From: Zhengella mangrovi
GTDB lineage: Bacteria > Pseudomonadota > Alphaproteobacteria > Rhizobiales > Rhizobiaceae
DNA length: 64,000 bases
Assembly (NCBI RefSeq): GCF_002727065.1
Contig: NZ_PDVP01000013.1
Coordinates: 1 to 64,000 of the forward strand
Direction of reading: 5' to 3'
Positions within the stretch are counted from its first letter, which is position 1. Each line of letters opens with the position of its first letter. A program made the position numbers and the translations under genes. Of the stretch, positions 1 to 64,000 are shown one piece after another. The notes beneath the pieces were generated by a model. It saw only the letters and a program-made list of their open reading frames with translations, was not told the origin of the DNA and searched no databases.

Positions 1-83
1 GATACCGTTCGAGTGATCCGCATAAAATACGGAAATTGCGTACTTAATAGCATTCCCTCGCAATCGCTTCATCAACCAATTTA

Positions 84-132
84 CAGATTCCTAATCTGAG
101 GGTCGCAGGTTCGAATCCTTTCGGGTGCGCCA
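84..132 (+). tRNA. 3' half of tRNA-Arg(CCT), 5' half missing (partial/remnant)
   Basis: An anticodon arm (stem 84-87/95-98, loop TTCCTAA at 88-94, anticodon CCT at 90-92), a variable region, a T-arm with the GTTCGAATC consensus and a 3' acceptor strand ending in CCA (130-132) are visible. The matching 5' acceptor strand (expected near GCACCCG) and a D-arm are absent from the preceding 60 bases, which are AT-richer than the rest of the window. The T-stem also has a mismatch. This is the usual look of the tRNA 3' end duplicated as an attachment site at the far end of an integrated phage or island. An intact copy would lie outside the window. Confidence 0.7.
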
Positions 133-265
133 TTCCTTTCAAGCCTCATCGCTGTCCAACTCCTTGTCCCCTCGCCCTTCTGGCCAATACAGTCGGCCGG
201 GAGTTCTTTGACCGATGCCCCGGGACGCCATCGCACGACGGCGAAAGCCCGCGATCCGGCCCTGA

Positions 266-1216
266 TCAGGAAAGACGCGCCCGCTGGGCGGTCGGCGACA
301 CGCCGTAGGCGACACGGTAGGCCCGGGAAAAGTGGCCGAAATTCTCGAAGCCGCAGGCGATCGCCACTTCCGACACCATGTTGTCGGTCTGCAGCAGCAG
401 ATGACGCGCGCGGTCGAGCCGCATTTCCATGAAGTATTTTTTCGGCGTCGTGTTCAGGTACTTGGCGAAAAGGCGCTCGAACTGCCGGGTCGAAATGCCG
501 AGTTCCCGGGCGATCTCGGCTTGCCTTATCGGATCCTCGATCCGTTCGCGCATGATCTGGATGGCACGCACCAGGTGCCGGTTGCGCAGCCCGTTGCGCG
601 ATTGCAGCGAGACCTTCTGTGCGGCCGTGCCCTGGCGGACCGCGTTGTAGACCATCTGGTCGGCGACCGCGACCGAGAGGTCGTAGCCGTGATCGCGCTC
701 GATCAGGTGCAGCATGAGATCGGCCGTGGCGGTGCCGCCCGACGCGGTGGTGAACGCCTCGTCGGCCACGAACACGTTGCGCACCAGGTTCACTTCCGGG
801 AACTCCTCCATGAAGCTGTCGTGGTATTCCCAGTGGATGGCCGTCGCCAACCCGTCCATGAAGCCCGCCTTGGCCAGCACGTAGGCGCCCGAGCAAAGGG
901 CGCCGATCTTCGTTCCCCGGACCCGCTCGCGGCGAAGTGCCGTGATCAGCCTGCCGTGGTCCTTTTGGCGCATGTGGATGCCGGACAGGACGAAGAGCCG
1001 GTGGCTGGCCGGCAGCGTGTCGAAGCGGTGATGAACCCTGAGAACGGCACCGTCGGAGGCCGTTGCCGTCTCGCCGTCCTCGGAAGCAAACGACCAGCGG
1101 TAGAGTGCTTCGCCGCTGATCAGGTTGGCGATCCGCAGGGGATCGACCGCGCAGGCGAAGGCAATGTGGGTGAAATCCTCCACCAGGGCAAAAACGACAT
1201 GCTGCGTATCCGCCAT
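266..1216 (-). CDS. GlxA-family (DJ-1/PfpI + AraC) transcriptional regulator
   Basis: Predicted 316-residue activator with a GATase1/DJ-1-like sensory domain at about residues 5-175, including a Cys-containing elbow (GALCSGAY). A double helix-turn-helix AraC DNA-binding domain follows at about 218-316 (ELGISTRQFERLF and CGFENFGHFSRAYR). This architecture is that of GbdR/CdhR-type regulators, which often control quaternary-amine catabolism. It lies downstream of hpbD and the mttB-like gene on the same strand, which suits control of betaine use. I chose the ATG at 1216 because the conserved domain begins there (MADTQHVVF); a longer in-frame start exists but adds unrelated sequence. The inducer is unknown. 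Confidence 0.88.
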   Translation of the reverse strand: MADTQHVVFALVEDFTHIAFACAVDPLRIANLISGEALYRWSFASEDGETATASDGAVLRVHHRFDTLPASHRLFVLSGIHMRQKDHGRLITALRRERVRGTKIGALCSGAYVLAKAGFMDGLATAIHWEYHDSFMEEFPEVNLVRNVFVADEAFTTASGGTATADLMLHLIERDHGYDLSVAVADQMVYNAVRQGTAAQKVSLQSRNGLRNRHLVRAIQIMRERIEDPIRQAEIARELGISTRQFERLFAKYLNTTPKKYFMEMRLDRARHLLLQTDNMVSEVAIACGFENFGHFSRAYRVAYGVSPTAQRARLS

Positions 1217-1441
1217 TGGCCGTCTTTCATCCTCTCTGGCACCGCGCACAGGATACTTGAACCTCGAATGTAGACAATATGTATTGGAACGACTTGCCAG
1301 GAGCCGTGAACCGATCGGCCGATGGCCCTGGTGCGCGACCGCGATGCCAGGCCAATGCAGCAAATCGGCACCGGCCTCGTGGCGCGCCGGAGGGGTTGGA
1401 AGGCCTGCGGAGAACAAGGGCGGAGGCGTGTTTCGCCCGTC

Positions 1442-2548
1442 TCAGCCGAAGCTGGCCACCGGATTGCCGAACCGGCTTTCATCCGGCTCGATACCGAGTC
1501 CCGGTCCCTTCGGCAGGCGGATGTGGCCGCCCTCGATACGGACCCCGTTTTCGCTGTCATAGTGACCCGCGACATGGGGCGCGGCCAGCCAGACCCCCTC
1601 GTTCAGGCGGGGCAGGACCGTGGCGCCGGCATGGGCGCAGGCCGCGTTGATGATGTCACCGCCCCACGCATCGTCGCAGGTATGCGGCAGGTTCCGCGCG
1701 GCGCAGAGGTCGCGGAACGCGCGCATCGGGTGAAGCCCGCCGATGCGTGTCACCTTCATGCCGAACCCGTCGACGAGGCCTGTTCCGGCCGCCGTGATGG
1801 CCGTGTTCAGGCTGGTTCCGTTCTCGTCCATGTACAGCGGATGCGCGATCAGGGGCCGGATCGTCCGAAGGTCTTCCAGGGTGTTGCAGGGCTGTTCGAG
1901 GACAAGCGGGATGTCCCGGCAGGCCTGGCTGAGCCGGATGGCATCGCGCGTTGGCAGCCCGCGGTTGCCATCGACGGCCAGGCGCATGCCGGTCGACCCG
2001 ATCGCCTCCCAGACCTTCTTGACCGTCTCGATATCCGTCTCGACATCGCGGCCGCCGATCTTGACCTGCAGTCGCGGATAGCCTTCGCGCTGCCTTTCCG
2101 TCGCCATGCGTGCGATGTCATCGGGGTCGCCGACGCCGGTCGCATAGTAGGAGGGGACCCGTTCGGTGAGCGCGCCGCCGAGAAGGTCGCAGACCCGCAT
2201 GCCCAGCGCCCTGCCGACCAGGTCATGGGCGGCGATGTCGATGGCGGCCTTGGCGTAGTTGTGACCGTTGAGGAGCGTGTCCATGGCGCGGTGCAGGGGC
2301 AGGGGCAGCAACGGCGCGCCGATGAGACCCGGTGCCATCGCCTGCAGCGCGGCAAGCGCGCCGGCGGCATGCGCCTCGGCATAGGTCGGGCCCACCGGAC
2401 AGGTTTCTCCCCAGCCGGCAAGGCCATGGTCGGCAACCAGTTTTACGAGCGTCGTCGTGAGCGACCGGACTTCGGCATTGGCCATCCTGTAGGGGCCGTT
2501 CTGCACCGGAAGGTCATGACGATAGAGATGGATCTCGGTGATGCGCAA
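1442..2548 (-). CDS. hpbD: 4-hydroxyproline betaine 2-epimerase (enolase superfamily)
   Basis: 368-residue mandelate racemase/muconate lactonizing enzyme family protein. The two-lysine racemase arrangement is visible: K163 (QVKIGG) and K265 (GMKVTRIGG), with metal ligands D193 (VDGN), E218 (EQPCN) and D241 (DENG). Blocks such as [34 protein letters not shown] and LPKGPGLGI match, from memory, HpbD of Pelagibaca, which epimerises trans-4-hydroxy-L-proline betaine and proline betaine at C2 as the first catabolic step. cis-3-Hydroxyproline dehydratase is a close relative and the main alternative. It follows the MttB-family gene by 54 bases, so the two are probably cotranscribed. Confidence 0.85.
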
Positions 2549-2602
2549 GGACGGGTCCCCAAGAGAAGACCCGCCATTCTGCGGGCCAGGTTGCAGGCGA
2601 GG

Positions 2603-4159
2603 TCAGTAGCTCTGGTTCAGTTCGTCCGCGGCGGGAATTTCCCGTTCGCGCCGGGCGATGTAAGCGCGCAGGGCCTCGTCCCTGGCAATGTCGAGGGCGG
2701 GCTCCTGGTAGTCGGCCAGCAGCCGGCGGGCATGGTCGAGAGCACGCCGCGTGATCTCCTTCTCGCCTTCCGCCATCCACTGCTCGACGGAATTGTTGTC
2801 GAACAGTTCGGGCATGAAATAGGCGGTCTGGAAATTCTCCTGCGTGTGCGGGTGGCCGAGGTAGTGGCCACCGGGGCCGACGTCGGGAATGGCGGACAGC
2901 GCCTGGTCGAAATCGTCCCACTTCGGACCCTCCGCCATGCGGTAGGCCATGGCGCATTGTTCCGCGTCGACCACGAACTTGGCGACCGAGCAATGCATGC
3001 CGGCCTCGTTCCAGCCGGCCGAGTGCCAGATGTAGTTGGCCCCGGCGTGCAGCGTCGCCGACAGCGTGGTCGCGCTCTCGTAGCCGGCCTGCGCGTCGAA
3101 TGTCTTGGCACCGCCGAGGTTGGACGAGGTACGCCAGGGAACGTTGTAGTGGCGCGCCATCTGGCCGATCATGAAGTTCATCAGCGAGATTTCCGGCGTG
3201 CCGGCCATGGGCGCCCCCGATTTCATCGACACGGTCGAAAGGTAGTGCCCGTAGATCGCAGGCGCGCCCTTGCGGATGACCTGCGTGTAGGCCAGCGCCG
3301 AAAGCGCCTCGGCATTGAGCTGCGCGATCGTCGCCGGCACGGATGCCGGCGTGTTGGCGCCGCCCAGCACGAAGGGCGAGCACAGCACCGGCTGGTTGCG
3401 CTTGCAGAAGGCGCGCATGGCGCCGAGCATGGTCTCGTCCCACACCAGCGGCGAATTGCCGTTGCAATTGCCGGTCGTGACGGGATGGTCCTCGAGATAG
3501 TCCTCGCCGAACAGGATGGCGCACATCTCCATCACGTCTTCGGCGTTTTTCGGGCTGGTCGTCATGCCCATGAACATCTTGTCGGAATGCTTCATCGAGG
3601 AATAGGTGATCCGCAGGTGGCGCTGGCTGATCGGGTGGTCGTAGGGCTCGACGATGTGGTGCGCGGTCGAGTGCAGCGCCGGCATCATGTGGCTGAGCTT
3701 GTGGAACATGGCGAGGTCGGCAAGCGTCGGGTTGCGGCGCACGTCGTCGAGGTCGCGCAGGAAGGGGGCGCCGGTCATCGGCACGAAGATCGAGTGCCTG
3801 CCTCCGAGCTTCACGTTGTTGGCCGGGTTGCGCGCGTGATAGGTGAATTCCGCCGGGATGGTCGCGATCAGTTCGCGCACCAGGCCGCGGTCGAGGTAGA
3901 CCATCTCGCCGTCCACCTTGGCGCCGGCCCGCTTCCAGTCGGCGATGGCGATCGGGTCCCGGAACAGCACGCCGACGTTTTCCAGGATATCCATGGAGGC
4001 ATTGTCGATGCGCTCCACCTGGCTGCCGTCCATCACCTCGCATTCGGGAATGCCGCGCGTGAGGCCTGGCAGCATGGTGAAGTCGCGCGTGGTGCGCAGC
4101 GTGCGGCGCGCCGACCGGCCGCCGGCGCGCGACCGCAGTGTCGTGGGATGTTCGCTCAT
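2603..4159 (-). CDS. MttB-family (trimethylamine methyltransferase-like) protein, non-pyrrolysine
   Basis: 518-residue member of the MttB/COG5598 superfamily, which moves a methyl group from a quaternary or tertiary amine to a corrinoid protein. The N-terminal Arg/Gly/Ala-rich segment (RAGGRSARR) and long TIM-barrel body are typical. The reading frame is continuous with no in-frame TAG, so it is not a pyrrolysine enzyme; non-Pyl relatives act on glycine betaine, proline betaine or carnitine. Beside hpbD, a betaine such as proline betaine is the likely substrate. No cognate corrinoid protein or reactivase lies nearby. The ATG at 4159 follows an AGGAGA ribosome-binding site. Confidence 0.85.
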   Translation of the reverse strand: MSEHPTTLRSRAGGRSARRTLRTTRDFTMLPGLTRGIPECEVMDGSQVERIDNASMDILENVGVLFRDPIAIADWKRAGAKVDGEMVYLDRGLVRELIATIPAEFTYHARNPANNVKLGGRHSIFVPMTGAPFLRDLDDVRRNPTLADLAMFHKLSHMMPALHSTAHHIVEPYDHPISQRHLRITYSSMKHSDKMFMGMTTSPKNAEDVMEMCAILFGEDYLEDHPVTTGNCNGNSPLVWDETMLGAMRAFCKRNQPVLCSPFVLGGANTPASVPATIAQLNAEALSALAYTQVIRKGAPAIYGHYLSTVSMKSGAPMAGTPEISLMNFMIGQMARHYNVPWRTSSNLGGAKTFDAQAGYESATTLSATLHAGANYIWHSAGWNEAGMHCSVAKFVVDAEQCAMAYRMAEGPKWDDFDQALSAIPDVGPGGHYLGHPHTQENFQTAYFMPELFDNNSVEQWMAEGEKEITRRALDHARRLLADYQEPALDIARDEALRAYIARREREIPAADELNQSY

Positions 4160-4410
4160 TCCGGGTCTCCTCATGTGAAGGCAGGATGAGCGCTCCGCGC
4201 GAGGTCCGCTTGCCGGAAACCGAACTTTTCGTGCAGGAAGCGACGCCGCCTCCGGAAGGCGATGATGGCGCTCCGTTCCGGCCACACGTGGCAATCGCTG
4301 GCCGCGACCTGGAGCAAGTCCGGCGGACGCGGGGCCCTGTCTGGCGTCCGCAATCGCGTCAGGGTCACGGAAACCGGCATTGGAGCGATCCGGCAGGCAG
4401 CGGAAATGGT

Positions 4411-5928
4411 TCAGTGGATCGCCGCGTACATGATCTTCTTCTCGTCGGCTTCCCCGGCGGAGAACTCCTCCACGATCTTGCCCTGCCGGGCGACCAGGAT
4501 CCGGTCGGAAAGCGCCAGGATTTCCGGCAGGTAGGACGAGATGACGACCACGCCCTTGCCGGCATCGGCCAGCCGGTTGATGATCTCGTGGATTTCCGCG
4601 ATGGCGCCGACATCGACGCCGCGGGTCGGCTCGTCAAAGATGATCAGGTCGGGGTCCTGCACCAGCGACTTGGCGATGACGACCTTCTGCTGGTTCCCGC
4701 CGGAAAGCTCGATCACCTTCACGTCGCCCGACACCGCCTTGATGTTGAGGGCGGTGCGCCAGGTCTCGCCGAGTTGCCGTTCCTCGCGCTTCGGCGCCAG
4801 CGGCTGCGACCGCCACGAGCGCGCGAGCTTGCCGACGTGGATGTTGCGCGGCGGCGTCATCGTCTCGAAGAAGCCTTCCACCTTGCGGTCCTCGGTGATG
4901 TAGGCAATGCCGTCGCGGATGGCCGGGGCGGGCGTGCGGTAGCGCACCGGACGGCCGTTCAGGACGACTTCGCCGCCATGCAGGAAGTTGCGCTTCAGCG
5001 CCCCGGCGACCACCTTGAAGGTTTCCGTCCGCCCGGCACCGACCAGGCCGAAGACGCCGGTGACCTGCCCGGCGAAGACCGAGAAAGAGGTGTTTTTCAC
5101 CACGCCGGCCATGCGCAGGTTCTGCACCGAGAGCAGGCGCCGGCCTTCCGGGCGCACCGCGTCCGTATCGCCGCGGCGATGGCCGTAGAACGACTGCGAC
5201 AGGTCGCGGCCGATCATCGCCTTGATGATGGTCTCACGGTCCAGCCGCCCGGTCGCTTCCGTCAGCACGTGGCGGGCGTCGCGGAGCACGGTGATCCGGT
5301 CGGCGATCATCAGCGCTTCCTCGAGGGCATGGGAGATGAAGATCACCGAGACGCCGCGCGCTTTCAGGTTTTTCACCAGCTTGAAGAAATGCTGCTTTTC
5401 CTCCGGCGTCAGCGTGGCGGTCGGCTCGTCGAAGATGATGACCCGCACGTTGTGGAGCACCGCGCGGGCGATCTCCACCATCTGCCGCTTGGCAGCCCCG
5501 AGCATGGCCACGGTCACGGTGGGGTTCACGTCGAAATTCAGCGACTGGAGGAATTGCTGGGCGGCGATGTTGATCCCGCGCAGCCGGTTGAAGGCCCGTT
5601 CCTGGCCGAGATAGAGGTTCTGTGCGACCGTCATGGTCGGCACCAGGCTCGTTTCCTGGAACACCATGGCAATGCCGAGCGCCAGCGCGTCCTTGGGCGT
5701 GGATGGCGAGACGGGCGCGCCATCGACCAGCATCTCGCCTTCCGACAGGTGCACGACCCCCGCCATCACCTTCGTCAGCGTGGACTTGCCGGCCCCGTTT
5801 TCGCCGAGCAGGGCATGGACCTCTCCGGCCCTGAGGTCGAAATCGATGCCGTCGATGGCCGCTGACCCGCCGTATCGCACGACGGCCTGCCGCAGGCTGA
5901 CCACGGGTTGCGTGGGTTCGTGCGTCAT
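4411..5928 (-). CDS. Sugar ABC transporter ATPase (RbsA/CUT2 type)
   Basis: 505-residue cytoplasmic ATPase with two fused nucleotide-binding domains, as in RbsA, MglA and XylG. The first half has a full Walker A (GENGAGKST, 42-50) and Walker B (IIFDEPTA). The second half has the degenerate P-loop typical of this family (GLVGAGRTE), a signature LSGGNQQK and IIFDEPTRGVD. The start ATG at 5928 overlaps the stop of the preceding SMP-30-like gene by four bases, so translation is probably coupled. It powers the two permeases at 7022-9154 and 10268-11239. The substrate cannot be read from the sequence. Confidence 0.92.
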   Translation of the reverse strand: MTHEPTQPVVSLRQAVVRYGGSAAIDGIDFDLRAGEVHALLGENGAGKSTLTKVMAGVVHLSEGEMLVDGAPVSPSTPKDALALGIAMVFQETSLVPTMTVAQNLYLGQERAFNRLRGINIAAQQFLQSLNFDVNPTVTVAMLGAAKRQMVEIARAVLHNVRVIIFDEPTATLTPEEKQHFFKLVKNLKARGVSVIFISHALEEALMIADRITVLRDARHVLTEATGRLDRETIIKAMIGRDLSQSFYGHRRGDTDAVRPEGRRLLSVQNLRMAGVVKNTSFSVFAGQVTGVFGLVGAGRTETFKVVAGALKRNFLHGGEVVLNGRPVRYRTPAPAIRDGIAYITEDRKVEGFFETMTPPRNIHVGKLARSWRSQPLAPKREERQLGETWRTALNIKAVSGDVKVIELSGGNQQKVVIAKSLVQDPDLIIFDEPTRGVDVGAIAEIHEIINRLADAGKGVVVISSYLPEILALSDRILVARQGKIVEEFSAGEADEKKIMYAAIH

Positions 5929-7025
5929 GCACCGTCTCCTTGCGCGGGTTCCGCGTCCAGTCTCAGCACGGCATCGGCGCCGACCGAAAGGCAGAACAGT
6001 GCTTGCCCGATGGCCGCGGCGGCCACGACACCGTGGTTGCTTCCGTCCACGCGGCTGTGAAGCGAGCGGCGAATCCGTCCGCCGGCATCGAGGCGCACGA
6101 CGAGACCGTAGGACCGTGGCGGCGCCCACGGCTTCAGCACGCCCATCTGCTTGATGCCGCCGCCCTGCAGCGGTTCGAGGAAACTGTGCGGCGGGCGCAG
6201 TTGCGGCGCCGGCCAGAGTTCGGGCGCGATGGTCGCCATCATGATCTCGCGGTACTTCCGCTCGCGCAGGATGAATTCCACCAGCTGGGTACGGCAGGCA
6301 AAGACAGTCAGCCAGAAGCCGCCTCCCTGTGCAGGCACCAGCCGCGACGGGTAGCCGGGCAGGTTTTCCAGCACCGGTTCCGGGTGCTTGCCGGGCGCGA
6401 GCCGGACAACGCGATGCTTCCAGCTTTCCGGAAACAGCAGGCTGCCGTCCGGCTCCACGGCCACGCCGAACGGGTACGCCAGCTTTTCGGCCAGGAGCAG
6501 CTCCTGTCCCGAAGCCGGATCGAGCCGGACGATCCGACCACTGCTGCGCCGCTCCATCAGGTCGCGCTGCCAGTCCTCCGGTCCATTGTGGCGGCTGGCA
6601 TCGCAAACCAGAAGCGTATCGCCATTCGCGGCGATTGCGTTGACGCACTTGAACGGCTGGCCGCAGGCGCTCGTCCAGCGTGTCCCGTCGAAACGCCCGC
6701 CATGGATGCGCACCGCCAGGCCCTCGACGCCGATGGCGATCCCGCCGGCAAAGGCCGCGATGGCCGTGATGCGCCCCGATGCGTGGAACACCTCGCGCGG
6801 TTGCGCCGGCTCGGCCGGGTCGATCTCCAGGACGCGCTCGCCCGCCGCCACCAACAGGCGCTTGCCATCGCACGCCATGTCCGCCGGGTCGCTCACGCCG
6901 GCCCAGGCCGTTGCCCGGTCCAGGGCATGGTTGGGCTTGAGCACGCCGTCGAAGACGGGAACGGTACAGGCGGCATCACCGCGGCCAAGCAGCCGGTCCC
7001 TGAAGGAACGCAGGGCGGCGATCAT
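5925..7025 (-). CDS. SMP-30/strictosidine-synthase-like beta-propeller protein
   Basis: 366-residue protein with repeated propeller-blade patterns (for example LLVAAGERVLEIDP, GVAVEPDGSLLFPES, LPGYPSRLVPAQGGGFWLTV) like those in SMP-30, gluconolactonase and strictosidine-synthase-like proteins. No signal peptide is evident. It sits between the fused permease gene (4-base overlap at its start) and the ABC ATPase gene (4-base overlap at its stop), so it is part of the transporter operon. A role in opening a sugar lactone is plausible, but the catalytic residues cannot be assigned by eye. It is a diverged paralogue of the C-terminal half of the neighbouring fusion protein. Confidence 0.8.
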   Translation of the reverse strand: MIAALRSFRDRLLGRGDAACTVPVFDGVLKPNHALDRATAWAGVSDPADMACDGKRLLVAAGERVLEIDPAEPAQPREVFHASGRITAIAAFAGGIAIGVEGLAVRIHGGRFDGTRWTSACGQPFKCVNAIAANGDTLLVCDASRHNGPEDWQRDLMERRSSGRIVRLDPASGQELLLAEKLAYPFGVAVEPDGSLLFPESWKHRVVRLAPGKHPEPVLENLPGYPSRLVPAQGGGFWLTVFACRTQLVEFILRERKYREIMMATIAPELWPAPQLRPPHSFLEPLQGGGIKQMGVLKPWAPPRSYGLVVRLDAGGRIRRSLHSRVDGSNHGVVAAAAIGQALFCLSVGADAVLRLDAEPAQGDGA

Positions 7026-9154
7026 GTCGGCAATCCCCAGCGGCGCGCGTACTGCACATAGGCCGGATCGGCCTCGCTCTCCGGCAGCTTGTAGCGGCCG
7101 ATGCGATTGTTGGAGAGCCCGCCGAGGTAGAGCCAGCCCTTGTGTTCGCGCATCGAGGTGATCATCGGGTGGTTGATACCCTGCGGGTCCCACAGGCTGT
7201 AGAGCACCTTGCCCTCAAGATTGATCTTGAAGACGCAGCCGTTGTTGATGTTGGGGAACATCCACTCGTCGAACGGCAGCCGCTGGGTCATGCGCTTGCG
7301 GAACCCGGGCATGCGCATGGCCAGGTCCAGCGCTGGGCCGCGCATGCCGACCAGCGCCACCCAGTAGTTGCCGTCGGATGCCTTGTTGATGTTGTCGGGA
7401 TAGCCGGGAAGGTTGTCGATCAGCACCTCGATCCTGCCCTTCTTCGGGCCGTCGAACCAGTAGCGCGAGACCGAGGCCGCCGAGGTCTGGGCGAACAGGA
7501 AGGATTGCCCGTCGTCGCACATGGAAATGCCGTTCGGGAAGCGCAGCCGGTCGATGACCGTACGCGTCGAGCCGGTGCGCGGATCGTGGCAGATGATCCG
7601 GCCGGCCGGCCGCGACTCCAGCGCGTCGACGGCATATTCGCTCATCTCGTAGCGCCGCGTCGCCTCGGAGAAGAAGATGCGGCCGTCGTCGGCGATGTCG
7701 AGGTCGTCGGCAAGCCGCAGGCGCGAATCGTCGTTGACGGAGGTCCATGACCGGTTGGTCTCGTCGGTCAGCTTGCGCACCTCGCCCGCCGGCGAGACCT
7801 GGTAGAGCCCCATCCCGCCCACGCAGACGTTCAGGTTGTCCTCCCGGTCGAAGGCAAGGCCCAGCGGTTGGCCGCCGATATGGGCGAAAATCTCCATCCG
7901 CTTGTAGTCCGGTGCGAGGAAGCGGACGATGTCGCCGTGGCGCGAACCGGAATAGAGGTTGTCGTTGCGGTCGAGAATCACGTCTTCCGGCCCCTCCACC
8001 TCGCCGAGGCCGATCACGTCCACGCCGCGCAGCGTGTCGTTGACCGCCCAGGCGTTGCCTGGCTTCGCCTCGCAGGAGGGTGGCGGCGGCAGGTAGAGGT
8101 AGTCCGGGCTGACGTAGACGCTGGAAATGATGCGGTGCCGGTTCTTGATCCAGCGGATGTCGATGACTGCGGCGGCGACGAGGATGGCGGCGAGCGTCAT
8201 GCGGATGGCGCCGCCGGAGGCGGAATAGGCGGTCATGCCGTTGGTGATGATGAGCACGATGGCGAGGCCCACGATCGCCTTGGTGACCGATCCGCGGCCG
8301 CCGCCCAGCGTAATGCCGCCGAGCACCGCGGCGGTCAGCGCGGTCACCTCCATGCCGACGCCGATATTGCCGCCCACCGAGGCCAGGCGCGCGCCGAAGA
8401 AGATGGCGGCGATGGCGGTCAGCCCGCCCGAGGCGACATAGGTCAGCGCGATCGTACGCCGGACCGCGATGCCGGCATTGTAGGCTGCCCGCCGCGAACC
8501 GCCGATCGCCATCAGGTGCCAGCCGGGCCTGAGCCGCGTGAGCAGGACGTGGCAGGCCAGCGCCACGGCCGCGAACAGCCAGACATTGACCGGGATGCCC
8601 CGGATGAGCCCGATGCCGAGGAAATCCCACGTCGCCGAGTCGGGCAGCGACATGGCGATGGCCGTGGCGTGGTCCGCCGTCCAGATCTCGTAGACGGCGC
8701 GGAAGATGATCAGCGTGATCAGGGTCGTCAGGAAGGCGCGCAGCCTGAGGTAGCCGATCAGGATGCCGTTGACCGCGCCGAGCGCCATGCCGGCAAGGAT
8801 CGTCACCGCGACGGCCGGCGCGGCGGACCATTCGTATTCGTGCATCAGCAGCAGCACGATGAAATTCGTCACCGCGAAGATCGATCCGACCGACAGGTCC
8901 ACGCCGCCGGCCATGATGACGATCGACAGGCCGAGCACGATGAACCCGAGTTCGCCGCCCTCGCGCGCGATGATCGACAGCTGGGCGAAGGTGAAGAAAC
9001 CCGGCACAAGCCAGGACAGGATCGCGAAGGTGGCCACCAGCACCAGGACGGGGATCGCGGTCTCCATCCACGGCTTGGACAGGATCTCGCCGACCACGTG
9101 ATCGGGCCAGATGCGGTAGCGGATGCGTGTCAGGGTCTCGTTCAGGTGGGCCAT
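7022..9154 (-). CDS. CUT2 ABC permease fused to a strictosidine-synthase/SMP-30-like propeller
   Basis: 710-residue fusion. Residues about 30-335 are an RbsC-type membrane domain, with many hydrophobic segments and the SVGGNIGVGMEVTALTAAVLGG region typical of BPD_transp_2. Residues about 370-700 are a beta-propeller with the strictosidine-synthase-like signatures RFPNGISM and LPGYPDNINKASDGNYWVAL. The frame is uninterrupted, so the fusion is not a frameshift artefact within this sequence. It is one of two permeases in the operon and overlaps the next SMP-30-like gene by four bases. Fusing the transporter to a lactonase-like domain suggests substrate capture or processing at the membrane. Confidence 0.87.
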   Translation of the reverse strand: MAHLNETLTRIRYRIWPDHVVGEILSKPWMETAIPVLVLVATFAILSWLVPGFFTFAQLSIIAREGGELGFIVLGLSIVIMAGGVDLSVGSIFAVTNFIVLLLMHEYEWSAAPAVAVTILAGMALGAVNGILIGYLRLRAFLTTLITLIIFRAVYEIWTADHATAIAMSLPDSATWDFLGIGLIRGIPVNVWLFAAVALACHVLLTRLRPGWHLMAIGGSRRAAYNAGIAVRRTIALTYVASGGLTAIAAIFFGARLASVGGNIGVGMEVTALTAAVLGGITLGGGRGSVTKAIVGLAIVLIITNGMTAYSASGGAIRMTLAAILVAAAVIDIRWIKNRHRIISSVYVSPDYLYLPPPPSCEAKPGNAWAVNDTLRGVDVIGLGEVEGPEDVILDRNDNLYSGSRHGDIVRFLAPDYKRMEIFAHIGGQPLGLAFDREDNLNVCVGGMGLYQVSPAGEVRKLTDETNRSWTSVNDDSRLRLADDLDIADDGRIFFSEATRRYEMSEYAVDALESRPAGRIICHDPRTGSTRTVIDRLRFPNGISMCDDGQSFLFAQTSAASVSRYWFDGPKKGRIEVLIDNLPGYPDNINKASDGNYWVALVGMRGPALDLAMRMPGFRKRMTQRLPFDEWMFPNINNGCVFKINLEGKVLYSLWDPQGINHPMITSMREHKGWLYLGGLSNNRIGRYKLPESEADPAYVQYARRWGLPT

Positions 9155-9180
9155 GGCGGACCGGTGTCTGGAAACGCGGG

Positions 9181-9207
9181 AAAGGCGGGCGGCGGGGATC
9201 GCCGCCC
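9181..9207 (-). terminator. Intercistronic hairpin after the sugar-binding-protein gene
   Basis: On the minus strand, GGGCGGCG (9207-9200) pairs with CGCCGCCC (9194-9187) around a 5-base loop, followed by GCCTTT. It lies just downstream of the stop of the binding-protein gene (9225) and before the fused permease gene (9154). Hairpins in this place commonly stabilise the upstream mRNA or reduce read-through, so that the binding protein exceeds the membrane parts. The T-tract is weak. Confidence 0.5.
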
Positions 9208-9224
9208 GTACGATCGGGGATGGC

Positions 9225-10220
9225 CTACTGCTTCATCGTCCAGCAGATGCCCTCGTCGCCGGCGTTGGCGGCGGTGACCGGCGTCAGCGTCGTGTACATC
9301 TGTCCGGAGATCTCGCCGGGCTTCACGCCCGCCGACAGCAGGTACTTGATCGTCGACGCCAGGTTGGCGCCCTGGTTGGGAACCGAGTAGACGACATTGA
9401 GATCGTAGGCGCCCGACTTGACCATGTCACAGGCGGCCTTGGTTTCGCCGCCGCCCGAGGTCGCCACGTAGACCTGGTCGGAAAGCCCGGCTTCATCGAC
9501 GGCGGCCGCCGTGCCGCGGTCCATGTTGTCCCAGAATCCGATGATGCCGCACAGGTCCGGGTTCTGCTTCAGCACCGTCTGGGTGATCGACTTGGCCTTG
9601 TCGGACTGCCACGAGGCCGACTGGTTGGAGACCACCTTGATGTCCGGGTTCTCGGCCAGCACGCTTTCGATGCCGGACATGGTGTAGGCGGAGGCCGCCG
9701 CCGTCAGGTCACCCTGCACGATGGCGATCTTGCCCGACTTGCCCTTGCAGGCCTCCACGACGTGGCGCGCCTGTACGGCGCCCATCTCGACCCAGTCGAC
9801 GCCGACATAGGCGGTGGATTTCTGCAGCGAGGCCATGTTGATCTGGACGATCAGGATGCCGTTGGCCTCGGCCTGCTTGATCAGCTTGGCATAGGTGGTG
9901 ACGTCGGGATTGTGCACCACGATGACGTCGGGCTTCTCGGCGATGAGCTGGGTCAGCGCCTGGGCGCCGGCCTGGATGTTGAAGTTCGGGTCGCGGACGA
10001 CGATTTCCACGCCCTGCGGCTCCAGTTCGCTCTTCAGGCCGGCCAGCCAGCCGATTGCCAGGTCCATGGCCATGGCGCCGGGAAGGAAGGCAACCTTCTT
10101 GCCCTTCAGCGCCTGGTAATAGCCGTCGCGCAGCGGCTCCTTGATGCCCTTGGCCACGGTGACGCCGGGCAGCGCCAGCAGCGCAACACCCATCGCAAGT
10201 ATTCTCAAGGAATTTCTCAT
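9225..10220 (-). CDS. Sugar ABC transporter substrate-binding protein (RbsB/CUT2 type)
   Basis: 331-residue periplasmic protein with a signal peptide at residues 1-23 (MRNSLRILAMGVALLALPG...TVA) and a Peripla_BP_4 fold. The family patterns IVVHNPDVTTYAKLIKQAEANGI, VGVDWVEMG and IAIVQGDLTAAAS are visible. It delivers substrate to the CUT2 permeases encoded on both sides. The ATG at 10220 follows a good GGGGAG ribosome-binding site about seven bases upstream. No residue pattern lets me name the sugar. Confidence 0.92.
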   Translation of the reverse strand: MRNSLRILAMGVALLALPGVTVAKGIKEPLRDGYYQALKGKKVAFLPGAMAMDLAIGWLAGLKSELEPQGVEIVVRDPNFNIQAGAQALTQLIAEKPDVIVVHNPDVTTYAKLIKQAEANGILIVQINMASLQKSTAYVGVDWVEMGAVQARHVVEACKGKSGKIAIVQGDLTAAASAYTMSGIESVLAENPDIKVVSNQSASWQSDKAKSITQTVLKQNPDLCGIIGFWDNMDRGTAAAVDEAGLSDQVYVATSGGGETKAACDMVKSGAYDLNVVYSVPNQGANLASTIKYLLSAGVKPGEISGQMYTTLTPVTAANAGDEGICWTMKQ

Positions 10221-10267
10221 GGTCTCACTCCCCTTGTTGCAGCGCCGTTTGCGCCCTTGATATTGGT

Positions 10268-11239
10268 TCAGATGTCGCCCTGCTGGGCGGTTTCCTCGTT
10301 TCGCGGGTTCAGCACCGTGTCGGCCATGATCGCGGCAAGCAGGACGAAACCCTTGATCAGGTTCTGGACCGGGAAACTGACGTCCAGGATGGTCAGGCCG
10401 TTGAGCAGCGTGCCGATGAGCAGCGTGCCGATCAGCACGTTGGTCACGCTGCCGCGCCCGCCCGACAGGCCGATGCCGCCGAGCACCACCACGAGGATGA
10501 CGTCGTAGATCCAGGTCGAGTTGTAGATGCGGGTCGACATCGAGCCGACCGAGGCGGCCATCACGAAGCCGGCCAGCGTGGCGATCAGGGCCGACGAGAC
10601 ATATTGCACGATCACCATGATGCGCACCGGGATGCCGGCCAGGCGCGCGGCCATCGGGTTGTCGCCCATCGAATAGGTGAAGACGCCTGCCGTCAGGCGC
10701 GACAGGAAGGCATGGACCGCCACCGCCACCAGCGCGAAGATCCAGATGGAATTCGGGATTCCGGCCAGCCGGCCGCGGCCGATCGCCGAGAGAAACTGCA
10801 GCGGTTCCGGCCAGACCACGGCTTCAGTCGAGAACAGGAAAGCCTGCCCCAGCCCGGCCAGGAACAGGCCGCTCGCAAGCGTCACGAACAGCGGCGGCAC
10901 CTCGGCATAGGCGATTAGCCAGCCATTGGCCGCGCCGAACAGGGCCGAAAGGGCCAGTCCTGCAATGATGGCCAGCGCCGTGGAATGCCCGGCGTCCGCC
11001 AGTTGCAGGGTCAGCGCGACCGGGATGGCAAGAGAGGCGATCATCGACAGGTCGACGCCCCGGCCGATCACGATCACGGCCATGCCGAGGCCCAGGATGC
11101 CGAGAATGGCCACGTTCTGGAGCAACGTCAGAAGGTTTTCGGTGTTGGCGAAACCGGGCAGCAGCAGCGACAGGCCGGCGAACAGCAGCACGAAGATCAC
11201 GCTGACGATCATCTGCTGTGAAAGCTGGAAACGGTGCAT
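10268..11239 (-). CDS. Sugar ABC transporter permease (RbsC/CUT2 type)
   Basis: 323-residue inner-membrane protein with about nine or ten hydrophobic segments and the CUT2 loop ILVVVLGGIGLSGGRGSVTNVLIGTLL near the C-terminus. It is the first gene of the transporter operon and pairs with the permease half of the 7022-9154 fusion, giving a heterodimeric channel. I chose the ATG at 11239 because the first membrane segment starts shortly after it (QLSQQMIVSVIFVLLFAG). An earlier in-frame start would add a Pro/Gly-rich tail that looks non-coding. The SBP gene follows 47 bases downstream. Confidence 0.9.
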   Translation of the reverse strand: MHRFQLSQQMIVSVIFVLLFAGLSLLLPGFANTENLLTLLQNVAILGILGLGMAVIVIGRGVDLSMIASLAIPVALTLQLADAGHSTALAIIAGLALSALFGAANGWLIAYAEVPPLFVTLASGLFLAGLGQAFLFSTEAVVWPEPLQFLSAIGRGRLAGIPNSIWIFALVAVAVHAFLSRLTAGVFTYSMGDNPMAARLAGIPVRIMVIVQYVSSALIATLAGFVMAASVGSMSTRIYNSTWIYDVILVVVLGGIGLSGGRGSVTNVLIGTLLIGTLLNGLTILDVSFPVQNLIKGFVLLAAIMADTVLNPRNEETAQQGDI

Positions 11240-11516
11240 CCCTTGCCCTGGCGCGTCGCGCCATCTCCCTTCCGGCGGAGGAGGCAGGAGGCCCGCGACA
11301 GCCGGAACCTGGGCACAGCCCATCACGCAGCCGCCCGCAAGGCGCAGGCCGGCAATCGTCCGGAAAACGGGATGCAGCCGCTCCTCCCATGGCTGCAAGA
11401 TCAATATTGCCTATGATTAGGGAGATTTCACATGAACGTTTTACATGGCGATCATGCTCGCAACCGATCCCGTGCCGTCCACCGGAACGCCGGCGAGCCG
11501 GACCGGCATGGCGAAG

Positions 11517-13250
11517 TTATCGGGGCAGGCCCGCCTTTCGAAGGCCCGCGACGTAGCGGGCGCGCAGGTCTGGCCGTGCGAACCGGACGCGGGCCTCCTC
11601 GTCTGCAATTGAGAAGCCGGGCAGGGCGGCCAGCACTTCGGCAATCTCCCATTCGGCATCGTCCTTCCGGTCGAGAAGTCCGTAGATGGAGATCAGCAGC
11701 AAACGTCCCTGCTGGAAATTGTTGTTCCGCTCGAGCACGTTTTCGATGATGGCCACGGCCTCGTCGTAGCGCTCCATGACGAAATAGGCATTGCTCAGCG
11801 CGTAGGGGTAGATGTAGCCATGGCGCGGGCTCAGCTTCATTCCCTTGCGAATGGAGACGATGGCGTCCTCGGGCCTGCCCGCATAGGCGAGGAAAAGACC
11901 CAGCACCACGTGGCCGTCGGCATAGTTGGCATCGAGCGCAACCGCTTCGCGAAGTTCCGCGATGCCGTCCTCGATCCGCCGCTCCGATCCGTAGACCTGG
12001 GCGAGCACGTAATGCATCTGCGGCGATCGTTCATCGAGGGCGAGGGCGGCACGCGCGTGTTTCGCAGCCAGCCTGCGCGAAAGGTCAGGGTCGTTCGACC
12101 AGCCGAATGTTGCGTCGACAGCGTGCGCCAGGGCCAGTCCGCCCTGGGCGCGTCCGAAGGAAGGGTCCATGGCAATGGACTGTTCGAAGAATTCGCGCGC
12201 CTCGGCATTGGCTTCCGGCGAATAGACGGCGACGCGGGCCTGCCCTTTGAGGTACAGGTCATAGGCCGCCGGGTCCACCTTGGCGTATTCGCTCAAGCCG
12301 ACCTCCTCGTGCGGCGTGAGCCTCACGGAGAGCGCCGTGACGATCTGCTTCGTCAGGTCATCCTGCAGGGCGAAGACATCGGAAAGCTGGCGGTCGTAGC
12401 GGTCGGTCCAGAGATATGCCCCCGTCTCGCTATCGACGATATTCACGTTCACCCGGACATGATCGCCGGAACGCCGCACACTTCCCTGGACGAGGTAGCG
12501 CGCGCCCAGGTCGCGCGCGATCTGGTCAAGCGGCGCCGGGTCGTCCTTGTAGGCGAAGGTCGAGTTCTGGGCGATGACGAACAGGCCCGAGATCTTCGAA
12601 ACGTCGGTGATCAGGTCGATGGTGATGCCGTCGGCGAAGTAATCCTGCGTCGAATCCCCGCCGACATTCTTGAACGGCAGGATCGCGACCGATTTTTCCG
12701 GGAAACGGCTGACCGCCAATGGGCCGGCTTCATCCACCTGTCCGGTCCGGAACACGGCGAGGATCGCAAGTACGACGAGAATGGCGCCAAGCGCCGTGAG
12801 CAGGCGGCGCCTGGCCGGCGTGGTCCGTGGCGTGCTGCCGGCATCCCGTGTCCGGAGAGCATGGCTCCCCTCGTGCCCGGGCAAAGTCACCGGAGCGACC
12901 ATCCGGTAGCCCTTCTTGGAAACCGTCTCGATGTAGCGCGGATCTCGCGCGTCATCGCCAAGGACCTTGCGCAGTTTCTGCACCGTGCTGGTCAGGGTTT
13001 CATAGCTGACGATCGTATCGGCCCAGACAGCCTCTTCCAGCGTCGACCGGCTGATCACCAGGTTTGGATGGCCGGCCAGAAAGACCAGCACGTCCATCAT
13101 CTTGGGCTCGAGCTTCGCTTCTTCGCCATCGCGGGAAATGCGGCCCGACGGCGCGTCGACCAGCCAGTCGAGCAGGCGAAAGCGCTGTTCGGACAGAGCC
13201 ATGCTCCCGACAGTGTGGTCGCCCTTGACTGGCCAGAGTTCCCCCGGCAT
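11517..13250 (-). CDS. CadC-like winged-helix regulator with TolB-like and TPR regions
   Basis: 577-residue protein. Residues about 18-118 are an OmpR/CadC-type winged helix (LEPKMMDVLVFLAGHPN, TLTSTVQKLRKVLGDD, YIETVSKKGYRM). A hydrophobic span at about 150-166 follows, then a domain beginning SVAILPFKNVGGD seen in adenylate-cyclase-associated and TolB-like regulators. TPR-like repeats run from about 320 to 560. The architecture suggests a membrane-anchored regulator that senses a signal outside the cytoplasm. The start at 13250 has an AGGAG about 11 bases upstream; an alternative ATG at 13202 begins nearer the domain. It is divergent from the secreted-protein gene at 13410, its possible target. 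Confidence 0.85.
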   Translation of the reverse strand: MPGELWPVKGDHTVGSMALSEQRFRLLDWLVDAPSGRISRDGEEAKLEPKMMDVLVFLAGHPNLVISRSTLEEAVWADTIVSYETLTSTVQKLRKVLGDDARDPRYIETVSKKGYRMVAPVTLPGHEGSHALRTRDAGSTPRTTPARRRLLTALGAILVVLAILAVFRTGQVDEAGPLAVSRFPEKSVAILPFKNVGGDSTQDYFADGITIDLITDVSKISGLFVIAQNSTFAYKDDPAPLDQIARDLGARYLVQGSVRRSGDHVRVNVNIVDSETGAYLWTDRYDRQLSDVFALQDDLTKQIVTALSVRLTPHEEVGLSEYAKVDPAAYDLYLKGQARVAVYSPEANAEAREFFEQSIAMDPSFGRAQGGLALAHAVDATFGWSNDPDLSRRLAAKHARAALALDERSPQMHYVLAQVYGSERRIEDGIAELREAVALDANYADGHVVLGLFLAYAGRPEDAIVSIRKGMKLSPRHGYIYPYALSNAYFVMERYDEAVAIIENVLERNNNFQQGRLLLISIYGLLDRKDDAEWEIAEVLAALPGFSIADEEARVRFARPDLRARYVAGLRKAGLPR

Positions 13251-13409
13251 CGCCGTCAGTACTCCTCTGGATATCTAACCCATTGGAAAGTCATGATAAT
13301 ATAAAAATGAGAATAACTCCATCTTTTTCCAATAACGCGCCATGGCGGCTTGGCTACGGTTTTCCCGGAGACCCGCGGAGGCGGGCGGGGTGAACAGAGG
13401 GAGATACAG

Positions 13410-14090
13410 ATGGAACGGATGCATGGCCTGGCACGATGTGCAGCGTTCGCGGCAGTCGCCAGCCTCGGCCTGGCGTTTGTCGTTGCCGGAGGCCAGGCGG
13501 CAGCGGACCGCGGTGCCGGGTCTGTCAGCGCCCCGGACCAGGGGCGCGGATCCGGACCTGACGCGGGGGATTTCGAACTCGGGTACGACTTTCTTTCCGC
13601 CCGGGAAACGCTGAAGGGACAACTCGGGATCGTCTACGAGAACCTGCGGGGCAGTCCGGACGGCAAGATGCCTTTCGCGCTGACCTACATGATGAAGAAC
13701 CCGGACGGTTCGGTTTCGCAGATCAGGTTCACGCACCTGGCCGAACTGGCGACGTTCATCGCCACGGTCCAGCGCAAAGAAGACCGCTATGCCGATGCGA
13801 TCCTGGAGCGCGGCTTTCGAAGCATCGCCCGCCGCTACGGCGCCGACGTCACGCAAGCCTGTGCTGGCCACTGGCTGGCAAGGGGTCCCGTGACCGTCGA
13901 ACAGGATCACTTTCGCCTCGCCATACGCCAGGGAGAGAAGACATTTTCTGGCGCGGCGGTAAGAGACGCGGTGACGGTCATCTCTCCCGGTGGACAGTGG
14001 CCGCCGTTGCTTGGAAGGATCGATCGGGAAAACCGGATTGTTCTGAAGGACGACCTGACGGGATGCGTGATCCGCCTGGTGCCCGGCTAG
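13410..14090 (+). CDS. Secreted protein of unknown function
   Basis: 226-residue protein with a clear signal peptide (MERMHGLARCAAFAAVASLG, cleavage probably near AADRG). The mature part has an ordinary soluble composition and no family I recognise. The region ADAILERGFRSIARRYGADV and a C-terminal part with VTVISPGGQWPP and DLTGCVIRLVPG suggest a small folded periplasmic domain. GGGAG seven bases before the ATG supports this start. It is divergent from the CadC-like regulator, and the 159-base AT-richer gap between them probably holds both promoters. Confidence 0.65.
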   Translation: MERMHGLARCAAFAAVASLGLAFVVAGGQAAADRGAGSVSAPDQGRGSGPDAGDFELGYDFLSARETLKGQLGIVYENLRGSPDGKMPFALTYMMKNPDGSVSQIRFTHLAELATFIATVQRKEDRYADAILERGFRSIARRYGADVTQACAGHWLARGPVTVEQDHFRLAIRQGEKTFSGAAVRDAVTVISPGGQWPPLLGRIDRENRIVLKDDLTGCVIRLVPG

Positions 14091-14279
14091 AGGCCAGCGC
14101 CGCCGGACCGGCCGGATCGACCCTGCTGGAGAATGTTGTTCCACGCGTGCACGGTTGCGATGATCGCCGCGGCCTCCTTGGGCCTTGCCTGAATTTACTG
14201 GCGTCGCGAAGGGCAATGTGGTGCCATGATCGCTGGCGGGCGGCAGGGGTCCGTTGCCGGGGCAGAGGGGAGGCGGCAC

Positions 14280-15461
14280 ATGACGGTCACCAGGACGAAG
14301 GTTGCCATCGTTGGCGGCGGACCCGCAGGCCTCATGCTCAGTCATATTCTGGGCCGCAACGGCATCGACAACATCGTCGTGGAACGCCAAAGCATCGACC
14401 ATGTCGCGTCCCGGATCCGCGCCGGCGTCCTGGAATACGGAACCGCCGAACTCCTGAAGCAGCATGGGCTGGCCGAGAGGATGCTGCGGGAAGGAAAACC
14501 CAAGGACGGCACGCTGATCGTGTGGGAAAACCGCCCGGATTTCTTCATCGACCTGACGCGGTGGACCGGCAGGCAGATGTGGGCCTGGGGACAGACCTAT
14601 ATCCAGGAAGACCTGCATCGCGCCCTGATCGCGTCCGGGGCACAGCTCGTCCACGAGGCCGGGGATGTTGCACTGCACGACGTCACCGGCAACCCGTCGC
14701 TGACCTACGAGAAGGACGGCGTCCGGCACCGGATCGACTGCGATTTCATTTGCGGATGTGACGGGTTCCACGGTCCTTCCCGCCACGCCATCCCCAAGGA
14801 TGGACGACGCGAGTACGAACGGGTCTACCCGTTTGCCTGGCTTGGAATCATGGTCGAGTGCCCGCCCCTGGAGAATTTCACTTACGCCTACCATTCGGAC
14901 GGGATGGCGATGGCGGCCCAGCGCAACCCGATGCTCAGCCGCTACTACGTCCAGGTCCCGCTTTCAGACCGCATCGAGGACTGGCCCGACGACCGCTTCT
15001 GGGAAACCCTGTTGCGCCGGCTTCCGGATCACTTGGCCGGTCAGGTCCGCACCGGACCCTCGATCGAGAAATCGATGGCTCCGCTCCGGTCCTTCGTGTC
15101 CGAACCCTTGCGGTGGGGCAGGCTGTTCCTGGCCGGTGACGCCAGCCACATCGTGCCACCGACAGGCGCCAAGGGGCTCAATCTCGCATTCTCCGATGTC
15201 TTCTATCTCAGCCGGGCCCTGACCACGCACTACCTCGAAGGATCGGATCACTATCTCGACACCTATTCGGAGATGGCCCTGCGCCGGATCTGGGCCGCGG
15301 AAAACATCAGCTGGCGGCTGACGAAGATGCTGCACGTTTTTCCCGACGAAACCCCGTTCGACCAGAAGCTGCGCGAAAGCGACTACGACCTGCTGCTGCG
15401 GTCCGAGGCCGCCCAGCAGGCACTCGCACACGAGTATCTCGGCTTGCCGTTCGAGACGTGA
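14280..15461 (+). CDS. pobA: 4-hydroxybenzoate 3-monooxygenase
   Basis: 393-residue FAD- and NAD(P)H-dependent hydroxylase converting 4-hydroxybenzoate to protocatechuate. The length equals that of the family. Visible motifs: FAD-binding GGGPAG (12-17), RIRAGVLE, the substrate-loop SRYYVQVPL (Ser at about 220, equivalent to Ser212/Arg214 of the Pseudomonas enzyme), the second FAD motif FLAGDASHIVPPTGAKGLN and the C-terminal EYLGLP. No pobR-type regulator or protocatechuate genes are adjacent; the gene stands alone between a secreted-protein gene and pgpA. The ATG at 14280 follows a purine-rich GAGGCGG stretch. Confidence 0.95.
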   Translation: MTVTRTKVAIVGGGPAGLMLSHILGRNGIDNIVVERQSIDHVASRIRAGVLEYGTAELLKQHGLAERMLREGKPKDGTLIVWENRPDFFIDLTRWTGRQMWAWGQTYIQEDLHRALIASGAQLVHEAGDVALHDVTGNPSLTYEKDGVRHRIDCDFICGCDGFHGPSRHAIPKDGRREYERVYPFAWLGIMVECPPLENFTYAYHSDGMAMAAQRNPMLSRYYVQVPLSDRIEDWPDDRFWETLLRRLPDHLAGQVRTGPSIEKSMAPLRSFVSEPLRWGRLFLAGDASHIVPPTGAKGLNLAFSDVFYLSRALTTHYLEGSDHYLDTYSEMALRRIWAAENISWRLTKMLHVFPDETPFDQKLRESDYDLLLRSEAAQQALAHEYLGLPFET

Positions 15462-15512
15462 TCGCCGGCTTTTCAGGCATCGGCGGTTCGCCGGAACATC
15501 GCCGGAAATCCG

Positions 15513-16031
15513 TCACATCCCCAACGCGGACGCCGGCCAACGGGTGGCGAGGACATGCCAGCCGGCCAGGATCAGCATGGCCCAGCCGGCCGCCAGGATG
15601 TCGTCGAGGATGACCGCGAAGCCGGACGTGCCCTGCCGGTCGGGAATATGCACCGGCCATGGCTTCACGATATCGAAAACGCGAAACAGGATCAGGGCTG
15701 CCAGCCAGCCGGTCCAGCTTGCCGGTGCCACCAGCAGCGTCAGGGCCATTCCGATCGTTTCATCGATGACGATGGCGTTGTGATCGTGCTCGCCGAGATC
15801 GTCGCCCGTCTTTCCCGAGGCCCACGACGCGATCGCGATCAGGGCGGCGAGGACCGCCAGCTGGATCGGCAACGGCAGGAAGGACAGCGCCCAGAACAGC
15901 GGGATTGCCCCGAGTGCCCCCGCGGTGCCGGGCGCGTAGGGAGAGAGCCCGAGCCCGAAGGCGAGCGCGATCGCCTGGTGCGGCCTGCGCACCATTTCGC
16001 GGAAGGTCGGCTCTCGGCTGTGCGCGGACAT
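15513..16031 (-). CDS. pgpA: PgpA-family lipid phosphatase
   Basis: 172-residue integral membrane phosphatase with PgpA hallmarks: GLGLSPYAPGTAGALGAIP (27-45), IDETIG and FRVFDIVKPWP. The family removes the phosphate from phosphatidylglycerophosphate. PgpA-like enzymes have also been assigned to phosphatidylinositol-phosphate in inositol-lipid clusters of Bacteroidetes, as I recall. It is the last gene of a minus-strand operon after a CDP-alcohol phosphatidyltransferase (16-base gap), so it probably dephosphorylates that enzyme's product. Whether that is PG or an inositol lipid is open. Confidence 0.88.
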   Translation of the reverse strand: MSAHSREPTFREMVRRPHQAIALAFGLGLSPYAPGTAGALGAIPLFWALSFLPLPIQLAVLAALIAIASWASGKTGDDLGEHDHNAIVIDETIGMALTLLVAPASWTGWLAALILFRVFDIVKPWPVHIPDRQGTSGFAVILDDILAAGWAMLILAGWHVLATRWPASALGM

Positions 16032-16047
16032 GGCCTGCCGCCTCCGC

Positions 16048-16686
16048 TCAGGTGGTGGGTCCGCCGGTCAGCTCGCTCGAAGGCCTGAGGAAGAAATAGG
16101 CCCGCAGGATGCGTTGCAACGCGGTGAAATTGGTGAGCACCGCCAGGATGACGAGGCCGGCGTAGAGGGGGCTGCCGCCGAGCATGGCCGGCAAGCTCAG
16201 GACGCTTTCGGCGAAAAGGGCCACCGGCAGGAACCACAGGCGCACCGGCCGCTGCAGGTAGTCCGGCCAGTCCTTGTTCCCGGTCGGCCTTTCCAGCGCC
16301 ACCCGCGCCTTGGCATAGCTGATCATCATCGATCCGAAGAGGATCACGAACAGGAGGGTCCAGTAGCCCGTCACGATGCCGACGGCGAAATAGACGATGG
16401 CCTCCTGGTATCGGTCGATCGTGGCGTCGAAATAGCCGCCGAAGCGCGTCGAACGGCCCTGGTAGCGGGCAACCGCGCCATCCAGCGCGTCGGTCGTGAA
16501 GGAGAGCGACAGCCCGACGGCAAGCCAGTAGGGGTCGCGCGTGATGACGTAGGCCGTGCTGTGCGCAATGATCAGGAACAGGCCGATCAGCGTGATCTGG
16601 TTCGGCGAGACGCCGGATTCGCAAAGCTGGACGAACGCCCATTTGCCGAACCGCACGACGTGGGAAACGAGGGCCTCGATGATCAT
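16048..16686 (-). CDS. CDP-alcohol phosphatidyltransferase
   Basis: 212-residue membrane enzyme with the complete family motif D-x2-D-G-x2-A-R-x8-G-x3-D-x3-D, running from DALDGAVAR to the final Asp of YFDATID (about residues 66-91), and five or six hydrophobic segments. Such enzymes move a phosphatidyl group from CDP-diacylglycerol to a polyol (phosphate). Paired with PgpA, the acceptor is probably a phosphorylated alcohol such as glycerol-3-phosphate or inositol-phosphate; an inositol-phosphate synthase gene lies about 15 kb away at 31463. The ATG at 16686 is 11 bases after the stop of the activase partner gene, which supports one operon. No strong ribosome-binding site is seen. Confidence 0.87.
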   Translation of the reverse strand: MIIEALVSHVVRFGKWAFVQLCESGVSPNQITLIGLFLIIAHSTAYVITRDPYWLAVGLSLSFTTDALDGAVARYQGRSTRFGGYFDATIDRYQEAIVYFAVGIVTGYWTLLFVILFGSMMISYAKARVALERPTGNKDWPDYLQRPVRLWFLPVALFAESVLSLPAMLGGSPLYAGLVILAVLTNFTALQRILRAYFFLRPSSELTGGPTT

Positions 16687-16697
16687 AAGGACTTGGC

Positions 16698-18395
16698 TCA
16701 GCTGATCGGTTGCGTCTGGAGCAGACGGCGCGTTGCCGCCAGCGGGCGTTTCATCCAGCCGCCGGAAACGGCATGAAGCTGGGCCACGGCCGTTGCTGCC
16801 GTCCGCTTGCGCCAGCGATAGCCGCTGACGCTGTTCAGCCCGGCCCGCTTCAGCCGGAGGCGCGCCTCGTCCGCGTCGAGACCGGTTTCCTCGCAGGCGC
16901 GCGCGAATTCCGACCGGGCCATCTCGCGGGCCTTGAAAAGCTGCATCTGGACCCGCGAATGCAGCAGCACAGCCGCGTCGCCGGTCGTTTCCACGGCGCA
17001 GAAGACGGCATCGGGATAGAGCTCGCTGACCTGCGACTGGATGCCGTCCGAGATGCCCGAAGACGGCATGCAGCCGAAAGGCTTGATCGAGATCACCATG
17101 TGCGCCTTGCGGTACAGCGCCGTCTGGATCAGCTTGCCGACCTCCATGTGGCCTTCGCCGCCACGGATGTGGTTGTCGTAGAACCGGTTGGAAAGCTCCG
17201 CCATCTCGTCCATGTCCGGCAGCCGGGCATGGCGCAGGCCGATCGCCCAGGCATAGGTATGGAAGGCCGCCTTCAGCGCCTTCTCGGCGATCCAGAGCTG
17301 CACGAGCCGCTTGCGCTCGTCCTTGTCGCCAAGTCCCATCCGGGCGTGGTCGGACTTGCGCAGCATCATGCGCCGCCGCGTGTCCCAGCGGTTCTGCCAG
17401 ACCTGGTACATCACCCAGGCCATCACCATCTGTCCGTCCACCTCGGCGCCTTCCTGCTCCAGGAAGCGCTGCAGGTGGTAGCAGCCGTCGCCTTCCGTCG
17501 TCATCGCCCAGAATTCGCCGATGATCGAGACCTTGGGCTTGGCGCGCATCCAGTCGAGTTCGACCGTGTCGAGCACCGTGCGGCAGCGCCGCATGGCGCG
17601 CAGGGAATTCCGCCCGCTCGACAGCGCCTCGCGCAGGATCTTGCGGCACGCCTCCACCGCCTGGTCGGTTGCACCCGGCGTCACTTCGTAGGGCCGCATG
17701 CGATAGGCCATCACGTTGAGGATGTCGCCGATCATCACCGCCTTGATCAGCGCGAAGATGAACACCCGGTCCAGGACGAGGCCGACGTCGTCGCCGCAGG
17801 CCTGGCGCAGGCCGCCGTTGTTGTCGAGCAGCAGCACGCGGAAACCGGTGTAGCCTGCATCGCGCAGCGCCTTGCGGTATTCCGTGGCATAGGTGCCGAA
17901 GCGGCAGGGGCCGCACGCGCCGACCGTCGTGAAGACGTAATTGTCGATGATCTCCTGGCGCGAAAGCCCTTTGCCCTCCAGGTCGCGCAGGTACTTGATC
18001 AGGTTGCCGACCGTGAAATAGGTCGGGTTGCACTGGCCGCGGTTGCCGAATTCCTTGCCGAAGCGAAGCGCGTCGTTGTCCGGCGTATCCAGCACGCGGA
18101 CCTTGTAGCCCAGTCCCTCCAGCGCCCCGCCGATCAGGATGTCCTGCGATTGGGTCAGCCCGCCGAACAGCAGGGTCGTATGCTCGCGCTGGGCCCGGGT
18201 GAAACCCTGCGGGTTGGCGTCGAACCAGTGCCGCGGTGCCGCTTTCGCCTCGCCGGCGCAGCTCTGGCAGGACGGTCCGGCCGAAAGGTCGGGCAGAACG
18301 GGCCGGGCGGAGGCATCGCTGCGCGCACCGGGGACCCGGCCGTGAACGCCATCGTCCGGTTCAACGAATTGCCGTAACTCGGGACGCTGGTTCAT
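16698..18395 (-). CDS. 2-hydroxyacyl-CoA dehydratase/reductase-like Fe-S protein (COG3581 type), PlsA/GeR-like half
   Basis: 565-residue protein that appears homologous to the C-terminal part of large acyl-CoA dehydratase activase proteins. Conserved-looking stretches include GGLTQSQDILIGGALEGLGY, GNRGQCNPTYFTVGNLI, VGACGPCRFGTY, TEGDGCYHLQRFLE and KPFGCMPSSG; the cysteines in them are candidates for iron-sulfur ligands. In many genomes this region is fused to the activase encoded just upstream, whereas here the two are separate genes 144 bases apart. The same domain set makes up the clostridial plasmalogen synthase system and the bacterial glycerol ester reductase, as I recall. The start ATG at 18395 is preceded by a purine-rich GAGAAG. 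Confidence 0.75.
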   Translation of the reverse strand: MNQRPELRQFVEPDDGVHGRVPGARSDASARPVLPDLSAGPSCQSCAGEAKAAPRHWFDANPQGFTRAQREHTTLLFGGLTQSQDILIGGALEGLGYKVRVLDTPDNDALRFGKEFGNRGQCNPTYFTVGNLIKYLRDLEGKGLSRQEIIDNYVFTTVGACGPCRFGTYATEYRKALRDAGYTGFRVLLLDNNGGLRQACGDDVGLVLDRVFIFALIKAVMIGDILNVMAYRMRPYEVTPGATDQAVEACRKILREALSSGRNSLRAMRRCRTVLDTVELDWMRAKPKVSIIGEFWAMTTEGDGCYHLQRFLEQEGAEVDGQMVMAWVMYQVWQNRWDTRRRMMLRKSDHARMGLGDKDERKRLVQLWIAEKALKAAFHTYAWAIGLRHARLPDMDEMAELSNRFYDNHIRGGEGHMEVGKLIQTALYRKAHMVISIKPFGCMPSSGISDGIQSQVSELYPDAVFCAVETTGDAAVLLHSRVQMQLFKAREMARSEFARACEETGLDADEARLRLKRAGLNSVSGYRWRKRTAATAVAQLHAVSGGWMKRPLAATRRLLQTQPIS

Positions 18396-18539
18396 CGGCG
18401 TGTTTCTTCTCGCAAGACCTGGCAGGGCACATGGACTTCCCAGTCCCGGCAGCCGCAAGTGAACTGCCAACCGGTTTATTTTACCTCGATTTTCATCGCG
18501 GCGACAAGCCGCCGCGATGGCGCACACCATGTGCTGGCG

Positions 18540-21500
18540 TCATTCGGCCGCGGCGGCTGGACCGACGCTGGCCATCGCCGCTCTCGCCGTTTCGGCGAGC
18601 TTCCGCTCGTGGCGGGCAAGCGTGTAGGCAAAGGTCTTGACGCGGATGTTGATCGATCCGCTCGGCCGGTTCGCGTCGATGTCGTGCAGCGCCATGTAGG
18701 GCGTGCCCGCCGCGTTGATGATGTTGTCGATGAGGCCGTAGGTCGGCGCATCGTGTCCGCACTTGAAACTCGATAGGTCGAGGACGGCGAGGTTGGGATG
18801 CCGCGCTGCGAACTTGGCGGCCCACACCTTTTCCGCGCTGTTGGTCGAGTAGCCTTCCGGCCAGACGTCATTGATGTCGTGGACCGACTGGATGCGCCCG
18901 TCGGCCAGGTCGCCGGCAAAGTAGCGCTCCAGGTAGTCCTGGTCCTTCGGGATCGAGCGGATCGACAGGATGGGGTAGCCGAGCGCCTGGAACTCCTCCA
19001 GGATGCCGTGGTTCAGGCCACGGTCCGAATGGTACGGCCTCGCCAGGAGCAGCAGGCCCATCCGGCCCTCCTTCTCCAGGCTGTCGAGGATTTTCCGCCC
19101 CTTGGCCTGCAGGCCGCTCTCGAACCGCGCCAGCGCCTCGTAGGCCCGGTCGATGGCATGGTCGCTCTCGTCCTGGCTGACGCCCAGCCGGCCGCCCCAA
19201 TAGTCGAACATCTGTGCCTTGAGGTAGTTCGGCTCGATCAGCGTCAGCGACGGGTCGACATACTCGACCCCGGCGCGCTGAAAGAAGTTGACGTCCTTCG
19301 TGAACGCCGCCCGGTTGACCGCAGCGGCTCCGGAAATGATGGGGCACGAGGCCGAATCCTTGGTGTATTCGAGAAACGAAGGGATGTGGGTCAGGCCGGG
19401 CAGGAAGATGTAGTCCACCTTGCCGCGCCGGTCGGATTCACCGGCCAGCAACTGGTGGATATGCGCCTGGACGACCTTGGCCGGGTAGCACGGGTCGACG
19501 GATCCGTACTTGCCGCCCTTGAGCCAGAGTTCCTCGTTGGTCTCGGTCGAGAACACCACGTTTTCCGGCCGCAGCCCCAGCGTCTGGAAATAGGCGCGCC
19601 AGAACGGGCCCGTCGAATGCATGCTCAGGACCCGCGGAATGCCGATCCGGACCGTGTCGCGGCGCCGGGCGGCATCGGCGTCCGAGCGCATGAAGCCGCG
19701 CCTGATCGCCTTGCGCCGGACCGCTCCGAGGATCGTCCGCGACACCTTGATGTCGTCGATCAGGGTGCCGTCCGCCGGCAGTTCGGACGCCGTGGCCGGT
19801 TCCCGGAACGCCGCTTCGGCTTCCAGTTCCACCATGTTGGGAAACTGCCGCTGCAGGCCCTTGCGCCGCTGGGCAATCGTTTTCAGTTCCCCTTTCGAGG
19901 CCACGGTGCCGTTCTCGCAGGAAAAACCGGCGATGAATCGCGTCGTGTGCCCGTCCGGCGTCTCGGCCATCGTGAACGTGCGCTGGCAGTGGTTGGTGCA
20001 GAAATCGCAGACCGTCGAGGCGTCGTTACGGGTCGTGTAGGTCAGCTTCCCGGTCATCTCGAGCCCGATGAACCGGCTCTTGCCGCGCCGCAGCACCTCG
20101 TTGCGCGCTTCCAGTGCCGCACCGAGCGCGCCGGCCTCGGCACAGAACGGGTGCACATGGACCTCGGCATCCGGCACCCGTTCGCGGATGTAGTCCACCT
20201 GCGCCTTGACCGCGGCCAGGTTGTACTGCGTCCCGCCCTGCAGCACGAAACTCCGCCCGAGTTCGGCCATGCGTGGGATCTGCACGACATATTGCCAGAT
20301 GTTCTTGGGCAGGACCTGCGCCAGCCCGGCCATGATTTCCTCGCGCGTGTAACCCTCGCGCTGGAAATTGACCCGGTCCGCATCGAGGAACACGGCGCAG
20401 CCATAGTTGAATTTCGGCGCGAGCCGGGCCTCGAAGGCCAGGTCCGCGTAATCGGTCATCTTCACGCCGAACTGGCGCGCCATCGCCTGCAGCAGCATGC
20501 CGTTTCCGGCCGAGCACTGGTTCGAGAGGCGGAAATTGCGGATCTCGCCATTGACCAGGAACAGGATCTTGATGTCCTGGCCGCCGACATCGCAGATGAC
20601 GTCGACATCGGGAAAGTGCTGCTTGGCCGCCAGCATGTGGGCGACGGTCTCCACCAGGTTGACGTCGGCCGACAGCGTCGCCTCCAGCACGTCGCCGGCA
20701 TAACCCGTGACGCCGAGGCCGTCGATGCGCAGCCGCCCGCCGCGCGACCGGATGTCCTCCTCGAGATCGGCCATCAGCGCCTTGGCATCGGCGATCGGGT
20801 TGCCCTTCGACAGAACGTAACGCTTGGCGATCACCTCGCCGTCGCCGGAAATCAGGACGGCCTTGGACGAGGTCGAGCCGCCGTCGATGCCGAGGTAGCC
20901 GCCCGTCTCGCCGTTCAGGGCGGGCGGCTGGAAGGGTGCCGGTGCATAGGCCTGCCGGAAGGCCGCGAGTTCCTCCGCATTGGCCGAAAGCGGCGGCCCG
21001 GAGACGCTTTCCAGCCCGGCCCGCTGCCCGAGTTCGGCATACTGGCGCAGCCGCTCCAGCCCCGCGAAGCGGCCAAGGGTCTCCGGCTGCAGAAACCCGA
21101 ACAGGGCGGTGCCGTAGGCCGGGTAAAGCACCGGGTTGTCCGGCACGATGATCAGGTCTTCCAGCGGGATGTCGCGCGGAAAGGTATAGGCCCGCTCGAT
21201 CCAGCTCTCCCGGATGCGTTCGCGCCAGGCCGCCTGGAGAAATGGCAGGTAGGTGATCGGGCCGCCAAGCAGGATGACCTTGTGTCGCAGCGTATTGCCG
21301 CGCGCCAGCACGGACAGGTTCTGCAGCACGACGGCGTCGGCGAGCGAGCACGCGATCTCGTCGCGCGCGACGCCGGATTTCATCAGGTTGACGATGTCGG
21401 TCTCGGCGAAGACGCCGCATTTCGCGGCCACGTGGTGCAGCTTGCTGCTGTCCCAGGCCAGGCCCGGCAGCTCGTCCTCGGCGATGTTGAGCTTCTCGAA

Positions 21501-21971
21501 GCACTTGTCGATCGTCGCGCCGGTGCCCGATGCGCACTTGTCGTTCATCGACGCGATGGTCTGGCGCTCGCCGGTTTCCCGGTTTTCCTTGTAGATGACG
21601 ATCTTGGCGTCCTGCCCGCCGAGTTCGACCACGCTTCCGGCGTCGGGATGAAGCGCTTCGACCGCCAGCGTCAGGGCGTTGACCTCCTGCACGAATTGCG
21701 CGCCCAGCAGGGGCGCCAGCGGTCCCGCGCCCGACCCGGTCATGAAGATCCGGATGGTCTCCGGTTCGCGCGGAGAAAGATCGCTGAGCAGGCGCTCCAG
21801 CTGGCGCAGCACGGTCCGCGCCTGGTAGGTCTCGTGCCGCTCGTAGCTTGACCAGAGGATCGGATGATCGCCCGTGCTGTCCACGGCGGCCATTTTCACC
21901 GTCGTGGAACCGACGTCCACGCCTATGACGATTTCAGCGCTTTCCAAGTCCGAACTCCGGGTTCCGGGCAT
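18540..21971 (-). CDS. Large acyl-CoA dehydratase activase (BcrAD/BadFG x2 + DUF2229), PlsA/GeR-like half
   Basis: 1143-residue protein with two ASKHA-type activase domains. The first (about 12-305) has GVDVGSTTVKM and the two cluster cysteines at about 146 (NDKCASGTG) and 185 (KCGVFAETD) that bind the shared [4Fe-4S] in HgdC. The second (about 370-640) has GIDGGSTSSKA, NQCSAGNGM and YGCAVFLDADRV. A CDFCTNHC cysteine motif and a DUF2229/COG3580 region (IGIPRVLSMHSTGPFWRAYF) follow. These ATPases feed low-potential electrons to radical dehydratases or reductases. It heads an operon with its partner and two phospholipid genes. The ATG at 21971 follows AGAAGGA; a GTG at 22010 is the alternative. 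Confidence 0.85.
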   Translation of the reverse strand: MPGTRSSDLESAEIVIGVDVGSTTVKMAAVDSTGDHPILWSSYERHETYQARTVLRQLERLLSDLSPREPETIRIFMTGSGAGPLAPLLGAQFVQEVNALTLAVEALHPDAGSVVELGGQDAKIVIYKENRETGERQTIASMNDKCASGTGATIDKCFEKLNIAEDELPGLAWDSSKLHHVAAKCGVFAETDIVNLMKSGVARDEIACSLADAVVLQNLSVLARGNTLRHKVILLGGPITYLPFLQAAWRERIRESWIERAYTFPRDIPLEDLIIVPDNPVLYPAYGTALFGFLQPETLGRFAGLERLRQYAELGQRAGLESVSGPPLSANAEELAAFRQAYAPAPFQPPALNGETGGYLGIDGGSTSSKAVLISGDGEVIAKRYVLSKGNPIADAKALMADLEEDIRSRGGRLRIDGLGVTGYAGDVLEATLSADVNLVETVAHMLAAKQHFPDVDVICDVGGQDIKILFLVNGEIRNFRLSNQCSAGNGMLLQAMARQFGVKMTDYADLAFEARLAPKFNYGCAVFLDADRVNFQREGYTREEIMAGLAQVLPKNIWQYVVQIPRMAELGRSFVLQGGTQYNLAAVKAQVDYIRERVPDAEVHVHPFCAEAGALGAALEARNEVLRRGKSRFIGLEMTGKLTYTTRNDASTVCDFCTNHCQRTFTMAETPDGHTTRFIAGFSCENGTVASKGELKTIAQRRKGLQRQFPNMVELEAEAAFREPATASELPADGTLIDDIKVSRTILGAVRRKAIRRGFMRSDADAARRRDTVRIGIPRVLSMHSTGPFWRAYFQTLGLRPENVVFSTETNEELWLKGGKYGSVDPCYPAKVVQAHIHQLLAGESDRRGKVDYIFLPGLTHIPSFLEYTKDSASCPIISGAAAVNRAAFTKDVNFFQRAGVEYVDPSLTLIEPNYLKAQMFDYWGGRLGVSQDESDHAIDRAYEALARFESGLQAKGRKILDSLEKEGRMGLLLLARPYHSDRGLNHGILEEFQALGYPILSIRSIPKDQDYLERYFAGDLADGRIQSVHDINDVWPEGYSTNSAEKVWAAKFAARHPNLAVLDLSSFKCGHDAPTYGLIDNIINAAGTPYMALHDIDANRPSGSINIRVKTFAYTLARHERKLAETARAAMASVGPAAAAE

Positions 21972-22115
21972 GCCCGCCAGTCCTTCTCGCGACCATTGGC
22001 CGGCAAACACGATCCGGCCCGTCGCATTCCCATCGATGACTGGTATCTTTTAGGCCAAATCAGATAGATATTCCATTTTGAAATCGACACGGACCGCGGT
22101 GGGGCAGCATCTGGA

Positions 22116-22583
22116 ATGAAACAGGAGACACGGCAGGGCAGCTGGCATGGAAGGCTCTACGCCCTCATTCATCGCACCTTCGGCGCCCGCATGGAGGATG
22201 ACCCGGACGGCTTCACCTACTGGACGCTGGTTGCCCTGGCCGCGCTCTTCCTGGCCGCAAGCGCGATCATTTTCGTCGTCACCAACATCTGCACACTGCC
22301 GTTCGGCGTTTACGCGCGCCCGGCCTGGGAAAATCCCAACCGCTTCGTCCTGCTGTTCTTTCCCAAGCGCGTCCCGGTCATCGCCGTGGCCGTCGGCATC
22401 TATTTCGTCCTGATCGCCGCCCGGCAATGGTCGGAGCGCGGCCTGTTCGCCACCGTCGGTCCGTTCGTGGTCATGATCGCCGTTCTCGTTGCCTCTTTCG
22501 GCGGGTTCATCGCGCTCAACCGTCTCCTGTCGGCGAGGCACGAAACAGGCCGGAACGCCGGTACCGGGTCCGCGCAGGAATGA
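22116..22583 (+). CDS. Small membrane protein of unknown function
   Basis: 155-residue protein with three hydrophobic spans (about 38-58, 87-103 and 116-136) and polar ends. I recognise no family. It is divergent from the activase operon, with an AT-richer 144-base gap between them that probably holds promoters. The ribosome-binding site is weak (TCTGGA close to the ATG). The membrane pattern and good coding composition favour this frame over the long Glu/Asp-rich frame on the opposite strand. Confidence 0.6.
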   Translation: MKQETRQGSWHGRLYALIHRTFGARMEDDPDGFTYWTLVALAALFLAASAIIFVVTNICTLPFGVYARPAWENPNRFVLLFFPKRVPVIAVAVGIYFVLIAARQWSERGLFATVGPFVVMIAVLVASFGGFIALNRLLSARHETGRNAGTGSAQE

Positions 22584-22601
22584 CGGGCCCTGGAACCTGC
22601 C

Positions 22602-23300
22602 TCACAGCTCCGAGATGAGCGTGGTGCGGGCGCCGGCATCGGCGAAATGGTCGATTGCGCTGTCCAGCGCGGCCAGTGCGCCGTCACCGGTGCCGAACCG
22701 GCAATCCAGCGGGATGGGCGCGCTGCGCATGTCGACGAATTCCCAGGGGTGAAAGAAGAGGACGGCCGGGTCGCTCAGGCTGGCAAGCACCCGCCGGCTC
22801 AGGAAGGCCGGCAGCCGCGTGGCCGAGGGCGTTGTCGATGCCGGGACGGAGCGCACGCCGGAGAAGACCTCCGCCCCGGCGAAAAACGAGCCGCGCTTGT
22901 ATTTCGCCCGCGAGGAATCGTGGACGTAACCCGCATCGCGCAGGATGGGATAGTATTCCCGGGGAAAATCGAGGTTGGGTGCCCGGAAGCTGGTAACGGC
23001 GGAAAACGCCCGCAGCGTCCTCGATGACGCGTCGATCTCCCGGAAAGCCTCGTCCGCCGACATGGCCGAAAACCGCTTGTGCGTATCGCCATGGCATCCC
23101 AGTTCGTGCCCCTCGTCGACCAGCCTTCGGATCAGCGCGGGAAACCGGCGCGCCACGTCCCCGGTGGCGAAAAACGTCGCCCGTACACCGCGGGCCGAGA
23201 GCAGGTCGAGCAGCCTGGGAAGCCCTTCCGCCATGCCCTGGTAGCTGGTCAGGTATGGCGGGCAGTCATGCTCCAGGTCGATCGTGTAGGAAACGCGCAT
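22602..23300 (-). CDS. Polysaccharide deacetylase family protein
   Basis: 232-residue carbohydrate esterase 4-type protein. The NodB-homology motifs are visible: SYTIDLEHD near the N-terminus (catalytic/metal Asp), ELGCHGDTH (metal His pair, H-x3-H), and SFRAPN. No signal peptide is seen, so a cytoplasmic or lipid-linked glycan substrate is possible. It is divergent from the GT4 gene at 23441 and belongs to the envelope-glycan region. The ATG at 23300 is chosen because the conserved domain begins there (MRVSYTIDLEHD). Confidence 0.88.
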   Translation of the reverse strand: MRVSYTIDLEHDCPPYLTSYQGMAEGLPRLLDLLSARGVRATFFATGDVARRFPALIRRLVDEGHELGCHGDTHKRFSAMSADEAFREIDASSRTLRAFSAVTSFRAPNLDFPREYYPILRDAGYVHDSSRAKYKRGSFFAGAEVFSGVRSVPASTTPSATRLPAFLSRRVLASLSDPAVLFFHPWEFVDMRSAPIPLDCRFGTGDGALAALDSAIDHFADAGARTTLISEL

Positions 23301-23440
23301 CACGGATCCACTTGCGTTGCCAGCTAACAAATCAGCGCCATGCGTTGAATATCGGGAAAAACTCTATAGAACGGCTCGCGATCAGGCACAATTGCTGCGC
23401 CTTGCCCCGAACTGCCGCTGGTTGGACATGGAAACGGAAT

Positions 23441-24547
23441 ATGCGTATCGCGTTGGCCAGTGACTGGTTTTGGCCGCGCAGAGGGGGGCTCGAGATGCAG
23501 GTGGCCAATCTGGCCCTGCGTCTGAAGGCAGCCGGTCACAGCATCGAAATCATCTGCGCCACGCCCGGAATGCCCGATTTCGAGGGTATCCCTGTGCGCC
23601 GTCTCGATGTCGGCCCGCTGCTTCCCGGCGTCGAGGCCGCCTGGCTTCCGCGCCTCCTGTCGGTCACCCTGGAGGCCGTCAGGGCCGGGGGATACGATAT
23701 CGTCCATGCACACAGCGCCTATTCGCCGATCGCGCTCGCCTGTTGCCGCGCCGCGCGGATGACCGGCACGGCGAGCATCCTGACCGAGCATTCGCTGTTT
23801 CGCGGCGCCGAACGCTGGCCGTTGCGGTTCTTCGATCTCCTTTTCCGCTGGCGCCATTTCCCCGACGAGATTACCGCCGTGTCCTCTGTCGCCGCCCGTG
23901 ACATCGGCGAACTGACGAACCGGCCGGTGTCTATCCTGCCGAACGGGGTCGACATCTCGAAATGGTCCGGGCGGGCCGGCGTCCCGGCCGGCAAGATCGT
24001 CACGGCGATGCGCCTTGTCCCGCGCAAGCGTCCCTTTGCCTTTCTCGAGGCGGCCGCGAAGGCGAAGCAACTGCTCGGGCCTGGCCATGCGGCGGAATTC
24101 ACGGTGATCGGAGACGGCCCGTTGCGTGCCAGGCTGGAACGGAGGGCCGAGGAACTGGGCCTGCGGGACTCGCTGCGCTTCGCCGGCTGGCTGGACCATG
24201 AGGCGATGCGCGGCGAATACGCGAATGCCGCCGCGTTTGTCAGCATGGCGACGAAGGAAGCCCTGTCGATCGCGACGCTCGAGGCCCTTGCCAGCGGCTT
24301 GCCGGTCGTCGCCATGAAGGCTGGCGGCGTGCGCGACATCCTTGACGGCAAGGGCGCCGGCGTCCTCGCCGGAACGGAAGAGGAGGCGGCCATCGCCATG
24401 TCCCGTTTCCTTGGAGACAGGGCCTTCCGCCAGAGCCATGCCGCGAACACCTGTGCCACCGTGGCGCCCTTCGACTGGGGACCGGTCCTCGAGCGCCACC
24501 TGGCGCTCTATCGAAAGACGCAGGCCCGTGTGCGCGAGACGATCTGA
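23441..24547 (+). CDS. Glycosyltransferase family 4 protein
   Basis: 368-residue retaining GT-B enzyme. The N-terminal donor-loop pattern SDWFWPRRGGLEMQVANLA resembles PIG-A/PimB-like GT4 proteins. NGVDISKW and the E-x7-E motif (EALSIATLEALASGLPVV) mark the nucleotide-sugar site. It probably adds a sugar to a lipid-linked acceptor at the inner membrane face. The ATG at 23441 begins the typical beta-strand MRIALASDWF. The resemblance to inositol-lipid mannosyltransferases is interesting given the inositol-phosphate synthase at 31463, but GT4 donor and acceptor cannot be assigned from sequence. Confidence 0.9.
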   Translation: MRIALASDWFWPRRGGLEMQVANLALRLKAAGHSIEIICATPGMPDFEGIPVRRLDVGPLLPGVEAAWLPRLLSVTLEAVRAGGYDIVHAHSAYSPIALACCRAARMTGTASILTEHSLFRGAERWPLRFFDLLFRWRHFPDEITAVSSVAARDIGELTNRPVSILPNGVDISKWSGRAGVPAGKIVTAMRLVPRKRPFAFLEAAAKAKQLLGPGHAAEFTVIGDGPLRARLERRAEELGLRDSLRFAGWLDHEAMRGEYANAAAFVSMATKEALSIATLEALASGLPVVAMKAGGVRDILDGKGAGVLAGTEEEAAIAMSRFLGDRAFRQSHAANTCATVAPFDWGPVLERHLALYRKTQARVRETI

Positions 24548-24550
24548 AGC

Positions 24551-24577
24551 AGGCCGGACAATTTGTCTCTCCGGCCT
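24551..24577 (+). terminator. Weak hairpin after the GT4 gene
   Basis: AGGCCGGA (24551-24558) pairs perfectly with TCCGGCCT (24570-24577) around an 11-base loop, four bases after the GT4 stop. No T-run follows, so termination is uncertain. Confidence 0.35.
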
Positions 24578-24650
24578 CTCGCTTGGAAATCGTAAGCCGG
24601 CAGGGTAAGTAGGACCATGCGATAGGCCTTGGTAAGGCAGGACGGACACG

Positions 24651-26495
24651 GTGAAGAGCCCGCCGCTGATATTGGAAATCCGACGGTTTTTGACGATCCC
24701 GGTCGTCCTCGTGCTGGCGGCGCTGTCGGCCTATCCGCTGGTCTTCCGCCTTCTCCACATGGACGAAACCGGTCTCCCGTTGCGTCACTACGATCATGTC
24801 GGGATCGCCAGCGACCTGGCGGTCGGCCTGATGGTCAGCGTGCTGTTGATCCTGTTCGCCCGGAAAACCCGGTTTGCCTGGGTCGTGGCCAGCGGCGTGT
24901 GGGTCGTGCTGAACGTCGTCAACTACGAGTTCCTGCGCGAGTTCGGCTCGACGAGCTTTGCCGTCGAGGCGGCGCAGGTCCTCGAGCCGGTCTTCATGGC
25001 GGGATCGGGAACCAACATCCATCATGCCTGGCTTGCCGCAGCCCTGTTCGCGGGTCTCGTCGGGTCGCTCGCCGTGATCCGTCGCAAGCCGGATGCCGGG
25101 CAGTGGCAGCGCATTGCGGGCGTGGCCTTCCTCTGCCTGCTCGCGGTCGAACTCTACCCGCGGAACATCAACGTGGTCGAATGGCGCCAGCGCGATTTCG
25201 TGGTCACCAATCTCCGCGACCTGTTCGAGCGCATGACGCGGCCTGCAGTGGCGCTGGACGCTGCCCTGCTTCATTCTCCGCAGGTCGAAGCCGTGTTCCA
25301 GGCCGACCTGGACGGCATGCCGCTGTTCGGCCCGGCGCAGAAGCGGGCCAAGAACGTGCTCCTCGTTTTCATGGAGGGGGCGAGCGGGGCCTTCGTCCCG
25401 TCGGTCGCGGCGGTTCACGGGATCGACAGCCGCAACAAGATGACCCGGCTCGACGAGATTGCCCGCGCCAATATCACGTACACGCAGTTCATCACCGCCC
25501 AGCGCAAGTCCGATCGCGGCATCTACAGCGCGCTCTGCGGCGACCTGCCGACGCTGACCTATACGACGCCCAAGATGTCGCAGATCGCGAACGGGAAGGA
25601 CTCCGCCTGCCTGCCGGGGCTCCTGGCCAGCGCGGGCTATTCGACGCTTTTCATGAAGTCGGCGAACATCAGCTACATGCAGATGGACACCTTCGCCCGC
25701 AAGGCCGGCTACGAGCGCGCTTACGGAAACAAGGGGTTCGACCCCTCGCTGCCGAGGCAGCAATGGGGCGTCTCCGATGAAATCCTCTATTCGGCTGCGT
25801 TCGACGAGATCAACGCGCTGGAGAAATCCGGCAAGCCCTGGTTCGTGACCCTGTTCACGTCATCGACCCATCACCCATTCAACATTCCAGACAGTTTCAC
25901 CGGGATGCCCGATGAGATACCGCGAATCCGCAGCTGGGCCTATGCCGACAAGGCCGTGGGCGATTTCGTGGACCGCTTGCGCAGCAGCGGCAAGCTCGAC
26001 GATACGCTGGTGCTGATCACCGCGGACGAGGCGTCGCTGGGTCTTGCCAACAGGCGCGACAAGGAGGAATCGCTGCATGGCCTGACCGAGAACTGGGGCG
26101 TGATGGTCGCGGTCTCACCGGACCGGACGCCGCTGCGGATCGACGACACCTTCCAGCAGGCCGACATTTCCCTGTCCATCCTCGACTATCTCGGCCTGGA
26201 CCGGATGGCCGGCGGCTTCCTCGGGCGCAGCATGTTCCGCCGCTATGCGCACCCTCGGAACCTCTACTTCGCCAACAATTACAAGCACGCCTTCTACGAG
26301 CTGGATACCGCGCGCCGCCTGACCACCTGCGACGACCATCTCAAGGACTGTGTCGCGACGACGCGCCCGGACCTGCCGCTGTTTTCCAGCGCGTTCGAAC
26401 ATGCCAACGGGCCGGCCGAGGCCAGCGAGCGGATGATTGCCGTCCAGGCGAGAAGCCTCGGGATCCGCAGCCGGCCCGCGCGCGAAACCAATTGA
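24651..26495 (+). CDS. LTA-synthase/phosphoethanolamine-transferase-like membrane protein
   Basis: 614-residue protein with N-terminal membrane spans (about 13-160) and a sulfatase-fold extracytoplasmic domain. Candidate metal and catalytic positions: Glu in VFMEGASG, a Ser/Thr nucleophile in QRKSDRG, STHHPFN and ADEASLG. In LtaS the last motif is GDH; here the His is replaced by Glu, which is odd and may mean altered metal binding. The family moves phosphoglycerol or phosphoethanolamine from phospholipids onto glycans or lipids. The GTG start is preceded by AGGACGG. Its place among glycosyltransferases suggests decoration of the locus's glycan. Confidence 0.8.
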   Translation: MKSPPLILEIRRFLTIPVVLVLAALSAYPLVFRLLHMDETGLPLRHYDHVGIASDLAVGLMVSVLLILFARKTRFAWVVASGVWVVLNVVNYEFLREFGSTSFAVEAAQVLEPVFMAGSGTNIHHAWLAAALFAGLVGSLAVIRRKPDAGQWQRIAGVAFLCLLAVELYPRNINVVEWRQRDFVVTNLRDLFERMTRPAVALDAALLHSPQVEAVFQADLDGMPLFGPAQKRAKNVLLVFMEGASGAFVPSVAAVHGIDSRNKMTRLDEIARANITYTQFITAQRKSDRGIYSALCGDLPTLTYTTPKMSQIANGKDSACLPGLLASAGYSTLFMKSANISYMQMDTFARKAGYERAYGNKGFDPSLPRQQWGVSDEILYSAAFDEINALEKSGKPWFVTLFTSSTHHPFNIPDSFTGMPDEIPRIRSWAYADKAVGDFVDRLRSSGKLDDTLVLITADEASLGLANRRDKEESLHGLTENWGVMVAVSPDRTPLRIDDTFQQADISLSILDYLGLDRMAGGFLGRSMFRRYAHPRNLYFANNYKHAFYELDTARRLTTCDDHLKDCVATTRPDLPLFSSAFEHANGPAEASERMIAVQARSLGIRSRPARETN

Positions 26496-26529
26496 GGGCC
26501 GGCCCGGGCGCCTTGCCGCTGGAAACGCC

Positions 26530-27837
26530 CTATTGCGCGGCCTGCAGGGATGCCTTCGCCGTCCTGCCGTCCAGTTCGCCGAAGAAAGCGACGATCTGGT
26601 CGGCCGTTTGCGTCCACGGAACGGGTGCGAACTCGCGGTGGATCACGGCCTCGCGCTTTTCGATGAATCCCGGCTCGAAGAGCGCCCGTTCGATCAGGCG
26701 ATAGGCCTCGTCTTCGTCGGTGGGGGGGAAGTAGTCGCAGAACCGGCCGCCGGCTTCCGGAATGGAGGTCGCATCGGAAGCGATGCAATACTTGCCATGC
26801 GCCAGGCTTTCCGACACCGGCAGCCCCCATCCCTCGCACAGGCTGGGAAAGACGGTGAACAGGCAGGCGTCGTAGGCCGCCTGGATCTGGGCGTCGGAGA
26901 GGTTTTCAACGACCCTGATCTTTCCGTCCAGCCTGCCGGTTGCCTCCAGTTCGCGCAGGAGGTCGGCGATCTGCCAGCCGAGCTTGCCGGCAAATACCAG
27001 GGCAGGAACGGCGTCGCGGCCGTGCGCCTCGATCAGGCGCTTCCAGATCCGGACCAGCGCGAGATGGTTCTTCCGGATTTCGATCGTCGAGACGAAAAGG
27101 ACATAGGGCGCCTCGCAGACCGGCGCGATGCCGGCGTCGCGGCGCGGGGCAACGAGACCGTCGCCGTAGCGCACCGGGCGGATCGCCGGGATCGCCATGC
27201 CGTGTTCCGCGAGCCAGTCCTCCAGGATCACCCGGGTCGCCCGCGACGGTGTCAGGATCGCGTCGCACAGCGGCATCATCGCCGTCAGCCAGCGGGCGAA
27301 GTTCGGCGCATGCACCGGGCTGACCAGCCCCGGATGCGACACCGGCAGGATATCGTGGACGAAAAGCACGAAGCGGAAACCGTGCTGCTGCTTCAGGGCA
27401 CCGAGGGCCGCGGCATAGTGCGGATTTTCCCAGGAGGCGCCGAAGTTGACGACGAGGTCGCCCGGACGGATGTCGGTGGCAAATTGTCGCGCATGCCCGC
27501 CCGGCGCGGCCGCGGATGCCCAGCGGCCGACCGTTCGTCTTGCGGCCCGCAGGGCCTGCGCAACGCGGATGCGCGCCCGCTTGGCCGGCGTGTCGCCCCT
27601 CAGCGCCCGCATGCGTGCGACGAGCGCCCGCACCTCGCGGTGGCTCACCGTGCGCACGTCGCCGGCCGAATGGCCCAGCCGGAACAGCCGGATCCGGTCG
27701 CCATGGCGGTCGAGCAGGGCAGGGATCAGTTCCATCTGGACGCGGCCGATCCCGGTCGGCGTCAGGGACCAGTCGAACATGCGCATGAAATCGTCGATTT
27801 CAATCCAAATGCGGCAATCGGGAACGGGCGGTTTCAT
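26530..27837 (-). CDS. Glycosyltransferase family 4 (GT1-type) protein
   Basis: 435-residue GT-B glycosyltransferase. The central and C-terminal blocks FVLFVHDILPVSHPGLV, ILTPSRATRVILEDWL, YVLFVSTIEIRKNH, FPSLCEGWGLPVSESLAHG and CIASDATSIPEAGG resemble mannosyltransferases of ABC-dependent O-polysaccharide clusters. I chose the ATG at 27837; an ATG at 27903 is possible but has no ribosome-binding site. The gene is divergent from the Wzm-type permease and convergent with the LTA-synthase-like gene (34-base gap). Confidence 0.9.
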   Translation of the reverse strand: MKPPVPDCRIWIEIDDFMRMFDWSLTPTGIGRVQMELIPALLDRHGDRIRLFRLGHSAGDVRTVSHREVRALVARMRALRGDTPAKRARIRVAQALRAARRTVGRWASAAAPGGHARQFATDIRPGDLVVNFGASWENPHYAAALGALKQQHGFRFVLFVHDILPVSHPGLVSPVHAPNFARWLTAMMPLCDAILTPSRATRVILEDWLAEHGMAIPAIRPVRYGDGLVAPRRDAGIAPVCEAPYVLFVSTIEIRKNHLALVRIWKRLIEAHGRDAVPALVFAGKLGWQIADLLRELEATGRLDGKIRVVENLSDAQIQAAYDACLFTVFPSLCEGWGLPVSESLAHGKYCIASDATSIPEAGGRFCDYFPPTDEDEAYRLIERALFEPGFIEKREAVIHREFAPVPWTQTADQIVAFFGELDGRTAKASLQAAQ

Positions 27838-28003
27838 CGGCGTCGGCGGGACCTCTTGCAGAGGTTCTCTCCTATTGGACTTCGGGTGACTAGCCAATAC
27901 CATGATTTGGACTTATAGAGACGGGTATGGGCGGGAAGCGAGGCTCCGTCGGAAAGTAGTTTTGGGCCATGCCCAAGTGGCAGGCCGGGGCTTGAGGCAT
28001 TTC

Positions 28004-28810
28004 GTGGCAGTTTGGATCAAACCGCTGCATTCTCTGTTCTCCAACAGGCAGCTTTACTGGGAACTTCTCGTCAGGGACATCCTGACGAACGTCCGCGGCA
28101 GCATGCTCGGCCTCGCCTGGGTGCTCATCACGCCGCTGGTTCTCGTGGCCATCTACACCTTCGTCTTCGGTGTCGTGCTCAAGTCGACCTGGATCGGGCA
28201 GACCGAAAGCCCGCTTGAAGTGCCGCTGATCTACTTCCTCGGTCTCGTCACCTTTTCCTTCTTCTTCGAAATCATTACCCGGTCGCCGGAATTCATCCGC
28301 TCCAACAAGACGTACGTGACGAAGATCGTCTTTCCGGTCGACATCCTGGCGTGGGTTGTCGTCGGCACGTCGGCGATGAAACTGCTCGCCAGCATTGCTT
28401 TGCTCGCGGTGTTCATGGTGCTGGTGATGGGTCATCTCCCCGCGGGCCTGCTGCTGCTGCCCGTGATCTACCTGCCGCTTCTCTTCCTGTGCACCGGGCT
28501 GGCCTGGATCCTCAACGCGATCGGCACCTATGTCCGCGACCTCTACCAGTTCCTGCTCGCCGTCGCACCGGTCTTCATGTTCGTCAGCCCGATCTTCTAC
28601 TCGATCGAACAGGTGCCTAGCTCCGCCCGCGCCGTCTTCTGGTTCAACCCGCTGACCTTCGTGCTGGAAAACGCCCGGGCCGTGCTCTTTTTCGACGGAC
28701 GGATCGACTGGACCGGCTACCTGACCTTCTGGGCCGGAGCCCTGTTGGTGTTCTTCGCCGGATACGCCTTTTTCCAGAAGGCCAGGCGCGGTTTTGCCGA
28801 TGTCATCTGA
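28004..28810 (+). CDS. wzm: Polysaccharide ABC exporter permease (Wzm/ABC-2 type)
   Basis: 268-residue membrane protein with six hydrophobic segments and the ABC-2 exporter patterns RDILTNVRGSMLGLAW near the N-terminus, LNAIGTYVRDLYQFL, and FWFNPLTFVLENAR near the C-terminus. It exports lipid-linked glycan across the inner membrane together with a Wzt ATPase. The GTG at 28004 has an AGG eight bases upstream and gives the usual Wzm length. An ATG at 27902 would add 34 atypical residues without a ribosome-binding site. Its stop overlaps the first Wzt gene by 11 bases. Confidence 0.88.
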   Translation: MAVWIKPLHSLFSNRQLYWELLVRDILTNVRGSMLGLAWVLITPLVLVAIYTFVFGVVLKSTWIGQTESPLEVPLIYFLGLVTFSFFFEIITRSPEFIRSNKTYVTKIVFPVDILAWVVVGTSAMKLLASIALLAVFMVLVMGHLPAGLLLLPVIYLPLLFLCTGLAWILNAIGTYVRDLYQFLLAVAPVFMFVSPIFYSIEQVPSSARAVFWFNPLTFVLENARAVLFFDGRIDWTGYLTFWAGALLVFFAGYAFFQKARRGFADVI

Positions 28811-30101
28811 CGTCGAACTGTCGGTCCGTGGCCTCGGCAAGGTGTACGACCTTCATGACAGCCCCTGGAAGGCCCTGCTGTCGTCGCTGTTCGGCTGGCA
28901 CGCCGCCACCCGCAAGGCTGCGCTGGAGGACGTCAATCTCGATGCCCGCCCCGGCGATGTCATCGGCATCGTCGGCGCCAACGGCGCCGGCAAGTCGACG
29001 TTGCTCGAAATCATCGCCGGGACGCGAACCCCCACCTCCGGTTCGGTGACCGTCCGGGGGCGCGTGGCAGCCTTGCTCGAACTGGGGGCCGGCTTCAATC
29101 CGGACTTTTCCGGACTGGAGAACGCCAGGCTGAGTGCCGTCGCCTACGGCCTCACCCCCGCCCAGTTCAGGGAACGCTGGCCGGCCATCGTGGCGTTCGC
29201 CGGAATCGGGGATTTCATCCGCCGGCCGACCCGCGAATATTCCAGCGGCATGTTTGCGCGCCTGGCTTTCGCGGTCTGTGCCCACGTCGATGCCGACATC
29301 CTGATCATCGACGAGATACTGGGCGTCGGCGATGTCCAGTTCCAGCAGAAATCCATGCGCTTCCTGCGCGAGGCCGCCGCCGACAAGATCATCCTCTACG
29401 TCTCGCACAACCAGACCGCCGTCACCGCGCTCTGCAACCGGGCAATCTGGATCGACGACGGGCGCGTCGTGAAGAGCGGCGCGCCGAAGGCGGTCGTCCA
29501 TGCCTATCACCGGGCGACGGCACGCGGCACCGGCGCCGCCGGCACGTTCAGCGAACTGGGCGACCTGGTGACGGGGGACGACGCGGCGCGGGTCTTCGGC
29601 GAAGCCGGGCAGGAGGCAGCGGGTGCGCTGCCCCTGGTCGATTTCGGCACTGCGGACATTGACGACGATGGCACCCTGGTGATCGAGGCCGGGCTGGCCG
29701 TCAACGGCAAGCCGGCCTCCTCCTTTCACGGCGGAGAACCGGTCACGCTCTCGATCGCCTGGACGGGAGGGCCGTCCGAGGCGCTGGTGGCCTTTGTCGT
29801 TCGCGACCCTCTCGGGCAGGTGCTGTTTTACCGGGACACCGGGGGCATCGAAGCGACGAAAGGCGTGAAGCCCGCCGGAAGCGGCCAGGTCCGGTTCGAC
29901 TTCGTCCTGCCCTACCTGGCATCCGGCGCCTATGCGATCGACGCCGCGGTGGCGGATGCCGGCACCGGCCCGGCGCGCATCATGGGCCGCAAGGAATTCG
30001 CCGCCAGCTTCCAGGTCTCGTCGCGCCATATTTCCGCCGGCCTGGCAAACCTTGCCATGCGCGCAGCCGAAATCGCCGTCGTGGAAGGCAGCGAACCATG
30101 A
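28800..30101 (+). CDS. wzt: Polysaccharide ABC exporter ATPase with C-terminal Wzt-like domain (copy 1)
   Basis: 433-residue ATPase. The nucleotide-binding domain (about 1-245) has Walker A GANGAGKST, signature REYSSGMFARLAFAV and Walker B ILIIDEILGVGD. A beta-rich Wzt_C-like domain (about 280-410; DGTLVIEAGLAVNG, FRDPLGQVLF-type pattern) would bind the glycan end in the export model of E. coli O9a. The ATG at 28800 overlaps the permease gene. The next gene is a paralogue whose C-terminal domain differs, so two ATPases appear to serve one permease. Confidence 0.9.
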   Translation: MSSDVELSVRGLGKVYDLHDSPWKALLSSLFGWHAATRKAALEDVNLDARPGDVIGIVGANGAGKSTLLEIIAGTRTPTSGSVTVRGRVAALLELGAGFNPDFSGLENARLSAVAYGLTPAQFRERWPAIVAFAGIGDFIRRPTREYSSGMFARLAFAVCAHVDADILIIDEILGVGDVQFQQKSMRFLREAAADKIILYVSHNQTAVTALCNRAIWIDDGRVVKSGAPKAVVHAYHRATARGTGAAGTFSELGDLVTGDDAARVFGEAGQEAAGALPLVDFGTADIDDDGTLVIEAGLAVNGKPASSFHGGEPVTLSIAWTGGPSEALVAFVVRDPLGQVLFYRDTGGIEATKGVKPAGSGQVRFDFVLPYLASGAYAIDAAVADAGTGPARIMGRKEFAASFQVSSRHISAGLANLAMRAAEIAVVEGSEP

Positions 30102-31390
30102 CCGCCCGCAATGCCATTGTCGCGCGGGGGATCACCAAGACCTTCAGCCGCAGCTCCAACCAGGTCGCGAAACTGTGGCATGTCCTGTCCGGCGGCCGCA
30201 GCAGGAACGCGTTCCGTGCGCTGGACGGTATCGATCTGGAGGTGCCTTTCGGCGAAGCCGTGGGCATCATCGGCCGTAACGGCTCGGGCAAGTCCACGCT
30301 CCTGCAGATCCTCTACGGCACCATGGAACCGTCCGCCGGGACGGTGGAACTGAACGGGCGCACCAGCGCGATGCTCGAACTGGGCGCCGGGTTCAACCCC
30401 GCCTTCAGCGGCCGCGAAAACGCGCGCCTGTCGGCCGCGGTCCACGGTCTGGCCGCTGACGAGATCGACAACCGGATGGAGGACATCGAGCGGTTCGCCG
30501 ACATCGGCATCTACTTCGACCGCCCGTTGCAGGAATATTCCAGCGGCATGTTTGCGCGCCTCGCCTTCGCCGTGTCGTCCCACGTCGACGCCTCGATCCT
30601 GATCGTCGACGAGATCCTCGGTGTCGGCGACAACGCGTTCCAGAAGAAATGCCACGCCTTCATGCAGGGCTTCGTCGACAGCGGCAACACCATCGTCTTC
30701 GTGTCCCACGATCCCGCCGCCGTCATGTCGCTGTGCCGGCGCGCCGTCTGGCTGGAGAACGGGCGCAAGGCGGCCGAGGGCGATTCCTCGCAGGTGACGA
30801 AAGCCTATGTCGATGCGCTGTACGGTCTGGATGGCAGCGGCGGCGACGGCCAACCCGCCGGCGCACCGGTCGAGATGCCGGCGGAAGACTGGCAGTGGCA
30901 GAAGTCCTGCGAGATCGAGGTCAGTCCCTTCCGTCCGGAATCCCCCTCGCACGGCTTTGGCGGCTGCGTGATCGAGGACTGCTGTTTCACCGGTGAGGAC
31001 GGCGGGCGGCTCGGCCGTCTCGTGGCCGGCATGCAGGTCACGCTCATTATCCGCGCCAGGGTCGCGCGGCGCGTCGACAGCCCGATCTTCGGCTTCATGT
31101 TCCGCGACGAAAACGGCCAGAACCTCTTTGGCGACAACACTTACCTCGCCTACAAGGACGAGCCCGTCAGTGCCGGCGCGGGGACGGTCCTGGAAGGCCG
31201 GATGCAGTTCACCATGCCCTATCTGCCGGTCGGTCGCTATTCGCTTGCGCCGTCGGTGATTGAGGGTACACAAAGCAATCACATTCATCTTGACTGGCGC
31301 GAGGAGGCCGTCTTTCTGGATGTGGTGAGGTCGCCCGTGACGGCAGGATGCCTGGGCCTGGTCATGCAGAAAATCGAGGTGGACTGCTGA
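30098..31390 (+). CDS. Polysaccharide ABC exporter ATPase with C-terminal Wzt-like domain (copy 2)
   Basis: 430-residue paralogue of the previous gene, overlapping it by four bases. Walker A GRNGSGKST, signature QEYSSGMFARLAFAV and Walker B ILIVDEILGVGD are intact, so both copies look active. The C-terminal domain (about 270-425; GFMFRDENGQNLFGDN, MPYLPVGRYSL) matches Wzt_C better than copy 1 does. A 29-base stretch around the signature motif is identical in the two genes (29235-29263 and 30533-30561). A heterodimer or alternative ATPases for different glycans are both possible. Confidence 0.9.
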   Translation: MTARNAIVARGITKTFSRSSNQVAKLWHVLSGGRSRNAFRALDGIDLEVPFGEAVGIIGRNGSGKSTLLQILYGTMEPSAGTVELNGRTSAMLELGAGFNPAFSGRENARLSAAVHGLAADEIDNRMEDIERFADIGIYFDRPLQEYSSGMFARLAFAVSSHVDASILIVDEILGVGDNAFQKKCHAFMQGFVDSGNTIVFVSHDPAAVMSLCRRAVWLENGRKAAEGDSSQVTKAYVDALYGLDGSGGDGQPAGAPVEMPAEDWQWQKSCEIEVSPFRPESPSHGFGGCVIEDCCFTGEDGGRLGRLVAGMQVTLIIRARVARRVDSPIFGFMFRDENGQNLFGDNTYLAYKDEPVSAGAGTVLEGRMQFTMPYLPVGRYSLAPSVIEGTQSNHIHLDWREEAVFLDVVRSPVTAGCLGLVMQKIEVDC

Positions 31391-31462
31391 CCGGTGCCTG
31401 GCGGATGCTGGGCGGGAAAACGCGAGGCGGACAGGGGATCTGTCCGGGTGCAAGAGGGGAAG

Positions 31463-32551
31463 ATGATCAGGACTGCGGTTTTTGGAATCGGCAATTGTGC
31501 CAGCTCGCTCGTTCAGGGGATCAGCAGCGTGCGCCGGCGCGGGACCGACACGCCGGGCATCATGTTCGAGAAGCTTGGCGGATACGGTCCGGAAGACATC
31601 GAGATCGTGGCGGCATTCGACATCGACCGGCGAAAGGTCGGACAGCCGCTCAACGAGGCCATCTTCGCGGCGCCGAACAACACGCTTGTCTTCGAGGACC
31701 AGCCGCTTTTCGCCGATGTCACCGTTTCAGCCGGACAGATCCTCGACGGCATTGCCGACACGATGCTCGGTGCCGATCCGGACCTGTGTTTCGAACCCAT
31801 CGAAAGCGGCGAGGCAAGCCGGGAGGACATTATCCGGCAGCTGAAGGAAAGCGGTGCGGAGGTCGCGATCAACTTTCTCCCGGTGGGTTCCCAGCAGGCG
31901 ACGGAATTCTATGCCGGCTGCGCACTCGAGGCCGGGCTCGCCTTCGTCAACGCCATCCCGGTGCTGATCGCCAGCAACGACGAATGGAGCGGGCGTTTCA
32001 GGGCGGCCGGCCTGCCGGTGCTCGGCGATGACATCAAGGCACAGGTTGGCGCGACCATCGTGCACCGCGCGCTGGTGTCGCTGTTCAAGAAGCGCGGCGC
32101 GGACCTGGAACGCTCCTACCAGCTCAATGTCGGCGGCAACAGCGACTTCCTGAACATGATGAGCGCGGGACGGCTGACCACGAAGCGCAAGTCGAAGACG
32201 GAATCGGTGCAGAGCGTGACGCGCGAACGGCTGGCCGACAACGATCTGCGGGTCGGCCCGTCCGACTATGTCGCCTGGCTGAACGATCGCAAGGTCGCCT
32301 TCATCCGGCTGGAAGGGCTCCTGTTCGGCGGCGCGCCGATCAACGTCGAGGTCCGCCTCGACGTGGAGGATTCCCCCAATGCCGCGGCGCTGGCCATTAC
32401 CGCGATCCGCGCGGCCAGGATCGCCCTCGACCGGGGCGATTGCGGCGCCCTGCCGGATCTCTGCGCCTACCTGTTCAAGCATCCGCCGGTCCAGATGGAC
32501 GACGGCGTGGCGATGGACAGCCTGTTGGCCTACACGGAAAACGATGGCTGA
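31463..32551 (+). CDS. ino1: myo-Inositol-1(3)-phosphate synthase
   Basis: 362-residue NAD-dependent enzyme converting glucose-6-phosphate to inositol-phosphate. This is the short form known from actinobacteria and archaea. Visible: the NAD-binding VFGIGNCASSL (6-16), VAAFDID, INFLPVGSQQATEFYA, AFVNAIPV, GDDIKAQVGATIVHR, LNVGGNSDFLNM, KSKTESV and GPSDYVAWLNDRKVAF. A strong AGAGGGGA precedes the ATG. It begins a cluster with the LptB-like gene (8-base overlap) and LptF/G-like genes, and follows the Wzt genes by 72 bases. It implies an inositol-containing product, most simply an inositol phospholipid or glycolipid. Confidence 0.92.
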   Translation: MIRTAVFGIGNCASSLVQGISSVRRRGTDTPGIMFEKLGGYGPEDIEIVAAFDIDRRKVGQPLNEAIFAAPNNTLVFEDQPLFADVTVSAGQILDGIADTMLGADPDLCFEPIESGEASREDIIRQLKESGAEVAINFLPVGSQQATEFYAGCALEAGLAFVNAIPVLIASNDEWSGRFRAAGLPVLGDDIKAQVGATIVHRALVSLFKKRGADLERSYQLNVGGNSDFLNMMSAGRLTTKRKSKTESVQSVTRERLADNDLRVGPSDYVAWLNDRKVAFIRLEGLLFGGAPINVEVRLDVEDSPNAAALAITAIRAARIALDRGDCGALPDLCAYLFKHPPVQMDDGVAMDSLLAYTENDG

Positions 32552-33317
32552 ACCCGGGCCGCAAGAGGTACTCCTGGGCCGCGGCCTGCGCAGGGTCTAC
32601 GGCCAGCGCGACATCCTGTTCGATGTCGACGTGGCCGTGGAACGCGGAAAGGTGACCGGCCTGCTCGGGCCTTCCGGTTCCGGCAAGTCGACGATCTTCA
32701 GGATCCTCTGTGGCGTCGAGCGCCCGGACAGCGGCGCTGTCACCATGGGCAAGCGCGACATCACGCGCCTGGGCATCGATGCGCGTGCCCGGCTCGGCAT
32801 CGGCTACATCCCGCAGTTTCCAGAGCTCTTCATGCAACTGACGGTCCGCGACAACCTGCAGATCGCGCTGGAAGGCCGCCGTCTCGACCGCGACCGGGCG
32901 GCAGCCGTCATGGGCCGGATCAGCAAGGCCTTTTCCCTGCAGCCGATGCTGGGCAACCCGGTCGCCACCCTGTCCGGCGGCCAGCGGAAGCTGGCGGAGA
33001 TCGCCTTCGCCATGTGCTCCTTTCCGCGCTTCCTGCTGCTCGACGAACCGTTCGCGCGTCTTGATCCGATCAACGTCGCCCGGGTTTCGGCGATCCTGCG
33101 GGGCCTGGCGCGATCCGGCATCGGCATCCTGCTGTCGGACCATTCGGCGCGCGATGCGCTTGCCCTTTGCAGCACCGCCAGTATTATCCAGCACGGCGTC
33201 GTCATTGCCTCGGGAACGCCAGCGGCAGTCTCGCGCGATCCGCAGGTCCAGGCCATTTTCCTCGGGCCGGGTTTTGGCGGTCAGGCAGTCGCTGGAGCCG
33301 GTTCCGGGCACTCTTGA
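32544..33317 (+). CDS. LptB-like ABC ATPase
   Basis: 257-residue ATPase with Walker [10 protein letters not shown] (about 44-52), signature LSGGQRKLAEIAFAM and Walker B FLLLDEPFARLDP, resembling LptB, the ATPase that powers LPS extraction. It overlaps the inositol-phosphate synthase gene by eight bases and is followed by two LptF/LptG-type permeases, so it is probably their motor. The housekeeping lptB usually lies beside lptA/lptC and rpoN, which are not here, so this looks like a second, specialised set. Confidence 0.85.
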   Translation: MAEPGPQEVLLGRGLRRVYGQRDILFDVDVAVERGKVTGLLGPSGSGKSTIFRILCGVERPDSGAVTMGKRDITRLGIDARARLGIGYIPQFPELFMQLTVRDNLQIALEGRRLDRDRAAAVMGRISKAFSLQPMLGNPVATLSGGQRKLAEIAFAMCSFPRFLLLDEPFARLDPINVARVSAILRGLARSGIGILLSDHSARDALALCSTASIIQHGVVIASGTPAAVSRDPQVQAIFLGPGFGGQAVAGAGSGHS

Positions 33318-33356
33318 GTCGTTTCTGACGCACTCCGGACACGGCAAGGGGGAGCT

Positions 33357-34508
33357 GTGACTTACCTTGTGAACGCCATTCGCCGCACGGGTCTCATCTT
33401 CCTCGGCCTGTTCGCCGGACTGCTGCTGATCTTCGCCATCGAGCGCGCCGAGTACATCATCCAGCGATCGATCGCCTACGATGTTTCGCCGCTCGTTTTC
33501 GTCAAGCTCTTCGTCTTCTACGTCCCGCGGGTGATGAGCTACATCGTTCCGGTGTCGGTGGTGACGGCGGTTTATTTCGTGGTCCTTTCCTGCCGCGAGA
33601 ACCGCGAGTTTCTCGCCCTCGAAGCGGCGGGAAGCAGCCTGAAGCCGATCACGCGCCTGACGCTGCTGCTGGCCGGCGGCGCGTTTCTCGTCAACCTGCT
33701 GATCACCGGCTACATCATGCCGGGGGCCGCCCATGCCTATCGCGCCGAGACCTACAAGGCGCGCGCCGCGTTCGCCGCGGGCGGTCCTAGATCCGGCGAG
33801 TTCATGACGGACGGCGGCAACGTGTTCCAGGCCTCTAGACCGGACGCACGGGGCAACCGGACGCTGCGTGTTTTCCAGTTTGGCGAGGACGACGCCCTCG
33901 ACAAGATCGTCGTGTCCAGTTGCGCCAGGCTGGTGGTTGGCCAGGGCGGCATGCTGTCGAACATGTGTGCCGCCAATGCCTATCTCTTCAACGGCGCCCC
34001 CTTCGCCCCGGCGCCGGCAGAAGGAAGTTCCACGGCCGGCAGCGACGGAACCGTGACGACGCTTCAGGCAAGCGAATCGAGCGTCTTTTTCTCGCTCAAC
34101 AGCATCGTCCCGGCGCTTCTGACCGAACGGCTCAACGAACGCCCGCTGACCCGTCTCTTCGCGCTCGATCGCAAGGGGGAATTCGCCTCCGCCGCCGATG
34201 CGCGCAAGGGGATCATCGATCTCTCGTCGGCGTTCAGCAGCGCGATTGCCGTGGTTCTCGGCGTCGTGGCCGTCGCGCTGACTTCGTCGCGCAGCCGGTT
34301 CTTCGTCCTGCCCGGCGCCGTCGCCGCCACCATGCTGATCAACATGACCGCCGTCTCCGGCATCCTGGTGCCGCAGGACGTCATCCCGGGAAAAACAGGC
34401 GTCCTTGTCGTTCTCGCCTCGATGCTGCTCGGCCTCGGGTTGGCCGTTCATGCCATCTTCCGGCTCTTGCACAATCGCTTGCTCGTACCGGGCCTGAGGC
34501 GCACATGA
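33357..34508 (+). CDS. LptF/LptG-family permease (first of pair)
   Basis: 383-residue YjgP/YjgQ-family protein. Three N-terminal membrane spans, with the conserved-looking NREFLALEAAGSSLKPITR after the second, are followed by a periplasmic beta-rich domain (about 130-265) and three C-terminal spans. The family forms the membrane part of the Lpt extractor that hands lipid to a periplasmic bridge. The GTG start has AAGGGGGAG upstream. The stop overlaps the partner gene by four bases. Confidence 0.85.
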   Translation: MTYLVNAIRRTGLIFLGLFAGLLLIFAIERAEYIIQRSIAYDVSPLVFVKLFVFYVPRVMSYIVPVSVVTAVYFVVLSCRENREFLALEAAGSSLKPITRLTLLLAGGAFLVNLLITGYIMPGAAHAYRAETYKARAAFAAGGPRSGEFMTDGGNVFQASRPDARGNRTLRVFQFGEDDALDKIVVSSCARLVVGQGGMLSNMCAANAYLFNGAPFAPAPAEGSSTAGSDGTVTTLQASESSVFFSLNSIVPALLTERLNERPLTRLFALDRKGEFASAADARKGIIDLSSAFSSAIAVVLGVVAVALTSSRSRFFVLPGAVAATMLINMTAVSGILVPQDVIPGKTGVLVVLASMLLGLGLAVHAIFRLLHNRLLVPGLRRT

Positions 34509-35707
34509 GGCGGACGCCGGTACCGAGAACCGTCTTCCCGGGACAGCCGAAATGGCTGCAGCATTTCCCGAGGACCTATACCGGGTACATGGTGCGCCAC
34601 CATGCCTGGTTCATCCTGGTCTGCTTCGTCGGCATCGTGGCGACGGTGACCGCGATCGACGTGGCGCCGGAGATCAGCCGCGTCTGGCAGGAACAGTCGC
34701 AGCAGGGCACCCGGGCGGGGGTGTCCCGCACCTTGCTGTTCATCGTGCTCCGGCTGCTCGACAACGGCACCCAGTCCTTCCCGATCAGTTTCGTCCTCGG
34801 GATGCTCTGGGGCGAGGTCGCCCACGCCTGGAATGGCCGCCTTGCCATGATCCGCACCTCCGGCATGCCCTTCCTGCGCCGCACCTATCCGGTCCTGCTG
34901 ATCGCGGCGGCCAGCGTTCCGGTCCTCTTCACGCTCGACAATTTCGTCCGTCCCGCGGCTTTCATGACGCAGAGCCGGCAGGGGCTGGGCGAATACGGCT
35001 GGAGCTTCGAGAAGAAGCGCACCGAGCGCACGCTCTGGATCGCGCGCGGAGACACCGTCGTGCACGGCACGCTGAACTATGACCCGCGGCCCCATTTCCA
35101 GGATGTCATGCTGTTCTATTTCACCGACCGCGGCTCGATGACGGGTATCGCCCATGCCGCGCGCCTGGAGCCCTCCGCCGATCCGGCCGGCGAATGGATC
35201 CTGAAACAGGCCGATGTCCGCTCGGTCGCCGCCTCGGCCGGGCAGGCGGGGGAAGGGTCGGCCGCCTCGGCCGTCGAGCATTTCGTGAGCCACCCGTCCG
35301 GCATCAGGATCAGCCGGCTCTGGCTCGACTACCTGCGGATCCATCCGAAATACATCCCCTTCGGCGATCTCGTCCGCCTGTCCGGCGACACGGCATTGCC
35401 GGACGATCATCCGGCCTACCGCGAATGGCTGATGATCCGCCTGTTCCAGTCGCTGGCGCCGGCGCTGATCGTGCTGTCGCTGAGCGCCATCTTCGCGCTC
35501 CTGCTGGACCGGTACGGCCTGCTGCGGGCCACGGTCGCCTCGTTGTTCGCCGCCTATGCCCTCTACTCGGTCACCCGCATATCGGCGGTCATCATCGAGA
35601 ATTCCCCGGCCTCGCCCTTCCTCGTCACCATGGCGTTTCCGCTGCTCTGTACCGGCCTGTTCGTGGCGCTGCTGGCTGCGGTTTCGCGCGCGGACGAGAT
35701 CCCCTGA
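34505..35707 (+). CDS. LptF/LptG-family permease (second of pair)
   Basis: 400-residue partner of the preceding permease with the same layout: membrane spans at about 36-54, 90-105 and 125-140, a periplasmic domain at about 150-290 and three C-terminal spans (about 320-390). The block RTSGMPFLRRTYPVLL corresponds to the coupling-helix region that contacts LptB. It is convergent with the glycosyltransferase gene ending at 35751. Confidence 0.83.
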   Translation: MRRTPVPRTVFPGQPKWLQHFPRTYTGYMVRHHAWFILVCFVGIVATVTAIDVAPEISRVWQEQSQQGTRAGVSRTLLFIVLRLLDNGTQSFPISFVLGMLWGEVAHAWNGRLAMIRTSGMPFLRRTYPVLLIAAASVPVLFTLDNFVRPAAFMTQSRQGLGEYGWSFEKKRTERTLWIARGDTVVHGTLNYDPRPHFQDVMLFYFTDRGSMTGIAHAARLEPSADPAGEWILKQADVRSVAASAGQAGEGSAASAVEHFVSHPSGIRISRLWLDYLRIHPKYIPFGDLVRLSGDTALPDDHPAYREWLMIRLFQSLAPALIVLSLSAIFALLLDRYGLLRATVASLFAAYALYSVTRISAVIIENSPASPFLVTMAFPLLCTGLFVALLAAVSRADEIP

Positions 35708-35750
35708 CCGCTCTCTGCCTGCGGCGCCGCCAGCCCCGGCGCGGGGTCGC

Positions 35751-36635
35751 TTACCAGTCCGCCTTGAAATGGGCGATGGCCGCGGCATCGTTCTCGCCGG
35801 ACTTGTTCACCCCGCCCGACAGGGACCCGAACAGCGCGGCAAGCGATTCGACCGGGAACGAGCGCGCCGGCGGGATCCTGCGCGCGACGTTCCGTCGGGC
35901 GAGGTGACCCGATATCCAGATGTCGTCCGCCCACCGCACCGCGTCGCTGGCGTGTGAAAAGTCGTGCACCTGGCCGTCGAACATGGCGGCGGTCACCGCG
36001 TAGCCCCAGGTACCGAACAGCACGTCCACGTCGCGCGGTTCGCCGACCGCGCTGGCAAAGACGTGATGCAGGTCGACGTAGCGGGTGGCCGGCACCAGCG
36101 TCACGCCGCGGTAGCCCCACGCAACGTCCGGCGCGCGCCGGTGCGCCGCCTTGAGCGTCGCGACGAAATCGCGCGGATAGACCACGTCGTCATCGACGAC
36201 GATGATCAGCGCGTCGGGTTCCGCCGACAGCGTCGGCAGCAGCTTGGTGGCCGGCCCGACGTCGTCGCAGCGGTTGATGTCGACGCCGGGCGGCAGGCCG
36301 AGAGCCCCGGGGTCGGGGTAGGCGTCCCGTGTCCTGCCGGAGACGCCGGGATAGTTGAGCACGATCCGGTCCGCGGGCTCGCTCTGATCGAGGAGGCTGC
36401 GCAGGGTCGGCAGGATGTGGCCGAGACGGACCGGGATCGTCGTCAGCGAGATGACGACGCGGAGGCCGGGCCCGGACGTGTCCGCTGCAGTGACCGGCGC
36501 CGCGCTGCCGGCGGCCTTGCCCCGGTGCAGGCGGAGAACTCGCCAGTACTGGCGCACCACATCGGAAAGCCGCAGGTTGCCGAATCGCTCGCCGGCGCGC
36601 TTCAGGTCCCGGATCAGCCAGTCAGTGAGTGCCAT
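35751..36635 (-). CDS. GT-A-type glycosyltransferase-like protein
   Basis: 294-residue protein with a nucleotide-sugar-binding pattern: VVISLTTIPVRLGHILPTL at the start of the domain, a DxD-like IIVVDDDVVYP in the middle and WADDIWISGHL toward the end. It resembles uncharacterised glycosyltransferases of capsule/LPS loci rather than a well-defined GT2 group. The ATG at 36635 overlaps the GT32 gene's stop; an ATG at 36647 is equally possible. Donor and acceptor are unknown. Confidence 0.72.
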   Translation of the reverse strand: MALTDWLIRDLKRAGERFGNLRLSDVVRQYWRVLRLHRGKAAGSAAPVTAADTSGPGLRVVISLTTIPVRLGHILPTLRSLLDQSEPADRIVLNYPGVSGRTRDAYPDPGALGLPPGVDINRCDDVGPATKLLPTLSAEPDALIIVVDDDVVYPRDFVATLKAAHRRAPDVAWGYRGVTLVPATRYVDLHHVFASAVGEPRDVDVLFGTWGYAVTAAMFDGQVHDFSHASDAVRWADDIWISGHLARRNVARRIPPARSFPVESLAALFGSLSGGVNKSGENDAAAIAHFKADW

Positions 36636-37410
36636 CGGCCGCTTCATCCTGCAGGAATTCGGACTGGCTTCTGGTCAGGGTCGTCACGAACGGATTGACC
36701 AGCCGATTGCGTTCGATCCACCGCCGGGAGAGCGGCTGTGATCCGGCCCTGTCCTTCCAGGACCCCATCGTCCAGTGCCGCGCGTGCATGGCGCGGTTGA
36801 TCGGCCATGCCGCCGGGTAGTGGAGCGGCGCCATCAGCACGACGGGCCGGGCGACCCGCAGGTCCGGGTAGGCGGTTTCGTAGAAGAGACGCGTCAGCAT
36901 GCGAGGACCGGTGATATCCTCGATATCCGCCACCGCCACGCTGTCCCGTTCCGAAAGGAGGGCAAAGGCCCGGTCGAGCGCTGCCCGCAGGAAAGGGTGG
37001 CGCGGCACCGCGCCGAAGATGCAGTTGGCGATCTGGTACGGCCGCGCGTAGCCCAGCTCCTGCCGCCGCCGTTCGGTCACGATGGCCTCGACGGCAAGCA
37101 GGCAGCCCGGCTCGAACAGGGCTTCCGGCAATCCCTTCAGGCATTCCATGTCGAGGTCGGCGTAGTATCCGCCATCGCGCCAAACCACGGCGTAGCGGTA
37201 GATGTCGGCCTTCATCACCGGGAAAGGCAGGCGGTCGTAGGCGTCGATCTTCCCGGGAATGACATCGTGGACGATGTCCCGGGCCGCGGCATCGTCGTGG
37301 ATGCGGCACTCCATGCCGGGATTGTGTCGCACCCAGCTGTCCCGGTAGGCCGCCAGCGGGCCTGGAAGCTCGCTGGTTTTCCAGGTCTGTGACAGGATGC
37401 GCGGGATCAT
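36622..37410 (-). CDS. Glycosyltransferase family 32-like (DxD sugar-binding) protein
   Basis: 262-residue protein with the GT32/Gly_transf_sug signature: IPRILSQTWKTSELP at the N-terminus, then KADIYRYAVVWRDGGYYADLDMECLK with the metal-binding DxD. Enzymes of this family add hexoses in capsule or LPS synthesis. I chose the ATG at 37410 because the domain begins immediately after it; a GTG at 37542 would add 44 residues without family similarity. It overlaps the next glycosyltransferase gene and follows the methyltransferase/kinase gene in the same direction. Confidence 0.83.
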   Translation of the reverse strand: MIPRILSQTWKTSELPGPLAAYRDSWVRHNPGMECRIHDDAAARDIVHDVIPGKIDAYDRLPFPVMKADIYRYAVVWRDGGYYADLDMECLKGLPEALFEPGCLLAVEAIVTERRRQELGYARPYQIANCIFGAVPRHPFLRAALDRAFALLSERDSVAVADIEDITGPRMLTRLFYETAYPDLRVARPVVLMAPLHYPAAWPINRAMHARHWTMGSWKDRAGSQPLSRRWIERNRLVNPFVTTLTRSQSEFLQDEAADGTH

Positions 37411-37578
37411 CGCAAGGTCTTCAACGGTGGCGGGCCGCGCAATGGGCGGTTGATCGTTGCTGGCTACCCGGAACGGCGCGACTTCACAAGCAAAACCCGA
37501 TCGCGGAGCCTGTCTCTTTCGCAAAGGCAGGGCGGTGGACACAGCTCAACCGTTGGTGACGGGCAATCCGCCATGGCG

Positions 37579-38676
37579 TCAGGACCGCAGGCGCAGCGCC
37601 AGGCGGCGGCCGGCATAGGCGATGGCACTGACGAGCGTCATCGCCAGGGAAGCGAGACGGCCAGGCCATCCTGCCTGTCCCTGCTCCATGATCCGGGGAT
37701 TGCGGATCATCCGGACGGTCCTGCTGAATCCGCGGTTGTCGGTCTCAAGACTTGAGTTCCGCGGGTCTTCGCTGTCGATGAGATGCAGCGCGGCGCCGCT
37801 GAGCACGATGTTCCAGGGCCGGATATCGCCGTGGATGCGCGCCGGGTCGTGGTTGGAAATGAGCCGCCGTTCCAGGGCGTCGACGATGCTTTCACGCTCC
37901 GGCAGCTGGCCCCCCATGAGCAGGAACGTCCGGAGGTTGAGACCGGGGATGAAGGGGCGGACTTGCTGCCGCTTCAGGTCCTCTTTGTCCGAGCTTGCCC
38001 AGTCCGACCGGATGCGAATGTGGTCGATCTCTGCCGGCGCGGCACGGTCTTCGACATGGTAATACGGCCGGCGCAGGCTTTTCGTCCGGCCAGTGCGGTC
38101 GAAGACATAGAGAAATCCCGGTTCGGCACTGGTATGGCGGGCGGTCCGGTAGATGTCGGGCGAGCCGCCGGCGGCATCGAGCTGCGCTTTTAGCCGGGCC
38201 GTGGTCTGCGGGTTGCAAGCGCCCTCGTCCGCCGGAGACGGAACTTCGATCACCACCAGGCTGCCCAGGTCGAGCAGCGATTCGATGACACCGGTTATGT
38301 CTTCCAGGTGGTGCGCCACGTTGAGTGCCAGCACGACGTCGAAGTGCTCGCACTCGGCGAGGCGGGCGATCTTCTCGTTGGTGAGCTTGTGCCGCAGAAA
38401 GCAGAACCGGTCGCGCGAGGCGGCTTTTTTCAGCCGCGCCACCAGCGAGCGCTGCTTGCGCCAGTCGCCTTCGAGGAGGACGGCCACGCTGTCGAACTCG
38501 TCCAGCGTGCGCAGGGCGAAATAGCCCTGGTCGCATCCCAGGTCGATCAGTGAAAACCGCCGCTTGAACCGGCGGAGGTACGGCTCCAGGACGGCGTACC
38601 GGTCCGGACATGACGGGTTGAGCCCTGCCGCCAGTATCTCGCCATCCTGGTAGATGTCCTGGTAGGGTTCAGACAT
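37579..38676 (-). CDS. SAM methyltransferase fused to kinase-like domain (WbdD-like)
   Basis: 365-residue protein. Residues about 40-150 form a class I methyltransferase (motif I LIDLGCDQGYFAL, motif IV FDVVLALNVAHHLED). Residues about 190-335 hold a phosphotransferase catalytic loop RIHGDIRPWNIVL and a metal-binding LHLIDSED. The same order of domains is found in WbdD, which phosphorylates and methylates the non-reducing end of O9a polymannose to stop growth and tag it for Wzt. This protein is much shorter than WbdD and has no long coiled coil. With Wzm and two Wzt_C-bearing ATPases upstream, a chain-capping role is attractive. Confidence 0.75.
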   Translation of the reverse strand: MSEPYQDIYQDGEILAAGLNPSCPDRYAVLEPYLRRFKRRFSLIDLGCDQGYFALRTLDEFDSVAVLLEGDWRKQRSLVARLKKAASRDRFCFLRHKLTNEKIARLAECEHFDVVLALNVAHHLEDITGVIESLLDLGSLVVIEVPSPADEGACNPQTTARLKAQLDAAGGSPDIYRTARHTSAEPGFLYVFDRTGRTKSLRRPYYHVEDRAAPAEIDHIRIRSDWASSDKEDLKRQQVRPFIPGLNLRTFLLMGGQLPERESIVDALERRLISNHDPARIHGDIRPWNIVLSGAALHLIDSEDPRNSSLETDNRGFSRTVRMIRNPRIMEQGQAGWPGRLASLAMTLVSAIAYAGRRLALRLRS

Positions 38677-39003
38677 GGGAGAGGGCTTTCCGCGAAGACG
38701 TCCCGACGGTGAGGGCAGGCTTGTGCAAGGTCAACAGGATCTCCCGCAAATCCGGACCCCTTGGGTTTTCTGATACGCACGCCGTGAGCACAAGCAAAAT
38801 CGTCTTCGCGCCGGAAATCGGCGAAAGACCGGCGAGGCACGCGGCAAGCTCTCCCATTCACGCGATGGCGGACGCGGACCAGGCGGCTTGATTGCAAGGC
38901 CGGGAACTCATTTCCGACCTTGGTCGGGCGGCGCATGGGCCTCGGTCCGTTGTAACAGTGGCACCGTCTGGCATAGCTTGGCGCACCGAACTGGAAACGG
39001 AGC
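38677..39003 (+). other. 327-base gap without a supported gene
   Basis: Only short open frames without ribosome-binding sites or recognisable similarity are present. The gap separates divergent genes (the WbdD-like gene to the left and the sensor kinase gene to the right), so it must contain both promoters. I see no convincing operator, repeat or RNA structure. Confidence 0.5.
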
Positions 39004-40401
39004 ATGCTGGACACATTTCGCCGCAGGGCAGAGACCTGGAGCCTGAACAAGCGGTTCCTGATCATCGGCGGGCTGGTCATCCTGCTGTCGATGACACTGG
39101 TCGGCTCGTGGATCACCAGCCGGATCGCCGGCAACGCGGTTGCCGGGGCGGGATCGGCGACGGCGCTCTTCATGGACAGCTTCATCACGCCGCTGGCCCA
39201 GGAGCTGGATACCGCCGACGTGCTGTCCATCGGCCCGATCCGTGCTCTCGATGAACTCATCGCCTCGCCCAGCCTGCAGGGACGTGTCGTCTCCATCCGC
39301 ATCTGGAAGCCCGGCGCCATCCTCGCCTATTCCAGCGACGAGACCGGCCTGGGCCGCAAGGCGGAGCCGCGCGAGGACATGCTGCGCGCCTTCGATGGCA
39401 CCGTCGCCGCCACGCTGGTCGATTCGATCCACGATGGTCCTGCCAGGATACCCGCAGGACAGCCCCTGCTGGAGGTCTACAGTCCCATTCGGGCCAACTG
39501 GACCGGCAAGATCATTGCCGTCGCCGAGGTCTACGAGGCGGCCACCCGGCTCCAGGCCGGCATCCGGCGGACGATCATGGAGGGCTGGATCGCCGTCCTG
39601 GCGGTAACCGCGGCGATCGGGGCGAGCCTGTTCGGCATTGTCGCCAACGGCAGCCGCACGATCGAGCGGCAGCGCGCGGCGCTCCAGGAGAAGGTGGAGC
39701 AGGGGCAATCCATGCTCGCCGAGATCGACCGGCTGCGCCAGCGCTCCATGCGCGCCTCGGGCAAGGTCTCCGATATCCTCGAAGCGCGCATGCGGCAGGT
39801 CAGCGCAGACCTGCACGACGGACCCGCGCAACTGCTGGGCCTTGTCGCCCTGCGCCTCGATTCGCTAGCGACGCTGGACGATCCGCAGGCCCGCCGGGCC
39901 GAGATCGCGGTGATGGAAGGCGCGCTGGCGGAGGCGCTGCAGGAAATCCGCCACGTCTGCCGCGGTCTGTCCCTGCCCGATCTCCAGGCCGTTCAGCTAA
40001 ATGACATTCCCGACCAGATAATCTCCCTCCATGAACGCAGAACGGGGGTTGTCGTGGAAAAGGACATAGCAGTGGCGTCCCGCCCGGTACCCCACGCCGT
40101 CAAGACCTGCCTCTACCGGTTCATCCAGGAAGGGCTGAACAACGCCCACCGCCACGCCCCGGGCGCGGCGGTTCGCGTCACCTGCCGTCTGGCGGGCGAC
40201 CGGCTGGAAGCGAGGATCGCCAATGGCGCGACCCGCGACCTGCCTCCGGCTCCGCCAAGGGAGTCGACCGGGCTTGGCCTGACCGGCCTCAAGGAGCGCA
40301 TCGAGAGCCTCGGCGGGCAGTTCGGTTTCGAACTGGCCGGACAGGGCGCCGCCGTGCTGACGATGGACCTGGACCTTTCGGGAGAAGCCTTCCATGCCTG
40401 A
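39004..40401 (+). CDS. NarL-type sensor histidine kinase
   Basis: 465-residue inner-membrane kinase. Two membrane spans (about 18-38 and 194-214) bracket a periplasmic sensor of about 155 residues that may be Cache-like (RVVSIRIWKPGAILAYSSD, LEVYSPI). A coiled coil and a HisKA_3 dimerisation/phosphoacceptor region with His271 (SADLHDGPAQLL) follow, then an HATPase domain (FIQEGLNNAHRHA, GLGLTGLKERIESLGG). It overlaps the response-regulator gene by eight bases. The signal is unknown. Confidence 0.93.
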   Translation: MLDTFRRRAETWSLNKRFLIIGGLVILLSMTLVGSWITSRIAGNAVAGAGSATALFMDSFITPLAQELDTADVLSIGPIRALDELIASPSLQGRVVSIRIWKPGAILAYSSDETGLGRKAEPREDMLRAFDGTVAATLVDSIHDGPARIPAGQPLLEVYSPIRANWTGKIIAVAEVYEAATRLQAGIRRTIMEGWIAVLAVTAAIGASLFGIVANGSRTIERQRAALQEKVEQGQSMLAEIDRLRQRSMRASGKVSDILEARMRQVSADLHDGPAQLLGLVALRLDSLATLDDPQARRAEIAVMEGALAEALQEIRHVCRGLSLPDLQAVQLNDIPDQIISLHERRTGVVVEKDIAVASRPVPHAVKTCLYRFIQEGLNNAHRHAPGAAVRVTCRLAGDRLEARIANGATRDLPPAPPRESTGLGLTGLKERIESLGGQFGFELAGQGAAVLTMDLDLSGEAFHA

Positions 40402-41044
40402 TGCGGTACACGTGGTCGTGGCGGATGATCACCCGCTCTATCGGGCCGGGGTCGTGCGCACCCTGACCGAAGCCCCGGATTTCACCGTCGTCGGCGAGGC
40501 CGGCAGTGCAGATGCGGCTGTCGAGCTGGTCGGCCGGCAGCGCCCCGCCGTGGTGCTGCTCGACATTTCCATGCCCGGGGGCGGAATTGCCGCCGCGGCA
40601 CGCATCGCCGATGCCAGTCCGGACACGGCCATCGTCATGCTCACGGCCTCCGAGGAGGAAAGCGACATTCTCGATGCCCTGGCCGCGGGCGCCCGGGGAT
40701 ACGCCCTCAAGGGCGCCGGTGCGCAGGACCTGCTGCAGATCCTGCGGACGGTCGCGGACGGCGGATCCTATGTCTCGCCGTCGCTGGCCGGCCGCATGCT
40801 CCTGACCATGCGCAGGGATGCCGCGAAGCCCGCCAGCCAGGACGGCCTCGCCGGGCTGAGCGAGCGCGAGAGGCAGATCCTCGACCTGGTGTCCAGGGCC
40901 ATGAGCAACAAGGAAATCGGGCGGGCGCTGGATCTCCAGGAAAAGACCGTCAAGCATTACATGACGGGGATCCTGCAGAAGCTGCAGGTGCGCAATCGCA
41001 CCGAGGCGGCCCTCGTGGCGACGCGCGCACGCGACGGCCAATGA
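40394..41044 (+). CDS. NarL/FixJ-type response regulator
   Basis: 216-residue regulator with a receiver domain (phospho-acceptor D57 in VVLLDISMP; acidic pair D11-D12) and a C-terminal LuxR-type helix-turn-helix (about 150-205; LSERERQILDLVSRAMSNKEIGRALDLQEKTVKHY). The cognate kinase gene overlaps upstream. Nearby unassigned small secreted proteins (41084 on the opposite strand) could be targets, but no binding site is recognisable. Confidence 0.94.
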   Translation: MPDAVHVVVADDHPLYRAGVVRTLTEAPDFTVVGEAGSADAAVELVGRQRPAVVLLDISMPGGGIAAAARIADASPDTAIVMLTASEEESDILDALAAGARGYALKGAGAQDLLQILRTVADGGSYVSPSLAGRMLLTMRRDAAKPASQDGLAGLSERERQILDLVSRAMSNKEIGRALDLQEKTVKHYMTGILQKLQVRNRTEAALVATRARDGQ

Positions 41045-41083
41045 CGGTTCACGCCCTGCGGCCTGCTGCCGCGAAACGGGGCA

Positions 41084-41560
41084 CTACCGGCCTTCGGCTG
41101 CCTTCAGCCGCTTGAAATCCGTGTCATTGGCCGGGCGCTCGATGACCGGGCGGCCGGTGCGGTCGAGCAGGCTGTAGGTGCCGCCGATGATCTGCTCGGC
41201 CCATCCGTCGCTGTAGCGAACGACGATATTGCCGGCACCCGTCCGGCTGCTCGTCACCGATCCCTGCTGTTTCAGGACGTCGAGAAACCGTGCAAGCGCC
41301 GAGGGGCCGTCGTGACGCGTCGTGACGGGTTGGTGCTGCCTGTCGCTGCCATTCGCGCCGCCGCTCTCGCCTTCGCCTTCACCCTCGCCACCGCCTTCGT
41401 CGGCATGGGCCATGCCGATCAGGCCATGGTGCGCATCGAAGACCAGTGCGGACGGCTGCACCATGGCCAGCAGGGCGCCCGCCAGGGCTATCCCCATGCC
41501 GCGGCGCAAGGCGCGGAAAAAGCCTTGGGCAGTCCGGGCTTTCGCGATCGTCTTCCTCAT
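41084..41560 (-). CDS. Secreted protein with acidic Gly/Glu linker, unknown function
   Basis: 158-residue protein with an N-terminal signal-like segment (hydrophobic at about 22-36, possible cleavage after AHA at about 52). A Glu/Gly/Ser-rich stretch (GGGEGEGEGESGG) and a folded C-terminal part (SALARFLDVLKQQGSV, IVVRYSDGWAEQIIGGTYSLLD) follow. No family recognised. It is convergent with the response-regulator gene. Its general plan resembles the shorter acidic protein at 41892. Confidence 0.6.
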   Translation of the reverse strand: MRKTIAKARTAQGFFRALRRGMGIALAGALLAMVQPSALVFDAHHGLIGMAHADEGGGEGEGEGESGGANGSDRQHQPVTTRHDGPSALARFLDVLKQQGSVTSSRTGAGNIVVRYSDGWAEQIIGGTYSLLDRTGRPVIERPANDTDFKRLKAAEGR

Positions 41561-41891
41561 GCCGTCTCAACGCCTCCTGTCCGCACGCGCCGCGCTGCAG
41601 CCCCTTCCTTGCCACCCGGGCCGGAGAAAAGCAAAGCGCAGCCGGCTTCGATCCCTGCGGATGAAGCCGGCTGTCTCGCGGGCGGCCGTTCGAGCGGCGG
41701 TTCGGGTCCGCCCGCGTGCCGGAACCGAGGGGATGGTTCCGGTCAAGTCGTCCCGGCCTCCATGCGGCAGTCAAGACGCAGCAACAGGGCTTGTCTTGCC
41801 GCGTTTCACGGCGGGAACGCTTGAATGACACGGAGACGGCCGGGCAGGGTGGTGGGCCGGACGCCCGGCCGTCTCCGTTCCAGGCAGGGCG
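41561..41891 (-). other. 331-base intergenic stretch
   Basis: No supported gene. It lies between two minus-strand genes and contains the strong hairpin at 41830-41878 near its left-reading start. The remaining part should hold the promoter of the 41084-41560 gene, but no clear -35/-10 pair is visible. Confidence 0.5.
41830..41878 (-). terminator. Perfect 16-bp hairpin downstream of the acidic secreted protein gene
   Basis: ACGGAGACGGCCGGGC (41830-41845) is the exact reverse complement of 41863-41878, with a 17-base loop. It begins 14 bases after the stop of the minus-strand gene at 41892. The tail on the minus strand is not T-rich (GTCATTC), so it may act as an RNA-stabilising or Rho-assisted structure rather than a classic terminator. 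Confidence 0.55.
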
Positions 41892-42221
41892 TCAGCCGTG
41901 GTTTTCCGACCGTCCGCGCTCCTGGATTCCGGTCTCGTTGCCTTCGGCATGGCCGTGGCTGCCCGTCTCGGCGCCATGGCCGGTTTCGCCGGTCGAGCCA
42001 TGGCCCTCCGAACCGGAATGGCCTTCGCCGCCTTCCGAGCCAGAACCCGAGCCGCTGCCCTCGCCGTCGCCGTCGGACTCCGACCCGCTCTCGGAATCGG
42101 CGAAGGCCTTGGTCATGGAAAGCCCGGGCGTTGCGCCGTGAAACTGGATGGTCGCCGGGAAGGCGGCCAGGCCATAGGCGAGGGCGAGGGTGCTGGCGGC
42201 TGTTTTCAGGAATGTGCTCAT
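41892..42221 (-). CDS. Small secreted acidic Ser/Gly/Glu/His-rich protein
   Basis: 109-residue protein. Residues 1-42 form a signal peptide (MSTFLKTAASTLALAYGLAA, end near AFA). The rest is low complexity, with Ser-Gly-Glu-Asp runs moving into a Gly-His-Ser-Glu-rich tail (SEGHGSTGETGHGAETGSHG). Such sequences are intrinsically disordered and may bind metal through the histidines. GGAGGA about nine bases before the ATG strongly supports this start. No family is recognised; the nearby copper-responsive genes make a metal-related role conceivable. Confidence 0.65.
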   Translation of the reverse strand: MSTFLKTAASTLALAYGLAAFPATIQFHGATPGLSMTKAFADSESGSESDGDGEGSGSGSGSEGGEGHSGSEGHGSTGETGHGAETGSHGHAEGNETGIQERGRSENHG

Positions 42222-42497
42222 CGGGATTGTCCTCCGGTTCGGGGTTTCCACGGGCTGTCGGTGAACCCGCTGAAAGAACGCTACGGACAAACCCGGCCGG
42301 GTTGAACGGGTCCGGGACCGATGCGCGGCCCCGTTCGGCCTTCGGTCCGGTGCGGTTTCAGACCCTGGTCCGGTCGATCTCTGGTCCTGGCCCGACCAAG
42401 GCCCCGGAATCCGCGCTGCCGCGGTTGACCTTCCAGCAGGAGAAAGGCTCACTTGGAAGACGGAAACCGAACCGATCAACCTCTCGGCCGACCCGCC

Positions 42498-42953
42498 ATG
42501 ACGATTCGCCTACCCGAGTTCTGGCTGGCCTTCTTCTCGTTCCTGCTGCATTTCGCCTGGGAGATGCTGCAGACGCCGACCTATGCCGGCATGGCGGAAA
42601 TGCCCCATTGGGACGCCACGATCCTGTGCCTTCAAGCGACCCTTGGCGACGTCCTGTTCGCGCTGATCGCCTTCTGGCTGGCAAGCGCGGCTGCCCGCTC
42701 GCGCCGCTGGTACCGCGCCTGGCCGGTCCTCCCCACGCTCGTCTACATGGCGGCCGGGCTGCTGCTGACCATCGGCTTTGAGTTTTATTACACCGAGGTC
42801 AGCCTGCGCTGGACCTACTCGGATCTCATGCCGCGCCTGCCGCTTCTTGGCACCGGCGTGAGCCCCCTGGTGCAATGGATCCTGATCCCGCCGCTGGCGC
42901 TCTGGCTGACGCGCCGGCACCTCGTGACCTGGCAGAAGGAGACCGCACGATGA
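42498..42953 (+). CDS. Small polytopic membrane protein, unknown function
   Basis: 151-residue protein with four hydrophobic spans (WLAFFSFLLHFAWEML, ATLGDVLFALIAFWLA, VLPTLVYMAAGLLLTIGF, LVQWILIPPLALWL). Aromatic and acidic residues within the first span (FAWE) and FEFYYTE recall small membrane proteins seen near copper or redox genes, but I cannot name the family. An upstream TTG at 42453 has a better ribosome-binding site (AGGAG or AAAGG) and would add 15 residues. It overlaps the 36-residue gene that follows by four bases. Confidence 0.68.
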   Translation: MTIRLPEFWLAFFSFLLHFAWEMLQTPTYAGMAEMPHWDATILCLQATLGDVLFALIAFWLASAAARSRRWYRAWPVLPTLVYMAAGLLLTIGFEFYYTEVSLRWTYSDLMPRLPLLGTGVSPLVQWILIPPLALWLTRRHLVTWQKETAR

Positions 42954-43060
42954 TGGACGGATATGGATACGGCATGGGGTTCGGCGGCATCGGCATGCTG
43001 CTGATCCTCGTTCTGGTCGTGCTGGCGATCGCCGCCCTGATCAAGTACCTGCGCAGTTGA
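42950..43060 (+). CDS. 36-residue single-span membrane peptide
   Basis: Tiny protein with a Gly/Tyr/Met-rich start (MMDGYGYGMGFGG) and one transmembrane helix (MLLILVLVVLAIAAL) ending in KYLRS. Its ATG overlaps the TGA of the preceding membrane-protein gene, so the two are probably translationally coupled. Gly/Tyr/Met N-termini of this kind are seen in small membrane proteins around oxidases and copper systems, but function is not assignable. Confidence 0.55.
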   Translation: MMDGYGYGMGFGGIGMLLILVLVVLAIAALIKYLRS

Positions 43061-43064
43061 GGAG

Positions 43065-43083
43065 CCGGCGGCGGCGCCGCCGG
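43065..43083. terminator. Bidirectional GC hairpin between convergent genes
   Basis: CCGGCGGC (43065-43072) pairs with GCCGCCGG (43076-43083) around a 3-base loop, between the stops of the 36-residue gene and the cytochrome c gene. It has no long T-tract on either strand. It probably serves both transcripts as a boundary. Confidence 0.45.
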
Positions 43084-43093
43084 TCCTGGCCGC

Positions 43094-43516
43094 CTATTCG
43101 ATGCCGTTGGCGCGCTGCAGCGTCCGCACGTAGGCAATGACCTTGCGCACGCCCGCCTCGTTGATGCCGGGCACGGGCGGCATGTTGCCGAAACTCCAGT
43201 GGTGGGACTGTACGCCGTTGCGCGCGGCGATCACGAAGGCCGCATCGGCATGGTGGTTCGGCCGGTAATAGGGATGGACGAGCGGCGGACCATAGCCGTC
43301 GCGGCCAGAAGCATTGGCGCCGTGGCAGGTGGCGCAATTGGCGTCGAACAGCACCTTGCCTTCCTGCGCGGTCCCGGCAAGCGCCGGCACGCTGACGTTG
43401 ACGATCGGCGCGCCCGAGGCCATGGCGGGTTCCCGCCCGCCGGCGAGATAGAAGCGAAGCCCGAGCAGCACGGCCACCATGGCCACGATGCTCAGGAGAA
43501 CAGTCCGGTTGTTCAT
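43094..43516 (-). CDS. Membrane-anchored or secreted c-type cytochrome
   Basis: 140-residue protein with an N-terminal hydrophobic anchor/signal (about 5-25) and one haem-binding CATCH motif at 61-65 in DANCATCHGAN. GNMPPVPGINEAGVRKVIAYVRTLQ supplies the distal Met ligand and final helix of a class I cytochrome c. The ATG overlaps the cueR stop by four bases, so it is expressed with the copper regulator. It could carry electrons for periplasmic copper oxidation or detoxification; that role is inferred from context only. Confidence 0.87.
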   Translation of the reverse strand: MNNRTVLLSIVAMVAVLLGLRFYLAGGREPAMASGAPIVNVSVPALAGTAQEGKVLFDANCATCHGANASGRDGYGPPLVHPYYRPNHHADAAFVIAARNGVQSHHWSFGNMPPVPGINEAGVRKVIAYVRTLQRANGIE

Positions 43517-43908
43517 TGGTCGGCTTCCCCCGCCAGTCCGTCGATGATGGGGCAGTCCGGCCGGTCGTCGCCGTGACAGCTCTTCACCAGCACCGACAAG
43601 GTTTCGCGCAGCGATTTCAGTTCCTCGATCTTGCGGTCGATCTCGCCGATCTTGTGCCGGGCGACGGCCTTCACGTCGGCGCTGGCGCGATGCTTGTCCT
43701 CGTAGAGGGAAAGCAGCGTGCGGCATTCCTCGATGGTGAAGCCGAGGCTGCGGGCCCGCTGCAGGAAGCGAAGCCGGTGGATGTCGGCATCGGAATAATC
43801 GCGATAGCCGTTCAAGGCGCGATCCGGCTTGATCAGCGCGATTTCCTCGTAATAGCGGATCGTCTTGGGCGGAAGGTTGGCGCGTTGCGCCGCCTGGCCG
43901 ATGTTCAT
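43513..43908 (-). CDS. cueR: Cu(I)-responsive MerR-family regulator (CueR/HmrR)
   Basis: 131-residue regulator. Residues 1-70 are the MerR winged helix (MNIGQAAQRANLPPKTIRYY, GYRDYSDADIHRLRFLQRAR). A dimerisation helix follows, and the metal loop C111-H-G-D-D-R-P-D-C119-P matches the two-cysteine Cu(I)/Ag(I)/Au(I) loop of E. coli CueR. A canonical target promoter lies upstream of the 44004-44366 gene in the same operon direction. The product should activate that operon on copper excess. Confidence 0.93.
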   Translation of the reverse strand: MNIGQAAQRANLPPKTIRYYEEIALIKPDRALNGYRDYSDADIHRLRFLQRARSLGFTIEECRTLLSLYEDKHRASADVKAVARHKIGEIDRKIEELKSLRETLSVLVKSCHGDDRPDCPIIDGLAGEADQ

Positions 43909-44003
43909 GGGGTCTTCCTCTCGTCGTTCCGGGTGCGGACGTGGCGTCCGGCTGGCCCGGATGGTGCATCTGTCCTGCCGCAGGGGCGGCATTCGCGAAC
44001 GGG

Positions 44004-44366
44004 TCAGGCGGACTTGGGAGGATGGGGAATGACCGCGGGATCGGCCCCGCTTGGCTGGTCGCTTGCCGCCCCCGGGGCGACGCGGTGTGCGGACGCCGCC
44101 AGGACGGAAGCGTCCGGCGGCAGGAAGCCGCCGTCGAGGCTGCAATGGCCGGCCTTCCCGTGCGCGGCTCTGCCGGAATCCATCGACGGACAGCAGGAGT
44201 GGCCTGCCGTCGCCAGGAGGCTGGCCTCGTCTGCGTGGCTTGCAGGGTGCGCCTGCCCGGACACGTTCGACGCGGCCATGGGCGCGATCGTCACGGGTCC
44301 CGCCGCCACGCCCGGATGGACGGACGCGAACAGGAACACGAGACACAGGGCAAGGAACCGGCGCAT
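44004..44366 (-). CDS. Small periplasmic Cys/His/Met protein, copper-inducible
   Basis: 120-residue protein with a signal peptide (MRRFLALCLVFLFASVHPGVA). The mature part is Ala/Ser/His-rich with a potential metal-binding segment (HSCCPSMDSGRAAHGKAGHC; four Cys/His pairs and a Met). The ATG at 44366 coincides with the transcription start predicted from the CueR-type promoter, so the mRNA may be leaderless. No family recognised. It is the first gene of an operon with cueR (95 bases downstream) and cytochrome c, and is probably a periplasmic copper-binding or copper-resistance factor. Confidence 0.7.
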   Translation of the reverse strand: MRRFLALCLVFLFASVHPGVAAGPVTIAPMAASNVSGQAHPASHADEASLLATAGHSCCPSMDSGRAAHGKAGHCSLDGGFLPPDASVLAASAHRVAPGAASDQPSGADPAVIPHPPKSA

Positions 44367-44372
44367 GGCGGC

Positions 44373-44403
44373 TATCTAAACCTTCCATCAACAGGAAGGT
44401 CAA
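44373..44403 (-). promoter_or_regulatory. CueR/HmrR-type promoter with 19-bp spacer and dyad
   Basis: On the minus strand, the -35 TTGACC (44403-44398) and -10 TAGATA (44378-44373) are separated by 19 bases, the overlong spacer typical of MerR-activated promoters. The spacer contains the dyad ACCTTCC-N7-GGAAGGT (44400-44380), nearly identical to the E. coli copA CueR box. Predicted start of transcription is at or next to the ATG at 44366. Confidence 0.9.
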
Positions 44404-44412
44404 GCAGGAAGG

Positions 44413-45396
44413 TCAGTCCGCCCGGGTGGCCGCAGCCGTCTGGCCATAGGTCCGCTCCGGAAACGGCCGGCCGGCGATCAGGTCGTCGAAAATGGCGAGC
44501 ACGAGATTTTCCGCAGCCGTCATCTTCCGCTTCGGGTTGCGCAGCAGATAGATGTCGACGGCCGGCAGCCGGGTATAGGGCGGCACTTGCCGCAGCAGGC
44601 CGGCCTTCACGTCCCGCTCCGCCACGTGCACCGGCAAGGCGCCGATGCCGATGTTGGCAACGATCATGCGCCGCACCTCGGTCAGGTTCGACGACACGCC
44701 GCGCGGCCCCGGCGCGAGCTTCGCCCGTTCCCGCAGCCGGGCGACCGAGTCCAGCGGGCCACCCTCGATCTCGGTCTGGAACGACACCGAGTCCTCGCCC
44801 TTCAGGTCCGCGATGGTGAGATGCTCGCGGTTGAACAGCCGGTGGCGGGGACCGCAGTAGAGGCCGAAGAATTCCCGGAACAGCACGCGCGCGTCGAGGG
44901 TCTTGGGAATGGTGTCGACAAGGCAGACGCCGAAGCTCGCCCGGTTCTGGCTGATCCGGCTGACGACGTCGGCGCTTTCCGTGACGGCGATGGAAAAGGT
45001 GACCCGGGGATTCTGGCGCGCGAACCGCTCCAGCGCCGCGTCGAGGTGCGGCGACACGACGTGGCTCGCCATGACGATTCCGACATGGCCCGTCATTTCC
45101 TCCTCGCTCGCATCCAGCAGCGCCGGCAATTGCGACACCGCGCCGAAGATCGCGGCGCATTCCGAATAGAGCAGGGCGCCGGCCTGCGTGACACGGAACC
45201 GGTTCGGCTTTCGCTCCACCAGCAGATGGCCGGTCGTCTCTTCCAGCCGTTTCAGCGCGCTGGAGATCGTCGGCTGCTTGAGGCCCAGGAAGTCGCCGGC
45301 CCGCGAGATGCTTTTCTGCTCCACCACCACCATGAAGGTGCGCAGCAGGTTCCAGTCGAGATTCCAAGGAAAGCGCTGTTCGTAGGGTTTGAGCAT
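44413..45396 (-). CDS. LysR-family transcriptional regulator
   Basis: 327-residue LysR regulator: helix-turn-helix at about 16-75 (WNLLRTFMVVVEQKSISRAGDFLGLKQPTISSALKRLEE) and a substrate-binding co-inducer domain at about 105-310. It is divergent from the catabolic operon starting at 45541. The 144-base gap between them is AT-rich and should contain its binding sites, so it is the likely regulator of that operon. The inducer is unknown. Confidence 0.92.
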   Translation of the reverse strand: MLKPYEQRFPWNLDWNLLRTFMVVVEQKSISRAGDFLGLKQPTISSALKRLEETTGHLLVERKPNRFRVTQAGALLYSECAAIFGAVSQLPALLDASEEEMTGHVGIVMASHVVSPHLDAALERFARQNPRVTFSIAVTESADVVSRISQNRASFGVCLVDTIPKTLDARVLFREFFGLYCGPRHRLFNREHLTIADLKGEDSVSFQTEIEGGPLDSVARLRERAKLAPGPRGVSSNLTEVRRMIVANIGIGALPVHVAERDVKAGLLRQVPPYTRLPAVDIYLLRNPKRKMTAAENLVLAIFDDLIAGRPFPERTYGQTAAATRAD

Positions 45397-45540
45397 TGAG
45401 CCAATCTATAATCAGAATTTCATATATCTATTTGCATGATGATCTCTCCCATGCAAGCGTTCTGACCGGGAACAAACGCCGGATGGCCGGACCCGGGACA
45501 GGAACCCGGTCGGCCCGAAAGGCAGCCAAGGGAGACTGAC

Positions 45541-46329
45541 ATGAAAACTCGCAGAACCATTCTCAAGGCGGTCGTCGCGGCCGGTTTCGTGGCGACGGCC
45601 GGACTGGGCGCAACCGGCGCGGCCTCCGCCGACGAACTGGAAGCGCTCAAGGAAAAGGGCTCCATGCGCATCGCCATGAGCGGCGCCTATCCGCCCTTCA
45701 ACTTCGTCAACGAGCAGAACGAGGTCGTCGGCTTCGACCCGGCCATCGGCACCGAGATCGCCAAGCGCATGGGCCTGGAGACGGAGATCGTGACCACGGC
45801 CTGGGACGGCATCATCGGCGGCCTGCTCGCCAACAAGTACGATGCCATCGTCGGCTCCATGTCGATCACCGAGGAGCGCGCCAAGGTGGTCGATTTCGTC
45901 GGCCCCTACTACACCACCAAGCGGGCCATTTTCACCAAGCCGGATTCCAAGATCACCAGCGTCAAGCAGATCGACGGCGACGTGAAGGTCGGCGTGACGC
46001 TCGGCGAGACGCACGAGGAATGGGCCCGCGAACAGGGCTACAACGTGCGCACTTACAAGGGCCTTCCCGAACTGCTGCTGGAACTGAAGAACGGCCGCGT
46101 CGACGTCATCGTCAACGATTCCATCGCCGCCATCCTGGCGATGAAGAAGAACGGCGACGATTTCCGCATGCTGCCGGATCTCGAGACCGACCAGATCGGC
46201 GCCGGCATCGCCATCCGGCAGGGCAACCCGGAACTCAAGGCGGCCATGCAGAAGGCGCTCGACTCCATGATGGAAGACGGCACCTATCTGGAGATCGCCA
46301 ACAAGTGGGTCGGCGGCGACATTCGCTGA
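45541..46329 (+). CDS. Amino-acid-type ABC transporter substrate-binding protein
   Basis: 262-residue periplasmic protein of solute-binding family 3. It has a signal peptide at about 1-30 (ending ASA) and the motifs GSMRIAMSGAYPPFNFVNE, VGFDPAIGTEIAKRMG, WDGIIGGLLANKYDAIVGSMSIT and GAGIAIRQGNPELKAAMQKAL. Arg/Asp ligands for an alpha-amino group are plausible, so the substrate is an amino acid or close relative. It is the first gene of the operon and is followed by a strong terminator-like hairpin. AGGGAG precedes the ATG. Confidence 0.93.
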   Translation: MKTRRTILKAVVAAGFVATAGLGATGAASADELEALKEKGSMRIAMSGAYPPFNFVNEQNEVVGFDPAIGTEIAKRMGLETEIVTTAWDGIIGGLLANKYDAIVGSMSITEERAKVVDFVGPYYTTKRAIFTKPDSKITSVKQIDGDVKVGVTLGETHEEWAREQGYNVRTYKGLPELLLELKNGRVDVIVNDSIAAILAMKKNGDDFRMLPDLETDQIGAGIAIRQGNPELKAAMQKALDSMMEDGTYLEIANKWVGGDIR

Positions 46330-46341
46330 CACGCCCTCTTG

Positions 46342-46372
46342 CGCCCGCCGGCCCTGGGTCGGCGGGCGTTTT
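46342..46372 (+). terminator. Strong intrinsic terminator/attenuator inside the operon
   Basis: CGCCCGCCG (46342-46350) pairs with CGGCGGGCG (46360-46368). The stem extends inward by three more pairs to a 3-base loop, and TTTT (46369-46372) follows. It lies between the binding-protein stop (46329) and the next start (46389). It probably lets most transcripts end after the binding-protein gene, so this protein exceeds the transporter and enzymes. Confidence 0.8.
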
Positions 46373-46388
46373 CCGGGAAAGGCCGGCC

Positions 46389-47180
46389 ATGAAGACCGCA
46401 TATGGAAAACTGACCTGGGAAGAGGTGCGCGACGCCGACAAGGACCGCGTCGTCATCCTCAATGTCTCTGCCACCGAAGACCACGGCCCGCACATGCCGC
46501 TCGACACCGACACCGTGCTCGGCATGGCGGTCGCCAACGGCGTGGCGGAGGCGGCGCCGGACGAGGTTTTCGTCATGCCGGCCATCCCCTACGGTTTCAA
46601 CGAGCACCACAAGGATTTCCCCGGCGTCATTTGGATCCAGCCGGAAACGCTGATCGCCTTCGTCACCGACGTGGCGAAATCGCTGGCCCACCATGGCTTC
46701 CGCCGGATCCTGTTGCTGAATTCCCATGGTTCCAACCACCCGGTGCTGGACCTTGCCGCGCGCAAGACGGTCATCGAGACCGGCATCATCTGCGTCTCGG
46801 CCTCCTACTGGAACCTCTGCGCCGACCGCATCAACGAGCACCGCAAGTCCGGGATCGGCGGTATCGCCCATGCCGGCGAGTTCGAGGCGGCGATGTACAT
46901 GCACCTGCATCCCGGCGACGTCTATCCGGAAAAGGCGGCGAACCAGAACCTGCACAATCCGGACAGCCGCTTCTTCAACCTCGACCTCGCCAAGGGTGGC
47001 GGCAAGGCCATGCTGATGCGCTGGTGGTCGGAAGTGTCGCCGGACGGCACCATGGGCGATCCGACCGTGGCCGATGCCGAGACCGGCCGGAAATTCCTCG
47101 CCGCGGCCATCGAGGAGACCACCGCGCTGGTGCGCGAGATCCGCGCGCTGCCGATCCTTGAGCGCAAGGACCATCACTGA
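46389..47180 (+). CDS. Creatininase-family amidohydrolase
   Basis: 263-residue metal-dependent amidase of the creatininase family. Metal and catalytic motifs: NVSATEDHGPHMPLDTDT (about 25-42), LLLNSHGSNHP and GIGGIAHAGEFEAAMY. Members open cyclic amides such as creatinine or 3-deamino-3-oxonicotianamine-type substrates and formamides, so the exact substrate is not fixed. Encoded with an amino-acid transporter, aminotransferase and deacylase, it probably hydrolyses a cyclic or substituted amide to an amino acid. Confidence 0.88.
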   Translation: MKTAYGKLTWEEVRDADKDRVVILNVSATEDHGPHMPLDTDTVLGMAVANGVAEAAPDEVFVMPAIPYGFNEHHKDFPGVIWIQPETLIAFVTDVAKSLAHHGFRRILLLNSHGSNHPVLDLAARKTVIETGIICVSASYWNLCADRINEHRKSGIGGIAHAGEFEAAMYMHLHPGDVYPEKAANQNLHNPDSRFFNLDLAKGGGKAMLMRWWSEVSPDGTMGDPTVADAETGRKFLAAAIEETTALVREIRALPILERKDHH

Positions 47181-47216
47181 GCCCGGCCGGGCGGGACAAG
47201 GGGAGGACGCAGCACC

Positions 47217-47864
47217 ATGGACACGGACCTGATGCTCAAGGTCTACCCGTTCTTCCTCAAGGCGGCTTGGGTGACGATCGAGCTCTCGCTGCTCACGACG
47301 ATCCTGGGGCTCGCCTGCGGCGCGCTCGGCGCGGCCGCGCGGCTGTCGCGCCTCGCCTTCTTCCGGTTCCTCGGCACGGCCTATGTCAGCCTGTTCCGCG
47401 GCACGCCGGCCCTGATCCAGCTCTTCCTGCTCTATTTCGGCGGCCCGCAGATCGGGATCCAACTCGATGCATTCCAGGCCGGCGTCATCGGGCTCGGCAT
47501 CAACATCGGCGCCTACATGACCGAGACGATCCGCGGCGCCATCATCGCCGTCGACAAAGGCCAGACCGAAGCGGCCCGGACGCTGGGCATGAGCCGCTTC
47601 CAGACCATGGCGCGGGTGATCCTGCCGCAGGCCGCCCGCCTGATGATCCGTCCGCTCGGCGTCAACATCAACGCGCTGATCAAGGGCACGGCACTCGTCG
47701 CCGCCATTTCCGTGGTGGAACTGACCTATACCGCCCAGCGCTACATCGGCTCCACCTACAAGCCGTTCGAGATGTTCATGCTCTCCGGCGCCCTCTACAT
47801 GGTCATCATCTACGTGGCTGGCCGGGCCATCGCCTGGGCCGACCGGAAGGCGAGGATCGCATGA
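47217..47864 (+). CDS. Amino-acid-type ABC transporter permease (HisM/HisQ family)
   Basis: 215-residue permease with the family N-terminus (FFLKAAWVTIELSLLTTILGL), the FRGTPALIQLFLLYFGGPQIG block and the EAA loop (EAARTLGMSRFQTMARVILPQAARLMI) that contacts the ATPase. It forms a heterodimer with the next permease. The start follows GGGGAGGA. The operon context makes it the importer of the operon's substrate. Confidence 0.93.
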   Translation: MDTDLMLKVYPFFLKAAWVTIELSLLTTILGLACGALGAAARLSRLAFFRFLGTAYVSLFRGTPALIQLFLLYFGGPQIGIQLDAFQAGVIGLGINIGAYMTETIRGAIIAVDKGQTEAARTLGMSRFQTMARVILPQAARLMIRPLGVNINALIKGTALVAAISVVELTYTAQRYIGSTYKPFEMFMLSGALYMVIIYVAGRAIAWADRKARIA

Positions 47865-47894
47865 GCGCGATGATGCAAGCCACGGGAGGCCGTC

Positions 47895-48551
47895 ATGGGT
47901 CTTGATTTCTCGGTCGTCCCGAAATTCATGGATGTCATCCTGCTGGGCGGCCTGTGGACGGTTGCCATCACGGTCTGCGCCGCGCTGCTCAGCTTCTTCG
48001 GCGGCATCTTCTTCGCCGTCGTCGCGCTTTATGCGCCCGCCGTCATCCGCCTGCCGATGCGCGCCTTCGAATGGGTGTTCATGGGCACGCCGCTGCTGCT
48101 CCAGCTCTTCCTCATCTATTTCGGCCTCGTCCAGGTGGGCATCGACCTGCCGGCCTTCGTCGCCGGCGTCATCGGCCTCGGCCTGCACTTCGCCGTCTAC
48201 AATTCCGAGCTGATCCAGACGGCCATCGTCGCCGTCGACAAGGGCCAGATGGAAGCCGCCCGAACGCTGGGGCTGAGCCGCGGCCAGGCGCTGCGCAAGG
48301 TGGTCGTGCCCCAGGCGGTGCGCGATGTCATCCCGCCCATCGGCAACAACATGATCGCGCTTCTGAAGGATTCCGCGCTGGTCTCCGTCATCGGCGTGTC
48401 GGAGCTGACGCTCTCGGCGCAGCTTGCCATCGGCCGCACCTACCGGCCGTTCGAGTTCTACCTCGTGGCGGCCGTCGTCTACTACATCATCAACCTGGGC
48501 ATGGAATACGTGCTCCGGAAGATCGAACGCCGCATCGCCCTGGCGCGGTAA
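47895..48551 (+). CDS. Amino-acid-type ABC transporter permease (second subunit)
   Basis: 218-residue paralogue of the preceding permease, with FMGTPLLLQLFLIYFGLVQVG and an EAA loop (EAARTLGLSRGQALRKVVVPQAVRDVI) both intact. GGGAGG precedes the ATG at 47895. It overlaps nothing and is 30 bases from the first permease and 12 bases from the ATPase gene. Confidence 0.93.
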   Translation: MGLDFSVVPKFMDVILLGGLWTVAITVCAALLSFFGGIFFAVVALYAPAVIRLPMRAFEWVFMGTPLLLQLFLIYFGLVQVGIDLPAFVAGVIGLGLHFAVYNSELIQTAIVAVDKGQMEAARTLGLSRGQALRKVVVPQAVRDVIPPIGNNMIALLKDSALVSVIGVSELTLSAQLAIGRTYRPFEFYLVAAVVYYIINLGMEYVLRKIERRIALAR

Positions 48552-48563
48552 GGGAGGCAGGAC

Positions 48564-49337
48564 ATGAACGACAAGACACCCTTCCTTGACATCCGCCACG
48601 CCCGCAAGAGCTATGGCTCGCTGGAGGTCATCAAGGACATCAGCCTGACCGTCGACCGCGGCGAGATCGTCGCCATCATCGGGCCGTCGGGCTCGGGCAA
48701 GAGCACCTTCCTGCGTGCCATCAACGATCTCGATCCGCTGACCGGCGGCGAGGTCTGGCTGGAGGGCACGCAGGTCAACAAGAAGCTGCCGCACCGCCAG
48801 TACGAGAAGCACATCAACCAGGTGCGCCAGGACATCGGCATGGTGTTCCAGCACTTCAACCTGTTTCCGCATCTCTCGGTGCGCGGCAACATCACGCTGG
48901 CGCCGAAGATGCTCAAGGGCCTGTCGGACGCTGATGCCAACAAGCTGGCCGAGGAGCAGCTCGACCGCGTCGGCATGCTCGATCGCATCGACTTCATGCC
49001 GTCCCAGCTTTCCGGTGGCCAGAAGCAGCGCGTCGCCATTGCCCGCGCCCTGGCCATGAAGCCCAAGGTCATGCTCTTCGACGAGGCGACCTCGGCGCTC
49101 GATCCTGAACTGGTCGAAGAGGTCAACCAGGTCATGAAGAAGCTGGCCAGCGAGCACATGACGATGATCATCGTGACCCACGAGATGGGTTTTGCCGAAT
49201 CCGTCTGCGACCGCGTCCTGTTCATGGATCAGGGCGTCGTCGTGGAAGAGGGCCCGCCGAGCGTGATCTTCCGCAACCCGGAAAGCGAGCGGACCCGCAA
49301 TTTCTTGCGTAAACACCTAGAGGGCGTCAGGAGCTGA
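48564..49337 (+). CDS. Amino-acid-type ABC transporter ATPase (GlnQ/HisP family)
   Basis: 257-residue ATPase with Walker [10 protein letters not shown] (about 40-48), Q-loop [13 protein letters not shown], signature [15 protein letters not shown] and Walker [17 protein letters not shown]. Together with 45541, 47217 and 47895 it completes a polar amino-acid-type importer. The start has an AGGGAGG ribosome-binding site. Confidence 0.95.
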
Positions 49338-49343
49338 CAGGCG

Positions 49344-50684
49344 ATGTCCAACCTATTCTACCAGTCGCGCCAGCCGCGACCCTTCCTTGATCGCGGCGAA
49401 GGCATCTATCTCTTCGACGAGCACGGCAAGCGCTACATCGACGGCTCGTCCGGCGCCATGGTCTCCAACATCGGCCACTCCAACCCGCGCGTGCTGGAGG
49501 CCATGAAGGCGCAGATGGACAAGGCCACCTTCGGTTACCGCCTGCACTTCCGCACCGAGGCCTCAGAGCGGCTCGCCACGAAGACCGCCTCGCTCATGCC
49601 CGATGGCCTCGACCGTGTCTTCTTCGTCTCCGGCGGTTCGGAAGCGGTGGAAAGCTGCGTCAAGCTCGCCCGGCAATATGCCCTGACCCAGGGTCAGGCC
49701 AGCCGCTGGAAAGTGATCTCGCGCTTTCCCTCCTACCACGGCTGCACGCTCGGCGCGCTCGCCCTGACCGGCTATGACCCGCTCGCCCTGCCGTTCGCGC
49801 CGATGATGCAGGTCATGCCGAAGATCGCCGCGCCGACCTGCTACCTCGACCGTGACAACCTGACCGACGAGGCCCGTGGCCTGAAATACGCCGACCTGCT
49901 GCGCGACGAGATCATCGCCCAGGGGCCGGACACGGTGCTGGCCTTCATCATGGAGCCGATCGGCGGCGCCTCCACCGGAGCGCTGGTCGCGCCCGACAGC
50001 TATTACGCCCGCATCCGCGAGATCTGCGACGAGTTCGGCATCCTGCTCATCTACGACGAGGTGATGACGGGTGCCGGCCGCACCGGCCGCTTCCTGGCCG
50101 CCGAGCACTGGGGCATCACGCCGGATATCGTCGCCCTGTCGAAGGGCTTTGCCGCCGGCTACGCCCCGCTCGGCGCCATGGTGGCGCGCAACGACATCGT
50201 CGAGGCCATCCTCGATGCCGGCGGCTTCCTGCACGGTTTCACCTATGCCGGCAACCCGCTCGCCTGCGCCGCCGGCCTTGCCGTGCTGGAGGAGATCGAG
50301 CGCGAGGGGCTGGTGGCCAATGCCGCGCGCATGGGCGAAGTGCTCAAACAGCGCCTGGAAGGGCTGATGCGGCGTTATCCGATGATCGGCGACGTGCGCG
50401 GCAAGGGCCTGATGACCGCCTTCGAACTGGTCAGCGACCGCGAGACCATGGCGCCGCTGCCGCGCGGGATGAACGCATACCTGCGCCTCGTCGAAATCGC
50501 CTACGGCAACGGCCTCATCATCTATTCGCGGCGCACGCGCGGCGGCGCCGAGGGCGATCACTTCCTGGTCTGCCCGCCGCTGATCATCACCGAGGCCCAG
50601 GTCGACGAGATGATGGGCCTGCTGGTCCGCTCGCTGGACACGTTCTGCGCCGAATCCGGGCTGGCCGTGGAGAACGCCGCGTGA
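49344..50684 (+). CDS. Class III PLP-dependent aminotransferase
   Basis: 446-residue aminotransferase of the omega-amino-acid/GABA type: YIDGSSGAMVSNIGHSNPRV, FFVSGGSEAVESCVKLARQY, the cofactor Asp in LLIYDEVMTGAGRTG and the PLP lysine in ALSKGFAAGYAPLGAM. Such enzymes act on beta-, gamma- or other omega-amino groups. With the downstream 3-oxoacid-type CoA-transferase, a beta-amino acid giving a 3-oxoacid is a natural fit, but this is inference. The stop overlaps the GNAT gene by four bases. Confidence 0.92.
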   Translation: MSNLFYQSRQPRPFLDRGEGIYLFDEHGKRYIDGSSGAMVSNIGHSNPRVLEAMKAQMDKATFGYRLHFRTEASERLATKTASLMPDGLDRVFFVSGGSEAVESCVKLARQYALTQGQASRWKVISRFPSYHGCTLGALALTGYDPLALPFAPMMQVMPKIAAPTCYLDRDNLTDEARGLKYADLLRDEIIAQGPDTVLAFIMEPIGGASTGALVAPDSYYARIREICDEFGILLIYDEVMTGAGRTGRFLAAEHWGITPDIVALSKGFAAGYAPLGAMVARNDIVEAILDAGGFLHGFTYAGNPLACAAGLAVLEEIEREGLVANAARMGEVLKQRLEGLMRRYPMIGDVRGKGLMTAFELVSDRETMAPLPRGMNAYLRLVEIAYGNGLIIYSRRTRGGAEGDHFLVCPPLIITEAQVDEMMGLLVRSLDTFCAESGLAVENAA

Positions 50685-51172
50685 CCGCGACGGTGACCCT
50701 CAGGCCGGCTGCGCCGGGCGATGCGCCGGCAATTGCCGGCATGCTGGCCGAACTGGCCGGCGAACTGGGCGAGGCCGGCCGCTTCGCAACGACGCCGGAG
50801 ACCGTCCGGCGCGACGGTTTCGGTCCGGAGGCCGCCTTTGCCTGCATCCTGGCGACCAGGGACGCCGAACCGCTCGGGCTGGTCCTCTTCCTGCGCTACT
50901 ATTCCACCCACCGCGCCGCCAGCGGTGTCTACGTCCAGGACCTGTGGGTCGCGCCGGCGGCCCGCTCCCGCGGCCTCGGCGAACGGCTCCTGCAGGCCGC
51001 CGCCCGCCAAGGCGCGGTCGCCTGGGGTGCGGCCTTCCTGCAACTGACCGTCCACGACCACAACGCGGCCGCCATGCGCTTCTACGAGCGCCTCGGCTTC
51101 GGTGCCCATGGCGACCGGCCGATGTCGGTGACGGGCGGCGCCTTCCGGGCGCTGGCCGGGAGCACGGCATGA
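50681..51172 (+). CDS. GNAT-family N-acetyltransferase
   Basis: 163-residue acetyltransferase. The acetyl-CoA-binding motif A is VAPAARSRGLGERLLQAAARQG (about 89-110), and FYERLGFGAHGDRPM is the C-terminal motif B. It starts within the aminotransferase stop and its own stop overlaps the CoA-transferase A start, so it is tightly coupled. Possible roles are protection from a toxic amine intermediate or making an N-acyl intermediate later removed by the M20 enzyme. Confidence 0.88.
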   Translation: MTATVTLRPAAPGDAPAIAGMLAELAGELGEAGRFATTPETVRRDGFGPEAAFACILATRDAEPLGLVLFLRYYSTHRAASGVYVQDLWVAPAARSRGLGERLLQAAARQGAVAWGAAFLQLTVHDHNAAAMRFYERLGFGAHGDRPMSVTGGAFRALAGSTA

Positions 51173-51861
51173 TCCTGCCCGACAAGAGCGTGGCGATTGC
51201 GGAGGCGGTATCGCGCATCGGCGACGGCGCCACCGTGATGGTGGGCGGCTTCGGCGTACCGGGCACCCCGTTCACGCTGATCCGCGAGATCGTCCGCCAG
51301 GGACCGAAGAACCTGACGCTGATCAAGAACGATGCCAACGAACGCGACCTCGGCATCGACCACCTGCTGGCCAGCGGCCAGGTCCGACGCCTGGTCACGA
51401 CCCATATCGGCCTCAACCCCCGCGCCATCGAACTGATGAACGGCGGCCGGCTCGAAGTCGAGTTCTGCGCCCAGGGCATCCTGGCCGAACGCATCCGCTC
51501 CGGCGGTTCCGGCCTGCACGGCTTCCTTACCGATGTCGGGGTCGATACCGAACTGGCGCGCGGCAAGACCACGTTCGACCTGGATGGCAAGACGGTGCTG
51601 CTGGAGACCGCCCTGCGCGCCGACGTGGCCATCGTCCATGCCGTCCGGGCCGACGTGTTCGGAAACCTCCAGTACGTGGCCACGGCGCGCAATTTCAATC
51701 CGCTCGTGGCCATGGCGGCCGACTGCGTCATCGCCGAAGCCGAGGAACTGGTGCCGCTCGGCGGCATCGCGCCGGACGCGGTGCACACGCCAGGGCCCTT
51801 CGTCGATTGCGTGGTGGAATTGCAAGAGCTCAGCAGGGAATACGACGTTGTCCGACGCTAG
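51169..51861 (+). CDS. 3-oxoacid-type CoA-transferase subunit A
   Basis: 230-residue family I CoA-transferase alpha subunit: DGATVMVGGFGVPGTPFTLI near the N-terminus, LTTHIGLNPRAIELM-like region, and LLETALRADVAIVHAVRADVFGNLQYVATARNFNPLVAMAA. It pairs with subunit B encoded next to move CoA to a short acid, probably a 3-oxoacid such as acetoacetate or a homologue. The start overlaps the GNAT stop and its stop lies inside the next start region. Confidence 0.92.
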   Translation: MILPDKSVAIAEAVSRIGDGATVMVGGFGVPGTPFTLIREIVRQGPKNLTLIKNDANERDLGIDHLLASGQVRRLVTTHIGLNPRAIELMNGGRLEVEFCAQGILAERIRSGGSGLHGFLTDVGVDTELARGKTTFDLDGKTVLLETALRADVAIVHAVRADVFGNLQYVATARNFNPLVAMAADCVIAEAEELVPLGGIAPDAVHTPGPFVDCVVELQELSREYDVVRR

Positions 51862-52501
51862 GACCAGGATGGTGGCCCGCGCCGCCCGCGAGATCGCGCC
51901 CGGGATGGTGGTCAACCTCGGCATTGGCCTGCCGACGCGCGTCGTGAACCATCTGCCCGCCGACTTCCCCTTCTGCCTGCACACCGAGAACGGCCTGTCG
52001 GGCATCGGTGCGACCCTTCCGCCCGAACGGGCCGACCGCAATCTGATCGACGCCGGCGGCGCCTATGTCTCGACGATTCCCGGCAGCGCCTTCTTCGACA
52101 GCGCGGTCTCCTTTGCCCTGGTGCGCAGCGGCCGCATCGACCTGACGATGCTGGGCGCATTCGAAGTGTCCGAGACCGGCGATCTCGCCAACTGGAAGAT
52201 TCCCGGCAAGTTCTCGCCCGGCGCCGGCGGCGGCATCGAACTGGCGCAGAAGGCGCGGCGCGTGGTGGTGCTGACCACCCACACCGACCGCGACGGCAAC
52301 CCGAAGCTTCTGTCCGAATGCACCCTGCCGCTGACCGCCAGCGGATGCGTCAGCCGCATCTTCACCGATCTCGCCGTCATCGACGTGACGCCGTCCGGCT
52401 TCGCCCTGCGTGAACTGGCCGCGGGCGTCTCGGCCGGCGACGTGAGGCACGCCACGGGCGCGGCGCTGGAAATTCCCTCCGGCGAGATCCCCGTCTTTTA
52501 A
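51848..52501 (+). CDS. 3-oxoacid-type CoA-transferase subunit B
   Basis: 217-residue beta subunit with the catalytic glutamate in LHTENGLSGIGATL, plus MVVNLGIGLPTRVVNHLP and STIPGSAFFDSAVSFALVRSG. The TTG at 51848 matches the family N-terminus (SDARTRMVARAA) and has AGGGA eight bases upstream; an ATG at 51869 is the alternative. It overlaps subunit A by 14 bases. Confidence 0.92.
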   Translation: MSDARTRMVARAAREIAPGMVVNLGIGLPTRVVNHLPADFPFCLHTENGLSGIGATLPPERADRNLIDAGGAYVSTIPGSAFFDSAVSFALVRSGRIDLTMLGAFEVSETGDLANWKIPGKFSPGAGGGIELAQKARRVVVLTTHTDRDGNPKLLSECTLPLTASGCVSRIFTDLAVIDVTPSGFALRELAAGVSAGDVRHATGAALEIPSGEIPVF

Positions 52502-52517
52502 GCCTGGAAGGCACGCA

Positions 52518-53810
52518 ATGGATACCGAGCAGCAAACCGCCATCCTGTCCGCCGTCGACCGGCTGTTCGACGAGCAGATTGCCTTCCTCGCCGAACTGAC
52601 TGCATTTTCCTCCACCCGCGGCAACGAACAGGCGGCACAGGACTTCATGGCCGCTGAACTTGGCGAGCGCGGCTATGCGGTCGACCGCTGGCAGATCGAC
52701 ATCGACGACATCAGGCACCTGCCGGGCTTCTCGCCCGTGGCCGGTCCCTACGAGGATGCGGTCAACGTCGTCGCCAGCCACCGTTCCTCCACCGCGAAGG
52801 GCCGGTCGCTTATCCTCAACGGCCATATCGACGTGGTGCCCGAAGGCCCCCTCGACATGTGGGACAGCCCGCCCTTCGCCCCCCGCGTGGACGGCGGCTG
52901 GATGTACGGCCGCGGTGCCGGCGACATGAAGGCGGGCCTGGCCTCCAACCTGTTTGCCCTCGACGCGCTGCGTTTCTGCGGCTTCGCGCCCGCGGCGGAT
53001 GTTTTCGTCCAGTCCGTCGTCGAGGAGGAATGCACCGGCAATGGCGCGCTCGCCTGCCTGCAACGCGGCTATCGCGCCGATGCCGCGCTCATTCCCGAGC
53101 CGTTCAGCGAGCGCCTTGTGACCGCCCAGGTCGGCGTGATCTGGTTCCAGGTCCACCTGAAGGGACTGCCCACGCATGTCGCCTATGCCGGCAGCGGGGC
53201 CAATGCCATCGAGGCGGCGGTACCGCTGATCGGGGCGCTGCACAAGTTGCAGGACCGCTGGAACGTCGGCAACCATCGCCACGGCGCCTTCGATCACGTC
53301 CACCACCCGCTGAACCTCAACATCGGCCGCATCACGGGCGGCGACTGGGCCAGTTCCGTGCCCGCATGGTGCGTCTTCGATGTCCGCATCGGCATCTTCC
53401 CCGGCCAGGACATCGCACAGGCCAGGGAGGAGATCGAGGCGGCGCTGAACGAGGCGGCCGGAGACAATGCCTTCCTGCGCGACAACCTGCCCCAGGTCGT
53501 CTATCACGGCTTCCACGCCGAGGGTTACGCGCTGGCCGACGACCGCCGCGACACGACGCTTGATGTCATCGCAACGCTGGAGGACGCGCATGGCGCGGTC
53601 ACCGGGCAGGCGTTGGACCGTGCGGCCATCACGGCCACCACGGATGCCAGGTTCTTCGGGCTTTATGCCGACACGCCCGCCCTGGTCTACGGCCCCCACG
53701 CCGAGGCGATCCATGGGTTCAACGAGCGCGTCGACCTGGAAAGCATGCGCCGCGTGACCCAGGCCACGGCACTGTTTATCGCCGGCTGGTGCGGGCTCGA
53801 AGGGCTCTGA
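52518..53810 (+). CDS. M20-family deacylase/peptidase (ArgE/DapE type)
   Basis: 430-residue zinc-dependent amidohydrolase. Metal ligands are visible in LNGHIDVVP (His), GRGAGDMKAG (bridging Asp), and VEEECTGNG (general base Glu pair); TTDARFFG is the later ligand region. A lid/dimerisation domain lies at about 210-330 (GLPTHVAYAGSGANAIEAAVPLI). It removes an acyl or carbamoyl group from an amino compound and is the last gene of the catabolic operon. Confidence 0.9.
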   Translation: MDTEQQTAILSAVDRLFDEQIAFLAELTAFSSTRGNEQAAQDFMAAELGERGYAVDRWQIDIDDIRHLPGFSPVAGPYEDAVNVVASHRSSTAKGRSLILNGHIDVVPEGPLDMWDSPPFAPRVDGGWMYGRGAGDMKAGLASNLFALDALRFCGFAPAADVFVQSVVEEECTGNGALACLQRGYRADAALIPEPFSERLVTAQVGVIWFQVHLKGLPTHVAYAGSGANAIEAAVPLIGALHKLQDRWNVGNHRHGAFDHVHHPLNLNIGRITGGDWASSVPAWCVFDVRIGIFPGQDIAQAREEIEAALNEAAGDNAFLRDNLPQVVYHGFHAEGYALADDRRDTTLDVIATLEDAHGAVTGQALDRAAITATTDARFFGLYADTPALVYGPHAEAIHGFNERVDLESMRRVTQATALFIAGWCGLEGL

Positions 53811-53926
53811 CGGCAGGGCGATGCCGGGATGGCATTGGCTAAGATTAGCTGTTTCAAGAACAGTAATAGTTAATCCATCACCCCTAATCAGAAAGGGTAG
53901 ACGGGGCTTGTGGGGAAGGTCACTCA

Positions 53927-55678
53927 ATGAAACGGCTTTTCGGCACGGGAAACCATGATGCGGGGGCCGTCATTGCTGCCCTCAATCGCTCGCTGGCCAT
54001 CATCGAATTCGACATGACGGGCCACATCCTTTGCGCGAACGACCGGTTCTGCAAGGTGACCGGCTACGACGTCGGCGAACTGGTCGGCCAGCATCATGCC
54101 ATCCTGATGGAGGCCGGGGTCGCCGGGAAACCGGGATACAAGGCCTTCTGGGAAGCGCTCGGGCGCGGTGAGCCCAAGTCCGGCGATTTTCGCCGCTTCG
54201 CCAAGGACGGCCGCGAGATCTGGCTGCACGCCACCTACAACCCCGTCCTCGACCGTAACGGCAAGGCGGTGAAGGTGGTCAAGTTCGCCTCCGACGTGAC
54301 GGAGGAAAAGCGCGTCGCCGCCGAGCAGAACAGCAAGCTGGACGCCATCTCGCGCGCCCAGGCCGTCATCGAGTTCGACCGCGAAGGAAGGATACTCACC
54401 GCGAACAGGAATTTTTGCGACGCCATGGGCTATGCGCTCGACGAGATCGTCGGGAAGCATCACGCCATGTTCGTCGATGCCGGCTATGCCGCGAGCGCCG
54501 ATTATGCCGCGTTCTGGCAGCGCCTTGGCAAGGGCGAGTACATCGCCAACGACTTCCGCCGGATCGGCAAGGGCGGCAAGACGGTCTGGATCAAGGCGTC
54601 CTACAACCCGGTCTTCGATGCGGACGGCGCGGTGGTGAAGGTCATGAAGATCGCCACCGACCTGACCGGCACCATGGCCGACGTCGCTGTCCTCGAGGCC
54701 GGTCTCGGCCGCATGGCCGACGGCGACCTCGAGCACGAGATCACCCGGCCGTTCGTGCCGTCGCTGGAAACCCTGCGCGCGGATTTCAACCGCTCGCTGG
54801 AAAAGATGCGCGAAGCCCTGGGCGTGGTCCGCAAGAATGCCGAGGCCATCGACGGCGCCTCCGGCGAAATCCTGTCCGCGGCCGACGACATGGCCCGCCG
54901 CACCGAGCAGCAGGCCGCCGCGGTGGAACAGACGGCTGCCTCCATCGAGGAGGTGACCACGTCGGTCACGGAGACGGCGGAGCGCTCGCGCCGTGCCGGT
55001 ATCCTGGTCGGGCGCACCCATGAACGGGCAAACGACTCCCGCACGGTCGTCGACAGTGCCATCGCCTCGATGGCCCGCATCGAGGAATCGGCGGCGCAGA
55101 TTTCGAAGATCATCGGCATGATCGACGACATCGCCTTCCAGACCAACCTGCTCGCCCTCAATGCCGGCATCGAGGCAGCCCGCGCCGGCGAGACCGGCCG
55201 TGGCTTCGCCGTGGTGGCGCAGGAAGTTCGCGAACTGGCGCAACGCAGCGCCACCGCCGCCAGCGACATCAAGGAACTCATCACGACTTCCGAGGGCCAC
55301 GTGCGCAACGGCTCGCGCCTCGTCGGCGAAACCGGAAAGGAACTGGAAGCGATCGCGACCGATGTCTCCGAGATCAATGCCAATGTGGCAGCGATCGCCG
55401 AGGCGGTGGACGTTCAGTCGACCAGCCTGCAGGAGATCAACCGCGCGGTCACGGAAATCGACCGTAACACCCAGCAGAACGCCGCCATGGTCGAGCAGTC
55501 GACGGCGGCAAGCCACAACCTCGCCCACGAGGCCGCCGCGCTGGCCGAACTGGTGGCCCGCTTCCGGGTCGGCGGTGACAGCAACACCGGGCCGGCGGAA
55601 CGGCCGTCCGGGCGCCCGAAGATCCAGTTGGTGCAGGGCAATGCCGCGCTCGCGGCCCGGGAATGGGAAGAATTCTGA
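53927..55678 (+). CDS. Soluble methyl-accepting chemotaxis protein with two PAS domains
   Basis: 583-residue receptor without membrane spans. Two PAS domains run at about 18-125 (IEFDMTGHILCANDRFCKVTGY) and 140-248 (IEFDREGRILTANRNFCDAMGY), a linker follows, and the signalling hairpin is at about 300-530 with the tip [37 protein letters not shown]. The C-terminus ends in EWEEF, a W-x-x-F docking tail like the NWETF tether for CheR/CheB. It is the first gene of the che operon and resembles cytoplasmic receptors of rhizobia (IcpA/McpE position). Confidence 0.93.
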   Translation: MKRLFGTGNHDAGAVIAALNRSLAIIEFDMTGHILCANDRFCKVTGYDVGELVGQHHAILMEAGVAGKPGYKAFWEALGRGEPKSGDFRRFAKDGREIWLHATYNPVLDRNGKAVKVVKFASDVTEEKRVAAEQNSKLDAISRAQAVIEFDREGRILTANRNFCDAMGYALDEIVGKHHAMFVDAGYAASADYAAFWQRLGKGEYIANDFRRIGKGGKTVWIKASYNPVFDADGAVVKVMKIATDLTGTMADVAVLEAGLGRMADGDLEHEITRPFVPSLETLRADFNRSLEKMREALGVVRKNAEAIDGASGEILSAADDMARRTEQQAAAVEQTAASIEEVTTSVTETAERSRRAGILVGRTHERANDSRTVVDSAIASMARIEESAAQISKIIGMIDDIAFQTNLLALNAGIEAARAGETGRGFAVVAQEVRELAQRSATAASDIKELITTSEGHVRNGSRLVGETGKELEAIATDVSEINANVAAIAEAVDVQSTSLQEINRAVTEIDRNTQQNAAMVEQSTAASHNLAHEAAALAELVARFRVGGDSNTGPAERPSGRPKIQLVQGNAALAAREWEEF

Positions 55679-55774
55679 CAACGAACGGGGCCGGTCACGG
55701 GCCCTGCCGGGAATGCCGGTCCCGACTGGTCGTCCGCGGCTGGTACGGGCCGCAGCGAACAGGTGTCCGCATCC

Positions 55775-55809
55775 TTAAAAACGACTTAGCCTGATTAAGG
55801 CGTTTTTAA
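55775..55809. repeat. AT-rich inverted repeat between the two receptor genes
   Basis: TTAAAAACG (55775-55783) is the exact reverse complement of CGTTTTTAA (55801-55809), with a 17-base spacer. It lies in the 258-base gap before the second receptor gene. It could be an operator, a terminator for the first receptor mRNA or a promoter element; nothing decides among these. Confidence 0.5.
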
Positions 55810-55936
55810 TCGAAGGCGGGATAGATCGAAAGACCACCGCGGAAAAGTCCCCTTGTTGGACGAGGCATGTGAGGCCGTTTCCGCGAACCGGGGTAGCCGG
55901 AATGTCATTGAAGAAATGTCTTCGGAGTGCCCCCTC

Positions 55937-57913
55937 ATGGCCTTTCGGACCGATGCGTCCGGCGATGTCGGTAATCAGTGGAATTTCCTGACCATCCGCA
56001 ACGTCGCGATCACGCTGTGCATTGCCAGCATGGTGAACATTGCGCTGCTTTTCGGCCTGTCGCTGTATCGTGACAGCGTCGGACAGATCGGCAGTGGCAA
56101 TTTCCGGCGCATCATGGCCGACCAGAAGGTGATCGCGAACATCCAGCCGCCGCCGTCCTTCGTCATCAACGCCTACAAGGACCTGTTCGAGGTCGTCGCC
56201 GAGCCGGAAAAGGCCAGGGAGCATTTCGCCGAGTTCGAGAAGCACAAGCAGGAATTCCTTGACCAAGTCGAAACCTGGCGCGCCCTCGATATCGACGCCG
56301 GCACGAAGCAGCTCCTGACCGTCGCTTCGCCAGCGTCGCTGGAACCCTTCTGGGATGTTGCCGAGAACAAGATCTTCCCGGCCTTCATCGAGAACCCGAA
56401 CACGATTCTTTATGGCCTGACCGCCGAATACGCGGCCGCCAAGAAGGCCTTCACCGAGCACCAGAAGATTGCCGCCGAGATCCTGCGCCGCTCCAACGAG
56501 AGCACTGGCGAGCATCTCGCCGAGGTGTCGGGTGCCGTCAACTGGCTGAACAACCTCTACTACGCGGTCGGCGCCTTCGCGCTGCTGAGCGCGATCGCCA
56601 CGGTGCTGGTCGTGCTGAAGTTCCTGATCAGGCCGCTGCGGCGCATCCGCGATGTCACCAATGCCCTGGCCGAAGGCCGACAGACCGAGGAAATCCCCTA
56701 CGTCGAGGCCGCTCACGAGATCGGCGAGGTGGCCCGGGCGCTGACGGTTTTCCAGTCCGCCGCCCGCGACCGCCTCGAAAAGGAACGCCAGATCAACGCC
56801 GAGCGCGAGCAGAACGCGCGCCTGAAGGAAGAGGCTGACCGCCGCGTGAATGCCGAGGCCGCCGCCACCAATGCCGCCGTCGGCGCGCTGCGTGACGGCC
56901 TGCGCCGCCTGGCCGCCGGCGACCTGACGACCCGCATCGAGCAGCCCTTCGACGGCAAGCTTGACCAGATCCGCGACGACTTCAACGAGGCCTGCGCGAC
57001 CATCAACGCCACCTTCGGCCGCGTCGTCGCCACCGCGCAGACGCTGGATGGCGGCGTCTCGGAGATCGTCACGGCTTCCGACGACCTGTCGCGCCGCACC
57101 GAGCGCGTTGCCGCCGCGCTGGAGGAGACCGTCGCCACCCTGCGCGAGATCAACGGCACGGTGGAGCGCTCCTCGCAGAGCCTGGAGAAGACCCGCCAGC
57201 GCACCGCCGCCGCCCGCGCCGACGCCGAGGCCAGCAGTGCCGTGGTCTCCGACGCCCTCGCCGCGATCGGCGCCATCGAGACCTCGGCATCCGAGATCAA
57301 CCAGATCATCGCCGTGATCGACGACATCGCCTTCCAGACCAACCTCCTTGCCCTTAACGCCGGGGTCGAGGCCGCCCGCGCCGGCGATGCCGGCCAGGGC
57401 TTCGCCGTGGTCGCCTCGGAAGTGCGCGCGCTGGCCCAGCGCTCGGCGACGGCCGCCAAGGAGATCAAGGAGCTGATCTCCAAGTCCACCGAGCAGGTCG
57501 CGACCGGTTCGCGCCTCGTCGGCGAGACCGGCAACACCCTGCATCGCATCGCCGAGCAGGTGCTGGAAATGAGTACCGACATCGAGGAAATCGCCGCCCG
57601 GGCGCGCGAGGAAGCCGTCGCGCTGAAGCAGCTTGGCGTGGCGACCGACGAGATGGACCAGATGACGCAGCAGAACGCGGCCATGGCCGAGGAGGCCACC
57701 GCCACCAGCCATTCGCTGAGCAACGAGGCCGCCGAACTGACCGCCATGGTCCGCACCTTCCGCATTGCGGCCGAACCCGCGGTCGCCGCCGCCGGCCCCG
57801 CCAGCGCGCCGCGCCCCTCGCCGGTGTCGGCCATGCAGAAACGGGTCGCCAGCGCCTTCGCGCAGGCGCCGCGCGGCAATGCCGCGGTCGACGAGGACTG
57901 GACCGAATTTTGA
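55937..57913 (+). CDS. Transmembrane methyl-accepting chemotaxis protein
   Basis: 658-residue receptor. Two membrane spans (about 17-38 and 195-215) bracket a periplasmic sensor domain of about 155 residues, followed by a HAMP region, coiled coil and signalling hairpin with tip [37 protein letters not shown]. The C-terminal DEDWTEF again gives a W-x-x-F tail. I chose the ATG at 55937 because GGAG lies ten bases upstream; ATG 55916 and TTG 55853 are alternatives. The stop overlaps a possible TTG start of the STAS gene. Confidence 0.92.
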
Positions 57914-57942
57914 GACGCGACAGGAGCAAGAGGAGCAAGGGC

Positions 57943-58206
57943 ATGAAGCTGAAGGAAGACCTCGCCGGACCACAGTCCGCCGCTCTCTTCGACGCATTTC
58001 GCGAAGCGCGGGGCAAGCCCCTGGTCGTGGATGCCTCGGCGGTGCGCAAGGTGGACACGCCGGGCCTGGAAATCTGCCTTTCCGCCGCCAGGACCTGGCG
58101 CTCGGACGGAAAGGCGCTTCGCTACGAGAACATTCCCGATGTTCTCGACTCGGCAATCCAGACAATTGGCCTGACGTCCGACGACTTCCAGGCAGAGGGA
58201 GACTGA
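57943..58206 (+). CDS. cheS: STAS-domain chemotaxis protein (CheS-like)
   Basis: 87-residue protein with a STAS-like fold (LVVDASAVRKVDTPGLEICLSAARTWRSDG). In the same position of the Sinorhizobium che operon, between receptor and cheY1, lies CheS, a small protein that binds CheA and speeds loss of phosphate through CheY1. The size and place match, so I give that name with moderate confidence. The ATG at 57943 has GAGGAGCAAGG upstream; a TTG at 57910 would give 98 residues, close to the size I recall for CheS. Confidence 0.8.
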   Translation: MKLKEDLAGPQSAALFDAFREARGKPLVVDASAVRKVDTPGLEICLSAARTWRSDGKALRYENIPDVLDSAIQTIGLTSDDFQAEGD

Positions 58207-58207
58207 T

Positions 58208-58573
58208 ATGAGCAAGAAGATTCTCGCGGTCGACGATTCCCGCACCATGCGCCTGATGATCGAGGACTGCCTCGCCATGGCCGGTTACGACGTGGTGCTG
58301 GCCGTCGATGGTCAGGACGGGCTGGACAAGCTCGACGGCAACATGCCGGACGTCATCATTACCGACATCAACATGCCGGTCATGGATGGTTTCGCCTTCA
58401 TCGAGGCCGTGCGCAAGGGCGGTACGGCCAGCCGTGTGCCGATCCTCGTGCTGACCACCGAGTCGAGCCCCGAGAAGAAGCAGCGGGCACGCGCCAGCGG
58501 TGCCACCGGCTGGATCGTAAAGCCTTTCATGCCTGAAAAGCTGATCGCGGCCATTGAGCGCGTAGCCCATTAG
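58208..58573 (+). CDS. cheY1: CheY-type response regulator (CheY1)
   Basis: 121-residue single receiver domain with D9-D10, phospho-acceptor D53 (IITDINMP), Thr in LTTES and Lys in IVKPF. It is the first CheY of the operon. In rhizobia the CheY beside cheA is a phosphate sink and the later one binds the motor. It lies one base after the cheS stop. Confidence 0.95.
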   Translation: MSKKILAVDDSRTMRLMIEDCLAMAGYDVVLAVDGQDGLDKLDGNMPDVIITDINMPVMDGFAFIEAVRKGGTASRVPILVLTTESSPEKKQRARASGATGWIVKPFMPEKLIAAIERVAH

Positions 58574-58594
58574 ACGAGTGTGGACGGCCTGGTG

Positions 58595-60850
58595 ATGAAT
58601 ACAGATCGGATCAAGGAAACATTCTTCCTCGAATGCGCCGAGCAGATGGCGGAGATCGAGGAATCACTGATGTCGCTGCACGAGGACCCGGCCCAGCCGG
58701 AGTGCATCAACGCCGTGTTTCGCGCGGTTCATTCCGTCAAGGGAGGAGCGGGCGCCTTTGGCTTCAACGATCTTGTTCACTTCGCCCATGTCGTTGAAAA
58801 CGGCCTCGACGTGCTGCGCAACGGTGCCAACCCGGGCGCCGATCCGCGCCTCGACCTGATCGCGCGGGCGACCGACATCCTGTCGGACGCCATTTCCGCG
58901 ACCCGCGACGGAACCGCGTTTCCCGAGACGGCGGCCATCGTCGGCGAGATTACCACGGCCTTCGCGCTCGGCGATCCCGACGCGGAGGAAGAGGACATCG
59001 CCTTCGACGCTGTCCCGATCGCCATCGAGGCGCTCGAGATCGCGGCCCCGCAGGAGCAGGTCTACCTCATCACGCTCAGGCCGCAGATGTCGTTCTACGT
59101 CCGCGGCGACGACATGCTCAAGCTGATCCGCAGCCTCGCCGAACTCGGCCGCATCCAGGTCGATTGCGACCAGTCCGCGCTGCCCGATCTCGACGGATTC
59201 GACCCGGACAAGGCCTATCTCACCTGGAGCATCCGCCTGGAAACCGCAGCTCCGCGCGAGGAAGTTGACAGCGTTTTCGAATGGCTGGACGAGGATTGCC
59301 AGTTTTCCATCGACGTCGAGGGCGCCGGGTCCGGCGATGACTTCGATCTCGACGCCCTGCTGGCCGGCCTGGATTCGACCGGCGACGTGGCCGCCCCGGA
59401 CGCTCCGTTCGGCCTGGACCTGCCGGCGCTCGAGCCTCTCGAAGCGACCGGCGCCGTCGAGGAACGCAACATTCTCACGCCGCCGGCGCTGGCCGGATCG
59501 GACGCCGACCTGGTGCCCCTCGACAGTCCGGCCCCGGCGCCGGCCGTCGTGGAGACCGAGGCGCGTGACCGCAAGGAGCCGCGCGGCGCCGTGCCTGCGC
59601 AGGCCGCCGCTGCCCAGGGCACCACGGCCAAGGCGACCGCGACGATCCGCGTTGAGTCGGAAAAGGTCGACCGGCTGATCAACCTGATGGGGGAAGCGGT
59701 CATCAGCCAGGCCATGCTGGCCGAGCGCATCGCCGAGAACATCGAGACCGCCAACGGCTCCACGTCCTACCAGGTGCTGGACGAGATGCAGGGCCTGATG
59801 CGCGAGATCCAGGAAAGCGTCATGTCCATCCGGGCGCAGCCGGTCAAGCCGGTCTTCATGCGCCTGGCCCGCGTCATCCGCGAAGCCTGCACCGCCACCG
59901 GCAAGCAGGCCCGCCTTGTCCTGGAAGGCGAGGGCACCGAGGTCGACACCACCGTCATCGAGAACCTCAACGACCCGCTCACCCACCTGATCCGCAATGC
60001 CATCGACCATGGACTGGAATCGCCGGAGAAGCGGCGGGAACTGGGCAAGCCGGAAGAAGGCACGATCAAGGTCTCCGCCTTTCACATGTCCGGCCGCATC
60101 GTCGTCACCATCGATGACGACGGCGCCGGCATCAACCGCAAGCGCGTCCTGGAGAAGGCCGTCGAAAAGGGCATCGTCGATGCCGGCGCGGAACTGGCCG
60201 ACAGCGAGATCGACAACCTCGTCTTCGCCCCCGGTTTCTCCACCGCGCAGACGGTTTCCGACCTTTCGGGCCGCGGCGTCGGCATGGATGTCGTACGCCA
60301 GTCGATCCAGAAGCTCGGCGGCCGGGTATCGATCATCTCCGCCCCGGGCAAGGGAACCCAGATCCGCCTCAGCCTTCCGCTCACGCTGGCCATCCTCGAC
60401 GGCATGATCGTGCGCGCCGCCGACGAGGTCTTCATCGTCCCGATCACCAGTGTCATCGAGACCATCAGCGTCAAGAAGGGCGACATCAACATCATCGGCG
60501 GCAAGTACGTCGCCCGCCGCCGCGACACGCTGGTGCCGGTCATCAACGTGGCCGAGCGGCTGGGTTTCCGCGGCGCCCAGAAGGACATGGACAGCGGCAC
60601 GCTGCTGGTCGTCGAGGCGCAGGACGGCTCCGTGGTCGCCCTTCTCATCGACGAGATCGAAGGCCAGCAGCAGATCGTCATCAAGAGCCTGGAGCAGAAT
60701 TTCGGCTCGGTTCGCCATGTGTCCGCGGCCACCATCCTGGGCACCGGCCGCATCGCCCTCATTCTCGATATCGACGAGATCGCCAGCACGAAGCATGCCG
60801 AGGCGAGATCGCACCTGCAAAATGGCCATGTCGAAAGGATGTCAGCATGA
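58595..60850 (+). CDS. cheA: Chemotaxis histidine kinase CheA
   Basis: 751-residue kinase. P1 HPt domain with His46 (AVHSVKGGAGAFGF), a CheY/CheB-docking region at about 155-240, an acidic Ala/Pro-rich linker, P3 dimerisation domain (VEKVDRLINLMGEAVISQAM-type at about 355), P4 ATPase (LTHLIRNAIDHGLESPEK, DDDGAGINRKRV, GRGVGMDVVRQ) and P5 CheW-like domain. I chose the ATG at 58595, since MNTDRIKETFFLEC aligns with usual CheA starts; a GTG at 58580 is possible. Confidence 0.96.
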   Translation: MNTDRIKETFFLECAEQMAEIEESLMSLHEDPAQPECINAVFRAVHSVKGGAGAFGFNDLVHFAHVVENGLDVLRNGANPGADPRLDLIARATDILSDAISATRDGTAFPETAAIVGEITTAFALGDPDAEEEDIAFDAVPIAIEALEIAAPQEQVYLITLRPQMSFYVRGDDMLKLIRSLAELGRIQVDCDQSALPDLDGFDPDKAYLTWSIRLETAAPREEVDSVFEWLDEDCQFSIDVEGAGSGDDFDLDALLAGLDSTGDVAAPDAPFGLDLPALEPLEATGAVEERNILTPPALAGSDADLVPLDSPAPAPAVVETEARDRKEPRGAVPAQAAAAQGTTAKATATIRVESEKVDRLINLMGEAVISQAMLAERIAENIETANGSTSYQVLDEMQGLMREIQESVMSIRAQPVKPVFMRLARVIREACTATGKQARLVLEGEGTEVDTTVIENLNDPLTHLIRNAIDHGLESPEKRRELGKPEEGTIKVSAFHMSGRIVVTIDDDGAGINRKRVLEKAVEKGIVDAGAELADSEIDNLVFAPGFSTAQTVSDLSGRGVGMDVVRQSIQKLGGRVSIISAPGKGTQIRLSLPLTLAILDGMIVRAADEVFIVPITSVIETISVKKGDINIIGGKYVARRRDTLVPVINVAERLGFRGAQKDMDSGTLLVVEAQDGSVVALLIDEIEGQQQIVIKSLEQNFGSVRHVSAATILGTGRIALILDIDEIASTKHAEARSHLQNGHVERMSA

Positions 60851-61311
60851 CCGACACTCAATCCACCCACGAGAACCAGGAATTCATCGCGTTCATCGTG
60901 CGCAACCAGGAATTCTGCATCGACATAAAGAAGATCCGCGAGATCCGCGGCTGGACCCATGCCACGCGCCTGCCGCATGTCCCGGGCTATGTCGTCGGCG
61001 TGATCAATCTGCGCGGCACCATCCTGCCGATCTTCGACGTGGCCCAGCGCTTCGGGATGGAACCGTCGACCTCGGGCGGCCAGAACGTCATCATCGTCAC
61101 CCAGATCGGTGCCCGCACCGTCGGCCTGCTGGTCGATTCCGTCTCCGACATCCTTCACGTCGACAGCGCGCAGATCCGCGATCTCCCCGATGTCGAATCC
61201 GACATGGCACGGGATTTCCTCAAGCGCGTCATCCTGCATGACAACCGCATCATCTGCGAGATCATGCTCGAGAAGGTCGTCGACACCGATCAGCTGGAAG
61301 CGGCGGCCTGA
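60847..61311 (+). CDS. cheW: Chemotaxis coupling protein CheW
   Basis: 154-residue CheW-like SH3-type protein: FIAFIVRNQEFCIDIKKIREI, LPHVPGYVVGVINLRGTILPIFDV and VGLLVDSVSDIL. It links receptors to CheA. Its ATG overlaps the cheA stop by four bases. Confidence 0.96.
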   Translation: MTDTQSTHENQEFIAFIVRNQEFCIDIKKIREIRGWTHATRLPHVPGYVVGVINLRGTILPIFDVAQRFGMEPSTSGGQNVIIVTQIGARTVGLLVDSVSDILHVDSAQIRDLPDVESDMARDFLKRVILHDNRIICEIMLEKVVDTDQLEAAA

Positions 61312-61316
61312 CGCGC

Positions 61317-62192
61317 ATGGAAGCACTCCTCCGGACAACGGCTGAGGGACTGCCGCTCGACACGGTGCTGAGCGACAAGGCCTTTCGTACCGTGCAGGCG
61401 CTCGTCCACGAGCGGATCGGCATCAACCTCACCGATGCCAAGCGCGACCTCGTCCGGACACGGCTCATCAAGCGCCTTCGCGTTCTCCAGTGCAGCGGCT
61501 TCGACGAGTACCTGGACTACGTGGCCGATCCGGCGAATGCCGGCGAGTTGCAGCAGCTGATGATGGCCATCACCACGAACGTGACGGACTTCAACCGCGA
61601 GCCGCATCATTTCCGACATTTCCGCGACCATGTCGTGCCGGTCCTGCGCCAGCGCGTGGCGGAACGCCAGCCGGTCAGGATCTGGTCGGCGGGCTGCTCG
61701 GACGGGCGCGAGCCCTACACGCTCGGTGCCGTGATCCTGGATGCCATTCCCGATGCCGCGCGGCGTGACATCCGCATCCTCGCCACCGATATCGATGCCA
61801 ACATGCTGGACCGTGGCCGCAGCGGCCGCTACAGCGCCGAGAACGCCGGCAAGCTGCCGCAGGAACTCGCCAGCCGCTGGTTCGAGCGCACCGCCGATGG
61901 CGTCGAGGCCGGCCAGGACCTCAGGACCCTCGTCGCGTTCCGCGAGCTCAACCTGATCGGCGAATGGCCGATGCGCCGCCCGTTCGAGGCGATCTTCTGC
62001 CGCAACGTCCTGATCTATTTTGCCCGGGACCTCCAGGCCAAGCTGCTGCAGCGCTTTTCCGAGCGCCTGAAGCCCGGCGCCCATCTCTACATCGGTCATT
62101 CGGAACGGATGCACGGTCCGGCCGCGTCGAGGTTCGAGCAGACCGATATCACGACCTACCGCTTCTTGCCGTCAACGGGGAGTGTTCAATGA
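61317..62192 (+). CDS. cheR: Chemotaxis protein methyltransferase CheR
   Basis: 291-residue SAM-dependent receptor glutamate methyltransferase. The N-terminal all-helical domain (about 17-75) is followed by the SAM-binding core with IWSAGCSDGREPYTLG (about 121-136), ATDIDANMLD and IFCRNVLIYF. The usual GEEPY is GREPY here, so the first Glu of that motif is replaced by Arg, which is uncommon. The neighbouring receptors have W-x-x-F tails that could tether this enzyme. The stop overlaps cheB by four bases. Confidence 0.94.
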   Translation: MEALLRTTAEGLPLDTVLSDKAFRTVQALVHERIGINLTDAKRDLVRTRLIKRLRVLQCSGFDEYLDYVADPANAGELQQLMMAITTNVTDFNREPHHFRHFRDHVVPVLRQRVAERQPVRIWSAGCSDGREPYTLGAVILDAIPDAARRDIRILATDIDANMLDRGRSGRYSAENAGKLPQELASRWFERTADGVEAGQDLRTLVAFRELNLIGEWPMRRPFEAIFCRNVLIYFARDLQAKLLQRFSERLKPGAHLYIGHSERMHGPAASRFEQTDITTYRFLPSTGSVQ

Positions 62193-63253
62193 CCAGAGTT
62201 CTGATCGTCGACGATTCGGCGATGATGCGCCACCTGCTGACGGCCATTCTCGACGCCGATCCGGCCATCGAGGTCATCGGGACGGCCGGCGATCCATACG
62301 AGGCGCGGGCCCTGATCAAGGAGCTCAACCCGGACGTGATCACGCTCGACCTCGAGATGCCGAACATGAACGGCATCGATTTCCTGCACAAGATCATGCA
62401 GTTGCGGCCCATGCCGGTGGTGGTGATCTCCAGCCACGTGGAGCAGTCCGCCGCGGTTGCCCGCGAGGTGATGGAGGCGGGCGCCTATGCCTGCCTGCCC
62501 AAGCCGAAGCTGGATGACGAGAGCAGCCTGCTGGCCATGCGCCGCGTCGTCCGCCAGGCCGAGCTGGTCCTTCCGGGCCGCGGCGCCGCCGACGGCGCAT
62601 TGGCGCCCCGCACCGAGAGCCGGCGGATGCCGGAAACACAGCCGCTGCGCACATCGGCCGGCCAGCCCGACATGATTGCCATCGGCGCCTCGACCGGCGG
62701 CATCGAGGCGATCTCGGAAATCCTCTCGACCTTTTCGGCCAACTGCCCGCCGACGGTCATCGTGCAGCATCTTCCGGCGGGCTTTTCCCGCAACCTGGCC
62801 GAGCGGCTCAACCGTCTCGTCCAGCCGACGGTCAAGGAAGCAGCCGACGGAGAGGCGCTGGCGCCCGGCACCGTCTACATCGCCCCGGGCGGCGAGCGCC
62901 ATCTCGTCGTCGCCGGGGCGTCGCCGAAATGCAAGCTGCTGGCCGGCGACGCCGTGACCGGCCACCGCCCGTCGATCGACGTCCTGTTCGGTTCGCTGGC
63001 CCAGATGAAGGGCATTTCGGTCTCCGCCGCCCTGCTGACCGGGATGGGCGCCGACGGCGCCCGCGGCCTGCTCCAGATCCTGCGCAATGGCGGGCGCACC
63101 ATTTCCCAGGACGAGGCGACCAGCCTGATCTACGGAATGCCGAGAGCCGCGGCAGAACTCGGGGCGGCCTCGGAAATACTCCCCATCAACCGGATCGCCG
63201 ATGCGCTGTTGGCGACCCGCAAGAACACAGAAAATGAAGGAATGGGCCAATGA
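62189..63253 (+). CDS. cheB: Chemotaxis protein-glutamate methylesterase CheB
   Basis: 354-residue enzyme. Receiver domain with D54 (ITLDLEMP), linker, and methylesterase domain with catalytic Ser in IGASTGGIEAI, His in IVQHLPAGFSRNLAERL and Asp in GMGADGARGLLQI. It removes receptor methyl groups and may deamidate glutamines. The ATG at 62189 follows GGGGAG and overlaps cheR. Confidence 0.95.
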   Translation: MTRVLIVDDSAMMRHLLTAILDADPAIEVIGTAGDPYEARALIKELNPDVITLDLEMPNMNGIDFLHKIMQLRPMPVVVISSHVEQSAAVAREVMEAGAYACLPKPKLDDESSLLAMRRVVRQAELVLPGRGAADGALAPRTESRRMPETQPLRTSAGQPDMIAIGASTGGIEAISEILSTFSANCPPTVIVQHLPAGFSRNLAERLNRLVQPTVKEAADGEALAPGTVYIAPGGERHLVVAGASPKCKLLAGDAVTGHRPSIDVLFGSLAQMKGISVSAALLTGMGADGARGLLQILRNGGRTISQDEATSLIYGMPRAAAELGAASEILPINRIADALLATRKNTENEGMGQ

Positions 63254-63636
63254 GCCTCAAGGACATCGTTCATATCATGGTCGTGGATGACCACATCACC
63301 AGCCGGATGATGACGGTCGAATCGCTGCAGGAGATGGGGGTCAAGAACATTCAGATCGCCAAGGATGGCCGCGATGCTTTCACCAAGCTCTCGACGCAGC
63401 CGGTGCATCTGGTCATTTCCGACGTGTTCATGCCGGATGTCGATGGCTTGGCGCTCCTCAAGGCCGTTCGCGCCCATCCGAAGCTGTCCAAGCTCGGCTT
63501 CATTCTCCTGACAGGCAAGCGCGACTACGAGGTCATCACCAAGGCCCAGGCGCTGGGCGCCAACAACGTTCTGGCCAAGCCGATCGACAAGGCCGGCCTG
63601 CGGCGCGCCATCGAGGGGGTCATCGGGAGACTGTGA
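63250..63636 (+). CDS. cheY2: CheY-type response regulator (CheY2)
   Basis: 128-residue receiver domain with D13-D14, phospho-acceptor D58 (LVISDVFMP), Thr in LLTGK and Lys in LAKPID. By position it corresponds to rhizobial CheY2, the motor-binding regulator. It overlaps cheB by four bases and its stop overlaps the cheD start. Confidence 0.94.
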   Translation: MSLKDIVHIMVVDDHITSRMMTVESLQEMGVKNIQIAKDGRDAFTKLSTQPVHLVISDVFMPDVDGLALLKAVRAHPKLSKLGFILLTGKRDYEVITKAQALGANNVLAKPIDKAGLRRAIEGVIGRL

Positions 63637-64000
63637 TGACCTTGACCATGAACCGCATCATCATCGCGCAGGGCGAGCACGCCTTCAGCGACGATCCCGG
63701 CGTCGTCTTCGGCGCCATCCTGGGGTCATGCGTGGCGACATGCGTCTATGATCGCGCGCTCAATTGCGGGGCCATGAATCACATTCTCCTGCCGGGCGGA
63801 CAGGCATCCGCGGAGCATGACGCGGAGCGGCGCTACGGGGCCTATCTCATGGAGATCATGCTCAACGACATGTATAAGCGCGGATCGCGCAAGCGGGACC
63901 TCGTCTTCAAGGTCTTCGGCGGCGCGAGCCTGTTCGGGGCGACCCGCGGGCCGGGCGAGAAGAATGTCGCGTTCGTTCGCCAGTTCCTCGAGGCCGAGGG
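63636..64000 (+). CDS. cheD: Chemoreceptor glutamine deamidase CheD (partial, runs off the right edge)
   Basis: At least 121 residues are in the window. The catalytic Cys is in ILGSCVATCVYD and the His in MNHILLPGG, both at the usual places, and KVFGGASLFG follows. The enzyme deamidates receptor glutamines. The ATG shares its A with the cheY2 TGA. The 3' end lies beyond position 64000. Confidence 0.93.
   Translation, partial: MTLTMNRIIIAQGEHAFSDDPGVVFGAILGSCVATCVYDRALNCGAMNHILLPGGQASAEHDAERRYGAYLMEIMLNDMYKRGSRKRDLVFKVFGGASLFGATRGPGEKNVAFVRQFLEAE

Follow-up and report, generated by a model that had tools for sequence, protein, structure and literature searches.

Bacterial plasmalogen synthases of the PlsA type combine activation domains with two reduction/dehydration parts, divided between two genes in Clostridium perfringens (PlsA/PlsR) and fused in one in Listeria, Enterococcus, and Lactococcus. 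The founding C. perfringens system is described as a two-gene operon (PMC10191378, PMC8788747), and a review places orthologues of PlsA in some Proteobacteria (PMC9702350). Ger, the tested alkyl-ether enzyme of Thermotoga maritima and Desulfatibacillum alkenivorans, is reported to have two activase domains (PMC13274423), with the D. alkenivorans enzyme described as a single 159 kDa protein (PMC11150832), and PlsAR has been proposed, as a hypothesis, for the ether step in Solibacter usitatus (PMC10087280). The enzyme family is described as oxygen-sensitive (PMC12838417), and the functionally tested PlsA/Ger enzymes in the literature found come only from anaerobes and facultative anaerobes. Where the ether lipids of oxic settings, including soils and waters, come from is under active discussion in work on tetraether climate proxies.

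On the head-group side, BT_1522-1526 of Bacteroides thetaiotaomicron brings together a CDP-alcohol transferase, a PgpA-like phosphatase, and an inositol-phosphate synthase, the three gene kinds (BT_1523, BT_1525, and BT_1526) reported to make phosphatidylinositol in Bacteroides (PMC9246714). The accessible text of that report describes a PI-dihydroceramide synthase in the cluster and makes no mention of ether-forming or Lpt-like genes (PMC9246714). A literature search that took in few subscription papers found no report linking PlsA/Ger with inositol lipids or with alphaproteobacteria. The locus described here, from the alphaproteobacterium Zhengella mangrovi, is suggestive, though not proof, of an inositol lipid with an ether linkage in a type of bacterium where none was expected.

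Domain layout of the A/R pair

The window analyzed is a stretch of 64,000 nucleotides at the start of contig NZ_PDVP01000013.1. Four intact minus-strand open reading frames occupy positions 15513-21971, with the place, strand, and sizes given in the initial annotation: A, a PlsA/Ger-like activase-reductase (18540..21971, 1143 aa); R, a PlsR-like second reductase subunit (16698..18395, 565 aa); a CDP-alcohol phosphatidyltransferase of the archaetidylinositol-/phosphatidylinositol-phosphate synthase type (16048..16686, 212 aa); and a PgpA-family phosphatase, proposed to act on phosphatidylinositol phosphate (15513..16031, 172 aa). The intergenic gaps are 144 bases from A to R, 11 from R to the transferase, and 16 from the transferase to PgpA; the common strand and the two short gaps bear out the earlier view that phospholipid head-group genes and a PlsA/Ger-type pair share one apparent operon. 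A 4-hydroxybenzoate hydroxylase-like gene adjoins the pair on the opposite strand.

As first noted, A carries two BcrAD_BadFG activase domains and DUF2229, matched in Pfam as two PF01869 stretches (4.9e-70) and DUF2229 (7.2e-47). Its predicted model (pLDDT 83.8) has HAD/BCR activases as best PDB matches, and the DUF2229 half has no BCR/HAD match among the 50 PDB matches listed. Eleven cysteines of A (146, 185, 486, 525, 655, 658, 662, 685, 828, 876, and 1071) are invariant with three fused proteins, and the fused PlsA of Listeria shares conserved cysteines with A.

R, labeled COG3581-like in the initial annotation, has no Pfam match; it is placed by its alignment with fused PlsA-type proteins, whose C-terminal portion it matches (blastp 2e-29 to 9e-22; hhalign 100%, E 1.1e-42). 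Its conserved cysteines are Cys122, 161, 164, and 442; R thus retains all three cysteines that are invariant in the fused C-terminus, plus one extra, and the conserved cysteines of both proteins may serve as iron-sulfur cluster ligands. The predicted model of R (pLDDT 75) is best matched in the PDB by benzoyl-CoA reductase BzdNO, DCCP, and 2-hydroxyisocaproyl-CoA dehydratase; against BCR/HAD subunits its TM-scores, normalized to query length, are only 0.25-0.36, at ∼10% identity. The predicted fold of R and of the activase domains of A is thus shared with the BCR/HAD and double-cubane families, whereas domain layout and length differ.

Aligned with fused PlsA/Ger-type proteins, A and R follow one another directly over nearly the whole length, and the full layout (activase domains, DUF2229 reductase, second reductase) is complete and collinear, so that the earlier description of the pair as built from PlsA/GeR-type domains holds. 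Sequence identity is ∼30% for A against the fused proteins of plasmalogen producers and 22-25% for R against the fused proteins compared, from which the pair also differs in clade and gene context; the likeness to the C. perfringens, Enterococcus, and Lactococcus systems, and to Ger, is by description. Ger resembles A in its two activase domains, while the D. alkenivorans enzyme is one protein and A/R two genes. The split into two genes had been thought new, a claim that the C. perfringens operon, along with a split pair in Fusobacterium, overturns.

Clade S and its gene neighborhoods

In the tree, A falls in a deep separate clade, here called clade S (support 100/100), apart from the clade that holds the Listeria and Fibrobacter proteins of plasmalogen producers. 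This tree of 49 rows, a chosen subset of 86, has no outgroup and includes neither the tested Ger sequences nor those of C. perfringens; two loci with frames shorter than 700 residues (L042 and L050) were omitted from the trees. Of four relatives in the class, only L003 and L005 are represented. Clade S takes in Myxococcota, Acidobacteriota, Sulfurovum, and a Bacillus, and the split Fusobacterium pair falls in the other clade. Its cultured members include Bacillus chungangensis DSM 23837, Sorangium cellulosum So0157-2, and Nannocystis pusilla DSM 53165, all carriers of clade S proteins. Several Bryobacterales pairs belong to clade S, but with the order R-A in those acidobacterial loci; the S. 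usitatus genes themselves lie outside the sequence set. No functional test of any clade S member was found in the literature. The phylogeny proposed in the initial annotation as a check therefore gave a divided answer: A stands outside the plasmalogen-producer clade, yet it keeps the whole PlsA/Ger layout, unlike the solved CoA-dehydratase activases in the PDB, which are single-domain chains of 243-276 residues. The separate single-domain activase of 2-hydroxyacyl-CoA dehydratases and benzoyl-CoA reductases proper is not what is seen in A.

PlsA-like genes are not peculiar to this genome among alphaproteobacteria, and the other examples in the class are mostly fused. A is absent from one other species of the genus searched, and a search of 80 relatives other than the source genome found its DUF2229 domain in none.

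Loss of the operon linkage in relatives, named at the outset as a refuting outcome, is borne out in part. No CDP-alcohol transferase or PgpA homologue lies beside A in 80 other loci (flanks of up to 10 kb, often cut by contig ends), and four relatives that have the transferase lack A genome-wide. In L048 a PssA-like gene adjoins A, but the two are convergent, so it was not counted as an operon link. In four of five Sulfurovum loci, lgt, another glycerolipid gene, lies just upstream of the pair, and in the fifth only 117 bases of upstream sequence are available; lipid-gene context thus occurs in two separate lineages. Among 20 clade S neighbor proteins scanned, Lgt is the only lipid-synthesis protein. 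These 20 include L023:14498-15427, which may be the end of the R gene of that locus, since the A and R frames there are broken up; alignment A3 omits this locus.

Head-group genes and the surrounding cluster

The two genes behind R look like a phosphatidylinositol-phosphate synthase and its phosphatase. The transferase (PF01066, 1.3e-14) has its best NCBIfam match to NF040950 (1.6e-32), followed by NF045883 (1e-19), both below the curated cut-offs (112.9 of 180 bits for archaetidylinositol-phosphate synthase and 71 of 170 for PIP synthase); the best PDB match is AF2299, then PIPS-type entries. It has the DxxDGxxAR...GxxxDxxxD motif, which is common to other CDP-alcohol transferases, and its SYxKAR motif is kept in four homologues. 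The PgpA protein (PF04608, 1.2e-37; NCBIfam PgpA 118.6 of 226 bits, below the equivalog cut-off) is the sole member of its family found in the genome, whereas a Caulobacter control has none, and its linkage to a PIP-synthase-like gene is of the BT_1525 type. The only inositol-1-phosphate synthase found in the genome, a myo-inositol-1-phosphate synthase of 362 aa (31463..32551, plus strand; PF01658; TIGR03450 8e-111, below cut-off), lies ∼15 kb from the head-group genes, and in another genome (G849) an inositol synthase and the transferase are adjacent. The best profile match, the sole inositol synthase lying in the window, the one PgpA against none in Caulobacter, the Bacteroides trio, and the G849 adjacency make inositol the most likely head group, a refinement of the original proposal that the adjacent transferase and PgpA-like phosphatase, both of which are real, make the head group of the reduced lipid.

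Several neighboring genes recur in two relatives, G001 and G902, and together the genes look suited to the synthesis and export of inositol lipids. Upstream of A lie a NodB-like polysaccharide deacetylase (22602..23330, minus strand; PF01522), with 46% identical homologues in both clusters, and a GT4-type glycosyltransferase (23024..24547, plus strand) with a weak sub-threshold PIGA match and homologues in G001 (39%) and G902 (36%); its start is uncertain and its 5′ end overlaps the deacetylase gene. A minus-strand frame at 23324-24649 was rejected as a gene, as homology and composition favor this glycosyltransferase. A sulfatase-superfamily protein resembling head-group transferases (24651..26495, plus strand; PF00884; NCBIfam phosphoglycerol transferase, below cut-off) is present in G001 and was not found within the 39 kb of G902 examined. 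A group 1 glycosyltransferase (26530..27903, minus strand), and an ABC-2 permease with two Wzt-like ATPases (27902-28810, 28794-30101, and 30098-31390, plus strand), are conserved in both relatives. Beside the inositol synthase stands a second LptBFG-like set on the plus strand, comprising an LptB-like ABC ATPase (32544..33317; TIGR04406 1.6e-65, below cut-off) and two LptF/LptG-like permeases (33357..34508 and 34505..35707; PF03739); the other two PF03739 matches lie side by side on contig C22. Neither this set nor the inositol synthase figures in the initial annotation. Since G001 and G902 have the cluster without A/R, the pair appears to be an optional addition that the cluster does not need, and it may act on other lipids.

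Candidate reaction and competing readings

On balance, the evidence tips toward A/R being a PlsA/PlsR-like ester reductase with ether-linked phosphatidylinositol, possibly glycosylated and exported, as its likely product, because the two genes behind R would make phosphatidylinositol. The reaction is probably an ATP-driven ester-to-ether reduction in a glycerophospholipid, with phosphatidylinositol or its precursor pool as substrate. ATP hydrolysis by the two activase domains of A would drive low-potential electrons onto iron-sulfur sites located in R and in the DUF2229 portion of A, where the carboxylic ester would be reduced and dehydrated to an alkenyl or alkyl ether. The transferase would join CDP-diacylglycerol with the inositol-1-phosphate that the nearby synthase provides; removal of the phosphate by the PgpA-like enzyme would then give phosphatidylinositol, and the ether form may be glycosylated and exported through the neighboring Lpt-like and Wzm/Wzt-like transporters. 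The ester-reductase reading draws on the tiling on fused proteins, the invariant cysteines, the fold match of R, the double activase of Ger, and the lipid context in two lineages. Against it count the ∼30% identity and separate clade, the 80 loci without head-group genes, the cluster without A/R in two relatives, the transferase, synthase, PgpA, and LptB scores below NCBIfam equivalog cut-offs, the low TM-scores of R, and the clade S neighborhoods, where Lgt alone among the 20 proteins scanned belongs to lipid synthesis. The oxygen sensitivity of the family also counts against it, given that several close kin are aerobes.

A/R might instead reduce esters of the bulk phospholipid pool, such as phosphatidylglycerol, and owe its place in the inositol cluster to a chance insertion, in which case the ether lipids would not be inositol-specific. 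This is possible though doubtful: the pair is dispensable to the cluster in G001 and G902, its other neighbors in clade S vary, and its neighbor in Sulfurovum is lgt, yet the spacing of R, transferase, and phosphatase is the layout of a single transcript. Phosphatidylglycerol is the donor used by Lgt. Known producers are also described as bearing ether chains on several head groups (PMC9702350, PMC11150832). It is unlikely that A/R acts on a non-lipid substrate, be it a CoA thioester, an aromatic acid, or another small molecule that is hard to reduce. The BCR/HAD family does include CoA-thioester dehydratases and benzoyl-CoA reductases, clade S is distant from the plasmalogen producers, and a hydroxylase-like gene adjoins the pair; but the solved activases found are short and single-domain, A/R has the double activase, DUF2229, and second reductase of PlsA/Ger, and lipid genes neighbor it in two lineages. 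A role in aromatic-acid metabolism was rejected, as the hydroxylase-like gene runs on the opposite strand and nothing in the G001 contig matches it. Least credible is a silent or decayed acquisition without present function, to which the absence of A and of its DUF2229 from relatives would be congenial, but both frames are open, the candidate cluster cysteines are kept, and the third-position GC of A and R (0.876 and 0.878) falls within the range of neighboring genes (0.81-0.89).

An extension of the ester-reductase reading, quite improbable as a whole, would have the cluster make an ether-linked, glycosylated phosphatidylinositol for the outer surface, exported by a dedicated second LptBFG and paralleling eukaryotic GPI synthesis in parts: the inositol lipid, the GT4 enzyme with its faint PIG-A match, the NodB-like de-N-acetylase, the sulfatase-fold head-group transferase, and the ester-to-ether step. 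Clade S, whose phyla are known chiefly from oxic environments, would then be an oxygen-adapted second branch of ester reductases. As a deep sister clade, it could help explain where the ether lipids of oxygenated soils and waters originate; the gene neighbors here predict the head group to seek, and the lgt linkage in Sulfurovum predicts a second lipid use.

No RNA genes were found in the window, and promoter and terminator scans returned no more than in shuffles. A recent foreign island was rejected, as GC and third-position GC match those of neighboring genes. The idea of a known plasmid was set aside, as 24 kb of the window has matches in just three plasmid records, over ≤1% each, a result that speaks neither for nor against a plasmid. 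The inositol synthase itself is matched by 108 plasmid records, most of them from genera of alphaproteobacteria (Sinorhizobium and Roseomonas, for example), consistent with the class of the source.

The paired genes and their PlsA/Ger-type relatives

The four minus-strand genes described in the initial annotation are intact and match that description. Gene A (18540-21971), encoding two activase domains plus DUF2229, lies 144 bases upstream of its partner R (16698-18395), for which no Pfam match was found, and these are followed by a CDP-alcohol phosphatidyltransferase (16048-16686), 11 bases behind R, and a PgpA-like phosphatase (15513-16031), 16 bases behind the transferase. A 4-hydroxybenzoate 3-monooxygenase-like gene (14226-15461) adjoins the operon on the opposite strand.

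Judged by sequence, A and R together correspond to one PlsA/Ger-type enzyme, each to one half of it. The first 980-1050 residues of fused Collinsella, Haliovirga, and Listeria proteins match A (29-30% identity, E 2e-124 to 7e-142), the remainder matches R (22-25% identity, E 9e-22 to 2e-29), and 18 R sequences, compared as a profile with five second-reductase sequences, gave a probability of 100% (E 1.1e-42). Eleven cysteines of A are unchanged in a four-way alignment with these fused proteins and also across 18 sequences of clade S, the deep tree clade that holds A. HAD/BCR activases rank first among structure matches to the predicted model of A (pLDDT 83.8), with no match of that type for the DUF2229 half among the 50 matches listed. 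The top solved matches to the R model (pLDDT 75) are subunits of benzoyl-CoA reductase, the double-cubane protein, and 2-hydroxyisocaproyl-CoA dehydratase, all modest, with TM-scores of 0.25-0.36 by query length.

Two clades of relatives

Relatives of A were the best 80 of 583 confirmed in a scan of 84,980 species' genomes, a selection rather than a census. By identity they separate into two sets, with 42 loci in the range 42-63% and 38 in the range 29-32%. In an 84-row tree, from which L042 and L050 were omitted as short, A falls inside the 41-row clade S (SH-aLRT 100), and the other 43 rows, including Listeria and Fibrobacter succinogenes, make up clade F. A second tree, built with more care from a chosen subset of 49 rows, repeated the division (100/100); both trees lack an outgroup. 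A Fibrobacter-labelled MAG (L034) was also placed in clade S. Bacteroides succinogenes is today classified in Fibrobacter. Plasmalogen production is reported for Bacteroides succinogenes and Listeria monocytogenes in PMC9702350. The PlsA/Ger kinship proposed at the outset stands in part: A and R align along fused PlsA/Ger-type proteins, but A lies in clade S and outside clade F, which holds the Listeria and Fibrobacter succinogenes proteins. In view of that position the pair is only a putative member of the tested family, with a predicted activity; it most likely works like an ester reductase.

Among these 80 relatives, clade S contributes 42 loci: R stands as its own gene in 34 and is fused in one (L025), and it was not found in seven, several of which stop at a contig edge. 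The clade F loci all have a fused R (38/38). A split Fusobacterium pair (L120:3647-7790, on a Fusobacterium animalis plasmid) groups in clade F, and therefore sequence, not the split, distinguishes clade S. Such genes have probably been split or fused on more than one occasion. The clade S fusion, from SAR202 (L025:5587-10839), is one 1751-residue frame, and in a Cellvibrionaceae MAG (L023:10001-15427) both frames are apparently broken by stops or frameshifts, reflecting decay or assembly error.

DUF2229 was found in 1/81 genomes of the relatives search and A in 1/398 genomes from the phylum, in each case the window's own, and A in 1/2 genomes of the genus. Within the class, 5/385 sampled genomes carry A (E 1e-50, own included); the other four are at 34-36% identity, two placed in clade F and two unplaced. 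Among the best 80 of 583, a Rhodospirillales-labelled MAG (L038, R not found) falls in clade S and an Alphaproteobacteria-labelled MAG (L079) in clade F.

A probable inositol-lipid cluster

On sequence grounds, A and R form a real, well-formed PlsA/PlsR-like pair inside an inositol-lipid cluster. The best profiles for the transferase are archaetidylinositol- and phosphatidylinositol-phosphate synthase, at scores under curated cut-offs, and it also matches the solved AF2299 and PIPS proteins. The plus-strand myo-inositol-1-phosphate synthase gene (31463-32551) and the PgpA gene are each the only one found in the genome; no PgpA was found in a Caulobacter control genome. The same three kinds of genes make phosphatidylinositol in B. 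thetaiotaomicron, where the PgpA-like protein most probably removes inositol phosphate, according to PMC9246714. In one relative (G849), homologues of the synthase and transferase adjoin.

LptB-, LptF-, and LptG-like genes come directly after the synthase (32544-35707). Two more LptF/LptG-family genes, adjacent to each other on a separate contig, resemble the housekeeping pair. The set behind the synthase is conserved in two relatives, G001 (same genus) and G902 (different genus), and may be a dedicated lipid exporter.

Transferase homologues occur in 5/199 family genomes, own included. One G001 contig (49-71.5 kb) carries a rearranged counterpart of window 15.5-37.5 kb, with phosphatase, transferase, deacetylase, glycosyltransferases, sulfatase-like, ABC/Wzt, synthase, and Lpt genes, and A and R missing. 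G902 has most cluster genes inside 17 kb, without A and R, and with no sulfatase-like gene found in the 39 kb examined. A was found in none of the whole genomes of four relatives with the transferase (G001, G902, G849, and G009) by a query that does recover the window's gene. The cluster is thus present without A and R, which are therefore an optional addition. Fatty-acid-type genes (beta-ketoacyl synthase, MaoC-like dehydratase, SDR, and acyltransferase) lie around the G001 cluster (L100:5843-15768). In the window, a plus-strand GT4 glycosyltransferase gene (23024-24547), beside a NodB-like deacetylase, weakly matches PIGA of GPI synthesis at a score under the threshold.

Gene neighbors elsewhere and published reports

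The four-gene order, whose recurrence in relatives had been suggested as a check, was not recovered: available flanks of the best 80 of 583 held no CDP or PgpA homologue (0/80; blastp 1e-4, frames of at least 90 residues). A transferase motif occurs near A in one of these 80 loci (L048), convergent to A. In Sulfurovum, lgt is immediately upstream of A in 4/5 loci (L019, L020, L021, and L045), overlapping or abutting it in three and 145 bases off in L020; the fifth has just 117 bases of upstream sequence. The Lgt protein clears the lgt equivalog cut-off, and this arrangement would be an independent lipid context for A. Among 20 scanned clade S neighbors, picked from larger lists, Lgt was the sole lipid-synthesis protein; others were a MOSC protein, hydrolase, methyltransferase, sulfatase, histidine kinase, sigma factor, two lactone oxidases, and a GGDEF protein, and ten had no match.

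PMC13274423 attributes alkyl ether formation to Ger with two activase domains, associates a single domain with plasmalogens in most screened genomes, and calls sequence alone insufficient at present for a definite assignment. Orthologues are stated for some Proteobacteria groups (PMC9702350) and Ger homologues for 61/347 Myxococcota MAGs (PMC11868695), and in Solibacter usitatus a PlsAR has been put forward (PMC10087280). The occurrence of homologues in such phyla has therefore been noted before. In the literature searched, which covered few subscription papers, no published report of the deep clade, of a functionally tested member of it, of the inositol-lipid linkage, or of the Sulfurovum lgt linkage was found. 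At two Myxococcota loci (L015:15611-16978 and L024:15667-16980), an FAD-linked lactone-oxidase-type gene lies downstream of R.
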